43,575 bases of DNA. Origin: Rhodobacterales bacterium 32-67-9. Its GTDB lineage: Bacteria; Pseudomonadota; Alphaproteobacteria; Rhodobacterales; Rhodobacteraceae. Shown in pieces: positions 1-43,575 of the stretch. A program made the translations under genes and the position numbers. The stretch covers positions 1 to 43,575 of the forward strand of contig NCEA01000017.1 of NCBI GenBank assembly GCA_002280515.1. Reading direction: 5' to 3'. Under the pieces are notes generated by a model. That model saw only the letters and a list, made by a program, of their open reading frames with translations. It was not told the DNA's origin and did not search any database. Each line of letters starts with the position of its first letter. Position 1 is the stretch's first letter.

Positions 1-311
1 TGATGGGCGCGGTCGGCTGGGTCGCGGGACTCGTCGTCGCCTTCCCGCGTGAAACCGTGGCGATCTACGAGCTGATCCGGCAAGGTCGTCCTGCCGAGGC
101 GCTGGCGATCTACCGCTGGTTCCGGCCGCTTCTCGATCTCGACGTCTCGACCCATCTTGTCCAGCAGATCAAGCTTGCGGAGGTCCACGCCATCGGCTCG
201 AATGAACGGGTTCGCGGCCCCCGCCTGCCGCTTTCAGGCGCGCACCGGGCGCGGGTCGAAGCGATCATCAAGGCCGCCATCGCGACGCGTCCCGATCTTC
301 CGGCCCTTTGA
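1..311 (+). CDS. DapA/DHDPS-family lyase, C-terminal part (probable 1-pyrroline-4-hydroxy-2-carboxylate deaminase)
   Basis: The reading frame is open from the left edge to a TGA at 309-311, so only about the last 102 residues are present. The visible part (GAVGWVAGLVVAFPRE, then YELIRQGRPAEALAIYRWFRPLL) is the typical C-terminal helical region of dihydrodipicolinate-synthase-family TIM-barrel lyases; the Schiff-base lysine lies outside the window. In hydroxyproline operons a member of this family deaminates 1-pyrroline-4-hydroxy-2-carboxylate to 2-oxoglutarate semialdehyde. The gene ends 9 bases before a D-amino-acid dehydrogenase and two proline-racemase-family genes, which supports that role. 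The exact substrate is inferred from context; other DapA-family activities cannot be excluded. Confidence 0.8.
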   Translation, partial: MGAVGWVAGLVVAFPRETVAIYELIRQGRPAEALAIYRWFRPLLDLDVSTHLVQQIKLAEVHAIGSNERVRGPRLPLSGAHRARVEAIIKAAIATRPDLPAL

Positions 312-320
312 GGAGCAGCC

Positions 321-1580
321 ATGCCCGCCCGTCCCGACGTTTTGATCATCGGCGCGGGCGTGATCGGCCTGTCGGCGGCACATGCAGCGCTGGCGCGGGG
401 GCTCACGGTGCAGGTCGTCGACCGAACCGGCCCCGCCGCCGGGGCCTCGGCTGGAAATGCCGGCGGCTTCGCCTTTTCCGAGATCCAGCCCCTCGCCTCG
501 CCCGAGACCTTGCTGAAGTCGCCACGCTGGCTGCTCGATCCGCTCGGCCCGCTATCGATCCCGCCACGCTACGCGGCGCGGATTGCGCCCTGGATGGCGC
601 GGTTCGCATGCGCCAGCCTGCCGCACAGGGTCGCCGCCTCCACCCGCGCGCAAGCGTCGCTGATGAACCTCGGGCGCGAGACGCTGGAACCGCTTATGGC
701 GGCGACCGGCACCTTGCCGATGTTGCGAAAGACAGGGCAGATCGCGGTCTATGAAAGCATCAAGGCCTTCGACGCCGCCTGCCGGGCGCACGACGAGGCG
801 CGGCAATTCGGATTTTCCTACCGGCCCCTCGTCGGCAGCGACGCGATCGCCGAGGTCCAGCCCGGCCTGTCGCCGCGCTTCAGCCACGCGACGTTCACCG
901 AGGACTGGTGGGCAATCGCCGATCCCAAGCTCTATGTCCTCGCGCTTGCCGGGGAATTCCGGGCAAAAGGTGGTGAAATAGACACTGGAAACGTTCGCGC
1001 GATCACCCCTGAGGACTGGGGTGCCGTGGCGCATCTGGACGACGGTCGATCCCTTCGGGCGGGCCGCATCGTCCTTGCAGCCGGCGCCCATTCGCACCTG
1101 ATCGCCCGCACGCTCGGTGACCGTATCCCGCTGGAGACGGAGCGCGGCTACAATACCACGCTTCCCCCCGGCGCCTTCGACCTGCGCTGTCACATCACCT
1201 TCGCTGACCACGGATTCGTCGCGGCGCCGCTCTCGACCGGAATCCGCATCGGTGGCGCCGTCGAATTGGGCGGGCTCGACCTGCCGCCGAACTACGCCCG
1301 TTCCCGCGCCATGTTGAAAAAGGCGCAGGCGTTCCTTCCCGGCCTCGATCCGGAGGGCGGGACCGAATGGATGGGGTTCCGCCCCTCGCTGCCCGACACG
1401 CTTCCGGCGATTGGCAGGGCATCGAAGACGCCCGCCGTGATCTATGCCTTCGGCCACGGCCACCTCGGGCTCACCCAATCGACGGCGACGGCCACGCTGG
1501 TCGCCCATCTCCTGACCGGCGCCGCGCCCCGGATCGACCTTGCCCCGTTCTCTCCCGCCCGCTTCAAGGGACTGCCATGA
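321..1580 (+). CDS. FAD-dependent D-amino-acid dehydrogenase (probable cis-4-hydroxy-D-proline dehydrogenase)
   Basis: This 419-residue DAO-family flavoprotein opens with a classic FAD Rossmann motif near residue 10 (IIGAGVIGLSAA), followed by the acidic residue of the second strand (VVDRTG). A second FAD-contacting stretch near the C-terminus reads YAFGHGHLGLTQS. The family oxidises D-amino acids to imino acids and passes electrons to the membrane quinone pool. The ATG at 321 is preceded by GAGGAG at 309-314, overlapping the previous stop. The last four bases overlap the ATG of the epimerase gene, indicating translational coupling. Position between the deaminase-like gene and the epimerase fits oxidation of cis-4-hydroxy-D-proline to the pyrroline. 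The substrate is inferred from neighbours. Confidence 0.88.
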   Translation: MPARPDVLIIGAGVIGLSAAHAALARGLTVQVVDRTGPAAGASAGNAGGFAFSEIQPLASPETLLKSPRWLLDPLGPLSIPPRYAARIAPWMARFACASLPHRVAASTRAQASLMNLGRETLEPLMAATGTLPMLRKTGQIAVYESIKAFDAACRAHDEARQFGFSYRPLVGSDAIAEVQPGLSPRFSHATFTEDWWAIADPKLYVLALAGEFRAKGGEIDTGNVRAITPEDWGAVAHLDDGRSLRAGRIVLAAGAHSHLIARTLGDRIPLETERGYNTTLPPGAFDLRCHITFADHGFVAAPLSTGIRIGGAVELGGLDLPPNYARSRAMLKKAQAFLPGLDPEGGTEWMGFRPSLPDTLPAIGRASKTPAVIYAFGHGHLGLTQSTATATLVAHLLTGAAPRIDLAPFSPARFKGLP

Positions 1581-2578
1581 CCAGCCACACATTCCTCTGC
1601 ATCGACGGCCATACCTGCGGCAATCCTGTCCGCCTCGTCGCCGGTGGCGCGCCGCAACTGGAGGGCAGGACCATGCTCGAACGCCGGGCGCATTTCCTTG
1701 CCGAGTATGACTGGATCCGCACCGGCCTGATGTTCGAGCCACGCGGCCATGACCAGATGTCGGGTTCGATCCTTTACCCGCCGACGCGGGACGACTGCGA
1801 TATTGGTGTGCTTTTCATAGAGACCTCCGGCTGCCTGCCGATGTGCGGGCACGGCACCATCGGCACCGTGACGACGGCCATCGAAAACGGCCTCGTCCAG
1901 CCGAAGACGCCCGGCATCCTCAATCTCGACACGCCCGCCGGCCGGGTCGTTGCCGAATACCGGCAGGACGGCCGTTTCGTCGAGGAGGTGCGCCTGACCA
2001 ACGTCCCCGCCTTCCTCCAGTCCGAGGGGTTGAACGCCGAGGTCGAGGGGCTTGGCGAGATTACCGTGGACGTCGCCTACGGCGGCAACTTCTATGCCAT
2101 CGTCGAGCCGCAGCCGAATTTCCGCGATATCGCGGATCACCGCGCCATCGACCTCGTTGGCTGGAGCCCGCGGCTCCGCGCGGCGCTGAACGACAAGTAC
2201 ACGTTTACGCACCCTGAAAAGCCCGCGATCAACGGCCTCAGCCATATCCTCTGGACCGGCGCGCCGAAGCATCCCGAGGCCACGGCGCGAAACGCGGTGT
2301 TCTATGGCGACAAGGCCATCGACCGATCGCCCTGCGGCACCGGCACCTCGGCCCGCATGGCGCATTGGGCGGCGAAGGGGCTTTTGCGCGAGGGCGAGGA
2401 TTTCGTCCACGAAAGCATCATCGGCTCGCTCTTCAAGGGCCGGATCGAAGGGCGCACGACGGTCGGTGGCCGTGCCGCGATCATCCCCTCCATCGCCGGA
2501 TGGGCCCGGGTCACCGGCTTCAACACGATCTTCATCGACGACCGCGACCCCTTCGCCCACGGCTTCGTGGTCAGTTAG
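1577..2578 (+). CDS. 4-hydroxyproline 2-epimerase (proline racemase family)
   Basis: A 333-residue proline-racemase-superfamily enzyme. Both catalytic cysteines are visible: Cys90 in PMCGHGTIG and Cys253 in SPCGTGTSARMA. The Cys/Cys pair is the signature of two-base racemases and epimerases (4-hydroxyproline 2-epimerase or proline racemase). An upstream in-frame ATG exists at 1367, inside the dehydrogenase gene. The start at 1577 is chosen because it forms an ATGA overlap with the previous stop and gives the normal family length and N-terminus (FLCIDGHTCGNPVR). The reaction would convert trans-4-hydroxy-L-proline to cis-4-hydroxy-D-proline, the substrate of the upstream dehydrogenase. Proline racemase activity cannot be excluded from sequence alone. 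Confidence 0.88.
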   Translation: MTSHTFLCIDGHTCGNPVRLVAGGAPQLEGRTMLERRAHFLAEYDWIRTGLMFEPRGHDQMSGSILYPPTRDDCDIGVLFIETSGCLPMCGHGTIGTVTTAIENGLVQPKTPGILNLDTPAGRVVAEYRQDGRFVEEVRLTNVPAFLQSEGLNAEVEGLGEITVDVAYGGNFYAIVEPQPNFRDIADHRAIDLVGWSPRLRAALNDKYTFTHPEKPAINGLSHILWTGAPKHPEATARNAVFYGDKAIDRSPCGTGTSARMAHWAAKGLLREGEDFVHESIIGSLFKGRIEGRTTVGGRAAIIPSIAGWARVTGFNTIFIDDRDPFAHGFVVS

Positions 2579-2590
2579 GGGAGGAGAGAG

Positions 2591-3622
2591 ATGCGCTCGA
2601 CCAAAGTCATCCATGTGATCTCGGCCCATGCGGAAGGCGAGGTGGGCGATGTGATCGTTGGCGGCGTCGCGCCCCCGCCGGGCGAAACGCTCTGGGATCA
2701 GCGCCGGTTCATCGCGAAGGACGGAACGCTTCGCGCCTTCATGCTGAACGAACCCCGGGGCGGGGTCTTTCGCCACGTCAACCTGCTGGTCCCGCCGAAA
2801 CATCCCGACGCGCAGATGGGCTTCATCATCATGGAGCCGGAGGACACGCCGCCGATGTCCGGCTCGAACTCGATCTGCGTCTCGACCGTGCTCCTCGACG
2901 CCGGCATCCTGCCGATGACGGAGCCGGTCACCGAACTGATCCTTGAGGCCCCGGGCGGCCTTGTCCGGGTTCGCGCCGAGTGCCGCAACGGCAAGGCCGA
3001 ACGCATCACGGTCCGCAACCTTCCGTCCTTCGCTGACCGGCTCGGGACCGCGCTTGAGGTCGAGGGGCTTGGCACACTCACCGTCGATACCGCCTTCGGA
3101 GGCGACAGCTTCGTGATGCTCGACGCGGCGGCGCTGGGACTGGCGCTGACATCGGACGAGGCGCGCGACATTGCCCGGCTCGGCGTCCGGATCACCGATG
3201 CCGCGAATGAGCAGCTTGGCTTTTCGCATCCCGAACGGGTCGACTGGGACCATATCTCGTTCTGCGCGTTCTGCGGCCCGCTGGAACCGATGGAGGCCGG
3301 CTTCGCCACCCGCTCCGCCGTGGCGATCCAGCCGGGAAAGGTCGACCGCTCCCCCACCGGGACCGCCGTCTCGGCCCGCATGGCGGTTCTTCACGCCAAG
3401 GGGGTCATGCGCGAGGGTCAAACCCTGAACGCGCACTCGATCATCGACAGCACGTTCACCGGCCGTATCGCCGGACGTGTGACCGTGGCCGGTCGCCCGG
3501 CCATCGTGCCCGAGATCAGCGGCCGTGCCTGGATCACCGGCACGCACCAGCACATGCTCGACCCAGACGATCCCTGGCCGGGCGGATATCGCCTGACCGA
3601 TACCTGGGGCGCCGGCGGCTGA
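2591..3622 (+). CDS. Proline-racemase-family protein with Ser/Thr active site (probable trans-3-hydroxy-L-proline dehydratase)
   Basis: A 343-residue paralogue of the preceding epimerase. The position of the first catalytic cysteine is Ser90 ([11 protein letters not shown]) and that of the second is Thr256 ([12 protein letters not shown]). Known trans-3-hydroxy-L-proline dehydratases of this superfamily carry Thr at the second position and so cannot act as two-base epimerases; they dehydrate trans-3-hydroxyproline to a pyrroline-2-carboxylate. The strong GAGGAGAG at 2580-2587 precedes the ATG, 12 bases after the previous stop, so the gene belongs to the hydroxyproline operon. Dehydratase activity is the best inference. 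The Ser at the first site is less usual and makes the exact reaction uncertain. Confidence 0.8.
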
Positions 3623-3668
3623 AGAGCCTTCGGCAGAGGTATCTGGACCAAAAGGAAAGGTGGCGTGC

Positions 3669-4751
3669 TCAGCCGTGCCGGCCCTTGTGGCCGACGGTAT
3701 AGTAATGGCCGGTCCGGGTATCGAGGTAGGGCAGGAGCGGGATCTCTTCCTGCTTGAGGAATCCGCGTTGCGGCAGCTTGCCGGCCTGCACCATTTCGAT
3801 CACCGCGACGACGGAGGCCGAGGTCGTCCAGGCGATGGCGGTGCGGCGCCGGCCGGCGATGTCCAGCGGATAGTAGGCGCGCACGTATTCCTTGCGCTTC
3901 AACTGGTCTTCGGTCCAGCCTTCGGCCGCGACATGGACATAGACGACGTCCTCGTCCACCGGCGGCTTGGCATGGGTCAGGATCTTTCCCGCCGCCTCGC
4001 GGTTTTCGCGCATCAGAAGTTCGTGGAAGAAGAAGTTCATCAGTTCCACGTGGCCGGGATAACGCATCGTCTTGTAGTCGAGGTTCTCGATCTTGTCGGC
4101 ATAGGTCTCGCACATGGTGCCAAGGCCGCCGGAGGTGGTGAAGGCTTCGAGCTTCACCCCGTCGATGTAGATCGTCTCGAGCCATTCCATCGCCGAGACG
4201 GTCTTGAGCACGCCCTCCTCGATCACCTCGCAATCGTTGAGGTATTCGTTGACGACACCCTCGGGCGACCAGTTGAAGGCGTAACCGAGCAGCCCCGTGG
4301 GGTTCTGCGGCAGGGCGCCGACGCGGAGGCGGATAGAGCGGACCTTGTCGAACATGTCCGCAAGATATGCGCCGACGATGCCAACATAGCCGGGGGCAAG
4401 GCCGCATTGCGGGGCCATGATGCCCTTCGAGGTCTTCGCCAGTTCACGGATGTGCTTCGTGGTCGGGACGTCCTCGGTCAGGTCGAAGTAGTGAAGACCC
4501 AACCCATGGGCGACGGTCGAGACGCCGATGTTGAGGTGATAGGGCAGGCAGGAGAGCACCGCCTCCTGATCCTTCAGGATCGCCTTGAGCGCGGCCGTGT
4601 CGGTCAGGTCGGTCTTGCGGGTCGGGAACGGGCAGCCCGACACCTCACGCGCGTCGATGCCGGTGACGGCAAATCCCGCCTCGGACAGGAGTTCCGCCGC
4701 CAGATGGCCGACCTTGCCGAGGCCGAGTACGGCAACCTTGCTGAACGACAT
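3669..4751 (-). CDS. Saccharopine dehydrogenase / lysine 6-dehydrogenase-like oxidoreductase
   Basis: This 360-residue protein starts with an NAD(P)-binding Rossmann motif (VAVLGLGKVGHLAAELL). It continues with saccharopine-dehydrogenase-family landmarks: VLSCLPYHLN, HYFDLTEDV near residue 90 and GLAPGYVGIVGAYL. The family either cleaves saccharopine to aminoadipate semialdehyde and glutamate or oxidatively deaminates lysine. It converges on the hydroxyproline operon with a 46-base gap. Just beyond its upstream region lies a decayed fragment of an aminoadipate-semialdehyde dehydrogenase (5430-5622), so this was probably once part of a lysine-catabolic pair. The start at 4751 gives the Rossmann motif at the normal position. 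Family is clear; substrate is not fixed. Confidence 0.8.
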   Translation of the reverse strand: MSFSKVAVLGLGKVGHLAAELLSEAGFAVTGIDAREVSGCPFPTRKTDLTDTAALKAILKDQEAVLSCLPYHLNIGVSTVAHGLGLHYFDLTEDVPTTKHIRELAKTSKGIMAPQCGLAPGYVGIVGAYLADMFDKVRSIRLRVGALPQNPTGLLGYAFNWSPEGVVNEYLNDCEVIEEGVLKTVSAMEWLETIYIDGVKLEAFTTSGGLGTMCETYADKIENLDYKTMRYPGHVELMNFFFHELLMRENREAAGKILTHAKPPVDEDVVYVHVAAEGWTEDQLKRKEYVRAYYPLDIAGRRRTAIAWTTSASVVAVIEMVQAGKLPQRGFLKQEEIPLLPYLDTRTGHYYTVGHKGRHG

Positions 4752-4988
4752 GACGCGCTTCCTTTTCTTTCGTGACGGTGCCGGTAGACGGCAGGTTCGC
4801 CGTCACAATCGCCCGCGCGGCTGGCGATTTCTTCGGGTATTCCGGCGGTTTTGCAGGGGGAAGGCAGAAAAGTGCCGGGCTGGTCGGTCATTTTGTCGGG
4901 GCGGGAGGGGTATCCCCTTGAGGGCCGATGTCTGTCTCTATGGACGTCGTGGACCGTAACATAGCGACCGAACGAGCGACAAATAATC

Positions 4989-5312
4989 ATGGAGATCAAA
5001 GCAATTTTCGATGTTCGGTTCCAAGGAGAGGGAAAGGGATCGGTTTGGCTCACCGACAGTCCGGACAATCGAATCTGGTTCGAAAGAAACAGAGGAAATC
5101 TCGCGTCGAACAGCGCTCTCTTTATTGCTGAGCATTACGATTCCATACAGGCAGCCCTTTGCTATATGATCTGGGGCATAGAGGATCACTTTCCTGACTG
5201 GCAAAGAATCATGGTTTACGGAATTGAGCCTGCCATCTCGGTTCCGAGCGAGCTGGCGGATGAGGGTCGCTGGGAAATCCGCGACGACGGTATGGTTCTT
5301 CATCGAAGGTAA
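4989..5312 (+). CDS. Hypothetical protein, AT-richer than its surroundings
   Basis: A 107-residue open frame that I do not recognise. Its base composition is visibly less GC-rich than its neighbours, and codon third positions are mixed. It has no obvious signal peptide or membrane span. It is rich in acidic and aromatic residues, with a central WGIEDHFPDWQRIMVYGIEP segment. The upstream region shows no strong Shine-Dalgarno sequence. It sits alone between the saccharopine-dehydrogenase-like gene and a pseudogene scrap, so context gives no function. The composition suggests recent transfer. It may be a real small gene or a chance ORF in imported DNA. Confidence 0.45.
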   Translation: MEIKAIFDVRFQGEGKGSVWLTDSPDNRIWFERNRGNLASNSALFIAEHYDSIQAALCYMIWGIEDHFPDWQRIMVYGIEPAISVPSELADEGRWEIRDDGMVLHRR

Positions 5313-5398
5313 TAATCCGCACGAATTCGGATAGTCCGACCTCGGCGGCGATAAGTACGGTATGCATCGCACCGACGTTTGTGCTAGGAAACAAAGAA

Positions 5399-5419
5399 GT
5401 CCCGGGTCAAGCCCGGGAC
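5399..5419. repeat. Short GC-rich palindrome, extragenic-repeat type
   Basis: GTCCCGGG, a five-base loop TCAAG, and CCCGGGAC form a perfect 8-bp inverted repeat at 5399-5406 and 5412-5419. Palindromes of this kind recur between genes in many alphaproteobacterial genomes. Here it lies directly downstream of the broken C-terminus of the aldehyde dehydrogenase remnant, whose reading frame runs into it. Confidence 0.6.
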
Positions 5420-5429
5420 GACACCTCCT

Positions 5430-5622
5430 AAAAAGTCGAACTTCACCCCCTGGGCCAGCGGCAGTTGGGCCGAATAGTTGATCGTGTTGGTCTGCCGCCG
5501 CATGTAGCCCTTCCAGGCGTCCCAGCCGCTTTCGCGGCCGCCGCCCGTTTCCTTCTCGCCGCCGGTCTCGGCACCCGAAGGGCCGACGTTGACGTCGGCG
5601 ATGCCGCAGTCCGATCCGCTTG
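5430..5622 (-). pseudogene. C-terminal remnant of an ALDH7-type (aminoadipate-semialdehyde / piperideine-6-carboxylate) dehydrogenase
   Basis: Read on the minus strand, about 64 codons match the C-terminal end of ALDH7/AmaB enzymes: [30 protein letters not shown], then [11 protein letters not shown] and [11 protein letters not shown]. The upstream 7/8 of the gene is missing; homology stops near 5622, ten bases before the tetR stop codon. A short internal deletion has removed part of the usual glycine-rich stretch between GAE and GGEKE. The natural stop is lost and the frame runs through the 5399-5419 palindrome. It is therefore a dead fragment. Its parent enzyme oxidises 2-aminoadipate 6-semialdehyde in lysine catabolism, which fits the saccharopine-dehydrogenase-like neighbour. 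Confidence 0.8.
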
Positions 5623-5631
5623 GCCTCCGCG

Positions 5632-6261
5632 TTACGGCGATGCAAACCCGTGGCGGGCGTGGAAGCGGGCGATCTCTCGCGGTTCCGGTGCCCGTCCGGT
5701 GAAGATTTCCACATAGGCCGGAATGCGGGCCATGCGGGTGGAGAGGTCTTCGTCGGCCTGCATCGAGATATAGCCGATCTGGGTCAGGTAGGTTGCCCGT
5801 GCCCGCACGTCGGCACGGGCCGGATCATCGCCGAACCGCGTCAGCATGGCGCTGAGGGCTGCGACCCGCTCGTGGTCGGCCGTTCGAACTTCCTCCTGAA
5901 CCTCCCGCGCGGACAACGCCCAGCTGCGCACCGCGAATTCGAAACGCGCGTCGAAAAGGTCCGGGTCGAGCCAGCAGTCGATGACATTCAGCATCGCCTC
6001 GGCCACCGTTTCGGCATAGGCCTCGGTCCGGGCCACGAGATTGCCGGTGTTCTTGTCGCGCCAGCGGGCAAGAAGGGCGGCAAGCAGCGCCTCGCGGTCG
6101 TGAAAGAACCAGTAGAAGCTCGTCCGCGACAGTTTCAGCGTTTGCGCAAGCGGCAGGATCTTCACCGCGTCGATCCCGCTTTCCAGCAGAATGTCCTGCG
6201 CCGCGCCAAGCCATAGCTCGGGCGACCCGCGCCAACCGCTGTCTTTTTCGACCACGTTCAT
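5632..6261 (-). CDS. TetR/AcrR-family transcriptional regulator
   Basis: This 209-residue protein has a TetR-type N-terminal helix-turn-helix at about residues 15-60: [19 protein letters not shown], then [24 protein letters not shown] divergent ligand-binding domain follows. The family represses neighbouring genes and releases DNA on ligand binding. It is divergent from the flavoprotein gene at 6384, and the 122-base gap holds back-to-back promoter-like elements and a small inverted repeat, so it most likely controls that gene and itself. The ligand is unknown; an N-methylated proline or related betaine product would fit the neighbour. The C-terminus ends ten bases from the ALDH remnant. Confidence 0.88.
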
Positions 6262-6267
6262 GCCGGC

Positions 6268-6351
6268 ATCCTATCTGGTCGTTCATCCTTGTCAATGAAA
6301 TGAGCATTACTGTCCCTATTCTTGACATAAGTGAACACTTGCGCCTAACCT
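6268..6351. promoter_or_regulatory. Divergent tetR / flavoprotein promoter region with inverted repeat
   Basis: On the plus strand, TTGACA at 6322-6327 is followed after 18 bases by TAACCT at 6346-6351, upstream of the flavoprotein gene. On the minus strand, TTGACA (complement of 6290-6295) is followed after 16 bases by TAGGAT (complement of 6268-6273), upstream of tetR. An inverted repeat AAGTG-AA-CACTT at 6329-6340 falls inside the plus-strand spacer, where a bound repressor would block RNA polymerase. The assignments are by eye. Confidence 0.5.
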
Positions 6352-6383
6352 CCCGGCGACACCCAGTTCGGAGCAAGGCCGCC

Positions 6384-8420
6384 ATGTCGAACGATCCGCT
6401 TCTCCAGCCCTACAAGCTCAAGCACCTCACGCTCAGGAACCGCATCATCGTGACCTCGCATGAGCCGGCCTATCCCGAGGACGGGATGCCAAAGGGCCGG
6501 TATCGGGCCTATACGGTCGAACGCGCCCGGGGCGGTGTGGCGATGACGATGACGGCCGGCTCCGCTGCGGTGTCGAAGGACAGCCCGCCGGTCTTCAACA
6601 ACCTTCTCGCCTACAAGGACGAAATCGTGCCCTGGGTGCGGCAGATGACCGACGCCGTGCATGAAGAGGGCGCGGCGATCATGATCCAGCTTACGCACCT
6701 CGGCCGGCGCACGCGCTGGGACAAGGGCGACTGGCTGCCGGTCCTGGCGCCGTCGCACCACCGCGAACCCGCGCACCGCGCCTTCCCGAAGAAGCTGGAA
6801 GACTGGGACATCGAGCGGATCATCAAGGACTTCGCCGATGCCGCCGAGCGGATGAAGGCGGGCGGCATGGACGGGGTCGAGCTTGAGGCCTATGGCCACC
6901 TGATCGACCAGTTCGCCTCGCCGCTTACCAACGAACTCGACGGACCCTATGGCGGCTCGCTCGACAACCGGTTGCGGTTCTGTTTCGACGTGTTCCGGGC
7001 GATGCGCGAACGGGTCGGCGAGGATTTCATCCTCGGAGTGCGCTACACCGCCGACGAATGCCTGCCCGGCGGCACCGGCAAGACCGAGGGCCTGGAGATT
7101 TCCCGGCGCCTCGCGGAGAGCGGGCTGATCGACTACCTGAACGTCATCCGCGGCCATATCGACACCGATGCCGGCCTGACCGATGTAATCCCGATCCAGG
7201 GCATGAAGAGCGCGCCGCACCTGGACTTCGCCGGCGAAATCCGCGCCGCGACCGGCATGCCCACCTTCCACGCGGCGAAGATCCCCGACGTGGCGACCGC
7301 CCGTCACGCCATCGCCGCCGGCAAGGTCGACATGGTGGGGATGACGCGAGCGCACATGACCGACCCGCATATCGTCAGAAAAATCATCGCCGGCCGCGAG
7401 GATGACATCCGGCCCTGCGTCGGCGCCAACTATTGCCTCGACCGGATCTATCAGGGCGGGCTGGCCTTCTGCATCCACAATGCCGCCACCGGGCGCGAGG
7501 AGACCATGCCGCATGTGATCGCGAAGGCAGCGACGCGCAGGAAGGTGGTGATCGTCGGTGCCGGGCCTGCCGGGCTCGAGGCGGCGCGCGTCGCCGGCGA
7601 ACGCGGGCATGAGGTCGTGGTGTTCGAGGCGGCCGGGCAGGCGGGCGGCCAGATCCGCCTTACCGCGCAGAACGAGCGGCGGCGCGAGATGATCTCGATC
7701 ATCGACTGGCGGCTTGCCCAGTGCGAAAAGCTGGGCGTCGCCATCCGTTACAACACCTGGGCCGAGGCGGACACGGTTCGCGCGGAGAACCCCGGCGTGG
7801 TGATCGTCGCAACCGGCGGTCTTGCACATACCGACGTGCTGTCCCGCGGCAACGACCTTGTCGTCTCGAGCTGGGACATCATCGCGGGCGATGTCCGCCC
7901 CGGCGCCAACGCGCTGGTCTATGACGACGCGGGCGACCATGCCGGGCTTCAGGCGGCCGAGGTCATTGCAAAGGCCGGGGGCCATGTCGAAATCATGACC
8001 CCAGACCGCAGCTTCGCACCCGAGGTCATGGCAATGAACCTCGTGCCTTACATGCGCACGTTGCAGAAGCTCGACACGACCTTCACCGTGACTTACCGGC
8101 TGGAGGCGATCGAGAAGGACGGGAACGAACTGGTCGCCCATATCGGCAGCGATTACGGCGGGGTGGCGCAACTCCGGCGCTTCGACCAGGTGGTCGTGAA
8201 CCACGGCACGATCCCTCTCGACGATCTCTATTTCGAGCTTCGCCCGGATTCGTCGAACCGAGGCGAAGTCGGCTACGACGACCTGATCGCGGGCCAGCCG
8301 CAGTCAGTCGTGCGCAATGCCGACGGCCGGTATCAGCTCTTCCGCATCGGCGACGCGGTCGCCGCCCGCAATACACATGCCGCGATCTACGACGCGCTCA
8401 GGCTCGTCAAGGATATCTGA
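6384..8420 (+). CDS. Old-Yellow-Enzyme/TMADH-type FMN oxidoreductase (probable N-methylproline-type demethylase)
   Basis: A 678-residue two-part flavoprotein. An N-terminal OYE TIM barrel (about 1-370) includes LTHLGRRTRWDKGDW and the HLIDQFASPLTNELDGPYGGSLDNR block. A FAD/NAD(P)-binding part follows, with VVIVGAGPAGLEAARVAGERG near residue 390. This is the architecture of trimethylamine dehydrogenase, dienoyl-CoA reductase and the stachydrine/N-methylproline demethylases. In the iron-sulfur loop C345, C351 and C363 are present, but the usual second cysteine is Ala348 (CVGANYC). The ATG at 6384 is preferred over the ORF opening at 6300 because it gives the normal N-terminus (LLQPYKLKHLTLRNRI). 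Proximity to hydroxyproline genes suggests a proline- or hydroxyproline-betaine demethylation role; this is inferred. Confidence 0.8.
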   Translation: MSNDPLLQPYKLKHLTLRNRIIVTSHEPAYPEDGMPKGRYRAYTVERARGGVAMTMTAGSAAVSKDSPPVFNNLLAYKDEIVPWVRQMTDAVHEEGAAIMIQLTHLGRRTRWDKGDWLPVLAPSHHREPAHRAFPKKLEDWDIERIIKDFADAAERMKAGGMDGVELEAYGHLIDQFASPLTNELDGPYGGSLDNRLRFCFDVFRAMRERVGEDFILGVRYTADECLPGGTGKTEGLEISRRLAESGLIDYLNVIRGHIDTDAGLTDVIPIQGMKSAPHLDFAGEIRAATGMPTFHAAKIPDVATARHAIAAGKVDMVGMTRAHMTDPHIVRKIIAGREDDIRPCVGANYCLDRIYQGGLAFCIHNAATGREETMPHVIAKAATRRKVVIVGAGPAGLEAARVAGERGHEVVVFEAAGQAGGQIRLTAQNERRREMISIIDWRLAQCEKLGVAIRYNTWAEADTVRAENPGVVIVATGGLAHTDVLSRGNDLVVSSWDIIAGDVRPGANALVYDDAGDHAGLQAAEVIAKAGGHVEIMTPDRSFAPEVMAMNLVPYMRTLQKLDTTFTVTYRLEAIEKDGNELVAHIGSDYGGVAQLRRFDQVVVNHGTIPLDDLYFELRPDSSNRGEVGYDDLIAGQPQSVVRNADGRYQLFRIGDAVAARNTHAAIYDALRLVKDI

Positions 8421-8937
8421 AACGGGCGCCCGCGCACGGGAGGCACGACTGCGGGCGGTGCTTTCCCACGCGTCGAAGCAGGATCACAGGGCGGTAATCC
8501 ATGCCGGTGTGACGCGCGCGAATGGAAGGCCGCCGGCGTAATGGCCGGACGGAATGGATGTCAGGCGCGATGACTCCATAGCCGGTGAGGATCTGGTGGA
8601 GCATCCTGTTGGAGAGCATCACTGGTGTCTCCCCGAAGCCGGGGTCTATTGCCGGGGCGGAAGAGTGCGCCGGGGGCTCTATTGGGCAACCACGTGAAGG
8701 ATTCGTATCGCGAATTCAGCATGATAGCGGGCTGGCATGAACTAACCAGCACCGCCCAACCACAAGACTGGAAACTTGCCGTCCGACAATGAAGCGCTCA
8801 GGCGCCGGGCTCGCCGACAATCTTCTCGACCCGGAGATGGACTGCGAGGCCGTGCCTTCTGTACGATGTGGCCGCCGACTGCCTCCCCGGTCCTTCGACC
8901 TGCAGGACCGGCCATGTACCGTCGGGACGGCGAATGC
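8421..8937. other. 517-base gap without a recognisable gene
   Basis: Short frames exist on both strands, but none has a convincing ribosome-binding site, family motif or codon pattern. The stretch separates the flavoprotein gene from the 3' end of the UPF0261 gene, so it holds the ends of two converging transcripts. I see no strong intrinsic terminator with a T tract and no terminal inverted repeats. It may be debris of an older gene. Confidence 0.5.
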
Positions 8938-10173
8938 CTAACCCCAGGTCCGGACCACGCCCGCTGACACCCAACGGTCGAAAACCGCGAGGGCTTCATC
9001 CGAGAACGCCTCATCGTTGATATGCGCGTCCAATTCGATCAGGCTGACATTGTCGGGACAGTTTGCCCGGATTGCGGCGCAAAATCGGGCAAGCCCTTCC
9101 GGATTAGACAGAGGTGCACCGTCCCGGTCCCACTCGTTTCCGCCGTGTTTCGGCATCAAAAAGACGGTCGGTCCCTGCGCCTGCGAGAGTTTTTCGCAGA
9201 TTTCCTCTGCGAGGCGCTCGCGCTCGGCCACCGTCAGCACGACGGATGTCAGCAGACGGTTATGCGCATGGGCGGGCCGATCCCGAAAATGCTCGGGCAG
9301 AGCCTGCCATCCGACCAGATCAACGAGGTCGTAGCACCCCATCGAGACAATCTGCGGCACGCCCCGGCGTCCGGCGTTGGTCATGCGATCCGCACCCGCC
9401 GTGATCGCTGATCCGAAGAGGTGATTGCCGACCTCCTGCGGGGCAAAATCCATCACTGCGGCAAACGCGCCCTCGACTGCCAGCGCCTCGAACGCGCGGC
9501 CGCCCATCCCAGTCGCGTGGAAAACGGCAACGTCGAACCCGCGCTCCTCAAGAGCGGGCTTCAATCGTACCATGTAGCGCAGCACGGTCTTGCCGAAACT
9601 TGTCATTCCGATCATCGGCCGGGCACCGGTGGGCTTTTCTACTGCCTGCGCGGCCCCCAGTACGGCACCGGCGGCCTGGGACAGTGCAGCCTTGCAGATC
9701 GGGTTGAGACCGTAGAGGCCACCCGCCCAAAGGATCATCTGGATATCCGGCGCGAGCCTGCCGGGCGGGATCATGGGTGAGAAGCTGACGGTCGAGACAA
9801 CGTACTTCGGGACACCGAGCGGCAGGGCATTGCACAGGTCGAGCGCAAGGTCGGTGCCCATCGAGCCACCGATCACAAGCACCCCGTCGAACCGCCGTTC
9901 GGAAAGAAGCCGGGCCGCAAGTGCAGACGCGCCCTTCGCCATGATCTGCATCGCGACATTCTCGTCGCCTGCCTCGATTGCGGCGGCGATCGACGAGCCA
10001 CCCGCCTCGGCGACGGTTGCCTTCGAAAAATCCACCGGTTCCGGCGGGTCGCCAAGCACACTGACATCCATGCTGAGAACCGCGCCGCCGAGGGTTTCGA
10101 TCCGCTCTTGCAGATAGCGAAGCTCGTCCGACTTGGTGTCGTAGGTTCCGACGATCAGGATGGTGGCGGTCAT
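8938..10173 (-). CDS. Tm-1-like ATP-binding domain protein (UPF0261 family)
   Basis: This 411-residue protein matches the UPF0261/Tm-1-like family along its whole length. The N-terminus ILIVGTYDTKSDELRYL, the glycine-rich GVLVIGGSMGTDLAL near residue 100, MIGMTSFGKTVLRYM near 200 and FHATGMGGRAFEAL near 225 are all family landmarks. The N-terminal domain binds nucleotide in the plant Tm-1 relative; the biochemical role of bacterial members is poorly defined. It is the last gene of the minus-strand operon, starting 11 bases after the kinase stop, so it is probably co-expressed with the candidate hydroxylysine genes. No specific reaction can be assigned. Confidence 0.88.
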   Translation of the reverse strand: MTATILIVGTYDTKSDELRYLQERIETLGGAVLSMDVSVLGDPPEPVDFSKATVAEAGGSSIAAAIEAGDENVAMQIMAKGASALAARLLSERRFDGVLVIGGSMGTDLALDLCNALPLGVPKYVVSTVSFSPMIPPGRLAPDIQMILWAGGLYGLNPICKAALSQAAGAVLGAAQAVEKPTGARPMIGMTSFGKTVLRYMVRLKPALEERGFDVAVFHATGMGGRAFEALAVEGAFAAVMDFAPQEVGNHLFGSAITAGADRMTNAGRRGVPQIVSMGCYDLVDLVGWQALPEHFRDRPAHAHNRLLTSVVLTVAERERLAEEICEKLSQAQGPTVFLMPKHGGNEWDRDGAPLSNPEGLARFCAAIRANCPDNVSLIELDAHINDEAFSDEALAVFDRWVSAGVVRTWG

Positions 10174-10184
10174 GTCTGATCCTT

Positions 10185-11144
10185 TCAGTCCGGGACGGGT
10201 GTGCGATTGCCGAGCCAGGCCCGGGCAAGCGTGGTGGCATTGGCGACAAAACGGTCATTTCGGGCGCCGGCGCCGGCCTCTCCCATGCGCTCGATGATCC
10301 AGCCGAGATAGGTGAACGAGCGGAGCATCAGGAACAGCGGCAGGTGCGTGCTGTCGATTGGCCGGACCTCGCGATAGCCCGACAGAAGAGCTGCAAGAAG
10401 CGCTGTGAAATCCGCTTCGCGCCGAACCGGGGTAAGAGCCGTGGCCAGGTCGAATATCCGAAAACCCCAGCCGCCGTCATCGAAGTCGATGAAGCTGGGG
10501 CCGTGGTCAGTCAGCAGGATGTTTTCGCGGACCAGATCGGCGTGAACAAGGCCGTGGTCGAGCTCCCCGGCCACCCCGGCAAGTTCTGAGCGTGCCGCGT
10601 CGCGGGCCGTCAGGATCAACCCGCGCGCCGCTGCGTCCAGGCCGGGGTTTTCCCAGAACCGGCCCCAAAGCGGGGTGTCGCCGACGAGACCGGAGACATC
10701 CCAGCGCGGACGTGTGAAGCCTTTGGGCGGGGTCCACCGGTCGCTGATATCGTGCAGCAATGCCATGCGGCGACCGACGTGGCGGAAGGTCGCCACGCGT
10801 TCTTCGGTTGTCTGGCTGCCGATCGCCTCGTTCAGTGGCCGGCCGGTCAGCCAGGGCACCAGCGTCATCTGAAACCCGTCCACCGCGACCGTATACCGCC
10901 CGTCCGGGGTTCGTTCGCCCGACAGGTCCACCGCGCCGTGGCGGCCCAGCCATTCGATCCACTGCATTTCGGAGCGCAACTCCGCTTCGCTCCGGTAGCC
11001 GGGGCGATGGAGGCGCAGGGCAAGGGACGGCCCGCCCGGTCTGTCGACCCGATAGACGCGGTTCTCGCGCGCGGCGACGAGTGTGATCTGCGCTGCCCCG
11101 AGGGCCCATTCCGTCCGGGCGATTGCGAGCGCGGCGTCGCTCAT
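10185..11144 (-). CDS. APH-fold kinase (candidate 5-hydroxylysine kinase)
   Basis: A 319-residue aminoglycoside-phosphotransferase/choline-kinase-fold protein. The catalytic Brenner loop HADLVRENILL and the metal-binding FIDFDDGGWGFRIFDLA are intact near residues 195-225. An N-terminal nucleotide-binding sheet is visible (ENRVYRVDRPGGPSLALRLHRP). In animals, an enzyme of this fold (HYKK/AGPHD1) phosphorylates 5-hydroxylysine and is followed by a class III PLP phospholyase. Here the start codon overlaps the stop of just such a PLP gene by four bases, which is strong context for the same pair. Other small-molecule alcohol substrates, for example homoserine or ethanolamine, remain possible. Confidence 0.75.
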   Translation of the reverse strand: MSDAALAIARTEWALGAAQITLVAARENRVYRVDRPGGPSLALRLHRPGYRSEAELRSEMQWIEWLGRHGAVDLSGERTPDGRYTVAVDGFQMTLVPWLTGRPLNEAIGSQTTEERVATFRHVGRRMALLHDISDRWTPPKGFTRPRWDVSGLVGDTPLWGRFWENPGLDAAARGLILTARDAARSELAGVAGELDHGLVHADLVRENILLTDHGPSFIDFDDGGWGFRIFDLATALTPVRREADFTALLAALLSGYREVRPIDSTHLPLFLMLRSFTYLGWIIERMGEAGAGARNDRFVANATTLARAWLGNRTPVPD

Positions 11145-12445
11145 GGCCGAAGCGGGGTGGAGGCAAGAACCTCGTCCAGCACCGAAAGAAGCTGCGCCGC
11201 GTTCGCCATCGAGAATGGCAGTGGCGGCCGGATCTTCAGGACATTGTAGTGGATGCCGAGGAAATTGATCAGGATCCCGCGCCGCCGCATCTCGTTTGCG
11301 ACCCGCTTGGTGAATGCCGTCGCCGGTTGCCTAGTTGCGCGGTCGAGCACCATCTCGGCTCCGAAGAACAGCCCCGCGCCGCGCACATCGCCGATACAGT
11401 CATGCCGCGTGGCCAGATCGCGCAGCCCCGCGTGCGCGAATGCGCCCACCGCCTCGGCGTTGGCCATCAACCCCTCTTCCTCGATCACGTCCAGCGTCGC
11501 CAGCGCCGCAGCGCAGGACACGGGGTTGCCGCCGAAGGTGTTGAAGTAGCGAAAGCCTTCTCGAAACGCCGCCATGATCTCGGGCGTGGTTGCCACGCCG
11601 CCGACGGGGTGGCCGTTCGCCATCGGTTTGCCCATGGTCACGATATCGGGCGTGAGGCCCGCGCGCTGGTGGCCCCACATGTGCGATCCGAGACGTCCGA
11701 AACCGGGCTGAACCTCGTCGGCGATGATAACCCCGCCGGCCTTGCGCACCGCGGCGGCGGCGGCGGCGAGCCACCCGGCCGGCAGGTCGGGGAACCCTTC
11801 ATTGGCGAAATAGGGGCAAAGGATCATCGCGCTGGTCCCATAGCCCGCCGCCTCAAGGCTCGCGATGGCGCGGCCGACCTCGGCCGCGAAGGCCTGTGCA
11901 TGGGCTTCGCCGGGCTCCCCGCCGAGGGGCCGGTAGCTGTCGGGGGCCGGCACGAAGCGGATGTTGGGCCAGGTTCCGCCCGGCGGCGGATTGGTGCGGG
12001 AAAGCTGCGCAACCGCCGTGGTGTTGCCGTGATAGGTGTGGTCGGTCGCGATGATCCCGGTCTTGCCGGTGATCGCCTGCGCCATCCTCAGCGCGATGTC
12101 GTTCGCCTCGGACCCGGTGCAGGTGAGAACCAGCTGCGACAACCCGCCTTTGAAGGTCGCCGTCAAGCGTTCGCCATAGTCCAGAATGGTTTCGTGCAGG
12201 TAGCGGGTATGGGTGTTCAGCGTTCCGGCCTGCCGGCAGATCGCCTCTACCACTTTCGGGTGGCAATGGCCGACATGGGGCACGTTGTTGTAGCAGTCGA
12301 GGTACTGGCGTCCCTCGTCGTCCCAGACAAGGACGCCCTTGCCCCGCACGATGTGGACCGGCTCTTCGTAGAAGGTCGGAACATTCGGGCCCAGGAGCGC
12401 CCGGCGCCGGTCGAGGAGGTTGGCGGCCGTCACAACTGGATCCAC
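11141..12445 (-). CDS. Class III PLP enzyme, AGXT2L-like (candidate 5-phosphohydroxylysine phospho-lyase)
   Basis: A 434-residue fold-type I class III enzyme. The PLP lysine is Lys273 in [14 protein letters not shown], with the preceding [15 protein letters not shown] block and GSEAND near residue 110. The segment [15 protein letters not shown] followed by [14 protein letters not shown] closely resembles animal AGXT2L1/AGXT2L2, which are ammonia-phospho-lyases rather than aminotransferases. With the adjoining kinase it would turn 5-phosphohydroxylysine into 2-aminoadipate 6-semialdehyde, ammonia and phosphate. It overlaps the aldehyde dehydrogenase gene by 16 bases upstream and the kinase gene by 4 bases downstream. 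An ordinary omega-aminotransferase role is the main alternative. Confidence 0.78.
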
Positions 12446-13914
12446 GCGGTCTTCAGGTCGGTGAACTTGTTGAGCGCGTGCAACGACTTGTCGTGCCCGT
12501 TGCCCGATTGCCCAACCCCCCCGAGCGGCACGGTCATGTCGGCGCCGCCATAGGTGTTGACATGAACGACCCCGGTGCGGATCCCGCGGATCATCCGGTG
12601 GGCGCGCGACAGGTTCGATGTCCAGACCCCGCCGGCGAGGCCGTAGGCGGTGCTGTTCGCGATCCGCATTGCGTCCGCCTCGTCCCGGAACGAGGTGACG
12701 GCAAGGACCGGCCCGAAGACCTCCTCCTGCGCCAGCGTCGCCTCCGGCGTGACCCGGGTGATGACCGTCGGCGCCATGTAGTATCCGCCGGTTTCCTCCA
12801 GGATACGGCCCCCACCGGTGACGACCTCGCCCCCCTCGGCGCGCGCTGTCTCGACATAGGCCAGATCCTGATCAAGCTGGACGGCAGAGTTCACCGCCCC
12901 CATCTCGGTTGTGATGTCCAAAGGATCGCCCACCCGCATCGCGGCGGCATGGCGCGCGACGGCGGCGGCAAAATCATCGTGGATGTCCTCTTCGACGAGC
13001 AGCCGGGAGCCCGCGACGCAAACCTGGCCGGAGTTGCGGAAGATCCCCATTGCCGCGACCCTGGCGGCACGATCGAGGTCAGGCGCGTCGGCGAAGACGA
13101 TGTGGGGCGACTTGCCGCCAAGCTCGAGGTAGACCCGCTTGAGGTTCGAGCGCGCAGAATACTCCAGAAGCCGCCGCCCGACCGGGCCGGAGCCGGTAAA
13201 TGTCAGGACATCGACATCCATCGACAACCCAAGCGCCTCGCCCACGACAGAGCCCTGTCCGGTGACGATATTGAGGACGCCGGGCGGCAGACCGGCCTCG
13301 TGCGCGAGGCCCGCAAGGCGGAGAAGCGAAAGCGATGCGGTTTCGGCCGGCTTCAATACGACGGAATTTCCGGCAGCAAGCGCGGGGCCAAGCTTCCAGG
13401 CCCCGATCATGAGCGGGAAGTTCCAGGGAACGATGGCGCCGACAACGCCCACCGGCTCACGGTGGACGAGGGCGAGCACATCGTCCGATGTCGGCGCGAC
13501 CTCGCCGTAGACCTTGTCAATCGCCTCGGCGTAGTAGCGGATGGTCGCGGCGGCCGACAATGGTTCGGCCTTCAGCGCCATGGAGATCTCGGTGCCGTTA
13601 TCGCGCACGCCGAGGACGGCGAGGGCCAGCGCTTCCGCCTCGATCAGGTCGGCCCAGCGGTGGAGCACCTTCTTGCGCGCGGCCGGCGGCTGGCCGGACC
13701 AGCGGCGATCCTCGTAGGCGGCGCGCGCGGCGGCGACCGCGGCCTTCATGTCATCGGCCGTGCCGCGTGCAATGGTGGTGAAGGCACGCCCGTCGATGGG
13801 CGAGATCACGTCAAGCGTCGCCCCGTCCGCTGCCGACCGTTCGACACCGTCGATGAACAACCCGCGAGGGGCAATGGGTGCGGCACGAAGCAGGTCGATC
13901 TGGCTCTGGTCCAT
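12430..13914 (-). CDS. NAD(P)-dependent aldehyde dehydrogenase
   Basis: A 494-residue aldehyde dehydrogenase of the PuuC/betaine-aldehyde type. Visible landmarks are VGAIVPWNFPLMIGAWKLGP, the general base Glu264 in LELGGKSPH, the catalytic Cys299 in SGQVCVAGSR, and EEVFGPVLAV. The ATG at 13914 is chosen: the frame continues to a Met at 14001, but that part overlaps the TctA gene and lacks homology. It lies 7 bases after the tctA stop and overlaps the PLP enzyme gene by 16 bases. In the proposed pathway it would oxidise 2-aminoadipate 6-semialdehyde to 2-aminoadipate. Family sequence alone does not fix the substrate. Confidence 0.85.
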   Translation of the reverse strand: MDQSQIDLLRAAPIAPRGLFIDGVERSAADGATLDVISPIDGRAFTTIARGTADDMKAAVAAARAAYEDRRWSGQPPAARKKVLHRWADLIEAEALALAVLGVRDNGTEISMALKAEPLSAAATIRYYAEAIDKVYGEVAPTSDDVLALVHREPVGVVGAIVPWNFPLMIGAWKLGPALAAGNSVVLKPAETASLSLLRLAGLAHEAGLPPGVLNIVTGQGSVVGEALGLSMDVDVLTFTGSGPVGRRLLEYSARSNLKRVYLELGGKSPHIVFADAPDLDRAARVAAMGIFRNSGQVCVAGSRLLVEEDIHDDFAAAVARHAAAMRVGDPLDITTEMGAVNSAVQLDQDLAYVETARAEGGEVVTGGGRILEETGGYYMAPTVITRVTPEATLAQEEVFGPVLAVTSFRDEADAMRIANSTAYGLAGGVWTSNLSRAHRMIRGIRTGVVHVNTYGGADMTVPLGGVGQSGNGHDKSLHALNKFTDLKTAWIQL

Positions 13915-13921
13915 TGTGGCC

Positions 13922-15439
13922 TCAGCGTTGTTGAGTGTCGTGCATGTCGTGATCCAGTTCGGGCAAACGGGCGCGATGCTCGCGGACGAGCGTGCGGACA
14001 TGCAGACCGATGACGAACAGGATGGAAAGGAAGATCAGGAAGGCGATGGGCCGGTCGATCATGTCGAGGGGTGTCTTGACCCGCGCCATGGCCGACCGCA
14101 GCTTGACCTCCATGATCCCGCCGAGAACCATGCCGAGGATGATCGGAACGATCGGAAGGTTCAGCCGCTTGAGGACCAACCCGAGGACGCCAAAGGCTGC
14201 CGCGACCATGCAGTCGGTGATGGAATTTCGCAGCGAGTAGACACCCACGAACGACAGCACCAGCACGATCATGCCGAGGAACCGCGTCGGCACGCGGATG
14301 ATGTAGGTCAGCGGCTTCGTCGCGACCATCAGGAAGACAATGACAATCAAGTTCAGAAGGATGAGAGAGAGGTAGAGTGCGTAGATGAAATCGAGATGTT
14401 GCTGGAAGAGCTGCGGTCCGGGAATGACGTTGTGAACGTAGAAGACCGACAGCATCATCGCGGTCAGCGCCTCGCCAGGGATGCCGAGCGCCAGAAGCGG
14501 GATCATGGCTGCGGCAGGCACCGCGTTGTTGGACGCTTCGGAGGCGATCAGCCCCTCGGGCGATCCTTTTCCGAAAAGCTCGGGGTTTTTCGAGGTTTTC
14601 TGGGCATATGTGTAAGACAGGAACTGGGCGGTGAATTCTCCTACGCCGGGGATCATGCCCATCAACACGCCGAACCCCGACGACACGGTAGCGACCCGCT
14701 TGTGGCGGAAAAGCTCCTTGAAGCCCATCGTGAGATCGCCGTCGAGCGACTGGGGATGCGGGCTGTCGTCCTTGTCGACCAGAAGCAGGAAGGCCTGGCT
14801 CAGCGCGAAGAGCCCGAGAACCACGACGATCAGGTTGATGCCGGAGCTGAGCCAGGTCGCGCCGAATGTGTAGCGCTGGGTGTAGGTTACGGGATCGAGC
14901 CCGACGGTTTGCAGGAATATGCCGAACATCGCCAGCATGCCCGCCGCCATGACCTGTCCGCGATGGGCGAGGATCACCAGAATGATCCCGAGAAGCGCGG
15001 CGAGGAAGATTTCGCGGCTGCCGAACATCGGCGCCACGATGGCGAGAACGGGGGAGAGAAAGATCAGGCACAGGATGCCGAACATTCCGCCCCAGAACGA
15101 AGCCGCATAGGCCAACGACACAGCCCGCCGAGCCTCTCCCCGCCGGGTCATCGGGTAACCGTCGTAGGTGGTCAGCGCGTTGACTGCGGTCCCCGGCGTG
15201 TTGATCAGCACCGCCGGCAGCGCGCCGCCATACATCGAAGAGCCATATATGCCGAGGAGCATCGTGAGCCCGACGATCGGTTGCAGCGAGAAGGTCGCCG
15301 GCAGCAGGATCGCGATGGCGACCGCCGGGCCAACGCCCGGTATAGCACCAATCACGACGCCGCCGACAGAGCCCACGAGCAATGCCAGGAGCACGTCCCA
15401 ACGCATAAGCATTACTGCGCCTGCGAGAAGATCTTCCAC
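13922..15439 (-). CDS. tctA: Tripartite tricarboxylate transporter large permease, TctA family
   Basis: A 505-residue integral membrane protein with about 12 hydrophobic segments. TctA-family motifs are present: GVVIGAIPGVGPAVAIAILLP near the N-terminus, the repeat-related GMIPGVGEFTAQFLSYTYAQK in the middle, and SEASNNAVPAAAMIPLLALGIPG. The start is taken as GTG at 15437-15439 with AAGGGA six bases upstream; the open frame runs further back only into tctB. The protein is the channel subunit of a secondary transporter driven by an ion gradient, with TctB and the periplasmic TctC. It is placed 11 bases after tctB. The likely substrate is the compound degraded by the co-transcribed enzymes. Confidence 0.92.
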   Translation of the reverse strand: MEDLLAGAVMLMRWDVLLALLVGSVGGVVIGAIPGVGPAVAIAILLPATFSLQPIVGLTMLLGIYGSSMYGGALPAVLINTPGTAVNALTTYDGYPMTRRGEARRAVSLAYAASFWGGMFGILCLIFLSPVLAIVAPMFGSREIFLAALLGIILVILAHRGQVMAAGMLAMFGIFLQTVGLDPVTYTQRYTFGATWLSSGINLIVVVLGLFALSQAFLLLVDKDDSPHPQSLDGDLTMGFKELFRHKRVATVSSGFGVLMGMIPGVGEFTAQFLSYTYAQKTSKNPELFGKGSPEGLIASEASNNAVPAAAMIPLLALGIPGEALTAMMLSVFYVHNVIPGPQLFQQHLDFIYALYLSLILLNLIVIVFLMVATKPLTYIIRVPTRFLGMIVLVLSFVGVYSLRNSITDCMVAAAFGVLGLVLKRLNLPIVPIILGMVLGGIMEVKLRSAMARVKTPLDMIDRPIAFLIFLSILFVIGLHVRTLVREHRARLPELDHDMHDTQQR

Positions 15440-15450
15440 CGGTGATCCCT

Positions 15451-15990
15451 TCAGAAATAGGTCAGCATGATCTGACGCAGCCCGTCTGGCAAAAGCTCGT
15501 AGACCGCACCTGACGGCAGCTTGACGTGCAGGAAGGATTTGAAGATGACGACCACGACAAGCGCGACGAGGCCCGCGCCGCTTAGCGCGAGCCCGCTGCG
15601 GTAGCCCGAACGCAGGACCAGCAACAGGGCCAGGAGAAGCGTTGACGGAAGATAGCCGAGCCACGGCACGGCGATCGCGTAGGCCAGAAACCAGAACGCG
15701 TATTCAATTGATTGCAACCAGATCGTGACCTCTCTCCAGCGGCCGGGAATGCGCTCTGACACCGCCGAACCGAAGAGGTGCAGCCCCGCGAAGAAGGCCA
15801 TGCCGGACAGCGAGATGGCGGGCCAGAACCGGGGCTGCGCGAAGAGCTTGTTGCCGTCCACAACCTGGGTTTGACTGCCGATCCTCGACAGCAGCAAGAG
15901 TGCGGAGAGGAAAAAGATCCAGGCAAAGACGATATCGCCGGGGCGGCGGTAACGTCTGAAGAGGGCCTGCAAGGTCCAGATGTAAGTCAC
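15451..15990 (-). CDS. tctB: Tripartite tricarboxylate transporter small permease, TctB family
   Basis: A 179-residue membrane protein with four hydrophobic segments, the size and pattern of TctB small subunits. The GTG at 15988-15990 is chosen as start because AAGGGAG lies eight bases upstream. A longer frame from an ATG at 16053 would add 21 poorly hydrophobic residues and run through the stem-loop downstream of tctC. The gene lies between tctC and tctA in the normal tctCBA order. Sequence conservation in this family is low, so the call rests on topology, size and position. Confidence 0.85.
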   Translation of the reverse strand: MTYIWTLQALFRRYRRPGDIVFAWIFFLSALLLLSRIGSQTQVVDGNKLFAQPRFWPAISLSGMAFFAGLHLFGSAVSERIPGRWREVTIWLQSIEYAFWFLAYAIAVPWLGYLPSTLLLALLLVLRSGYRSGLALSGAGLVALVVVVIFKSFLHVKLPSGAVYELLPDGLRQIMLTYF

Positions 15991-16025
15991 GCGCCGCGCT
16001 CCCTTCGGGATGACTTGTTGGGGTT

Positions 16026-16057
16026 GGGCGTGACGCCAAACTTGGGGCGTCACGCCC
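16026..16057 (-). promoter_or_regulatory. Stem-loop between tctC and tctB (processing or attenuation site)
   Basis: A perfect 12-bp inverted repeat lies at 16026-16037 and 16046-16057, with an 8-base loop, starting 14 bases after the tctC stop. No T tract follows in the direction of transcription, so it is unlikely to be a full terminator. In comparable transporter operons such hairpins let the binding protein be made in excess over the membrane subunits. Confidence 0.65.
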
Positions 16058-16071
16058 TGCGAATGCTGGAT

Positions 16072-17016
16072 TTACTGTTCCAGGATCTTGGCGACCCGCT
16101 GGACCGACTCGATATCGGAGGCAATCTGCGCCTTTGCCGCCTCGGCGTCCTGCCAGTAGATCAGCGCGCCGGTCTCAGCCGCAAGTTTTTGCGCCCGCTC
16201 GGACATGACGGTCTTTTGCGCCACGGCGACGATCTTGTCGCGGACATCCTGCGGGGTGTCCTTGCGGACGAAAAGACCGTTCCACAGCGCAAGATTCAGG
16301 TCCGGCGCCAATTCCGCGACGGTCGGGGTGTCCGGCGTCAGCAGGATCCGCTCGGCCCCGATGGACGCGAGCACCTTCACGTCGTCGAGGCAGGGCAGGA
16401 TGAGTTGCAGCGTGGTGTTGATCACGTCGACGTCGCCCGAGGCGAGCGAATTGCAGTCGAGCGCGTCGAACGCGGCGTCGGAGGCGTAGGAAAAGCCCAT
16501 CTCCTTCGCCAGCGCCATGGTGACGCGGGTCGGGATCAGCGGCGCGCCGAAGTGGCCGAGCGCGACGTCGTTCGACTTCGCATATTCGGCCAGACCCGCC
16601 ATGTCGTCATAGGGCGCGTCACCCGCCGCCGCGATGACGAAGGGGTAGGTGAGGAAGTTGCCGAGAGGCTCGAACGGATCGGGGTTCAACTCGGGAATGC
16701 CGACATTCGGGCCAATGACCGGGACCGCGATGATGAAGGAGCCAACCGTGTAGCCGTCGGCGGGCGCATTGGCCACCTCCACGGCGCCGGGGAACGGGCC
16801 GCCGCCGCCGCCAGGCTTGTTTACCACCGCCGCCGGAACACCATATGCGGCCTGGAAATCCTCGGCGATCATCCGCGTGAGAACATCTTCAAGGTCGCCC
16901 GGCGGCCAGGGCACCACGAATTCGACAGGCTTTTCCGGGTATTCTGCCCGGCTCACGCCCGGCAGGCACAGGGTGGCCATCGCGGCTGCCCCCATCAGGA
17001 TTCCAAGTCTGCGCAT
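16072..17016 (-). CDS. tctC: Tripartite tricarboxylate transporter substrate-binding protein, TctC/Bug family
   Basis: A 314-residue periplasmic binding protein. The N-terminus is a signal peptide (MRR charge, hydrophobic LGILMGAAAMATLCLPG, likely cleavage after SRA at residue 24), and the mature part starts EYPEKPVEFVVPWPPG, typical of Bug proteins. A glycine-rich NKPGGGGG and the ADGYTVG motif near residues 75-95 are family landmarks. The ATG at 17016 is preferred to one at 17031 because GGGAGG lies just upstream. It heads the operon tctC-tctB-tctA-aldehyde dehydrogenase-PLP enzyme-kinase-UPF0261. The ligand is unknown; a hydroxylated amino acid fits the operon. Confidence 0.92.
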   Translation of the reverse strand: MRRLGILMGAAAMATLCLPGVSRAEYPEKPVEFVVPWPPGDLEDVLTRMIAEDFQAAYGVPAAVVNKPGGGGGPFPGAVEVANAPADGYTVGSFIIAVPVIGPNVGIPELNPDPFEPLGNFLTYPFVIAAAGDAPYDDMAGLAEYAKSNDVALGHFGAPLIPTRVTMALAKEMGFSYASDAAFDALDCNSLASGDVDVINTTLQLILPCLDDVKVLASIGAERILLTPDTPTVAELAPDLNLALWNGLFVRKDTPQDVRDKIVAVAQKTVMSERAQKLAAETGALIYWQDAEAAKAQIASDIESVQRVAKILEQ

Positions 17017-17035
17017 TGTTTCCTCCCACATGATC

Positions 17036-17052
17036 GGTTCATTATGTGAACC
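17036..17052. promoter_or_regulatory. Candidate IclR operator between tctC and iclR
   Basis: GGTTCA at 17036-17041 and TGAACC at 17047-17052 form a perfect inverted repeat with a five-base centre. It lies 20 bases upstream of the tctC start, in the 95-base gap shared with the divergent iclR-type gene. Binding here could control both directions. IclR-family regulators bind short palindromes of this style, but this exact site is only inferred. Confidence 0.55.
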
Positions 17053-17111
17053 ATCGTTGCAAAAATAAGCTTGTGTTGTTAAGTATGATCTGTCAATCTT
17101 TTTTTCGAGGA

Positions 17112-17942
17112 ATGCAGGAGAACCAGCTCTCGATGTCTGTCGTCGTCAAAGCATTCGAACTTTTGGGCTTCTTTTCCGTCGATCGCCCGGAATTGGGTCT
17201 TTCAGAGCTTCGCCGGCTGGCCGGACGCGACAAGGCGACGACCTACCGGCACCTTGAAGCGCTCGAATCGGTCGGCCTTCTGGAGCAGAATCCCGTAACG
17301 AAGCAGTACCGGATCGGCCCTGTGGTCCTCGGCCTCGCACAGATTCGCGAAGCTACGACGCCACGCCGCGCGGGCGCGCTCACTGCTTTGGCGCGGCTGG
17401 CGGAGCGGACGGGAGAGACGGCGCATGTCTCGCTCCTGTCCGGGGCGGCGCTCCACACGCTCGCGGTGCAGGAATCGTCTCGCCACGCCACCCGGGTGAT
17501 CATCAATGAAAGCAATCTTCCCCTGCACGCAACTTCGCAGGGTCTCGCCATCCTGGCGTTCGGGGGGGCCGACCTGATGCAGGCCGCGCGGCGCCGACTG
17601 ATCCGGTTCACCGAGGCGACACCGACGACCGATGAGGCGCTGGATGCGGCGGTGTCTGTCGCGCGGCAGACCGGTTTCGGCGTATCGCGCAACGGCTTTG
17701 AGGACGGCGTGTACGGGATTGGCGCGCCTGTCTTCGATCACACGGGCGCGGTCGCGGGTGCGGTCGCGGTCGCGAGCGTGTCGAGTCGGATGACCGAAGA
17801 CCTCGGACAGGAAGTCCGCGCCGGCCTCGTCGAGGCGGCGCGTGCAATCTCCTCCAATTGGGGCGGGCAGATCCCTGCCGCACTCGAAACACTCTGGGCC
17901 CGAACGCTGGCCCCCTATTCAGATCAGGAGCGCTCGGCATGA
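17112..17942 (+). CDS. IclR-family transcriptional regulator
   Basis: A 276-residue regulator with an N-terminal winged helix (SVVVKAFELLGFFSVDRPELGLSELRRLAGRDKATTYRHL in separate blocks at residues 8-50). The IclR effector domain follows, including INESNLPLHATSQGLAILAF and the GFGVSRNGFEDGVYGIGAPVFD block. The start is uncertain: ATG at 17112 is used here, ATG at 17133 is possible, and the earlier ATG at 17044-17048 region falls inside the palindromic operator and is unlikely. Its stop overlaps the ATG of the next aminotransferase gene by four bases. It probably regulates its own operon and the divergent tctC operon. The effector is unknown. Confidence 0.88.
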   Translation: MQENQLSMSVVVKAFELLGFFSVDRPELGLSELRRLAGRDKATTYRHLEALESVGLLEQNPVTKQYRIGPVVLGLAQIREATTPRRAGALTALARLAERTGETAHVSLLSGAALHTLAVQESSRHATRVIINESNLPLHATSQGLAILAFGGADLMQAARRRLIRFTEATPTTDEALDAAVSVARQTGFGVSRNGFEDGVYGIGAPVFDHTGAVAGAVAVASVSSRMTEDLGQEVRAGLVEAARAISSNWGGQIPAALETLWARTLAPYSDQERSA

Positions 17943-19297
17943 AGGATTCAAACTTCCTGAAGGAAAACAACGCGCGGCACTTTTGGCATCCGATGACGTC
18001 GCCGGCCTTCAGCCGGGCGAATCCGCCAAAGATCATCACCGGCAGCCACGGAGTCTACATCCGTGACATCGACGGGCACGAAGCTGTCGATGCGGTCGGT
18101 GGCCTGTGGAACGTGAACCTCGGGTATTCCTGCGCACCGGTGAAAGCAGCCATCGCGGCGCAACTCGATACCCTGCCCTACTACTCGACCTTTCGGGGCA
18201 CCACGAACGATGCGGTGATCGAACTCTCCTACGAGCTCGCGCGGTTCTTCGAACCGGACGGGCTGAGCCGCGCGTTCTTCACATCGGGCGGGTCGGACAG
18301 CGTCGAGACGGCGCTGAAACTCGCCCGGCAGTACCACAAGCTGCGTGGCGAGCCGGGGCGGATCAAGTTCCTGAGCCTGAAGAAAGGCTATCACGGCACC
18401 CATTTCGCCGCCGCGAGCGTGAACGGCAACGCGAATTTCCGCGCCGCGTACGAGCCACTGATGCCTGGGTGCTACCACATTCCAGCGCCTTACACCTATC
18501 GCAACCCGTTCAACGAAAGCGACCCGGCGCGACTGGCACAGCTTTGCGCCGCGGCGCTGGAGGACGAGATTGCGTTCCAGGGCGCGTCCACCATCGCGGC
18601 TTTCATCATGGAGCCGATCCTGGGCGCGGGCGGTGTGATCCCGCCGCACCCGACCTTCCTCCCGATGGTGCGCGACATCTGCGACCGCCACGGCATCCTT
18701 CTGATTACCGACGAGGTGATCACCGCATACGGCCGCACGGGCGCATGGTCGGGCGCGCGGCTTTGGGGGGTGAAGCCTGACATGATGTGCACCGCCAAGG
18801 CCATCACCAACGGCTTTTTCCCGTTTGGCGCGGTGATGATCGGCGCGAAAGTGGTCGAGGCCTTCGAGAAGGATGAGACCGGCACCATCGGTCACGGCTA
18901 CACCTATTCCGGTCATCCGGTCGGGGCCGCGGCCGCGCTCGCCTGCCTTGCGGAAACCGAGCGGTTGAACGTGGTGGACAACGCGGCGGCGCGCGGCACG
19001 CAGCTTTACGAGGGGTGCAAGGCACTGATGGCCAGGCACGACCTGATCGGCGATGTTCGCGGTGGCCACGGGCTGATGACCGCAATCGAACTCGTCAGCG
19101 ACCGCGCAACCAAGCGGCCGGCTGGCGGCGACGTCACGACCATCGTGCAGGAAGCGGCGTATCAGGCCGGGGCGATGGTTCGGGTCTCGGGCCCGCACGT
19201 GATCCTGTCGCCGTCCCTGATCCTGAGCAAGGCGGAGGCGGCCATCATCCTGTCCGCGCTCGAGGCCGGCCTGACAGCAGCGGAAGCGGCGGCATGA
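17939..19297 (+). CDS. Class III aminotransferase (omega-transaminase type)
   Basis: A 452-residue fold-type I PLP enzyme of the beta-alanine/pyruvate aminotransferase group. The opening ARHFWHPMTSPAF, the GSDSVETALKLARQYH motif near residue 118, LLITDEVITAYGRTG near 255 and the PLP lysine in CTAKAITNGFFPFGAV near 283 are all present. This is distinct from the AGXT2L-like PLP enzyme at 11141. It is translationally coupled to the regulator upstream (ATGA at 17939-17942) and to the MBL gene downstream (ATGA at 19294-19297). The amino donor is unknown; an omega-amino acid or 2-aminoadipate-type compound from the neighbouring pathway is plausible. Confidence 0.88.
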   Translation: MKDSNFLKENNARHFWHPMTSPAFSRANPPKIITGSHGVYIRDIDGHEAVDAVGGLWNVNLGYSCAPVKAAIAAQLDTLPYYSTFRGTTNDAVIELSYELARFFEPDGLSRAFFTSGGSDSVETALKLARQYHKLRGEPGRIKFLSLKKGYHGTHFAAASVNGNANFRAAYEPLMPGCYHIPAPYTYRNPFNESDPARLAQLCAAALEDEIAFQGASTIAAFIMEPILGAGGVIPPHPTFLPMVRDICDRHGILLITDEVITAYGRTGAWSGARLWGVKPDMMCTAKAITNGFFPFGAVMIGAKVVEAFEKDETGTIGHGYTYSGHPVGAAAALACLAETERLNVVDNAAARGTQLYEGCKALMARHDLIGDVRGGHGLMTAIELVSDRATKRPAGGDVTTIVQEAAYQAGAMVRVSGPHVILSPSLILSKAEAAIILSALEAGLTAAEAAA

Positions 19298-20154
19298 GCA
19301 CGGATTACGTCGCACTCCTCGGCACCAAGGGCGGTCCTGCCATTCGCCCCGGCTCGACCATGCCGACCTCCTCGCTTCTGTCCCTTGCGGGGCGGCGGAT
19401 TGTGGTGGACTGCGGGCTGGGTGTCACACGGGGGCTGATCGATCAGGGAATGCAGTTGCGGGATCTCGACCTGATCTTCGTCACCCATCTGCATTCCGAC
19501 CATTATCTCGACCTCGGGCCGCTGTTGCATACCGCCTGGACGGCGGGGCTGAAGTCGTCCGTCGAAGTCTGGGGGCCTGCCGGGCTGGAGGCCTACTGGG
19601 CGGGATTCCTGGCCTCGATGCGGGCGGATATTGATGTCAGGATCGAAGACGAAGGACGGCCCGACCTGCGCACGCTGGTGAGTATTCATGTGATCGAGGA
19701 AGGGGTGGTTCTCGAACGCGAAGGGCTTCGCGTCGACGCGGTCCGCGTGGTCCATCCACCGCTGGTCGATTGCTTTGCGCTCGCTTTTTCAGGGGCTGGC
19801 AAGCGCGTCGTCTTTTCCGGCGATACCGCATTCATGCCGGCTTTGGCCGATTTCGCGCTCGGTGCCGATCTGCTGATTCACGAAGCGATGCTGGGCGCGG
19901 CGCTTCCGGCGCTGCTGGCGCGCATCGGCAATGGCAGCGAAAAGCTCATGGAGCATTGGCTCCGCTCTCACACGATGGCCGACGAGGCCGCCCGGTTGGC
20001 GGAGATGGCCGGAGTGAAGCGGCTTGCACTGCACCACCTGATCCCCTCGGACGATCCCGCCTACACCGAACAACACTGGCTGGACGCGGTGCGTCCGCAT
20101 TGGTCCGGCGACTTCATCCTCGGGCGCGACGGATTGCGGATAAACCTTGGCTAA
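19294..20154 (+). CDS. MBL-fold metallo-hydrolase (RNase Z / arylsulfatase-like group)
   Basis: A 286-residue metallo-beta-lactamase-fold protein. The metal site THLHSDHYLD (His65, His67, Asp69, His70) is intact, with later ligands in VVFSGDTAF and the terminal LALHHLIPSD. The N-terminus LLGTKGGPAIRPGSTMPTSSLL is typical of the group related to RNase Z and lactone or ester hydrolases. The longer open frame starting at 19015 lies within the aminotransferase gene; the ATG at 19294 overlaps its stop. It converges on the hpaR-type gene with only three bases between. The substrate is unknown; a lactone or lactam product of the aminotransferase pathway is one possibility. Confidence 0.85.
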   Translation: MSTDYVALLGTKGGPAIRPGSTMPTSSLLSLAGRRIVVDCGLGVTRGLIDQGMQLRDLDLIFVTHLHSDHYLDLGPLLHTAWTAGLKSSVEVWGPAGLEAYWAGFLASMRADIDVRIEDEGRPDLRTLVSIHVIEEGVVLEREGLRVDAVRVVHPPLVDCFALAFSGAGKRVVFSGDTAFMPALADFALGADLLIHEAMLGAALPALLARIGNGSEKLMEHWLRSHTMADEAARLAEMAGVKRLALHHLIPSDDPAYTEQHWLDAVRPHWSGDFILGRDGLRINLG

Positions 20155-20157
20155 GGG

Positions 20158-20604
20158 TCAGAGATCGATGTGCTGAAGATCGTCGAGCAGCCTCAACAAG
20201 TCATCGAGGCGTTCTTTGCCGAACTGATCTTCAAGCCGCGCCAGGATCGCATTGCTCTGATCGGCATGGTTCTCGATGACCGCGCGCCCAGCCGCGGTGA
20301 CCGACACGATGCTGCGCCGCCGATCTTCGAGGTCGCTCTCGCGGCTGACCAGGCCATCGGCTTCCATCGTCTGCAAGATCCTCGTCAGCGAGGGCAAAAG
20401 CAGGCACGCCTCGGCGGCGATGGCCTTCTGTTCAAGCGGCCCGGATTCGACGAGAACGCGCAAGACGCGCCACTTCTGCTCATTGACGGGGCTGGCTGCC
20501 AGCATCTCCCGGATGGGCGCCATGACCGTCTCGCGAGCCCGAAGCAGGGCAATCGGAAGCGACTTGCGGGTGCTTCGCACGGGGCTGGAAATGTCATTGG
20601 TCAT
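20158..20604 (-). CDS. hpaR: MarR-family regulator HpaR of homoprotocatechuate degradation
   Basis: A 148-residue MarR protein whose N-terminus (SLPIALLRARETVMAPIREML) and core (EQKWRVLRVLVESGPLEQKAIA, then LLPSLTRILQTMEADGLVSRESD) match the HpaR group. The frame is open back to 20781, but the ATG at 20604 gives the family start (MTNDISSPVRSTRKSLP). It is divergent from hpaF. The 217-base gap holds a perfect palindrome next to the hpaF start. HpaR represses the ring-cleavage operon until an aromatic effector binds, so local control of the hpaFE-to-hpaD operon is expected. Confidence 0.9.
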   Translation of the reverse strand: MTNDISSPVRSTRKSLPIALLRARETVMAPIREMLAASPVNEQKWRVLRVLVESGPLEQKAIAAEACLLLPSLTRILQTMEADGLVSRESDLEDRRRSIVSVTAAGRAVIENHADQSNAILARLEDQFGKERLDDLLRLLDDLQHIDL

Positions 20605-20769
20605 GGACGCATTTACCCCGGCCACATATTGAACCGCAAGTATCGGTGGAGAAGGGGATACCCATCCCGATACCGAAGGCAGCCGTACGCGACCACATGT
20701 TCGGGTCCGACAGCATTCGGGCAACGGGATGTCCGATTGCAGATCGCATTCCTTCGACATCTCTGTGCT

Positions 20770-20800
20770 TGACAAGATCATTAAAACTTAACATGTTAAT
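20770..20800 (+). promoter_or_regulatory. hpaF promoter region with candidate HpaR operator
   Basis: TTGACA at 20770-20775 is a good -35 element. TTAACATGTTAA at 20789-20800 is a perfect 12-bp palindrome covering the place where the -10 would lie, 21 bases before the hpaF ATG. A MarR dimer bound there would block transcription. The pairing with HpaR is inferred from position. Confidence 0.55.
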
Positions 20801-20821
20801 TAAATGGTCGGGAGGAACGCC

Positions 20822-21223
20822 ATGCCACATCTGAAGATCGAATATTCGTCAGGCCTTGAGGCGCGCACCGACATAGCTGTTTTGTGTGACGCGCTGCATG
20901 GTGCGGTGGTCGAGGCGGGCATCTTCCCAATCGCCGGCATTCGTGTGCGGGCTTATCGCGCCGATCACAGCATCGTGGCCGACGGCCTGGCCGAGAACGA
21001 TTTTGCCGCTCTGACGCTCAGCGTCGGAGCAGGGCGCTCGACCGAGGCTCTCAAGGCGGCGGGGGAGGCGATCTTCAAGGCGGCGCGGGTCGCTCTCGCC
21101 GGGCCGCTCGCCACGCCGCATTTCGCCCTTTCGCTGGAGATCCGGGTGGTCGACCCGGAATTGAGCTGGAAGGATACCCCGATCCATGCCCGCCTCAAGG
21201 GCGCAGCCGAGGACAGAAGATGA
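20822..21223 (+). CDS. hpaF: 5-carboxymethyl-2-hydroxymuconate delta-isomerase
   Basis: A 133-residue protein of the CHMI branch of the tautomerase superfamily. Proline directly follows the initiator Met (MPHLKIEYSSGLE), so the catalytic N-terminal Pro1 is present. Later landmarks are GIRVRAYRADHSIVADG and FALSLEIRVVDPELSWK. It isomerises 5-carboxymethyl-2-hydroxymuconate in the homoprotocatechuate pathway. The ATG at 20822, with GGGAGG upstream, is chosen over an earlier in-frame codon at 20804 because Pro must be at position 2. It overlaps hpaE by four bases and is the first gene of the operon. Confidence 0.9.
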   Translation: MPHLKIEYSSGLEARTDIAVLCDALHGAVVEAGIFPIAGIRVRAYRADHSIVADGLAENDFAALTLSVGAGRSTEALKAAGEAIFKAARVALAGPLATPHFALSLEIRVVDPELSWKDTPIHARLKGAAEDRR

Positions 21224-22731
21224 GCGTTCTGAACGACAACATTGCGCGCGCGCAGGGTTACATGGCGCGTTTTGCTGCCGAGGGTGTACTCAACCACATT
21301 GGCGGCGAAACTGTTCCGGCGCTTTCCGGGCAGTGTTTCGAAACAATCTCGCCCGTCGATCTGAAGCCGTTGGCGAAGGTGGCCAAAAGCGGTGCGGCCG
21401 ACATTGACCGTGCAGTTGCGGTGGCGACCGAGGCGTTCAAGACCTGGGGCAAGATGCCGGGCGCGGAGCGACGCAAGGTCTTGTTGAAGGTGGCAGATGC
21501 CATCGAGGCGCGCGCCGAGGAGATTGCCTTCACCGAGTGCATGGACACCGGGCAGGCGCTGCGCTTCATGTCGAAGGCCGCGCTGCGCGGGGCGGAGAAT
21601 TTTCGCTTTTTTGCGGCCAAGGCGCCGCAGGCGGAAGACGGGCTGAGCCTGCGCAATGCCGATCAGGTGAACATCACCTCGCGTCGCCCGATTGGCCCGG
21701 TCGGGGTGATCACGCCGTGGAACACGCCGTTCATGCTCTCCACATGGAAGATCGCGCCCGCGCTCGCAGCGGGCTGCACGGTGGTGCACAAACCGGCCGA
21801 ATTCTCGCCGATGACGGCCAAGCTCCTAGTGGAAATCGCCGAGGAGGCGGGGCTGCCGAAAGGCGTGCTGAACCTCGTCAACGGCTTTGGAGAAGATGCG
21901 GGCAGGGCGCTGACCGAACATCCCGGGATCAAGGCAATTGCTTTCGTGGGCGAAAGCCGCACCGGCTCGATGATCATGGCGCAGGGGGCGAAAACCCTCA
22001 AGCGCGTGCATTTTGAACTCGGCGGCAAGAACCCGGTGATCGTGTTCGACGATGCCGACCTCGATCGTGCGGTCGATGCGGCGACCTTCATGATCTATTC
22101 GCTCAACGGGGAGCGTTGCACATCGTCGTCTCGCCTGCTCGTGCAGGACACGATCTACGCCGACTTCACCGCCCGCGTGGCCGAGGTGGCCAACCGCATC
22201 AAGGTCGGCCATCCGCTCGACCCCGAAACGGTGGTTGGCCCGCTGATCCACCCCGAGCACGAAGCCAAGGTGCTGAGCTATTTTGCCAAGGCCCGCGAAG
22301 AGGGCGCCACAATCGCGGCAGGGGGCGAGAAGGTGGGCGCCGCAGGCTGCTTCGTCCGCCCGACGCTTTTCACCCGGGCGAGCAACGACATGGCTGTGGC
22401 GCAGGAAGAAATCTTTGGCCCGGTGCTGACCACGATTCCGTTCAAGGACGAAGCCGAGGCGCTCGAGATCGCCAACGGTGTGCAATACGGCCTTGCCGCC
22501 TATCTATGGACCAACGATCTCGGCCGCGCCATGCGCATGACCGATGCGCTCGAAGCGGGCATGATGTGGGTGAATTCGGAGAATGTCCGCCACCTGCCGA
22601 CGCCCTTTGGCGGCGTCAAGGCCTCTGGCATCGGGCGCGACGGCGGCGAATGGTCGTTCGATTTCTACATGGAAACCGTCAACGTCTGCCTGCCGCGCCG
22701 CCTGCATCAGGTTCCGAAACTCGGCGGCTAA
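21220..22731 (+). CDS. hpaE: 5-carboxymethyl-2-hydroxymuconate semialdehyde dehydrogenase
   Basis: A 503-residue aldehyde dehydrogenase. The N-terminus has the HpaE-type leader (NIARAQGYMARFAAEGVLNHIGG in part). Catalytic features are the cofactor loop VGVITPWNTPFMLSTWKI, Glu266 in FELGGKNPV and Cys300 in NGERCTSSSRLLV. The reaction oxidises the ring-cleavage semialdehyde to 5-carboxymethyl-2-hydroxymuconate using NAD. It is coupled to hpaF by an ATGA overlap and followed after 54 bases by the VOC-type dioxygenase gene. The pathway context removes most doubt about the substrate. Confidence 0.92.
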   Translation: MSVLNDNIARAQGYMARFAAEGVLNHIGGETVPALSGQCFETISPVDLKPLAKVAKSGAADIDRAVAVATEAFKTWGKMPGAERRKVLLKVADAIEARAEEIAFTECMDTGQALRFMSKAALRGAENFRFFAAKAPQAEDGLSLRNADQVNITSRRPIGPVGVITPWNTPFMLSTWKIAPALAAGCTVVHKPAEFSPMTAKLLVEIAEEAGLPKGVLNLVNGFGEDAGRALTEHPGIKAIAFVGESRTGSMIMAQGAKTLKRVHFELGGKNPVIVFDDADLDRAVDAATFMIYSLNGERCTSSSRLLVQDTIYADFTARVAEVANRIKVGHPLDPETVVGPLIHPEHEAKVLSYFAKAREEGATIAAGGEKVGAAGCFVRPTLFTRASNDMAVAQEEIFGPVLTTIPFKDEAEALEIANGVQYGLAAYLWTNDLGRAMRMTDALEAGMMWVNSENVRHLPTPFGGVKASGIGRDGGEWSFDFYMETVNVCLPRRLHQVPKLGG

Positions 22732-22785
22732 GCCCGCAGCCCGGGCGGTCAAGGAGAGCCGCCCCCACGTCCCAGGGAGACACCC

Positions 22786-23766
22786 ATGCCCGTTCCGGCC
22801 CCGAACCTCTATCCGCCCTTCAACATCATCCGCCTCAGCCATGCCGTTTTCGGCGTGACGGACATGGCCGCGAGCCGTGCCTTCTACGTCGACACGCTCG
22901 GCCTTCAGGTGACCGACGAGGACGAGAACCATATCTTCCTGCGCGCCATGGAAGAGCGCGGGCACCATTCGCTTGTCCTGGTAAAATCGCCCGGGAGCAA
23001 CGTCCGCTCGCTTGCCTTCAAGCTCTACGACGAGGCGGAGCTTGACAAGGCCGCAGTCTGGTTCGCGGCGCAGGGTCATGCGACCTCGTGGGTGGAGCGC
23101 CCCTATCAGGGCCGCACCCTGCGCACGCATGACTGCTTCGGTATGCCGATCGAGCTCTATTTCAGGATGGACCGTCTGGCGCCGGTTCACCAGAAATACG
23201 CACTCTACAAAGGTGTGAAGCCGCTCAGGATCGACCATTTCAACTGCTTCGCCTCGGACGTGGACAAGGCGGTGGCCTTCTACAATTCCATCGGCTTTCG
23301 GGTGACCGAATATACAGAGGACGAGGAAAGCGGAAAGCTCTGGGCTGCCTGGACACACCGCAAGGGCGGCGTTCATGACATAGCCTTCACAAATGGCACC
23401 GGCCCGAGGTTGCACCACACCGCGTTCTGGGTGCCGACGCCCCTCAACATCATCGACTTGTGCGACCTCATGGCGACCACCGGCTACCTGACCAATATCG
23501 AGCGCGGCCCCGGGCGGCACGGTATATCCAACGCCTTCTTCCTTTACATTCTCGACCCCGACGGGCACCGGATCGAGATCTACTGCTCGGACTATCAGAC
23601 CGTGGACCCGGACCTTGAGCCGATCAAATGGGATCTGAAGGACCCGCAGCGCCAGACGCTTTGGGGCGCCCCCGCGCCGCGCAGCTGGTTCGAGAACGGA
23701 TCGGTCTTCCAGGGCATCACGCCGGTCGAGGCCGCACTGAAAGCCACGCCGATCGTCGCGCCCTGA
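22786..23766 (+). CDS. 3,4-dihydroxyphenylacetate 2,3-dioxygenase, type I (VOC) extradiol family
   Basis: A 326-residue protein with two VOC modules (about 15-135 and 145-275), the layout of type I extradiol dioxygenases. The closest recognisable relatives are the homoprotocatechuate dioxygenases of Brevibacterium and Arthrobacter: GPRLHHTAFWV, IERGPGRHGISNAF and LYILDPDGHRIEIY are shared. The iron or manganese ligands are probably His151, His210 and Glu264. Within the operon it would open the ring of homoprotocatechuate to the semialdehyde used by HpaE. GGGAGA precedes the ATG. The operon also contains an unrelated LigB-type enzyme for the same reaction (26266-27123). Confidence 0.88.
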   Translation: MPVPAPNLYPPFNIIRLSHAVFGVTDMAASRAFYVDTLGLQVTDEDENHIFLRAMEERGHHSLVLVKSPGSNVRSLAFKLYDEAELDKAAVWFAAQGHATSWVERPYQGRTLRTHDCFGMPIELYFRMDRLAPVHQKYALYKGVKPLRIDHFNCFASDVDKAVAFYNSIGFRVTEYTEDEESGKLWAAWTHRKGGVHDIAFTNGTGPRLHHTAFWVPTPLNIIDLCDLMATTGYLTNIERGPGRHGISNAFFLYILDPDGHRIEIYCSDYQTVDPDLEPIKWDLKDPQRQTLWGAPAPRSWFENGSVFQGITPVEAALKATPIVAP

Positions 23767-23789
23767 GGCGGCACCGAGGAAGGAATTCC

Positions 23790-24668
23790 ATGAAACCCGT
23801 TCCCGCCCGTATCGCCGCTTTCCACGCCGATGGCGCCGACCGCTACGGCGTCGTGACCGAGGCTGGCATCATCGACATGACGCCCGGATATGGCGCCCGC
23901 TTCAAAGGGCTGAAAGAGGTGATCGAAGCCGGCGCGCTTGAAGAGGTGATCGCCGCCGCCGGGGCGCGCGCCCCAAGTTTCGCCGAAGACGCGGTGGAGT
24001 ATCTGATCCCGATCGCCAGCCCCGAAAAGCTGATCTGCATCGGCGTCAACTTTCCCGACCGCAATGCCGAATACAAGGACGGGCAGGTGGCACCGCCCTA
24101 TCCCTCGATGTTCGTCCGCTTTCCGCGCAGCTTCACCGGGCACGGGCGAAACCTGATCCGCCCGCCGGAAAGCCCGCAGCTCGACTACGAGGGCGAGGTG
24201 GCGATCGTGATCGGGAAGGCGGGGCGGCGGATCGCGCGTGAGGCGGCATACGACCACATCGCGGCGTTGACCCTGTGCAACGAGGGAACGATCCGCGACT
24301 GGGTGCGCCATGCCAAGTTCAACGTGACACAAGGCAAGAATTGGGATGCGAGCGGCGCCATCGGGCCGTGGCTGGTGCCGTTCCGCTCGGCCGATCAGCT
24401 CGACGACATCGAACTCGTCACGCGCGTGAACGGCGAGGTGCGCCAGCAAGACCGCACCAGCCGGATGATCTTCGACTTCCGCTACATCGTGACCTACGTC
24501 TCTACCTTCTGCACGCTGGTGCCGGGCGATGTGATCGTCTGCGGCACGCCCACCGGCGCCGGGGCGCGGTTCGACCCGCCGGTCTGGCTGAAGCCCGGCG
24601 ACGTGATCGAGGTCGAGGCCGAGGGGATCGGCTGTCTGCGCAACGGCGTGGAGGACGAGAAATGCTGA
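23790..24668 (+). CDS. hpaG: Fumarylacetoacetate-hydrolase-family protein (HpaG-type decarboxylase)
   Basis: A 292-residue single-domain FAH-family protein. The core metal-binding block is present: ICIGVNFPDRNAEYK near residue 80, DYEGEVAIVIGKAGRRI near 135, and the closing VIVCGTPTGAGARFDPPVWLKPGD. In this pathway the family decarboxylates 5-oxopent-3-ene-1,2,5-tricarboxylate. Enterobacterial HpaG is a two-domain fusion; here only one domain exists. The ATG at 23790 follows AGGAAGG; a longer frame from 23628 overlaps the dioxygenase gene and lacks homology. The stop overlaps the hydratase start by seven bases. Confidence 0.85.
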   Translation: MKPVPARIAAFHADGADRYGVVTEAGIIDMTPGYGARFKGLKEVIEAGALEEVIAAAGARAPSFAEDAVEYLIPIASPEKLICIGVNFPDRNAEYKDGQVAPPYPSMFVRFPRSFTGHGRNLIRPPESPQLDYEGEVAIVIGKAGRRIAREAAYDHIAALTLCNEGTIRDWVRHAKFNVTQGKNWDASGAIGPWLVPFRSADQLDDIELVTRVNGEVRQQDRTSRMIFDFRYIVTYVSTFCTLVPGDVIVCGTPTGAGARFDPPVWLKPGDVIEVEAEGIGCLRNGVEDEKC

Positions 24669-25462
24669 GCGCCCCAGAGATTGACCAGGCCGCTGTCGAT
24701 CTGCTGGAAGCCGAAGCGTCTCGCCGTCAGATCGGGCTTTTGAGCCTGCGTCATCCCGCAATCACGCTCGACGACGCCTATGCAATCCAGTCAGCGCAAA
24801 TGGCGCGCAAGCTGGCCGCAGGGCGGCGCATCATCGGCTGGAAGATCGGCCTGACCTCCAAGGTGATGCAAGAGGCGCTTGGCATCGACACGCCCGACAG
24901 TGGCGTGATCTACGACGACATGGACTTTGCCGATGGCGGCCTGGTGCCCGCCGGCCGGTTCATTCAGCCGCGTATCGAGACCGAGATTGCATTCGTGATG
25001 AAGGCGCCGATCGCCGGCGAGATGAGTCGGGACGAGGTACTGGCCGCGACCGATTACGTGGCGCCCGCCATCGAAATTCTCGATACGCGCATTCTGCGCA
25101 TCGACCCCGAAACCCGCCAAAGCCGCAGGATCTTCGACACCGTGGCCGATAATGCGGCCAATGGCGGCATCGTGCTGGGGCGCGCGCGCCACGATCCGAA
25201 CGACGTCGATCTGCGCTGGGTCGGGGCCATCGTTGCGAAGAATGGTGAGGTGGTGGCCACCGGCCTTGGGGCGGCGGTGCTCAATGATCCGGCAATGGGC
25301 ATCGTCTGGCTGGCGCGGCGCATGGGCCAGTATGGCCAGCGCATCGAGGCGGGGCAGGTGGTGCTGGCAGGCTCGTTCATCGGCCCGGTCGAATGCCCGC
25401 CCGGCACACGCATTGCCGCCGACTATGGCCCGTTCGGCCACGTCTCCATTGATTTCGAGTGA
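24662..25462 (+). CDS. hpaH: 2-oxo-hept-3-ene-1,7-dioate hydratase
   Basis: A 266-residue member of the hydratase/decarboxylase family that includes HpaH and MhpD. Landmarks are GWKIGLTSKVMQEALGI near residue 60, SGVIYDDM, the metal-binding PRIETEIAFVMKAP near 105, and APAIEILDTRI near 140. It adds water to the oxoheptenedioate made by the HpaG-type decarboxylase. The ATG at 24662 lies inside the end of the previous gene (7-base overlap), so translation is probably coupled. It is followed by the aldolase gene after nine bases. Confidence 0.92.
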   Translation: MLSAPEIDQAAVDLLEAEASRRQIGLLSLRHPAITLDDAYAIQSAQMARKLAAGRRIIGWKIGLTSKVMQEALGIDTPDSGVIYDDMDFADGGLVPAGRFIQPRIETEIAFVMKAPIAGEMSRDEVLAATDYVAPAIEILDTRILRIDPETRQSRRIFDTVADNAANGGIVLGRARHDPNDVDLRWVGAIVAKNGEVVATGLGAAVLNDPAMGIVWLARRMGQYGQRIEAGQVVLAGSFIGPVECPPGTRIAADYGPFGHVSIDFE

Positions 25463-25471
25463 GAGTACGCG

Positions 25472-26230
25472 ATGCCTGCGCCTCTCAACCCTTTCAAAGC
25501 CCGGCTGAAGTCAGGCGATGGACAAATCGGACTGTGGCTCGCGTTGGGCGATGCGTCGGTCGCCGAACTGGCTGCGCAATGCGGTTACGACTGGCTGGTG
25601 ATTGATGGAGAGCACGGCCCGAACGGACTGCGCGACGTGCTCGGGCAGTTGCGTGCGATCGGGGGCCGAACCCATGCAGTGGTGCGGGTGCGCGACGACA
25701 GCCGCGCAGAGATCAAGCAGATGCTCGATATCGGCGCGCAGACGATCCTCGTGCCGATGATCGAAAGCGCCGCGCAGGCCGGCGAGGCGGTGCGCTCCAT
25801 GCTCTATCCGCCGCAGGGCGTGCGCGGGGTGGGGGCGGCGTTGGCACGCGCGTCGGGCTATGGCGCGGTTGGCGATTATCTGGCCAGCGCCAATGACGAG
25901 GTTTGCCTGCTCTTGCAGGTGGAAAGCCGCGCCGGACTTGACGCGCTCGACGATATTCTGGCCGTGGATGGGGTGGACGGCGTGTTCATCGGTCCGGCCG
26001 ATCTGGCCGCCGACATGGGCCATCGCGGCAATCCCGGCGCGCCCGAAGTTGAGGCCGCCGTGACCGATGCGCTCCGCCGCATCAGGGCCGCGGGCCGGGC
26101 GGCAGGCATTCTCACCTCGGACCGGGCGCTCGCCAAAAGCTATGCCGCCACAGGGGTGGAGTTCCTCGCCATCGGTTCGGATGTCGGGGTGCTGAATGCG
26201 GGCCTGCGGGCCTTGCGAAGAGAGTTCTGA
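25472..26230 (+). CDS. hpaI: 4-hydroxy-2-oxoheptanedioate aldolase
   Basis: A 252-residue HpcH/HpaI-family class II aldolase. Family motifs are QIGLWLALGDASVAELAAQCGYDW (in two blocks), the active-site VIDGEHGPN near residue 45, ILVPMIESAAQAGEAV near 95, GVRGVGAALARASGYG, and the metal region VFIGPADLAADMG. It splits 4-hydroxy-2-oxoheptanedioate to pyruvate and succinate semialdehyde, the last step of the pathway. It is in the same direction and tightly spaced (9 bases) after hpaH. Substrate assignment is supported by complete pathway context. Confidence 0.92.
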   Translation: MPAPLNPFKARLKSGDGQIGLWLALGDASVAELAAQCGYDWLVIDGEHGPNGLRDVLGQLRAIGGRTHAVVRVRDDSRAEIKQMLDIGAQTILVPMIESAAQAGEAVRSMLYPPQGVRGVGAALARASGYGAVGDYLASANDEVCLLLQVESRAGLDALDDILAVDGVDGVFIGPADLAADMGHRGNPGAPEVEAAVTDALRRIRAAGRAAGILTSDRALAKSYAATGVEFLAIGSDVGVLNAGLRALRREF

Positions 26231-26265
26231 ACGACCGGGAAGCGCGCAGTTCCCAAAGGGAGGAC

Positions 26266-27123
26266 ATGATGGGAAAGATCGTTCTGGCCGCCAAGGCCAC
26301 CCATGTGCCGACGATGCTGATGTCGGAGCAAGACGGGCCGCTGAAAGGGTGCCGCCAGCCCGCAATCGACGGTCATCGCGAAATCGGTCGCCGTGCCCGC
26401 GAGGCCGGGGCGGATACTTTTGTGGTCCTCGATACGCACTGGCTGGTGAACGCGGCCTATCACGTCAACGCCAACCATCGCTTCAAGGGTATCTTCACGA
26501 GCCATGAGTTTCCGCAATTCATCCGCGACATGCCGTATGAATACGAGGGCAACGCCGCGCTTGGCGACCTGATCGCCGAGAAAGCGCGCGAGCAGGGCGT
26601 CTATACGCTCAGCCATCAGCTCGACAGCCTCGATCTGGAGTACGGCACTCTGGTGCCGATGCGCTACATGAACGCCGATGCCGGCCTGAAGGTGGTGTCG
26701 GTGGCGTCGATGTGCACCGTGCACAGCCTTGAAAGCTCGCGCAAACTTGGCGCGGCCATTGCCGAGGCGATCGGGAAATCCGATTCCAACGTCGCGCTCA
26801 TCGCTTCGGGCTCGCTCAGCCACAAGATCTGGCCGAACGACGATTACGCCGCGAACAATGGCACCTTCACGATCTCCTCGCCTTTCAACGAAGTCGTGGA
26901 TCGTCGCGTGCTGGAGATGTGGCAGGGCGGCGAGATCGAAACCTTCCTGAAAATGCTGCCCGACTACGCCAGATACTGTGACGGCGAGGGCGACATGCAC
27001 GACACGGTGATGCTTTTCGGTGCGCTCGGCTGGGACCGATACGAGGGTCGGGGCGAGGTAGTCACCGACTACTTCCCCTCCTCGGGCACCGGCCAGACCA
27101 ACGTGATCTTCCCGGTCGAATGA
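26266..27123 (+). CDS. hpaD: 3,4-dihydroxyphenylacetate 2,3-dioxygenase, LigB (class III extradiol) family
   Basis: A 285-residue protein very similar to enterobacterial HpaD along its length. Shared blocks are AKATHVPTM near residue 10, GCRQPAIDGHREIGRR, VVLDTHWLVNAAYHVNANH, LEYGTLVPMRYMN, ASGSLSHKIWP, and the terminal SSGTGQTNVIFP. Histidines in the THVP and DTHW motifs belong to the iron site of this fold. It catalyses the same ring opening as the VOC-type enzyme at 22786 but belongs to an unrelated fold. It is the last plus-strand gene of the operon, 35 bases after hpaI, with GGGAGGA before the ATG. Confidence 0.92.
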   Translation: MMGKIVLAAKATHVPTMLMSEQDGPLKGCRQPAIDGHREIGRRAREAGADTFVVLDTHWLVNAAYHVNANHRFKGIFTSHEFPQFIRDMPYEYEGNAALGDLIAEKAREQGVYTLSHQLDSLDLEYGTLVPMRYMNADAGLKVVSVASMCTVHSLESSRKLGAAIAEAIGKSDSNVALIASGSLSHKIWPNDDYAANNGTFTISSPFNEVVDRRVLEMWQGGEIETFLKMLPDYARYCDGEGDMHDTVMLFGALGWDRYEGRGEVVTDYFPSSGTGQTNVIFPVE

Positions 27124-27274
27124 GTGACGACGCGGCTCCTGCATTGGTGCGTCTCGCCGCCAATGCAGGCCTCAACAAGGGGAATGGGGCCTCCGGACGG
27201 AATGCGCGCCTTGCGACCAGATCGGCCGGCGTCGTCGGTCGCGACCGGCAAGGGGGTCTTGGGGTGGCGCGCCG

Positions 27275-27820
27275 TCAAAGGGCCTTGCCCAATTCCTTTG
27301 CATGAAGCCAGTCGGCGTGCTTTGGCGCCCGCTTGGTGCGCGTCCATTCTGCCAGCATATCCCATTTTACGCTGTCCATGCGCTTGAGCATCGCTTCTTC
27401 CTCCGGATCGGGGCAGGCGAGTTCGATGCGGTGGCCGCTCGGATCGAAGAAGTAGATCGAGTGGAAGATCGAGTGATCCGTGACGCCAAGCACCTCGACA
27501 CCATTGTTTTCCAGGTGCGCCTTGAACTCCAGAAGCGTGTCGCGGTCCTTCACCTTGAAGGCGATATGCTGGACCCAGATCGGGGTGTTCGGATCGCGGC
27601 CCATCTCGGGCTTGGTCGGCAGTTCGAAGAAGGCCAGGACGTTGCCGTTACCCGCATCGAGGAAGAGATGCATGTAAGGGTCCGGCTCATGCGTGGACGG
27701 CACGCGGTCCTCGGCGATGGCAAGGATGAAATCCATTTTCAGCATCTTGCCGTACCATTCCACGGTTTCTCTCGCGTCCTTGCAGCGATAGGCGACGTGG
27801 TGAATCTTCTCGATCTTCAT
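27275..27820 (-). CDS. VOC-family (glyoxalase/dioxygenase fold) protein
   Basis: A 181-residue single VOC-domain protein. It begins IEKIHHVAYRCKDARETVEWY and carries the paired metal-site positions WVQHIAFKVKDR and FFDPSGHRIELACPDPEEE, so His, His and Glu ligands look intact. A C-terminal tail of about 40 residues follows. The ATG at 27820 is preferred over a Met at 27859 because GGAGG lies six bases upstream. It is the last gene of the MBL-FAD monooxygenase-DUF2783-VOC operon and converges on hpaD. A ring-cleavage, isomerase or hydrolase-type role toward an aromatic product is plausible, but the reaction is unknown. Confidence 0.82.
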   Translation of the reverse strand: MKIEKIHHVAYRCKDARETVEWYGKMLKMDFILAIAEDRVPSTHEPDPYMHLFLDAGNGNVLAFFELPTKPEMGRDPNTPIWVQHIAFKVKDRDTLLEFKAHLENNGVEVLGVTDHSIFHSIYFFDPSGHRIELACPDPEEEAMLKRMDSVKWDMLAEWTRTKRAPKHADWLHAKELGKAL

Positions 27821-27848
27821 CTTGTCCTCCATTGCGGGGCTGGAAGGG

Positions 27849-28040
27849 TCAGGTTTCAAGGGCCAGGACCAGAGCTTCGCCCAGCACTTGCCGGTCGCCG
27901 ATATGGTTGCTGAGGATCAGCACCAGCCGGGCGTTCAGCGCATCGCTTTCGGCCTTCGACTTGCCCTCATGCGCGGCAAGAAGCCGTGCATAGAAGTCGT
28001 CGGGATTGGCGATGTTGGGTTCGGTGTTCAGCGTGCCCAT
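27849..28040 (-). CDS. DUF2783-domain small protein
   Basis: A 63-residue acidic-helical protein that fits the DUF2783 family (NIANPDDFYARLLAAHEGKS, then LNARLVLILSNHIGDR). Members are short and often lie next to FAD-dependent aromatic monooxygenases, as here: it starts 12 bases after the monooxygenase stop. GGAGGAG precedes the ATG by five bases. There is no signal peptide or membrane span. The role is unknown; an accessory or folding partner of the monooxygenase is a reasonable guess from linkage only. Confidence 0.8.
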   Translation of the reverse strand: MGTLNTEPNIANPDDFYARLLAAHEGKSKAESDALNARLVLILSNHIGDRQVLGEALVLALET

Positions 28041-28052
28041 GTGCTCTCCTCC

Positions 28053-29672
28053 TCAGACGCGGCCGGTGGCGATATTGACGGCGCGGCGCACGGCGTCCGC
28101 GTCGAACGCATCCCACCGGGCCGCGATATGCTGGTCGGGGCGCATCAGGTAGACCGCTGAACGGGCCTCGCCCAGATAACGTTCCGCAAGTTCGGGGTTG
28201 CCCTTCGCGCTGAGTGCGAGCCGGGTCACCTCTATCCCGTCGGCGTCGATGGTACCGGGCGCATCGGCGTCAATGGTCATGAGCTGGAACTTGCCGCCAA
28301 GCTTTTCCAGAAGCCATCCCCCGTCAATCGGGGCATCGACCATCGGCGCGCCGACGCGGGCGCGTGCGGGTCCGCCGGCAAGCGCATCGGGGCCGTTCAG
28401 GCTCAGCCCGTCGTAGACGCAAGGCACCGAGAGCCGCCCTGAATTGACCAAGGGACGTGCGAACTTCGTCTTTCCCGCAAGCGCCAGCACCGCATCCCGG
28501 AAGATCTTGCTGATTTCCGATTTCGGGGTGATGAAGTCCGTCGACCGGGTCGAGTTCAGGATGTTCTCGTCCGCGCCGAAGACGCGTTCCTCGGAATAGG
28601 TGTCGAGCAGCCGCTCCGGCGCCTTGCCCCGGATGACCAGTCCCAGCTTCCAGCCGAGGTTGTCGACGTCCTGCATGCCAGAATTGGCCCCGCGCGCGCC
28701 GAAGGGCGATACCTGGTGCGCCGCATCCCCGGCAAAAAACACCCTGCCGTGGCGGAAGCTGTCCATCCGCTTGCATTGGAACGTGTAGATCGAGGACCAG
28801 ACCATTTCGTAGTCGGCCTTGCCCAGGAACGCGTCGATCCGCCGCCGGATATTCTCTTCCTTCATCTCTTCCTTGCGATTGACGTCCCAGCCGATCTGGA
28901 AGTCGATGCGCCAGACATCGTCCGGCTGCTTGTGCAGAAGCGTGGAGGCGCCCTGGCCGTGGCTGGGCTCGAACCAGAACCAGCGTTCGGCCGGGAACTT
29001 CAGATCGCCCTTCATCCTGATGTCGGCGATCAGGAAGCTGTCCTGAAAGATCTTGCCGGTGAAATCGTAGCCCAGCATGTTTCTGAGCGGCGAGCTTGCC
29101 CCGTCACAGGCGACAAGCCAGTCGGCCGCGATCCTGTAGGGGCCATCGGGGGTCATTACGTCGAGCACGACGTGATCGTCCAGCACCGCCACAGCATCGA
29201 CCCGGTTCTTGCCGCGAATCTCGATCGGGGCGCCTTCGGCCTGCATCGCGCGCAGGCGGTCCATCATGAATTTCTCGAAATAGGGTTGCTGAAGGTTAAT
29301 GAAGGCCGGGTACTTGTGGCCCTGTTCGGGGAGCAGGTTGAATTCAAAGACCTTGTCGTCCTTGTGAAACACCTTGCCGACGTTCCACACCACGCCCTTT
29401 TGCAACATCGGCTCGCCGCAGCCGTAGCGGTCGGCGACCTCGAGGCAGCGCTTGGCAAAGCAGATCGCGCGGCTGCCCATGCCGATGCCCTCGTGGTCAT
29501 CGAGAACCAGCACCGGGATTCCCTGCTGACCCAGGTCGAGGGCGGTGGCGACGCCGATCGGCCCACCGCCAACGATCACGACCGGATGGCGCACCGCGCC
29601 GGGTTTGTCCTGATCGTCGGACTTTTCATAGGGGTAGACCTTGTAGGCCAGCGTATAGCGGTCCTGGATCAA
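28053..29672 (-). CDS. FAD-dependent aromatic monooxygenase (MhpA/PheA-type)
   Basis: A 539-residue class A flavoprotein hydroxylase. The FAD motif VVIVGGGPIGVATALDLG sits near residue 27, the conserved DG region appears as ACDGASSPLRNMLG, and the third motif is GRVFFAGDAAHQVSPFGARG. A C-terminal thioredoxin-like region follows, as in MhpA-type enzymes. The start is taken as TTG at 29670-29672 because GGAGGAGG lies eight bases upstream. The frame is open much further, but that part overlaps the MBL gene. Beside a homoprotocatechuate operon that lacks visible HpaBC, it could supply a ring-hydroxylation step. The substrate is inferred only. Confidence 0.82.
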   Translation of the reverse strand: MIQDRYTLAYKVYPYEKSDDQDKPGAVRHPVVIVGGGPIGVATALDLGQQGIPVLVLDDHEGIGMGSRAICFAKRCLEVADRYGCGEPMLQKGVVWNVGKVFHKDDKVFEFNLLPEQGHKYPAFINLQQPYFEKFMMDRLRAMQAEGAPIEIRGKNRVDAVAVLDDHVVLDVMTPDGPYRIAADWLVACDGASSPLRNMLGYDFTGKIFQDSFLIADIRMKGDLKFPAERWFWFEPSHGQGASTLLHKQPDDVWRIDFQIGWDVNRKEEMKEENIRRRIDAFLGKADYEMVWSSIYTFQCKRMDSFRHGRVFFAGDAAHQVSPFGARGANSGMQDVDNLGWKLGLVIRGKAPERLLDTYSEERVFGADENILNSTRSTDFITPKSEISKIFRDAVLALAGKTKFARPLVNSGRLSVPCVYDGLSLNGPDALAGGPARARVGAPMVDAPIDGGWLLEKLGGKFQLMTIDADAPGTIDADGIEVTRLALSAKGNPELAERYLGEARSAVYLMRPDQHIAARWDAFDADAVRRAVNIATGRV

Positions 29673-29700
29673 CTTGTTTTCCTCCTCCCTGGCAGCGCGG

Positions 29701-30651
29701 TCAGCCCTGCAGCTGTTCCCACATGTCGAGATCGCGCTGCGCGGTCCAGATGCGCGGCGTGTCGATGCCGCGCGCCTCGTCGTAGGCGCGCGCGACGTTG
29801 AACGGCAGGCAATGTTCGTAGATTGCATAGTCCTTGAACTTGGGGTCGCACGCCTCGCGCACCGCGTCCCAGGCGTCCTTGAGCGAACCGCCTTTGGCGG
29901 CGACCTGCTGGACGGGGCGATATGTGCTGTCGACGAAATCCCGTGTCGCCGACAGCCCGGCATCCACCATCTCGCGCCCGACAAGGGCGTCGCCGCGACC
30001 CGGCGCGATGAACTGCGGATCGTAGGCCTTGACCGCGTCGAGCGCGCGGCCCCAATCCGCGAAATGACCATCTCCGCAGTAGCAGGCCGAGTGATACTCG
30101 ACGATGTCACCGGTGAACATGGTCTGCGCGTCGGGCACCCAGATGATGCTGTCGCCGGCGGTATGGGCGCGGCCGATCTGCTTGATCTCCACCTTCCGCT
30201 TGCCGAGGTAGACCGTCATGCTGTCGCTGAACGTGGTGGTGGGCCAGGTCAGGCCGGGGATCGACTCGTGCCCCTGGAAAAGCCGCGGGAAGCGCTGGAA
30301 TTCGCTGTCCCAGTCCTCTTGCCCGCGCTCGACGACCATGGCGCGCGCCTTGTCGGACATGATGATCTGGTCGGCATTGAAGGCCGAAGCGCCCAGCACG
30401 CGCACCGCATGATAATGCGTCAGCACGACATGGGTGATCGGCTTGTCGGTGACCTCGCGAACCTTCTCGATCACCTTGTTGGCCAGACGCGGCGTCGCCT
30501 GCGCCTCGACGATCATTACGCTGTCGTCACCGATGATGACGCCGGAGTTCGGGTCGCCCTCTGCGGTGAACGCCCAGAGGCCTTCGCCGATTTCGGTGAA
30601 AGAGACTTTCTTCTCGGCCGTATCACCTTGCGACGCGAACGCTTTCGTCAT
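29701..30651 (-). CDS. MBL-fold hydrolase-like protein with altered metal motif
   Basis: A 316-residue metallo-beta-lactamase-fold protein. The usual HxHxDH motif appears as THYHAVRVLGAS: the first two histidines are kept but the Asp-His pair is replaced by Val-Arg. The later motifs GRAHTAGDSIIWVPDAQTMFTGDIVE are present. So one of the two metal sites may be lost, unless this is a family-wide trait. The ATG at 30651 is used, with AAAGGAAAG upstream, rather than one at 30672. It heads the minus-strand operon leading to the FAD monooxygenase, 28 bases before that gene, and is divergent from a MarR gene. The reaction is unknown. Confidence 0.8.
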   Translation of the reverse strand: MTKAFASQGDTAEKKVSFTEIGEGLWAFTAEGDPNSGVIIGDDSVMIVEAQATPRLANKVIEKVREVTDKPITHVVLTHYHAVRVLGASAFNADQIIMSDKARAMVVERGQEDWDSEFQRFPRLFQGHESIPGLTWPTTTFSDSMTVYLGKRKVEIKQIGRAHTAGDSIIWVPDAQTMFTGDIVEYHSACYCGDGHFADWGRALDAVKAYDPQFIAPGRGDALVGREMVDAGLSATRDFVDSTYRPVQQVAAKGGSLKDAWDAVREACDPKFKDYAIYEHCLPFNVARAYDEARGIDTPRIWTAQRDLDMWEQLQG

Positions 30652-30796
30652 GGTCTTTCCTTTCGTTTCCACACCAGACCGGAGCCCGACGCCGCCATGT
30701 CTCGGTCGCAGACGTCCGTGACACGGTGTTTGTGATTTGGTGGTTCAGTTCCGGCAGAAGGCCATCCCTCGCGAATTGTGCATTGGCCGCACAGTC

Positions 30797-30862
30797 GTTG
30801 CGATTGAAACAACTTTTTATCGTTGCGATCGCAACTAAAGTCAATATCATTGCGATCGAAAT
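30797..30862. promoter_or_regulatory. Three tandem copies of a MarR-type operator
   Basis: GTTGCGATCGCAAC at 30822-30835 is a perfect 14-bp palindrome. Degenerate copies lie on each side: GTTGCGATTGAAAC at 30797-30810 and ATTGCGATCGAAAT at 30849-30862. Start-to-start spacing is 25 and 27 bases. They fill the gap between the divergent MBL operon and the MarR gene at 30871, and the third copy lies eight bases before that start. Confidence 0.75.
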
Positions 30863-30870
30863 AAATTCTG

Positions 30871-31371
30871 GTGCCTCACATGACGTCCACCGCGTTCCAT
30901 CTGTCCACCTTCATGCCGTATCGACTGGCGGTGTTGTCCGAACGTGTCAGCCGGCGCCTCTCGGTGGAGTATGAAAAGACCTTTGGGCTGTCGGTGGCAG
31001 AATGGCGTGTTCTAGTGCACCTTTCGCGTTGCGGCGCGGTCTCGGTGCGGGAGATCCACAATTGCGTGAATCTCGAAAAACCACGGGTCAGCCGGGCCGT
31101 GTCACGGTTGCGAGATGCCGGATTCGTTCAGAAAATGCCCGGCGAGGATGACGGCCGGCTGGTGGCGATTTCGCTGACGGACAAGGGGGCCAGCACACTG
31201 GCGGCGATCCTTCCCGCCGCGCGGGCGATAGACGCAAGACTGCGCGCCGTCGTCAGCGCCGCTGAACTGAAGGCGTTCTGCAATGTGCTGGAACGGATGC
31301 ATGCGGTTCTCGACGATGATCCGGATGCGAAGCCCAGATCACGCATGGACCTCGAAGGCCTCGACATCTGA
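30871..31371 (+). CDS. MarR-family transcriptional regulator
   Basis: A protein of about 166 residues with a MarR winged helix: YEKTFGLSVAEWRVLVHLSRCGAVS in two blocks, the recognition helix region NLEKPRVSRAVSRLRDAGFVQK, and the wing PGEDDGRLVAISLTDKG. The start is either GTG at 30871 or the in-frame ATG at 30880; neither has a clear Shine-Dalgarno sequence, so leaderless or weak translation is possible. It is divergent from the MBL/FAD-monooxygenase operon and almost certainly binds the palindromic sites at 30797-30862, controlling that operon and itself. The effector is probably an aromatic acid or its thioester, but this is inference. Confidence 0.88.
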   Translation: MPHMTSTAFHLSTFMPYRLAVLSERVSRRLSVEYEKTFGLSVAEWRVLVHLSRCGAVSVREIHNCVNLEKPRVSRAVSRLRDAGFVQKMPGEDDGRLVAISLTDKGASTLAAILPAARAIDARLRAVVSAAELKAFCNVLERMHAVLDDDPDAKPRSRMDLEGLDI

Positions 31372-31480
31372 ATCCGCCACGCCGTCAATCATCTGCCCGA
31401 CGTCTCAGGCATGGACCTGCCCGTGAAGAGTGCAAAGCTCGTACTGCGGCAACGGGAACCGGCCGACGCGGAAAATCGGC

Positions 31481-33043
31481 TTACAGGGCCCATTCCACCG
31501 GCAGCGCGCCGACGACCGCCAGCGCGATCTGCTTGAACCAGCTTGTCCCCGGTTCGCGCTGCCAGGTCGTGACCTTGCCGCTGGTTTCGGTTTCCTGCCA
31601 GACCAGGTTGCCGTCGGCGCTCAGTTCCGGGCGATAGCTGACCTTCGCCAATGGCCCGTCGAACCCTGCGCTGATCGCGCGCGCCATCGACGGGCTGTCG
31701 ATCAGGAATCCCATCTCGCAATTCAGCCGCGCCGACCGGGGATCGAAATTGAACGATCCGATGAACACCCGCTTGCCGTCCACCGCGAAGGTCTTGGCTT
31801 GCAGGCTCGCCCCCGAGAGGCCGAGAGGCTTCAGCTGCATCTCGGATTCCTGGGCGATTTCACCGCGCAGCTTGAACTCATAAAGCCTGACCCCGGCCTC
31901 AAGCATCTCGCGGCGATATTTGGAGTAGCCGGAATGGACCAGCAGCACATCGGTGGTGTTCATCGCATTGGTCAGGATGTTGACCTGCTTGCCGGCCCTG
32001 GCCAGAATGTTGAAATACGCCGCCCCGATCTTTCCGGGGATGAAATAGGCGCTGACAAGATCAAGCCGTGTCTCCACGTCGCCGAGAATTTCGCCGAGCC
32101 GCATGATCATCAACTGATCGTCGCGGGCGATGCCCTGACCCTTCGCCGGATCGTCGGCCACCAACTGCACCGTCGTCCACTCCAGCGCCAGCCCGCGCTG
32201 CAAATGGCGCGTGACGCTGCTTTGCACATTGTTCAGCACGGTCAGGCCCGTGTCGCTGGCGCGCACCACGGCCACGCGGGCGTCAAAGCCGGCGCGGTCG
32301 CCGGGGCCGGCGATGACGGTTTCGGCCTCGAATGTCGAGGCACTGTTCCAGTACTGGTCAAACACATCCGCCGCCTGCGGCACGATGGCCCCGACGGCCA
32401 GCGCGTCCATATCCTTGTAGAACGTCTCGCCAATCTCGAAATACTCATCCCCGATATTGCGCCCGCCTAAGATGGCGGCGGCCCCGTCGGCGATCAGCGA
32501 TTTGTTGTGCATCCGCCGGTTCATGCGCATGAAATCATAGGTGTAGCCCAGCATCTTGGGGCGGCGCAGCGTCGCGGGGTTGAAGAGCCGGATCCGGAAG
32601 TTCGGATCGGCATTCAGCGCGGCGATGTAGGGGTCGAGCCCCGGCACACCGTTGTCGTCGAGCAGTATCCGCACCCGCACGCCGCGTTTGGCGGCGCGGT
32701 CGAGGGCGTCCAGCAGGAGGATACCCGATATATCGTCATGCCAGTTGTAGTATAGCACGTCGAGGCTGACTTCGGCCGCATCGATCAGTGCCATGCGGCT
32801 GGCCAACGCATCGGTGCCGTCGGCCAAAGGGGCAATGCCGGTGAGGCCGGGATGGGCGGCCTCTCCCTCGGTCATGAACTGTCCAAGCCGGGAGTCGGAA
32901 TTGGCGGGCAGAGCCACTTCGGGCGCGCGTGCTGAAATGTCAGGCAGCGGAAACAGCAGCCGCGCCGCAATGACAAGGAGCCCCGCGACAACAACCAGTT
33001 CGAAAACAAACAACAGAACTCTACGCATCATCGACTGTTTCAC
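31481..33043 (-). CDS. Phospholipase D-family protein (cardiolipin-synthase-like), second HKD motif altered
   Basis: A 520-residue membrane-anchored PLD-family protein. One N-terminal membrane segment (about residues 7-31) is followed by two PLD domains. The first catalytic motif is normal: His179 in MHNKSLIADG, then GGRNIGDEY. In the second, the histidine is replaced by Gln415 (LQAKTFAVDGKR, then IGSFNFDPRS). PLD enzymes use one histidine from each motif, so activity is doubtful unless the protein pairs with another subunit. The GTG start at 33043 overlaps the nhaA stop (GTGA), which indicates coupling. An ATG at 33031 is an alternative. The natural substrate would be phospholipid. Confidence 0.85.
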   Translation of the reverse strand: MKQSMMRRVLLFVFELVVVAGLLVIAARLLFPLPDISARAPEVALPANSDSRLGQFMTEGEAAHPGLTGIAPLADGTDALASRMALIDAAEVSLDVLYYNWHDDISGILLLDALDRAAKRGVRVRILLDDNGVPGLDPYIAALNADPNFRIRLFNPATLRRPKMLGYTYDFMRMNRRMHNKSLIADGAAAILGGRNIGDEYFEIGETFYKDMDALAVGAIVPQAADVFDQYWNSASTFEAETVIAGPGDRAGFDARVAVVRASDTGLTVLNNVQSSVTRHLQRGLALEWTTVQLVADDPAKGQGIARDDQLMIMRLGEILGDVETRLDLVSAYFIPGKIGAAYFNILARAGKQVNILTNAMNTTDVLLVHSGYSKYRREMLEAGVRLYEFKLRGEIAQESEMQLKPLGLSGASLQAKTFAVDGKRVFIGSFNFDPRSARLNCEMGFLIDSPSMARAISAGFDGPLAKVSYRPELSADGNLVWQETETSGKVTTWQREPGTSWFKQIALAVVGALPVEWAL

Positions 33044-34615
33044 CCGATCTCGCGGCGCCAGAGAACGGCGGTACCCAGAACTACCGCCAGCACCGAAGCG
33101 CCCAGAATAGCCGGCTTCACTGCCTGTAGCGTGGCGCCCTCAAAGGCTTCCGAGGCGATGAAGATCGACATCGTGAAGCCGATCCCGCACAGGAAGCTGG
33201 CGCCGAAAAGCTGTCGGGCGGAAATCTCGGACGAAAGCCGCGCGATGCCGAGCTTTTGCGCCACGTAGACCGTCAAGGGAATGCCGAGGGACTTGCCAAG
33301 CAAAAGCCCCAGCATGGTGCCGCTGATCTCGGGTCGCAGGAGCGAAAAGTCGGCCCCCCGGAACGAGATGCCGGTGTTGAAGAAGGCGAAAAGCGGCAGG
33401 ATCAGGAAGCTGCTCCACGTTTCCAGCGCGTGCTGAAGGTGAAACCCGGGCTCGCCCAGCCGGTCGACGATCTGCTTCAGCTTTGAGATGGTGGCCGGGC
33501 CGGCTTCGGCCTCGGGGTTGGTGATCTGGTGCCGGTAGAGCGACCGTGCCTGCAGTGCTGCGGCCTGCAAGCTGGCCGGCCGGCGCGAGGGGATGGCGGC
33601 GGCGGTCAGAACGCCCGCCAGCGTGGCGTGCAGGCCGCTTTCATGCACGAAGAACCAGAGGATCGCACCAAGCACCATATAGGGTATCCGCAGATAGACC
33701 CGGCCCGCGTTCAGCGCCAGCATGGCCGCAAAGATCGCCCCAGCGGGCAGCAGCGCCCCGGTGTCGAGACCCGCGCCATAGAAGAGGGCGATGACCACGA
33801 TTGCCCCAAGATCGTCCGCAATGGCCAAAGCAGAGACAAAGATGTTGAGCGATGTCAGAATACGGTCACCCATGAGCGTCAGGATGCCAAGGGTAAAGGC
33901 GATGTCGGTCGACATCGGCACCCCCAGCCATGTGCAGTTGGAAGACCGCGATTCATCGCGTAGAAGATCAGGGCTGGGAAAAGCATGCCGCCAAGCGCCC
34001 CCAGAAGCGGCACGGCGGCCTTGTCGATGCTGGACAGCTCGCCATTGACCAGCTCACGCTTGATCTCGATGCCGACGATCAGGAAAAAGAGCGCCATCAG
34101 GCCGTCGTTGACCCATTTCCCGACCGTCAGATCAAAGGTGAATGCGCCGAACCGAAACCCGACGAGTGTTTCGCTCCAATGCGCATAGGTCGCCGCGCCG
34201 CCGAAATTGACAAAGGCCAGCGCCGCGAAGGTGGCGAGAATCAGGACCAGCCCGGCCGGGGCCGCCCAGCGGAAGAAATCCGCGCTGGCCATTCCCACAC
34301 GTACGCCGAACGGGCGTTCCATGGCTTCGAGGATGGCGGTATCGTCCCAGACGCCGTCGTACCGGCGCCCGTCGATGAACATCATCGGCACATGGGGAAC
34401 CCTGCTCGAGCCCTGCGCGGACTTCTGATCCGCCTCCAGCTTGGCGGCGGTTTCCGGCGACCGCAGGTCGGCAGCAAACTGCACGCGGTCGAGGCCGATA
34501 CTCCCGGCCAGAGCCGTCACCGCGTCTTCGGTGTAGGCATCCGCGTCGAGCGTGTATAGCGCGCGGTGCATAGCGGCAAACCGGCCTTGTCGGTGGGCTG
34601 CAATCGCGGCACTGG
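33040..34615 (-). pseudogene. nhaA: Truncated and frameshifted NhaA-type Na+/H+ antiporter with thioredoxin-like N-terminal domain
   Basis: The C-terminal part (33040-33921) is a good NhaA half: MSTDIAFTLGILTLMGDR, then LAIADDLGAIVVIALFY, and FGASFLCGIGFTMSIFI. The preceding part (to about 34615) lies in another frame: GLMALFFLIVGIEIKRELVNGEL and YAMNRGLPTAHGWG. Before it is the end of a DsbA/thioredoxin-like domain (GRFAAMHRALYTLDADAY, then HVPMMFIDGRRYDG). The frames would join as HGWG-VPMSTD if the C tract at 33921-33925 had six bases instead of five. The 5' end is missing and abuts an RND adaptor remnant near 34.61 kb. It probably no longer makes antiporter unless the one-base loss is a sequencing error and a new start exists. 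Confidence 0.85.
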
Positions 34616-34619
34616 CCGC

Positions 34620-34904
34620 GATGCGGGCGCCCTCGGAAGGGTGGTCACGCTGACGTCGAATGCCCCGAAGGGCGAACTGGCGGTGCCGCAGCAGGCGGTG
34701 CAGCGCGATGTGCAGGGGGCGTTCGTCCTGGTCGTCGGCGACGGCAATGTCGCTGAACAGCGGCGCGTGACAGTGACACGCAGCGCCGAGGGCTATTCCG
34801 TGATCGGCGAGGGCCTTGCCGAGGGCGAACGGGTGATCACCGAAGGGCTGAACAAGGTTCGCCCCGGCGCCGTGGTCGACGCAGCCCCGCCGAAGGAAGG
34901 CTAG
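34620..34904 (+). pseudogene. C-terminal remnant of an RND efflux periplasmic adaptor (HlyD/MFP family)
   Basis: About 90 codons match the end of AcrA/MexA-type adaptors: RVVTLTSNAPKGELAVPQQAVQ, read here in two blocks, then GAFVLVVGDGNVAEQRRVTV and GLAEGERVITEGLNKVRPG. The signal peptide, lipoyl and hairpin domains are all missing. Homology starts near 34630, directly at the point where the nhaA homology ends on the other strand, so one recombination event seems to have removed both 5' ends. It lies three bases before the RND pump remnant, the normal adaptor-pump order. Confidence 0.85.
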
Positions 34905-34907
34905 ACC

Positions 34908-37534
34908 GTGCTGGCCGATACGTTCATCCGTCGTCCGCGCCTTGCCGGCGTGATTTCCATCGTGACCTTCCTTGCGGGGCTGATCGCGCTGACCTGCTTG
35001 CCGGTGGAACAGTTCCCCGACATTGTGCCGCCGCAGGTTTCGGTGGTGGCGAGCTACCCCGGTGCTGGCGCCGAGGTGGTGGAGCAGGCCGTCGCCCAGG
35101 TCATCAAAGACCAGGTGGTTGGCGTCGACGACATGATCTACATGACCTCGACCTCTGGTGCCGACGGGACCTATATCCTCAACATCCGCTTCGAGGTCGG
35201 CACAGACCCCGACATCGCCACGGTCAACGTCCAGAACCGGGTTGCGCTGGCCGAACCGCTTCTGCCTCAAGAGGTGCGCCAGACCGGCGTCCGCGTCGCC
35301 AAGAAATCAAGTTCCCTGCTGATGGGTGTTGCCCTTTTTGCCGAGGACGACCGAGTCACCGGGGGCGACCTGGCCAATTATGCGCAGCTCAACCCCCTCG
35401 ACACGCTGAAGCGCGCCGAGGGGGTCGGCGACGCCTCGATGTTCGGCGCAAACCAGTTTGCGATGCGAATCGACCTCGACGTGGACCGGCTGGCTTCGCT
35501 GAACCTGACGCCCAGTGTCGTCATGGCGGCGCTGCGCGGCCAGAACGTTCAGGCGGCGATCGGGCGTGTCGGCGGGCAGCCGGTGACGGAAGACCCCGGG
35601 GCTGCAGCTCAACATCTCGACGCAGGGCCGTCTAGAACGGCCCGAGGATTTCGCCAACATCATCGTGCGCCCGTCCGCCGACGGAAGCGCCGTGCGCGTG
35701 GGCGACGTTGCCGAGGTGACGCTTGGGGAACGCAGCACCGATGCGACCACCAGTTTCAACGGCAAGCCCGCAACACTGGTCGGCATCTACCTCGCGCCCG
35801 GCGGGAATGCGGTTGTTGCGGCCGACGGAGTCAAGGCGGCGATGGAACGTGCCGCGGAGCGTTTCCCCGACGGCATGTCATACGAGATCGTCTCGGACAG
35901 TTCGACCTTCGTGAAGGAAAGCATCAAGGAGGTAAAGAAGACGCTGTTCGATGCCTTCATCCTCGTCGTCATCGTGTTCTTCATTTTCCTCGACTCGCTT
36001 CGTGCCACCATCGTGCCGCTGATCGCGGTGCCAGTCGCGCTTGTCGGCACCTTCGCGGTGATGCTCGCAATGGGATTCACGCTTAATACCGTGTCGCTGC
36101 TGGCGCTGGTTCTTGCCATCGGGATAGCTCTTCCAGCAGTTCGCGGTCGCTGTGTCGGTCTCGATGGTGATTTCCGCCATCAACGCCCTGTCGCTGTCGC
36201 CGGCGCTTTGCGCGATCGTGCTGAAGCCCCATCATGGTCCGAAGAAGCGTATCCTGGGCCGGATTTCGAACGGCATCGACTTTGCCCGTGACCGCTACGT
36301 GACCGTTGCGGGCGCGCTGGCGCGACGTGCCGTCCTCGGGCTTGTGCTGTTGCTCGGCGCCGGTGTGCTGACGTTCGGTCTGTTCCGCGCAGTGCCGTCG
36401 GGCTTCTTGCCCGCCGAGGACAAGGGCTCATTCATCGTCGAGACGCGCCTGCCGGAAGCGGCCTCGGTGAACCGGACCGAAGCCGCGCAGCGCGAGGTGG
36501 AGAAGCGTCTGCTGGACCTGCCGGGGGTCGAGAGCGTGACGTCGGTCACCGGCTTCTCGATCCTCGACGGAATCACCAAGTCGAACGCGGCGTTCGCGCT
36601 GGTCTCGATGCATGATTTCGAGGAGCGCACGACCGCGGAAACCTCGGTCTTCACGGCGATTGCCGGCGCGATACGCCAAGGAGCGGCGATCCGCGAGGCG
36701 CAGGTCATCGCATTCAATCTGCCTCCGATCATGGGGCTTGGTAGCGGGTCGGGCTTCGAGTTGCAGTTGCAGGACAGGCAAGGGAGGTCTGCCGAAGAAC
36801 CGGCCGCGACCGCGCGCGGACTTGCCTTCGCGGCGAACGGCGACCCGCGGCTGTCGGTCGTCTACACGACCTTCTCTGCCGACAGTCCGCAGCTTTTCCT
36901 CGATATCGACCGCGAGCGTCTCTACGCCCTCGGCATCCCGGTTTCGGATGTCTTCGCCGCCCTGCAGCAGACGCTCGGCTCGGCCTATGTCAACGATTTC
37001 AACCTGTTCGGCCGGTCGTGGCAGGTGCGGATGACGGCGGCGCCGGGCGATCGCGATTCCATCGACGACATCGGGCGCATCAATGTCCGCTCGGCCACGG
37101 GAGAAATGGTGCCCGTCGGCGCCTTCGCCTCGGCCGATTACACGGTCGGGCCATTGTCCCTGCAACGCTACAACAACCTTCGCGCGGTCAAGGTCAGCGG
37201 ATCGCCCGGGCCTGGCATGTCCTCGGGCTCCGCGATCGAGGCGATGGAGGAGGTGACGGAGGCCAGCTTGCCGCCCGGTTTCGATTATGAATGGACCGGC
37301 ACCGCGTTGCAGGAAAAGCAGGCGGCGGGTCAGACGACGGTCAGTCTGGCGCTGGCGGTGCTCTTCGCCTATCTCTTCCTCGTTGCGCTTTATGAAAGCT
37401 GGACGATCCTGGTGCCGGTGATGCTGTCGGTGGTGTTCGGTGTGTCCGGTGCGATGCTCGCGCTGCTGCTGACCGGGCTGCCTTTCAACATCTACGCCCA
37501 GATCGGTCTCGTGGTGTGGCTGCTCAGCCGCTAA
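34908..37534 (+). pseudogene. Disrupted RND multidrug efflux pump (HAE1 family)
   Basis: Homology to AcrB/MexB-type pumps runs across three frames. It begins MLADTFIRRPRLAGVISIV, with FPDIVPPQVSVVASYPGA. Near 35594-35602 (VTEDPG then LQLNISTQGRL) a one-base gain, or two-base loss, shifts the frame. Near 36124-36130 the sequence jumps from LLALVLAIGI to LFQQFAVAVSVSM, an internal deletion that removes the TM4 segment with the essential Asp-Asp pair and shifts the frame again. At about 37515 homology stops after YAQIGLVV, losing the remaining C-terminal membrane part. With its adaptor also headless, the efflux system is dead. A start at 34908 (GTG) matches the family N-terminus. Confidence 0.9.
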
Positions 37535-37574
37535 CGGCGCCGCACTGCTGTCTGAACGGAAGATCCTGCGAGAG

Positions 37575-38018
37575 ATGGTTATCGGAGCGGCCCAAATAGG
37601 CCCCAACCAAAACGCCGACAGTCGGGCGACCATCGTCGTGCGGATGCTTGCGCTTCTGGAAGGGGCCGAGCGCGCGGGCTGCACGCTGACGGCCTTCCTC
37701 TCGCGCTGTTGTTTGGAGGGTCCGACCTACGTTGATGGCTGGTTCGAAACCGAGATGCCGAACGCGGCGACCCGGCTAGCAGCGGCACCGGCCGCCATCG
37801 AATGCCGGCCGAAGGATACGCTGCGCTACGCGCCCGAGCGCGATATCGTCGTGGGCGAGGCGGTCGCTCTGGCGGCGCGCGACGCTCTGGTCGATACTGC
37901 GCGCATGCATGTCGACTGGGAGGGTGATTTCCCCGTCGCCCGGCTGTTCGCTGACCGCTATGCCCGTCTGGAAGAGATCGGGCGCCACGCAATACCGCAA
38001 CCAATGGACCAAAGATGA
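37575..38018 (+). pseudogene. Chimeric remnant: N-carbamoyl-D-amino-acid-hydrolase-like start joined to an unidentified C-terminus
   Basis: The first 30 residues (MVIGAAQIGPNQNADSRATI, then VVRMLALLEGAERAGC) match the start of nitrilase-superfamily carbamoylases. The expected catalytic Glu region is scrambled, but WFETEMPNAATR, a later carbamoylase block, is recognisable. After that the frame enters about 75 residues (RYAPERDIVVGEAVALAARD, then LFADRYARLEEIGRHAIPQP) that look like a genuine protein C-terminus I cannot name. The catalytic Lys and Cys of carbamoylases are absent. Its stop overlaps the DapA-family start by four bases, so the tail probably belonged to that operon's original upstream gene. 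Confidence 0.6.
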
Positions 38019-38950
38019 CTGAGCTTATCCATCGCAACTCCTCTGGCGTTTTCGTAATCGCCGCGACGCCCTTTACCGAGGACGGCGCGCTTGACCTCGC
38101 CTCGACCGACCGGATGGTCGACTTCTACCTGGAGACCGGCGTCACCGGGATGACCATCCTCGGCATCATGGGCGAGGCGCCGAAACTCTCGGGCGAGGAA
38201 TCGCGCAGTTTCGTGAAGCGGGTGCTGGCGCGCATCGACGGACGGGTGCCGGTGATCGTCGGCGTCTCGGGCGCCGGGCTCGACCCGATGAAGGCGCTGA
38301 CGGCCGAGGTGATGGCGGCGGGCGCGGCGGGCGTGATGGTCGCGCCGATGCAGGGCATGGGACCCGAGGACCGGATCGAGGGCTATTTCGGCCAGGTTTG
38401 CAAGGCGCTTGGCCCCGATGTTCCCGTCTGCCTTCAGGATTACCCGCAAACCACTGGCGTGCGCATGTCGGTGGAAAGCATCCTGACGATCGCCCGCGAC
38501 AACCCGCAGGTGGTAATGCTGAAACATGAGGATTGGCCGGGCCTGACCAAGCTGTCACGCGTGCGGGAGGAAACCGGCACGCCGGAACAGCCGCGCCTGT
38601 CGATCCTGACCGGAAACTCGGCGCTTTTCCTGCCGCAGGAAATGCAGCGCGGCGCGGACGGGGCGATGACGGGCTTTGCCTACCCGGAGATGATGGTGCA
38701 GGTGGTGGACCTGTCGCTGAAGGGCGACCACGACCGGGCGGAGGATATCTTCGACGCCTACCTGCCGCTGGTGCGCTACGAACAGCAGCTTGGCCTTGGC
38801 CTTGCCATCCGCAAGGAGACGCTGCGGCGGCGCGGCGTCATCGCCACCGCCAAGGTCCGCGCGCCGGGGCCGGTGATGACGAAGGCCGATCACGATGAAC
38901 TGAGCCGTCTGGTCGCGCGGCTTGAGAAACGGCTGGGGGAGCTGGGCTGA
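38015..38950 (+). CDS. DapA/DHDPS-family lyase or aldolase
   Basis: A complete 311-residue TIM-barrel protein of the dihydrodipicolinate-synthase superfamily. The Schiff-base lysine is Lys170 in VVMLKHEDWPG, and Tyr143 (CLQDYPQTTG) occupies the usual catalytic tyrosine position. The N-terminal ATPFTEDGALDLASTDRMVDF and GIMGEAPKLSGEE blocks are typical, the latter replacing the TT of true DapA. It is therefore more likely a catabolic aldolase, hydratase or deaminase than lysine biosynthesis DapA. It overlaps the SDR gene (TGATG at 38948-38952) and the remnant upstream. The substrate is unknown; a second family member is at the window's left edge. Confidence 0.85.
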   Translation: MTELIHRNSSGVFVIAATPFTEDGALDLASTDRMVDFYLETGVTGMTILGIMGEAPKLSGEESRSFVKRVLARIDGRVPVIVGVSGAGLDPMKALTAEVMAAGAAGVMVAPMQGMGPEDRIEGYFGQVCKALGPDVPVCLQDYPQTTGVRMSVESILTIARDNPQVVMLKHEDWPGLTKLSRVREETGTPEQPRLSILTGNSALFLPQEMQRGADGAMTGFAYPEMMVQVVDLSLKGDHDRAEDIFDAYLPLVRYEQQLGLGLAIRKETLRRRGVIATAKVRAPGPVMTKADHDELSRLVARLEKRLGELG

Positions 38951-39738
38951 TGGATCTTGGACTGAAGGGCAAACGGGCGCTGGTCATGTCTTCCTCGCGC
39001 GGGCTGGGCCTTGGCATCGCGCGGGTGCTGGCAGAGGAGGGTGCCGATGTGCTTCTTTCCGGCCGGTCGGAGGACAAGCTGGTTGCGGCGGCCGGGGCGA
39101 TCAACGCCAAGGGGCAGGGCAGGGCGCATTGGGTCGCCTGCGATCTTGCCAGTGACGATGCCGCCGACACGCTGGCGCGGGCGGTGGCCGAAAAGCTCGG
39201 GGCGGCGGACATCCTCGTGGCCAACACCGGCGGCCCGCCGCCGGGTAATATGGTCGATGCCGACCTGTCGAAACTGACCACTCAGTTCAACCAGATGGTC
39301 TTGCGGGTGATCGAGACCACCGACCGGCTGTTGCCCGCGATGCGCAAGGCGGGTTGGGGAAGGGTGCTTGCGATCGGCTCCTCGGGTGTGATCCAGCCCA
39401 TTCCGACGCTTGCCGTGTCGAACACGATCCGCTCCGCGCTTGTCGGCTGGTCGAAATCGCTCTCGAACGACCTTGCCGCCGAGGGGATCACCGTCAACAT
39501 GCTGATCCCCGGACGCATCCATACCGAGCGTGTGGACGAACTGGATGAAGCTGCGGCCAAGCGCGGCGGAGTCACGCTGGACGAGGCGCGCGCCGCCTCG
39601 GCCAAGACCATCCCGGCCGGCCGCTACGGCACCGTCGAGGAATTCGCCAAGACCGCCGCCTTCCTCGTCTCGGAACCCGCCAGCTACATCACCGGCAGCC
39701 TCGTCCGGTGCGACGGCGGCTCCATCAGATCGGTGTGA
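38950..39738 (+). CDS. SDR-family oxidoreductase without the usual catalytic tyrosine
   Basis: A complete 262-residue short-chain dehydrogenase/reductase. The cofactor motif is MSSSRGLGLGIARVLAEEG near residue 13, with LVANTGGPPPG near 92 and the proton-relay Ser in AIGSSGVIQPIP near 142. Where YxxxK is expected the sequence reads AVSNTIRSALVGWSKSL, so the tyrosine is replaced. The C-terminus YITGSLVRCDGGSIRSV is standard. Loss of the tyrosine occurs in a known SDR subgroup of unclear reaction. Its start overlaps the DapA-family stop, so the two act in one operon. A hydantoinase-like start codon region follows three bases after the stop. Confidence 0.85.
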   Translation: MDLGLKGKRALVMSSSRGLGLGIARVLAEEGADVLLSGRSEDKLVAAAGAINAKGQGRAHWVACDLASDDAADTLARAVAEKLGAADILVANTGGPPPGNMVDADLSKLTTQFNQMVLRVIETTDRLLPAMRKAGWGRVLAIGSSGVIQPIPTLAVSNTIRSALVGWSKSLSNDLAAEGITVNMLIPGRIHTERVDELDEAAAKRGGVTLDEARAASAKTIPAGRYGTVEEFAKTAAFLVSEPASYITGSLVRCDGGSIRSV

Positions 39739-39740
39739 CC

Positions 39741-39780
39741 ATGGACCTCGTCATCAAGAACGGCACCGTCGCCACGGCCT
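39741..39780 (+). pseudogene. First 13 codons of a hydantoinase/dihydropyrimidinase-like gene
   Basis: The ATG at 39741, two bases after the SDR stop, opens MDLVIKNGTVATA, the standard N-terminus of cyclic amidohydrolases (hydantoinase, dihydropyrimidinase, allantoinase). Recognisable sequence ends at about 39780, where a zinc alcohol dehydrogenase sequence begins in another frame. The rest of the gene has been deleted. The fragment is short, so the call is tentative, but its position as the next operon gene supports it. Confidence 0.55.
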
Positions 39781-40683
39781 ATTGTCGGAGCCGTTGGCGA
39801 CGACGTGCGCTATGTTTCCCCTGGCGATCACGTGATCGCGTGCCTCTCGGTGTTCTGCGGTTCCTGCGAATATTGCCTGGGCGGCCGTCCCGCTATCTGT
39901 TCGGCGCCAGATAGCTCCGATCGGGCCGCGAAGCTGGCGCCGAGGCTTCAGCAACAGGGTCATGCAATTGGCCAGTTCATGCGCATCGGCGGTTTCGCCG
40001 AGCAAATCCTTGTTCACCAAAACTCATTGGCGAAGATCTCACGCGACATCCCGCTCGACCGGGCCGCCCTGATCTGTTGCGGTGTCACGACCGGGTTGGG
40101 CGCGGTATTCAACACGGCAAGGGTTCATCCTGGTGCCGACGTTGCCGTCTTCGGCTGTGGCGCCATCGGTCTCAACGTTATCCAGGGGGCGCGGCTGGCC
40201 GGCGCGAACAGGATTTTTGCCGTCGATGTCAATCCGGGAAAACTCGAGATGGCAGCACGTTTCGGGGCCAGCGACGTCGTCAAGGGCGAAAAGGCCGATC
40301 CTGTCAGAGCGATCATGGAGGCCACGGCCGGGCGTGGTGTCGATTTCAGTTTCGAGGCAATTGGGATGGCGAAGACGGCCGAGCAATGCTTCATGTGCCT
40401 GTCGAAGGGTGGTACGGCCACACTGATAGGCTTGATGGCCGCCGATGAAAAGGTTGCGCTCAGTGGGCTTCATTTCCTTGCGGAGCGGAAGGTGCAGGGG
40501 TGCGACATGGGATCCAACAGGTTCCGTGTCGATATGCCCCGTTACGTCCAGTTCTATCTCGACGGGCGATTGAACCTCGACGACATGATCAGCCAAAGGA
40601 TCGCGCTCGACGGTATCAACGAGGGGTTTCAAGCGATGAAAGCCGGCAAGACGGTTCGTTCCGTGGTAACCTTCGATATCTGA
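39781..40683 (+). pseudogene. Zinc-dependent alcohol dehydrogenase lacking its N-terminal catalytic part
   Basis: About 300 codons match class III-type zinc alcohol dehydrogenases from IVGAVGDDVRYVSPGDHVIA onward. The structural zinc cysteines (CGSCEYCLGGRPAIC) are intact, as are CCGVTTGLGAVFNTA and the NAD motif AVFGCGAIGLNVIQGA. The first 60 or so residues, with the catalytic zinc Cys and the following His-Glu, are missing: homology begins exactly where the hydantoinase-like start ends. The longest frame with an ATG begins at 39805. A truncated product might fold but should not be catalytic. The C-terminus (VVTFDI then TGA) is complete. Confidence 0.85.
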
Positions 40684-41021
40684 CGCGCATGGAGAAATCC
40701 GGGGCGTTGACGATACCGCTCAGAGCGTTTGGGTGATGCCGCAGGAGTGAGCTGCGACTGGTCGATTGAAGTGACGTGCGGGCTGACGGGCTTCAGGGCC
40801 TGAAACTTGACGCCAAACCTAAACATGTCTCCGCGGGGCATGGCCGGGACCATCCAGAGCCCAAACCCGGCATCTGGTTGACCACAGGCGGGGCGGATCG
40901 AAACGGCCGAGAGGGTCTGGCCCTTGCCCGCGCTTCCGTCCTGTGCGACGCCTTGGTCGGACTGGGCCGTGCTGCTGCGTCACGGATCAGTTGCCGTCGT
41001 GTCCCGGAACGAACACCTGTG
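40684..41021. other. 338-base gap before the MFS gene, no recognisable gene
   Basis: The frame of the MFS gene is open back to 40776, but the translated upstream part has no membrane character or family match. No clear promoter pair, terminator or repeat stands out. The stretch follows a truncated gene, so it may hold debris plus the promoter of the MFS gene. Confidence 0.45.
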
Positions 41022-42665
41022 ATGCCAAACTCCGCGCCTACATTGACGGTTTTCCGCAACCAGACATTCCGAATGCTCTGGATCGCGACGCTGGCGTCGA
41101 ATTTTGGCGGCCTGGTGCAATCCGTCGGTGCCGCCTGGATGATGACGACGCTCTCGTCGTCGCAGAGCATGGTCGCGTTGGTTCAGGCCTCCGTCACCCT
41201 GCCGATCATGATCTTCTCGCTGGCGGCCGGGGTTTTCGCCGATAACTTCGACCGTCGTCGGATCATGCTCGCGGCGCAGACCTTCATGCTCGTCGTATCG
41301 CTCACGCTCGCGGTGCTGGCCTATGAGGGCCTTCTGAACGCCTGGCTTCTCCTTGCCTTCACGTTCCTCATCGGCTGCGGAACTGCACTCCACAACCCGT
41401 CCTGGCAGGCCTCCGTCGGTGACATCGTCAAACGCGACGACCTGCCGGCGGCGGTGTCGGTGAACAGCATGGGCTTCAACATGATGCGCAGCATCGGGCC
41501 TGCGGCAGGCGGCGCGATCGTCGCGCTTGCCGGCGCCGCGGCGGCCTTCGCGGTGAACGCCCTGAGTTACGTCGCGATCATCGCCGCGCTCTTCAACTGG
41601 CATCCGTCACTGGCGCCCCGCCACCTGCCGCGCGAACCCTTCGGGGGCGCATTCGCGGCAGGCCTGCGGTACGTGGCAATGTCGCCTAACCTGATCCGGG
41701 TCATCGTTCGCGGGTTCCTTTTTGGCCTGTCCGCCGTCGCGATCCAGGCGCTTCTGCCGATCGTCGTGCGCGACCACTTGCAGGGCAACGCCATGGTGTA
41801 CGGCGTGCTCCTCGGAAGCTTCGGCTTCGGTGCGGTGGCGGGTGCCTTGGGCAATGCGCAATTGCGCGCGCGCTACCACAACGAACACATCACCCGGATC
41901 GGCTTTCTCGGCTTCGCAAGCAGTACCGCAGTCTTGGCGATGAGCGGGGTGTTCGCGGTCAGCGCGCTCGCGATGTTCGTCGCCGGTGTGTGCTGGGTCA
42001 TCTCGCTCTCGCTCTTCAATGTGACAATGCAGCTTTCGACGCCACGCTGGGTCGTCGGGCGCGTCCTGGCACTCTATCAGACCGGTGTCTTCGGCGGCAT
42101 GGCTGGTGGCAGCTGGATCTGGGGCACGTTTGCGGAAACCGTCGATGTCAGTTTCGCGCTCCTCGCCGCCGCCGTCATGCTCGTGGTCGGGGCCTGTGTC
42201 GGTCTCGTCGCGCCCTTGCCCGATTCCGAGGAGCTGAACCTCGATCCGATCAACCGGTTCCGGGAACCGCCGATCAGGCTCGACCTGACGCAGCGGAGCG
42301 GACCGATCATGATCCTTGTCGACTACGAGATTGCGCAGAAGGACGTGCCCGCGTTCCTGGCCCTGATGAGCCAAAGGCGGCGGATCCGGATCCGGGACGG
42401 CGCGCAGCAATGGGCGCTCCTGCGGGATCTTGAAAATCCGGATATGTGGACGGAGACCTATCATGTGCCGACCTGGGTGGAGTACGTGCGCCACCACGAT
42501 CGTCTCACCCACGCCGACGGGGGCGTCGCTGACAGATTGGTCGCAATGCATAAGGGTGCAGGCCCTGTCCGTGTCCATCGCATGATCGAGCGGCAGACCG
42601 TGACGCCGCGCGATGATACGCCGCCGAGACCAGCGGCGCCCACCGACGAGCCGCCGCAAGATTGA
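41022..42665 (+). CDS. MFS exporter (EntS/MFS_3 type) with C-terminal soluble domain
   Basis: A 547-residue protein. Residues 1-410 form a 12-helix major facilitator of the MFS_3/EntS type: TVFRNQTFRMLWIATLASNFG, then AGVFADNFDRRRIMLAAQ (the loop 2-3 motif) and VGDIVKRDDLPAAVSVNSMGFN. Residues 425-520 form a soluble domain (PIMILVDYEIAQKDVPAFLALM, then ENPDMWTETYHVPTWVEYVRH) resembling antibiotic-biosynthesis-monooxygenase-type ferredoxin-like folds seen in fusion with such transporters. The tail is proline-rich and disordered. The ATG at 41022 gives the normal N-terminus. It is likely a drug or metabolite exporter; the substrate is unknown. No partner gene is adjacent. Confidence 0.88.
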   Translation: MPNSAPTLTVFRNQTFRMLWIATLASNFGGLVQSVGAAWMMTTLSSSQSMVALVQASVTLPIMIFSLAAGVFADNFDRRRIMLAAQTFMLVVSLTLAVLAYEGLLNAWLLLAFTFLIGCGTALHNPSWQASVGDIVKRDDLPAAVSVNSMGFNMMRSIGPAAGGAIVALAGAAAAFAVNALSYVAIIAALFNWHPSLAPRHLPREPFGGAFAAGLRYVAMSPNLIRVIVRGFLFGLSAVAIQALLPIVVRDHLQGNAMVYGVLLGSFGFGAVAGALGNAQLRARYHNEHITRIGFLGFASSTAVLAMSGVFAVSALAMFVAGVCWVISLSLFNVTMQLSTPRWVVGRVLALYQTGVFGGMAGGSWIWGTFAETVDVSFALLAAAVMLVVGACVGLVAPLPDSEELNLDPINRFREPPIRLDLTQRSGPIMILVDYEIAQKDVPAFLALMSQRRRIRIRDGAQQWALLRDLENPDMWTETYHVPTWVEYVRHHDRLTHADGGVADRLVAMHKGAGPVRVHRMIERQTVTPRDDTPPRPAAPTDEPPQD

Positions 42666-42759
42666 TCGTCCGATCTTCGGGGTAGGTATCGCTAGGTTCA
42701 ATCTGGCGGTACCTCCCTGGCGCCCCTTGGGACGGATCAATGGCGGCCTCACCCGCCCG

Positions 42760-42852
42760 CCAGCGAGGTCCGTGCGGCCCCTCATTGTCGAGGACCAGCC
42801 GCACCGCCCGCTCGCGCACTTCGGGGGAAAACTTGTTCGTCGTCTTGCTCAT
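42760..42852 (-). mobile_element. IS3-family transposase OrfA fragment
   Basis: On the minus strand, about 31 codons from an ATG at 42852 read MSKTTNKFSPEVRERAVRLV, then LDNEGPHGPRW, the standard N-terminus (helix-turn-helix start) of IS3-family OrfA proteins. Homology stops after RW; the following sequence does not continue OrfA in any frame. No OrfB and no terminal inverted repeats were found. It is a scrap of an old insertion between the MFS and nitroreductase genes. Confidence 0.75.
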
Positions 42853-42971
42853 GATGCTCCATCTTGCCGGCAGTGCCTCTAGTTTCACTCCGAACTCCCG
42901 CGTATTTCCAACATATCTGATGGGCACCACGCCATACCTTCTCGAAAGAAGCTCGGCCCGGTGCAAGCCCC

Positions 42972-43523
42972 CTAGCCCTTCATAACCGACATGATCTCGG
43001 CGAGCGGCTTCTTGATCTTGGCCACAGTGGGCACCATCGCGTCGTCGGCCGGATAGCCGACCGGAATGATCATCACCGCCTTTTCATGCTCCGGCCTGCC
43101 GCACAGCTCTGGCAAAAACTTCATCGGGTTCGGGGTGTGTTCGAGGCACACGAGCCCCGCATGATGGATCGCCGCAATCAATAGCCCGGTCGCGATACCC
43201 ACGCTTTCGGGTACGTAGTAATTTTTGTAGCGCGCACCCTCGCGCGTTAACCCCCAGCGTTGGGCGAAAACGACGATGAGCCATGGCGCCACCTCGAGAT
43301 GCGGTTTTGAGACACCCGTGCCGATCGGCTCCAGCGCGCGCAACCATTCGTCGCCCGCACCGCCGGCGTAAAAGGCGCGCTCCTCCTCCTCGGCGGCCTC
43401 TCGAATGCGCGCCTTTATGGCCGGGTCTGATATGGCGACAAAATGCCAGGGCTGGTGGTTGGCGCCAGAGGGCGCAGTGCCTGCGGCCTCGATGCAGGCG
43501 GTGAACAATGCCGAATTGCACAA
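42972..43523 (-). CDS. Nitroreductase-family flavoprotein, N-terminus atypical
   Basis: At least 183 residues of a FMN-dependent nitroreductase. AAGTAPSGANHQPWHFVAIS, then PESVGIATGLLIAAIHHAGL and NPMKFLPELCGRPEHEKAVMIIPVGYP are clear family blocks; the protein ends VKKPL-like (KIKKPLAEIMSVMKG). The first plausible start in the frame is TTG at 43523. The frame stays open to the right edge, but the residues before CIEAAGTAPSG do not resemble the normal RRSVRxF motif that binds FMN phosphate. Either the gene starts outside and is divergent, or its 5' end has been replaced. A dehalogenase-like or quinone-reductase role is possible. Confidence 0.72.
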   Translation of the reverse strand: MCNSALFTACIEAAGTAPSGANHQPWHFVAISDPAIKARIREAAEEEERAFYAGGAGDEWLRALEPIGTGVSKPHLEVAPWLIVVFAQRWGLTREGARYKNYYVPESVGIATGLLIAAIHHAGLVCLEHTPNPMKFLPELCGRPEHEKAVMIIPVGYPADDAMVPTVAKIKKPLAEIMSVMKG

Positions 43524-43575
43524 GGTCGCAGGGCAAGTCCGCGAGATGCTCGTGCACGCGGTGGATGCGGCCTGA

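What the first reader, a model, noticed from the sequence alone, without database searches (positions are those of the whole stretch)
8938..17016. Candidate hydroxylysine-degradation operon with its own tripartite transporter
One minus-strand operon holds tctC-tctB-tctA, an aldehyde dehydrogenase, an AGXT2L-like PLP enzyme, an APH-fold kinase and UPF0261, with overlaps of 16 and 4 bases between the three enzyme genes. In animals 5-hydroxylysine is broken down by an APH-fold kinase (HYKK) and an AGXT2L2 phospholyase to aminoadipate semialdehyde, which an aldehyde dehydrogenase oxidises. The same three fold types in one transcript, in pathway-compatible order, suggest a bacterial version. The [14 protein letters not shown] resemblance of the PLP enzyme to AGXT2L is seen directly; the substrate is inferred.
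Basis: partly seen in the sequence, partly recalled or inferred. Interest (0 to 1): 0.78.

Follow-up and report, generated by a model that had tools for sequence, protein, structure and literature searches.

The report
Kinase-lyase module for aromatic amine breakdown
The gene cluster is real, but its company across many bacteria points to breakdown of octopamine- or noradrenaline-like aromatic amines rather than the amino acid hydroxylysine, by a phosphorylate-then-eliminate route that I did not find described for such compounds.

Summary
In detail: one minus-strand operon (8938-17016) with tctC-tctB-tctA, ALDH, AGXT2L-type lyase, APH kinase and UPF0261, with 16- and 4-base overlaps. The lyase falls with the phospholyases (A1RDF1, human ETNPPL), so kinase + phospholyase + ALDH is a sound reading. 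Hydroxylysine as substrate is not supported. The operon belongs to a larger conserved unit: a divergent IclR and omega-aminotransferase (AT2), then a homoprotocatechuate (hpa) cluster. At least two core hpa genes lie near the orthologous lyase in 28 of 80 loci, in several layouts, against 0 of 41 loci of other lyase clades. Across 198 family-level genomes, 19 of 21 with lyase+AT2 carry the hpa marker CHMI versus 53 of 177 others (p 9e-8); AT2 alone 66 of 83 versus 6 of 115. Best model: AT2 deaminates tyramine/dopamine, while the kinase-lyase pair turns octopamine/noradrenaline-type beta-hydroxyamines into the same arylacetaldehyde; ALDH and hpa finish the job. Tct, UPF0261, ALDH and AT2 also occur near hpa without the pair, which looks like an add-on. 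Against it: outside the rhizobial clade only 4 of 49 loci show close linkage, and lyases without AT2 show no enrichment. The substrate is inferred; no assay was possible.

The parts
8938..10173 (-). UPF0261 (Tm-1-like ATP-binding) protein; part of the conserved unit, role unknown
   Evidence: PF06792/PF23189 and NF002676 over cut-off; in 65 of 80 orthologous loci; also near hpa without the kinase-lyase pair in 5 of 10 loci
10185..11144 (-). APH-fold kinase, proposed arylethanolamine (octopamine/noradrenaline-type) kinase
   Evidence: PF01636; closest solved 6ef6, 120 bits; found in the stretch in 77 of 80 loci
11141..12445 (-). AGXT2L-type PLP phospholyase, proposed to give arylacetaldehyde + phosphate + ammonia
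   Evidence: 5g4i 412 bits, 6tor 361 bits; tree; PLP lysine K273 kept
12430..13914 (-). Aldehyde dehydrogenase (KauB/PuuC-like), proposed arylacetaldehyde dehydrogenase
   Evidence: 58 of 80 loci
13922..15439 (-). TctA, large membrane subunit of the tripartite transporter
   Evidence: PF01970, start
15451..16053 (-). TctB, small membrane subunit (start may be 15990)
   Evidence: PF07331
16072..17016 (-). TctC, binding protein with an acidic PPGDLED loop in place of the AAGGPTD-type loop of BugD
   Evidence: PF03401; of 41 TctC rows 34 have PPGDLED exactly, 3 a one-residue variant, 4 were not matched by my pattern; BugD loop
17112..17942 (+). IclR-type regulator, divergent from tctC
   Evidence: PF01614/PF09339; 60 of 80 loci
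17939..19297 (+). Class III omega-aminotransferase AT2 (PRK07481), proposed tyramine/dopamine transaminase
   Evidence: NF005683 719 bits over cut-off 575; CHMI in 66 of 83 genomes with AT2 vs 6 of 115 without
19294..20154 (+). Metallo-beta-lactamase-fold hydrolase after AT2
   Evidence: PF12706; also beside AT2 in L075 and L090
20158..20604 (-). HpaR regulator of homoprotocatechuate degradation
   Evidence: TIGR02337 over cut-off
20822..21223 (+). HpaF, 5-carboxymethyl-2-hydroxymuconate isomerase
   Evidence: PF02962 over cut-off
21220..22731 (+). HpaE, 5-carboxymethyl-2-hydroxymuconate semialdehyde dehydrogenase
   Evidence: TIGR02299 764 bits, cut-off 638
22786..23766 (+). Extradiol dioxygenase, HpaD type
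   Evidence: PF00903; the 76%-identical L127 protein scores TIGR02295 HpaD over cut-off
23818..24668 (+). HpaG-like FAA hydrolase (start approximate)
   Evidence: PF01557
24662..25456 (+). HpaH, hydratase (tblastn extent)
   Evidence: 63% identity to the L127 HpaH, which scores TIGR02312 over cut-off
25472..26230 (+). HpaI-type aldolase
   Evidence: TIGR02311 338 bits, below its cut-off 369
26266..27123 (+). Second 3,4-dihydroxyphenylacetate 2,3-dioxygenase (HpaD_Fe)
   Evidence: TIGR02298 477 bits, cut-off 316
28053..29600 (-). FAD monooxygenase, possible ring hydroxylase of this pathway (start approximate)
   Evidence: PF01494; a relative lies between HpaR and AT2 in L193 and one beside homogentisate genes in L075

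Best explanation
The operon is the upper part of a pathway for aromatic ethylamines that ends in the homoprotocatechuate (hpa) ring-cleavage route. AT2 would transaminate plain aryl-ethylamines (tyramine, dopamine) to arylacetaldehydes. For beta-hydroxylated ones (octopamine, noradrenaline; N-methyl forms after demethylation) transamination would leave the side-chain hydroxyl; instead the APH kinase phosphorylates that hydroxyl and the AGXT2L-type lyase removes phosphate and ammonia, giving the same arylacetaldehyde. The ALDH oxidises it to the arylacetate, and HpaD/E/F/G/H/I cleave 3,4-dihydroxyphenylacetate to central metabolites. TctABC (an APC permease in rhizobia) imports the amine or its precursor; IclR regulates. 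Shown: operon, family memberships, conserved linkage and co-occurrence with hpa. Inferred: substrates, the order of reactions, transport and regulation. UPF0261 has no assigned role.
For: (1) Local linkage: of 80 orthologous loci, 28 hold at least 2 core hpa genes in the fetched stretch and 32 at least 1; 24 of 31 in the rhizobial clade. In one annotated plasmid, hpaR, CHMI, hpaE, hpaD, gabD, FAA hydrolase, hpaH, hpaI follow the kinase directly. Loci of other lyase clades (47-53% identity): 0 of 41 with any core hpa gene, 38 of them at least 15 kb. (2) Different layouts, so linkage probably arose more than once: pair between ALDH or TctA and UPF0261 (window, L056, L068, L191, L192); after AT2 (L187-L190); AT2-lyase-kinase then hpa (rhizobia); lyase-kinase-HpaF-HpaE on two 7-kb contigs without AT2 (L077, L196); at the end of the hpa genes (L195). 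(3) Co-occurrence in 198 genomes from 197 genera: lyase+AT2 within 15 kb, 19 of 21 with strong CHMI against 53 of 177 others (Fisher p 8.7e-8); AT2 66 of 83 against 6 of 115 (p 4e-29). (4) Chemistry nearby: DOPA-decarboxylase-like gene in 10 of 80 loci, 7 of them hpa-linked (L087 copy: 7xin DOPA decarboxylase, 367 bits) and in 0 of 41 controls; HpaB in 11, all hpa-linked. (5) Lyase is a phospholyase by sequence and tree.
Against: No substrate has been tested. 52 of 80 loci have fewer than 2 core hpa genes in the stretch, though 57 of 80 have full flanks; outside the rhizobial clade only 4 of 49 pass, and 0 of 5 near relatives L032-L036 within about 9.5 kb. Lyase genes without AT2 nearby show no significant CHMI enrichment (15 of 32 vs 57 of 166, p 0.13), so this lyase family need not have one substrate. 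Fisher tests treat genomes as independent, and only the 8 best first-look candidates per genome were scored in the protein searches. The pair could ride along in an amine cluster while acting on something else. Supporting genes are patchy: FeaR-like regulator in 3 of 80 loci (1 hpa-linked), DAO-GcvT demethylase-like gene in 7 (0 hpa-linked). Tct transporters are known for carboxylates (recalled). The window's genome gave no match to a rhizobial HpaB (no positive control; genome 94% complete) and the window has no decarboxylase match. UPF0261 is unexplained.
Confidence: 0.62

Rival explanations
1. Hydroxylysine degradation: the kinase acts on 5-hydroxylysine, the lyase gives aminoadipate semialdehyde, the ALDH oxidises it.
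For: Same three fold types as the animal HYKK / AGXT2L2 route (the animal route is recalled); hydroxyproline genes lie at 321-3622, another collagen amino acid; a saccharopine-dehydrogenase-like gene at 3669-4751.
Against: Linkage and co-occurrence are with hpa. ALDH is KauB/PuuC-like. The saccharopine-like gene has no match in any of 163 related and control loci; the hydroxyproline genes match only in L101 (all three) and L041 (the oxidase). Tct, UPF0261 and ALDH occur near hpa without the pair.
Confidence: 0.07
2. Small amino alcohols: the kinase-lyase pair degrades ethanolamine or 1-amino-2-propanol to acetaldehyde or propanal, and sits near hpa only because both are amine-catabolic.
For: Best solved relatives are the phospholyase A1RDF1 and ETNPPL, and 6ef6, recalled to be a microcompartment aminopropanol kinase. 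Lyases without AT2 show no CHMI enrichment.
Against: It does not explain the pair inside or beside hpa genes in different layouts. Residues around 204-221 differ from the ETNPPL/fused type. The 5g4i and 6tor lines lie outside the window's 90-row clade, whose own support is 91.
Confidence: 0.13
3. The pair acts on another beta-hydroxyamine whose product also enters arylacetate metabolism (for example phenylethanolamine or meta-hydroxylated analogues), with homogentisate instead of hpa as the exit in some strains.
For: HgmA- and FAH-type genes with an FAD monooxygenase near the lyase in L075 and L085; FAD monooxygenase also in the window.
Against: HgmA is seen in only 2 of 80 loci, two or more core hpa genes in 28.
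Confidence: 0.12

Closest known systems
Animal hydroxylysine kinase HYKK + PHYKPL (AGXT2L2) route (recalled; the primary paper was not held)
   Same: APH-fold kinase followed by an AGXT2L-family phospholyase giving an aldehyde, then an aldehyde dehydrogenase
   Different: Linked to homoprotocatechuate catabolism; ALDH of KauB/PuuC type; I recognised no lysine or aminoadipate gene in the conserved company, but ran no dedicated search for such genes
Bacterial phospholyase A1RDF1 (5g4i) and human ETNPPL (6tor)
   Same: Same PLP family: 412 and 361 bits, one clade, K404/[RK]406 pattern
   Different: Window enzyme is in a separate 90-row clade with its own loop at 204-221; context of those two was not examined
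6ef6 APH-fold kinase (recalled as the aminopropanol kinase of a mycobacterial microcompartment)
   Same: Closest solved kinase, 120 bits; amino-alcohol kinase logic
   Different: Distant; no microcompartment family appeared for the window ORFs that were scanned against Pfam
Homoprotocatechuate (hpa) pathway with tyramine/phenylethylamine entry (FeaR/FeaB type; the entry is recalled)
   Same: HpaR, D, E, F, G, H, I types in the window; FeaR-like regulator in 3 of 80 loci
   Different: Entry proposed by a transaminase and a kinase-phospholyase pair rather than an amine oxidase
Octopamine dehydratase (EC 4.2.1.87) and synephrine dehydratase (EC 4.2.1.88), recalled, not looked up
   Same: Same net reaction on beta-hydroxy-arylethylamines to 4-hydroxyphenylacetaldehyde
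   Different: Here proposed as two steps using ATP; whether genes are known for these EC numbers was not checked

Membership tests
AGXT2L-type phospholyase | Closer to solved phospholyases than to transaminases or decarboxylases | tested here: met
   412 and 361 bits vs 220 for the next; 119-row clade, support 99
AGXT2L-type phospholyase | PLP lysine kept; Lys where dialkylglycine decarboxylase has its Arg in the KI[RK]PP motif | tested here: met
   K273 in 54 of 54 rows; position 404 K in 53 of 54 vs R in DGD; the meaning of the change is inferred
AGXT2L-type phospholyase | Phosphate and ammonia release from a phospho-amine | not testable with these tools
   needs an enzyme assay
Hydroxylysine pathway (HYKK/PHYKPL) | Kinase and lyase group with HYKK and PHYKPL | not testable with these tools
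Hydroxylysine pathway (HYKK/PHYKPL) | ALDH of the aminoadipate-semialdehyde (ALDH7) type | tested here: not met
   KauB 512 and PuuC 505 bits; no ALDH7 name in the best 60 of 264
Hydroxylysine pathway (HYKK/PHYKPL) | Lysine/aminoadipate genes in conserved company | tested here: inconclusive
   the window's saccharopine-like gene has no match in 163 loci; no dedicated lysine-gene set was searched
Homoprotocatechuate pathway | D, E, F, G, H, I set next to the operon | tested here: met
   window 20158-27123; HpaI below its NCBIfam cut-off; HpaG named from Pfam only, and HpaH and the first HpaD from their L127 relatives
Homoprotocatechuate pathway | 4-hydroxyphenylacetate 3-hydroxylase (HpaBC) in the genome | tested here: inconclusive
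   no match to a rhizobial HpaB in a 94%-complete genome; FAD monooxygenase at 28053-29600 might replace it
Tripartite tricarboxylate transporter (TTT) | TctA, TctB, TctC all present | tested here: met
   PF01970, PF07331, PF03401
Tripartite tricarboxylate transporter (TTT) | Carboxylate as ligand | not testable with these tools
   acidic PPGDLED loop hints at a cationic ligand, inference only

The most novel reading that the evidence does not exclude
Bacteria degrade octopamine/noradrenaline-type hormones by phosphorylating the side-chain hydroxyl and eliminating phosphate and ammonia with an AGXT2L-family phospholyase, a pair grafted several times onto the tyramine/dopamine-homoprotocatechuate pathway; this would supply genes for the old octopamine/synephrine dehydratase activities and, with an acidic-loop TctC, a tripartite transporter for an amine.
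Probability: 0.5. Interest if true: 0.75.

Novelty: new variant of a known kind. Interest (0 to 1): 0.6.

Why it matters
If right, it gives a gene-level route by which soil, plant-associated and marine Alphaproteobacteria consume octopamine- and catecholamine-type compounds (plant phenolic amines, invertebrate and vertebrate hormones), and a new substrate class for the kinase + phospholyase strategy known from hydroxylysine and ethanolamine. It makes the route directly testable in laboratory strains that carry the genes (Ruegeria pomeroyi DSS-3, Rhizobium). It would also correct labels such as 'homoserine kinase' and 'aspartate aminotransferase family protein' that these genes carry in public records.

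Tried and rejected
Hydroxylysine: rejected as best reading on context. Small amino alcohols: kept as a rival. GABOB, isoserine and hydroxyputrescine were considered from the carboxylate-type transporter and the KauB/PuuC ALDH, and dropped because nothing recognised in the conserved company supports them. The second kinase-lyase locus of the genome (G000:C19, L031) and its relatives, some near purine and beta-hydroxyaspartate genes, showed no hpa link and served as controls. Residue comparison of the lyase separates the subfamily from the ETNPPL-like type but does not name a substrate. Promoter/terminator scan: promoter-like sites 2 found against 1.9 expected, terminator-like 11 against 7.6, uninformative. 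An early ORF clustering mis-called the strand at 1442-3553, so it could not speak about the hydroxyproline genes; one search replaced it. Literature: 10 searches, of which I saw listings with titles and abstract beginnings only; no paper was opened. None of the listed titles or abstract beginnings describes a kinase-phospholyase route for octopamine or noradrenaline, but the library holds open-licence papers only. No structure prediction was run.


Full report
OBSERVATION. Family assignments are over cut-off. The window is contig C16 of a 3.7 Mb, 60-contig genome, 94% complete. Its taxon is not named; three of the five nearest rows in the lyase tree are Roseobacteraceae.

THE PLP ENZYME. Its best solved relatives are the phospholyase A1RDF1 (5g4i, 412 bits) and human ethanolamine-phosphate phospho-lyase (6tor, 361 bits); the next is dialkylglycine decarboxylase at 220 bits. 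In a tree of 123 rows it falls in a 90-row clade (support 91) inside a 119-row clade (support 99) that also holds 5g4i and 6tor; AT2, two 33%-identity aminotransferases and dialkylglycine decarboxylase lie outside (quick method, long branches flagged by the tool). The kinase's best solved relative is 6ef6 at 120 bits; that this is a microcompartment aminopropanol kinase is recalled. The ALDH is nearest KauB and PuuC. So the logic 'phosphorylate, eliminate, oxidise' stands; the substrate does not follow from it.

THE UNIT IS LARGER THAN REPORTED. In 5 of 5 near-relative loci the operon genes come with the IclR gene and the omega-aminotransferase AT2. AT2 scores 719 bits on PRK07481 (cut-off 575). 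Beyond AT2 the window holds an MBL-fold gene and an hpa cluster: HpaR (over cut-off), HpaF (Pfam), HpaE (over), HpaD-type, HpaG-like (Pfam), HpaH (63% to a TIGR02312 protein), HpaI-type (below cut-off) and HpaD_Fe (over).

LOCAL LINKAGE. By tblastn with fixed identity thresholds, 28 of 80 hold at least 2 of 8 core hpa genes in the stretch, 32 at least 1, and HpaR is in 23. Of these 80, 57 have at least 21 kb; 24 of those 57 pass. The rhizobial clade gives 24 of 31; the other 49 give 4. Loci with AT2 give 26 of 57, without AT2 2 of 23. The 5 near relatives L032-L036 give 0 within the stretch, although in two of them CHMI lies on the same contig about 10 kb (G008) and 23 kb (G021) away. Controls from other lyase clades, 47-53% identical to the window's: 0 of 41 with any core hpa gene, HpaR or decarboxylase; 38 of the 41 are at least 15 kb. 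A further 4 A2-type loci (60-63% identity, L037-L040) gave 0. A draw of 398 phylum genomes added 10 loci with 57-67% identity, of which 3 have two or more core hpa genes (L134, L135, L137) and one more HpaR (L140). The annotated plasmid of Rhizobium ruizarguesonis reads 4-hydroxyphenylacetate hydroxylase, flavin reductase, APC permease, IclR, Tm-1-like (UPF0261), HAD, two class III enzymes, phosphotransferase, hpaR, CHMI, hpaE, hpaD, gabD, FAA hydrolase, hpaH, hpaI. Against: Ruegeria pomeroyi DSS-3 carries AT2, ALDH, lyase, kinase, UPF0261 (SPO_RS21615-21635) with no hpa gene named within 20 kb, and Gemmobacter fulvus has AT2-lyase-kinase with none named within 14 kb.

LAYOUTS. The pair lies between ALDH or TctA and UPF0261 (window, L056, L068, L191, L192), after AT2 (L187-L190), between AT2 and hpa (rhizobia), directly before HpaF/HpaE on two 7-kb contigs (L077, L196), and at the end of the hpa genes (L195). 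Ten hpa-linked AT2 loci with no lyase in the stretch (L177-L186) still show Tct genes in 7, UPF0261 in 5 and the ALDH in 4. Hence the pair looks like an optional module on an amine-hpa base unit, and the transporter is not 'its own'. These 20 loci were chosen because AT2 or lyase lay near CHMI, so they describe layouts and are not a test of linkage.

GENOME-LEVEL TEST. In 198 genomes of the family (197 genera), CHMI (PF02962, silent in 14 of 14 control genomes) was found in 81; I set aside 9 genomes whose only matches had E above 1e-20, leaving 72. AT2 at E<=1e-190 is in 83, lyase at E<=1e-160 in 53, lyase and AT2 within 15 kb in 21. Lyase+AT2: 19 of 21 with CHMI vs 53 of 177 (Fisher p 8.7e-8). 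AT2: 66 of 83 vs 6 of 115 (p 4e-29). Lyase overall: 34 of 53 vs 38 of 145 (p 1.3e-6); with the 9 weak genomes counted in, 35 of 53 vs 46 of 145 (p 1.5e-5). Lyase without AT2: 15 of 32 vs 57 of 166 (p 0.13, not significant). Within 15 kb, lyase genes near CHMI number 10 and AT2 genes near CHMI 20. The tests do not correct for relatedness, and the protein searches scored only the 8 best first-look candidates per genome. In the 61 nearest genomes CHMI is in 12, among them 5 of the 6 that carry the operon.

CHEMISTRY OF THE COMPANY. A PF00282 gene between HpaD and HpaG in L087 is a DOPA/aromatic amino acid decarboxylase by its best solved relatives (367 bits); such a gene is in 10 of 80 loci, 7 of them hpa-linked, and in 0 of 41 controls. 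HpaB is in 11 (all hpa-linked), an APC permease in 26 (22 hpa-linked), a DAO-GcvT (sarcosine-oxidase-like) protein in 7 (none hpa-linked), a FeaR-like regulator in 3 (1 hpa-linked; the L095 copy scores 170 bits, below the cut-off 199). The first three fit aryl-ethylamines; the last two are weak hints. The AGXT2L reaction as I recall it needs a hydroxyl beta to the amine, which octopamine, noradrenaline and synephrine have; this step is inference. The TctC loop PPGDLED replaces the AAGGPTD-type loop of BugD; of 41 rows 34 have it exactly, 3 with one change, and 4 (three of them 43-44% identical TctC) were not matched by my pattern; one of the two other TctC proteins of the same genome has AGGGSD, the other was not read. 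That hints at a cationic ligand.

VERDICT. The link of this operon to arylacetate (hpa) catabolism is well supported; octopamine/noradrenaline-type substrates are the most likely reading (0.62); hydroxylysine is unlikely (0.07). No substrate was tested. It is a new variant of a known kind: a kinase-phospholyase pair with a new likely substrate class.

Noticed in passing
window 321-3622 (+): D-amino acid dehydrogenase-like gene, 4-hydroxyproline epimerase and trans-3-hydroxy-L-proline dehydratase (last two over NCBIfam cut-offs): a hydroxyproline cluster that does not travel with the operon (only L101 has all three).
   Followed up: partly
window 3669-4751 (-): Small saccharopine-dehydrogenase-like protein; closest solved is PH1688 at 64 bits; no match in 163 related and control loci. 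Function open.
   Followed up: partly
window 6300-8420 (+): OYE/FadH-type flavoprotein (mycofact_OYE_2, below cut-off); another OYE-type protein occurs with a DAO-GcvT demethylase-like protein in 7 of 80 loci.
   Followed up: partly
window 28053-31371: FAD monooxygenase, MBL-fold protein and MarR regulator; a similar group lies beside homogentisate dioxygenase and fumarylacetoacetase-like genes next to the operon in L075.
   Followed up: partly
L031 (G000:C19:22000-36500): Second kinase + lyase pair in the same genome, 55% identical lyase; some relatives of it lie near allantoin/purine and beta-hydroxyaspartate (bhcBCD) genes. Its substrate may differ.
   Followed up: partly
L058:628-1989 and eight other loci: Glutamine-synthetase-like gene (PF00120) in 9 of 80 loci, 8 of which also have AT2; perhaps a gamma-glutamyl-amine synthetase.
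   Followed up: no
window 8938-10173 and orthologues: UPF0261 of subfamily PRK02399.1-4 travels with the aromatic-amine unit, in 5 of 10 hpa-linked loci even without the kinase-lyase pair; closest solved 9mpy and Tm-1. Its role here is a good open question.
   Followed up: partly
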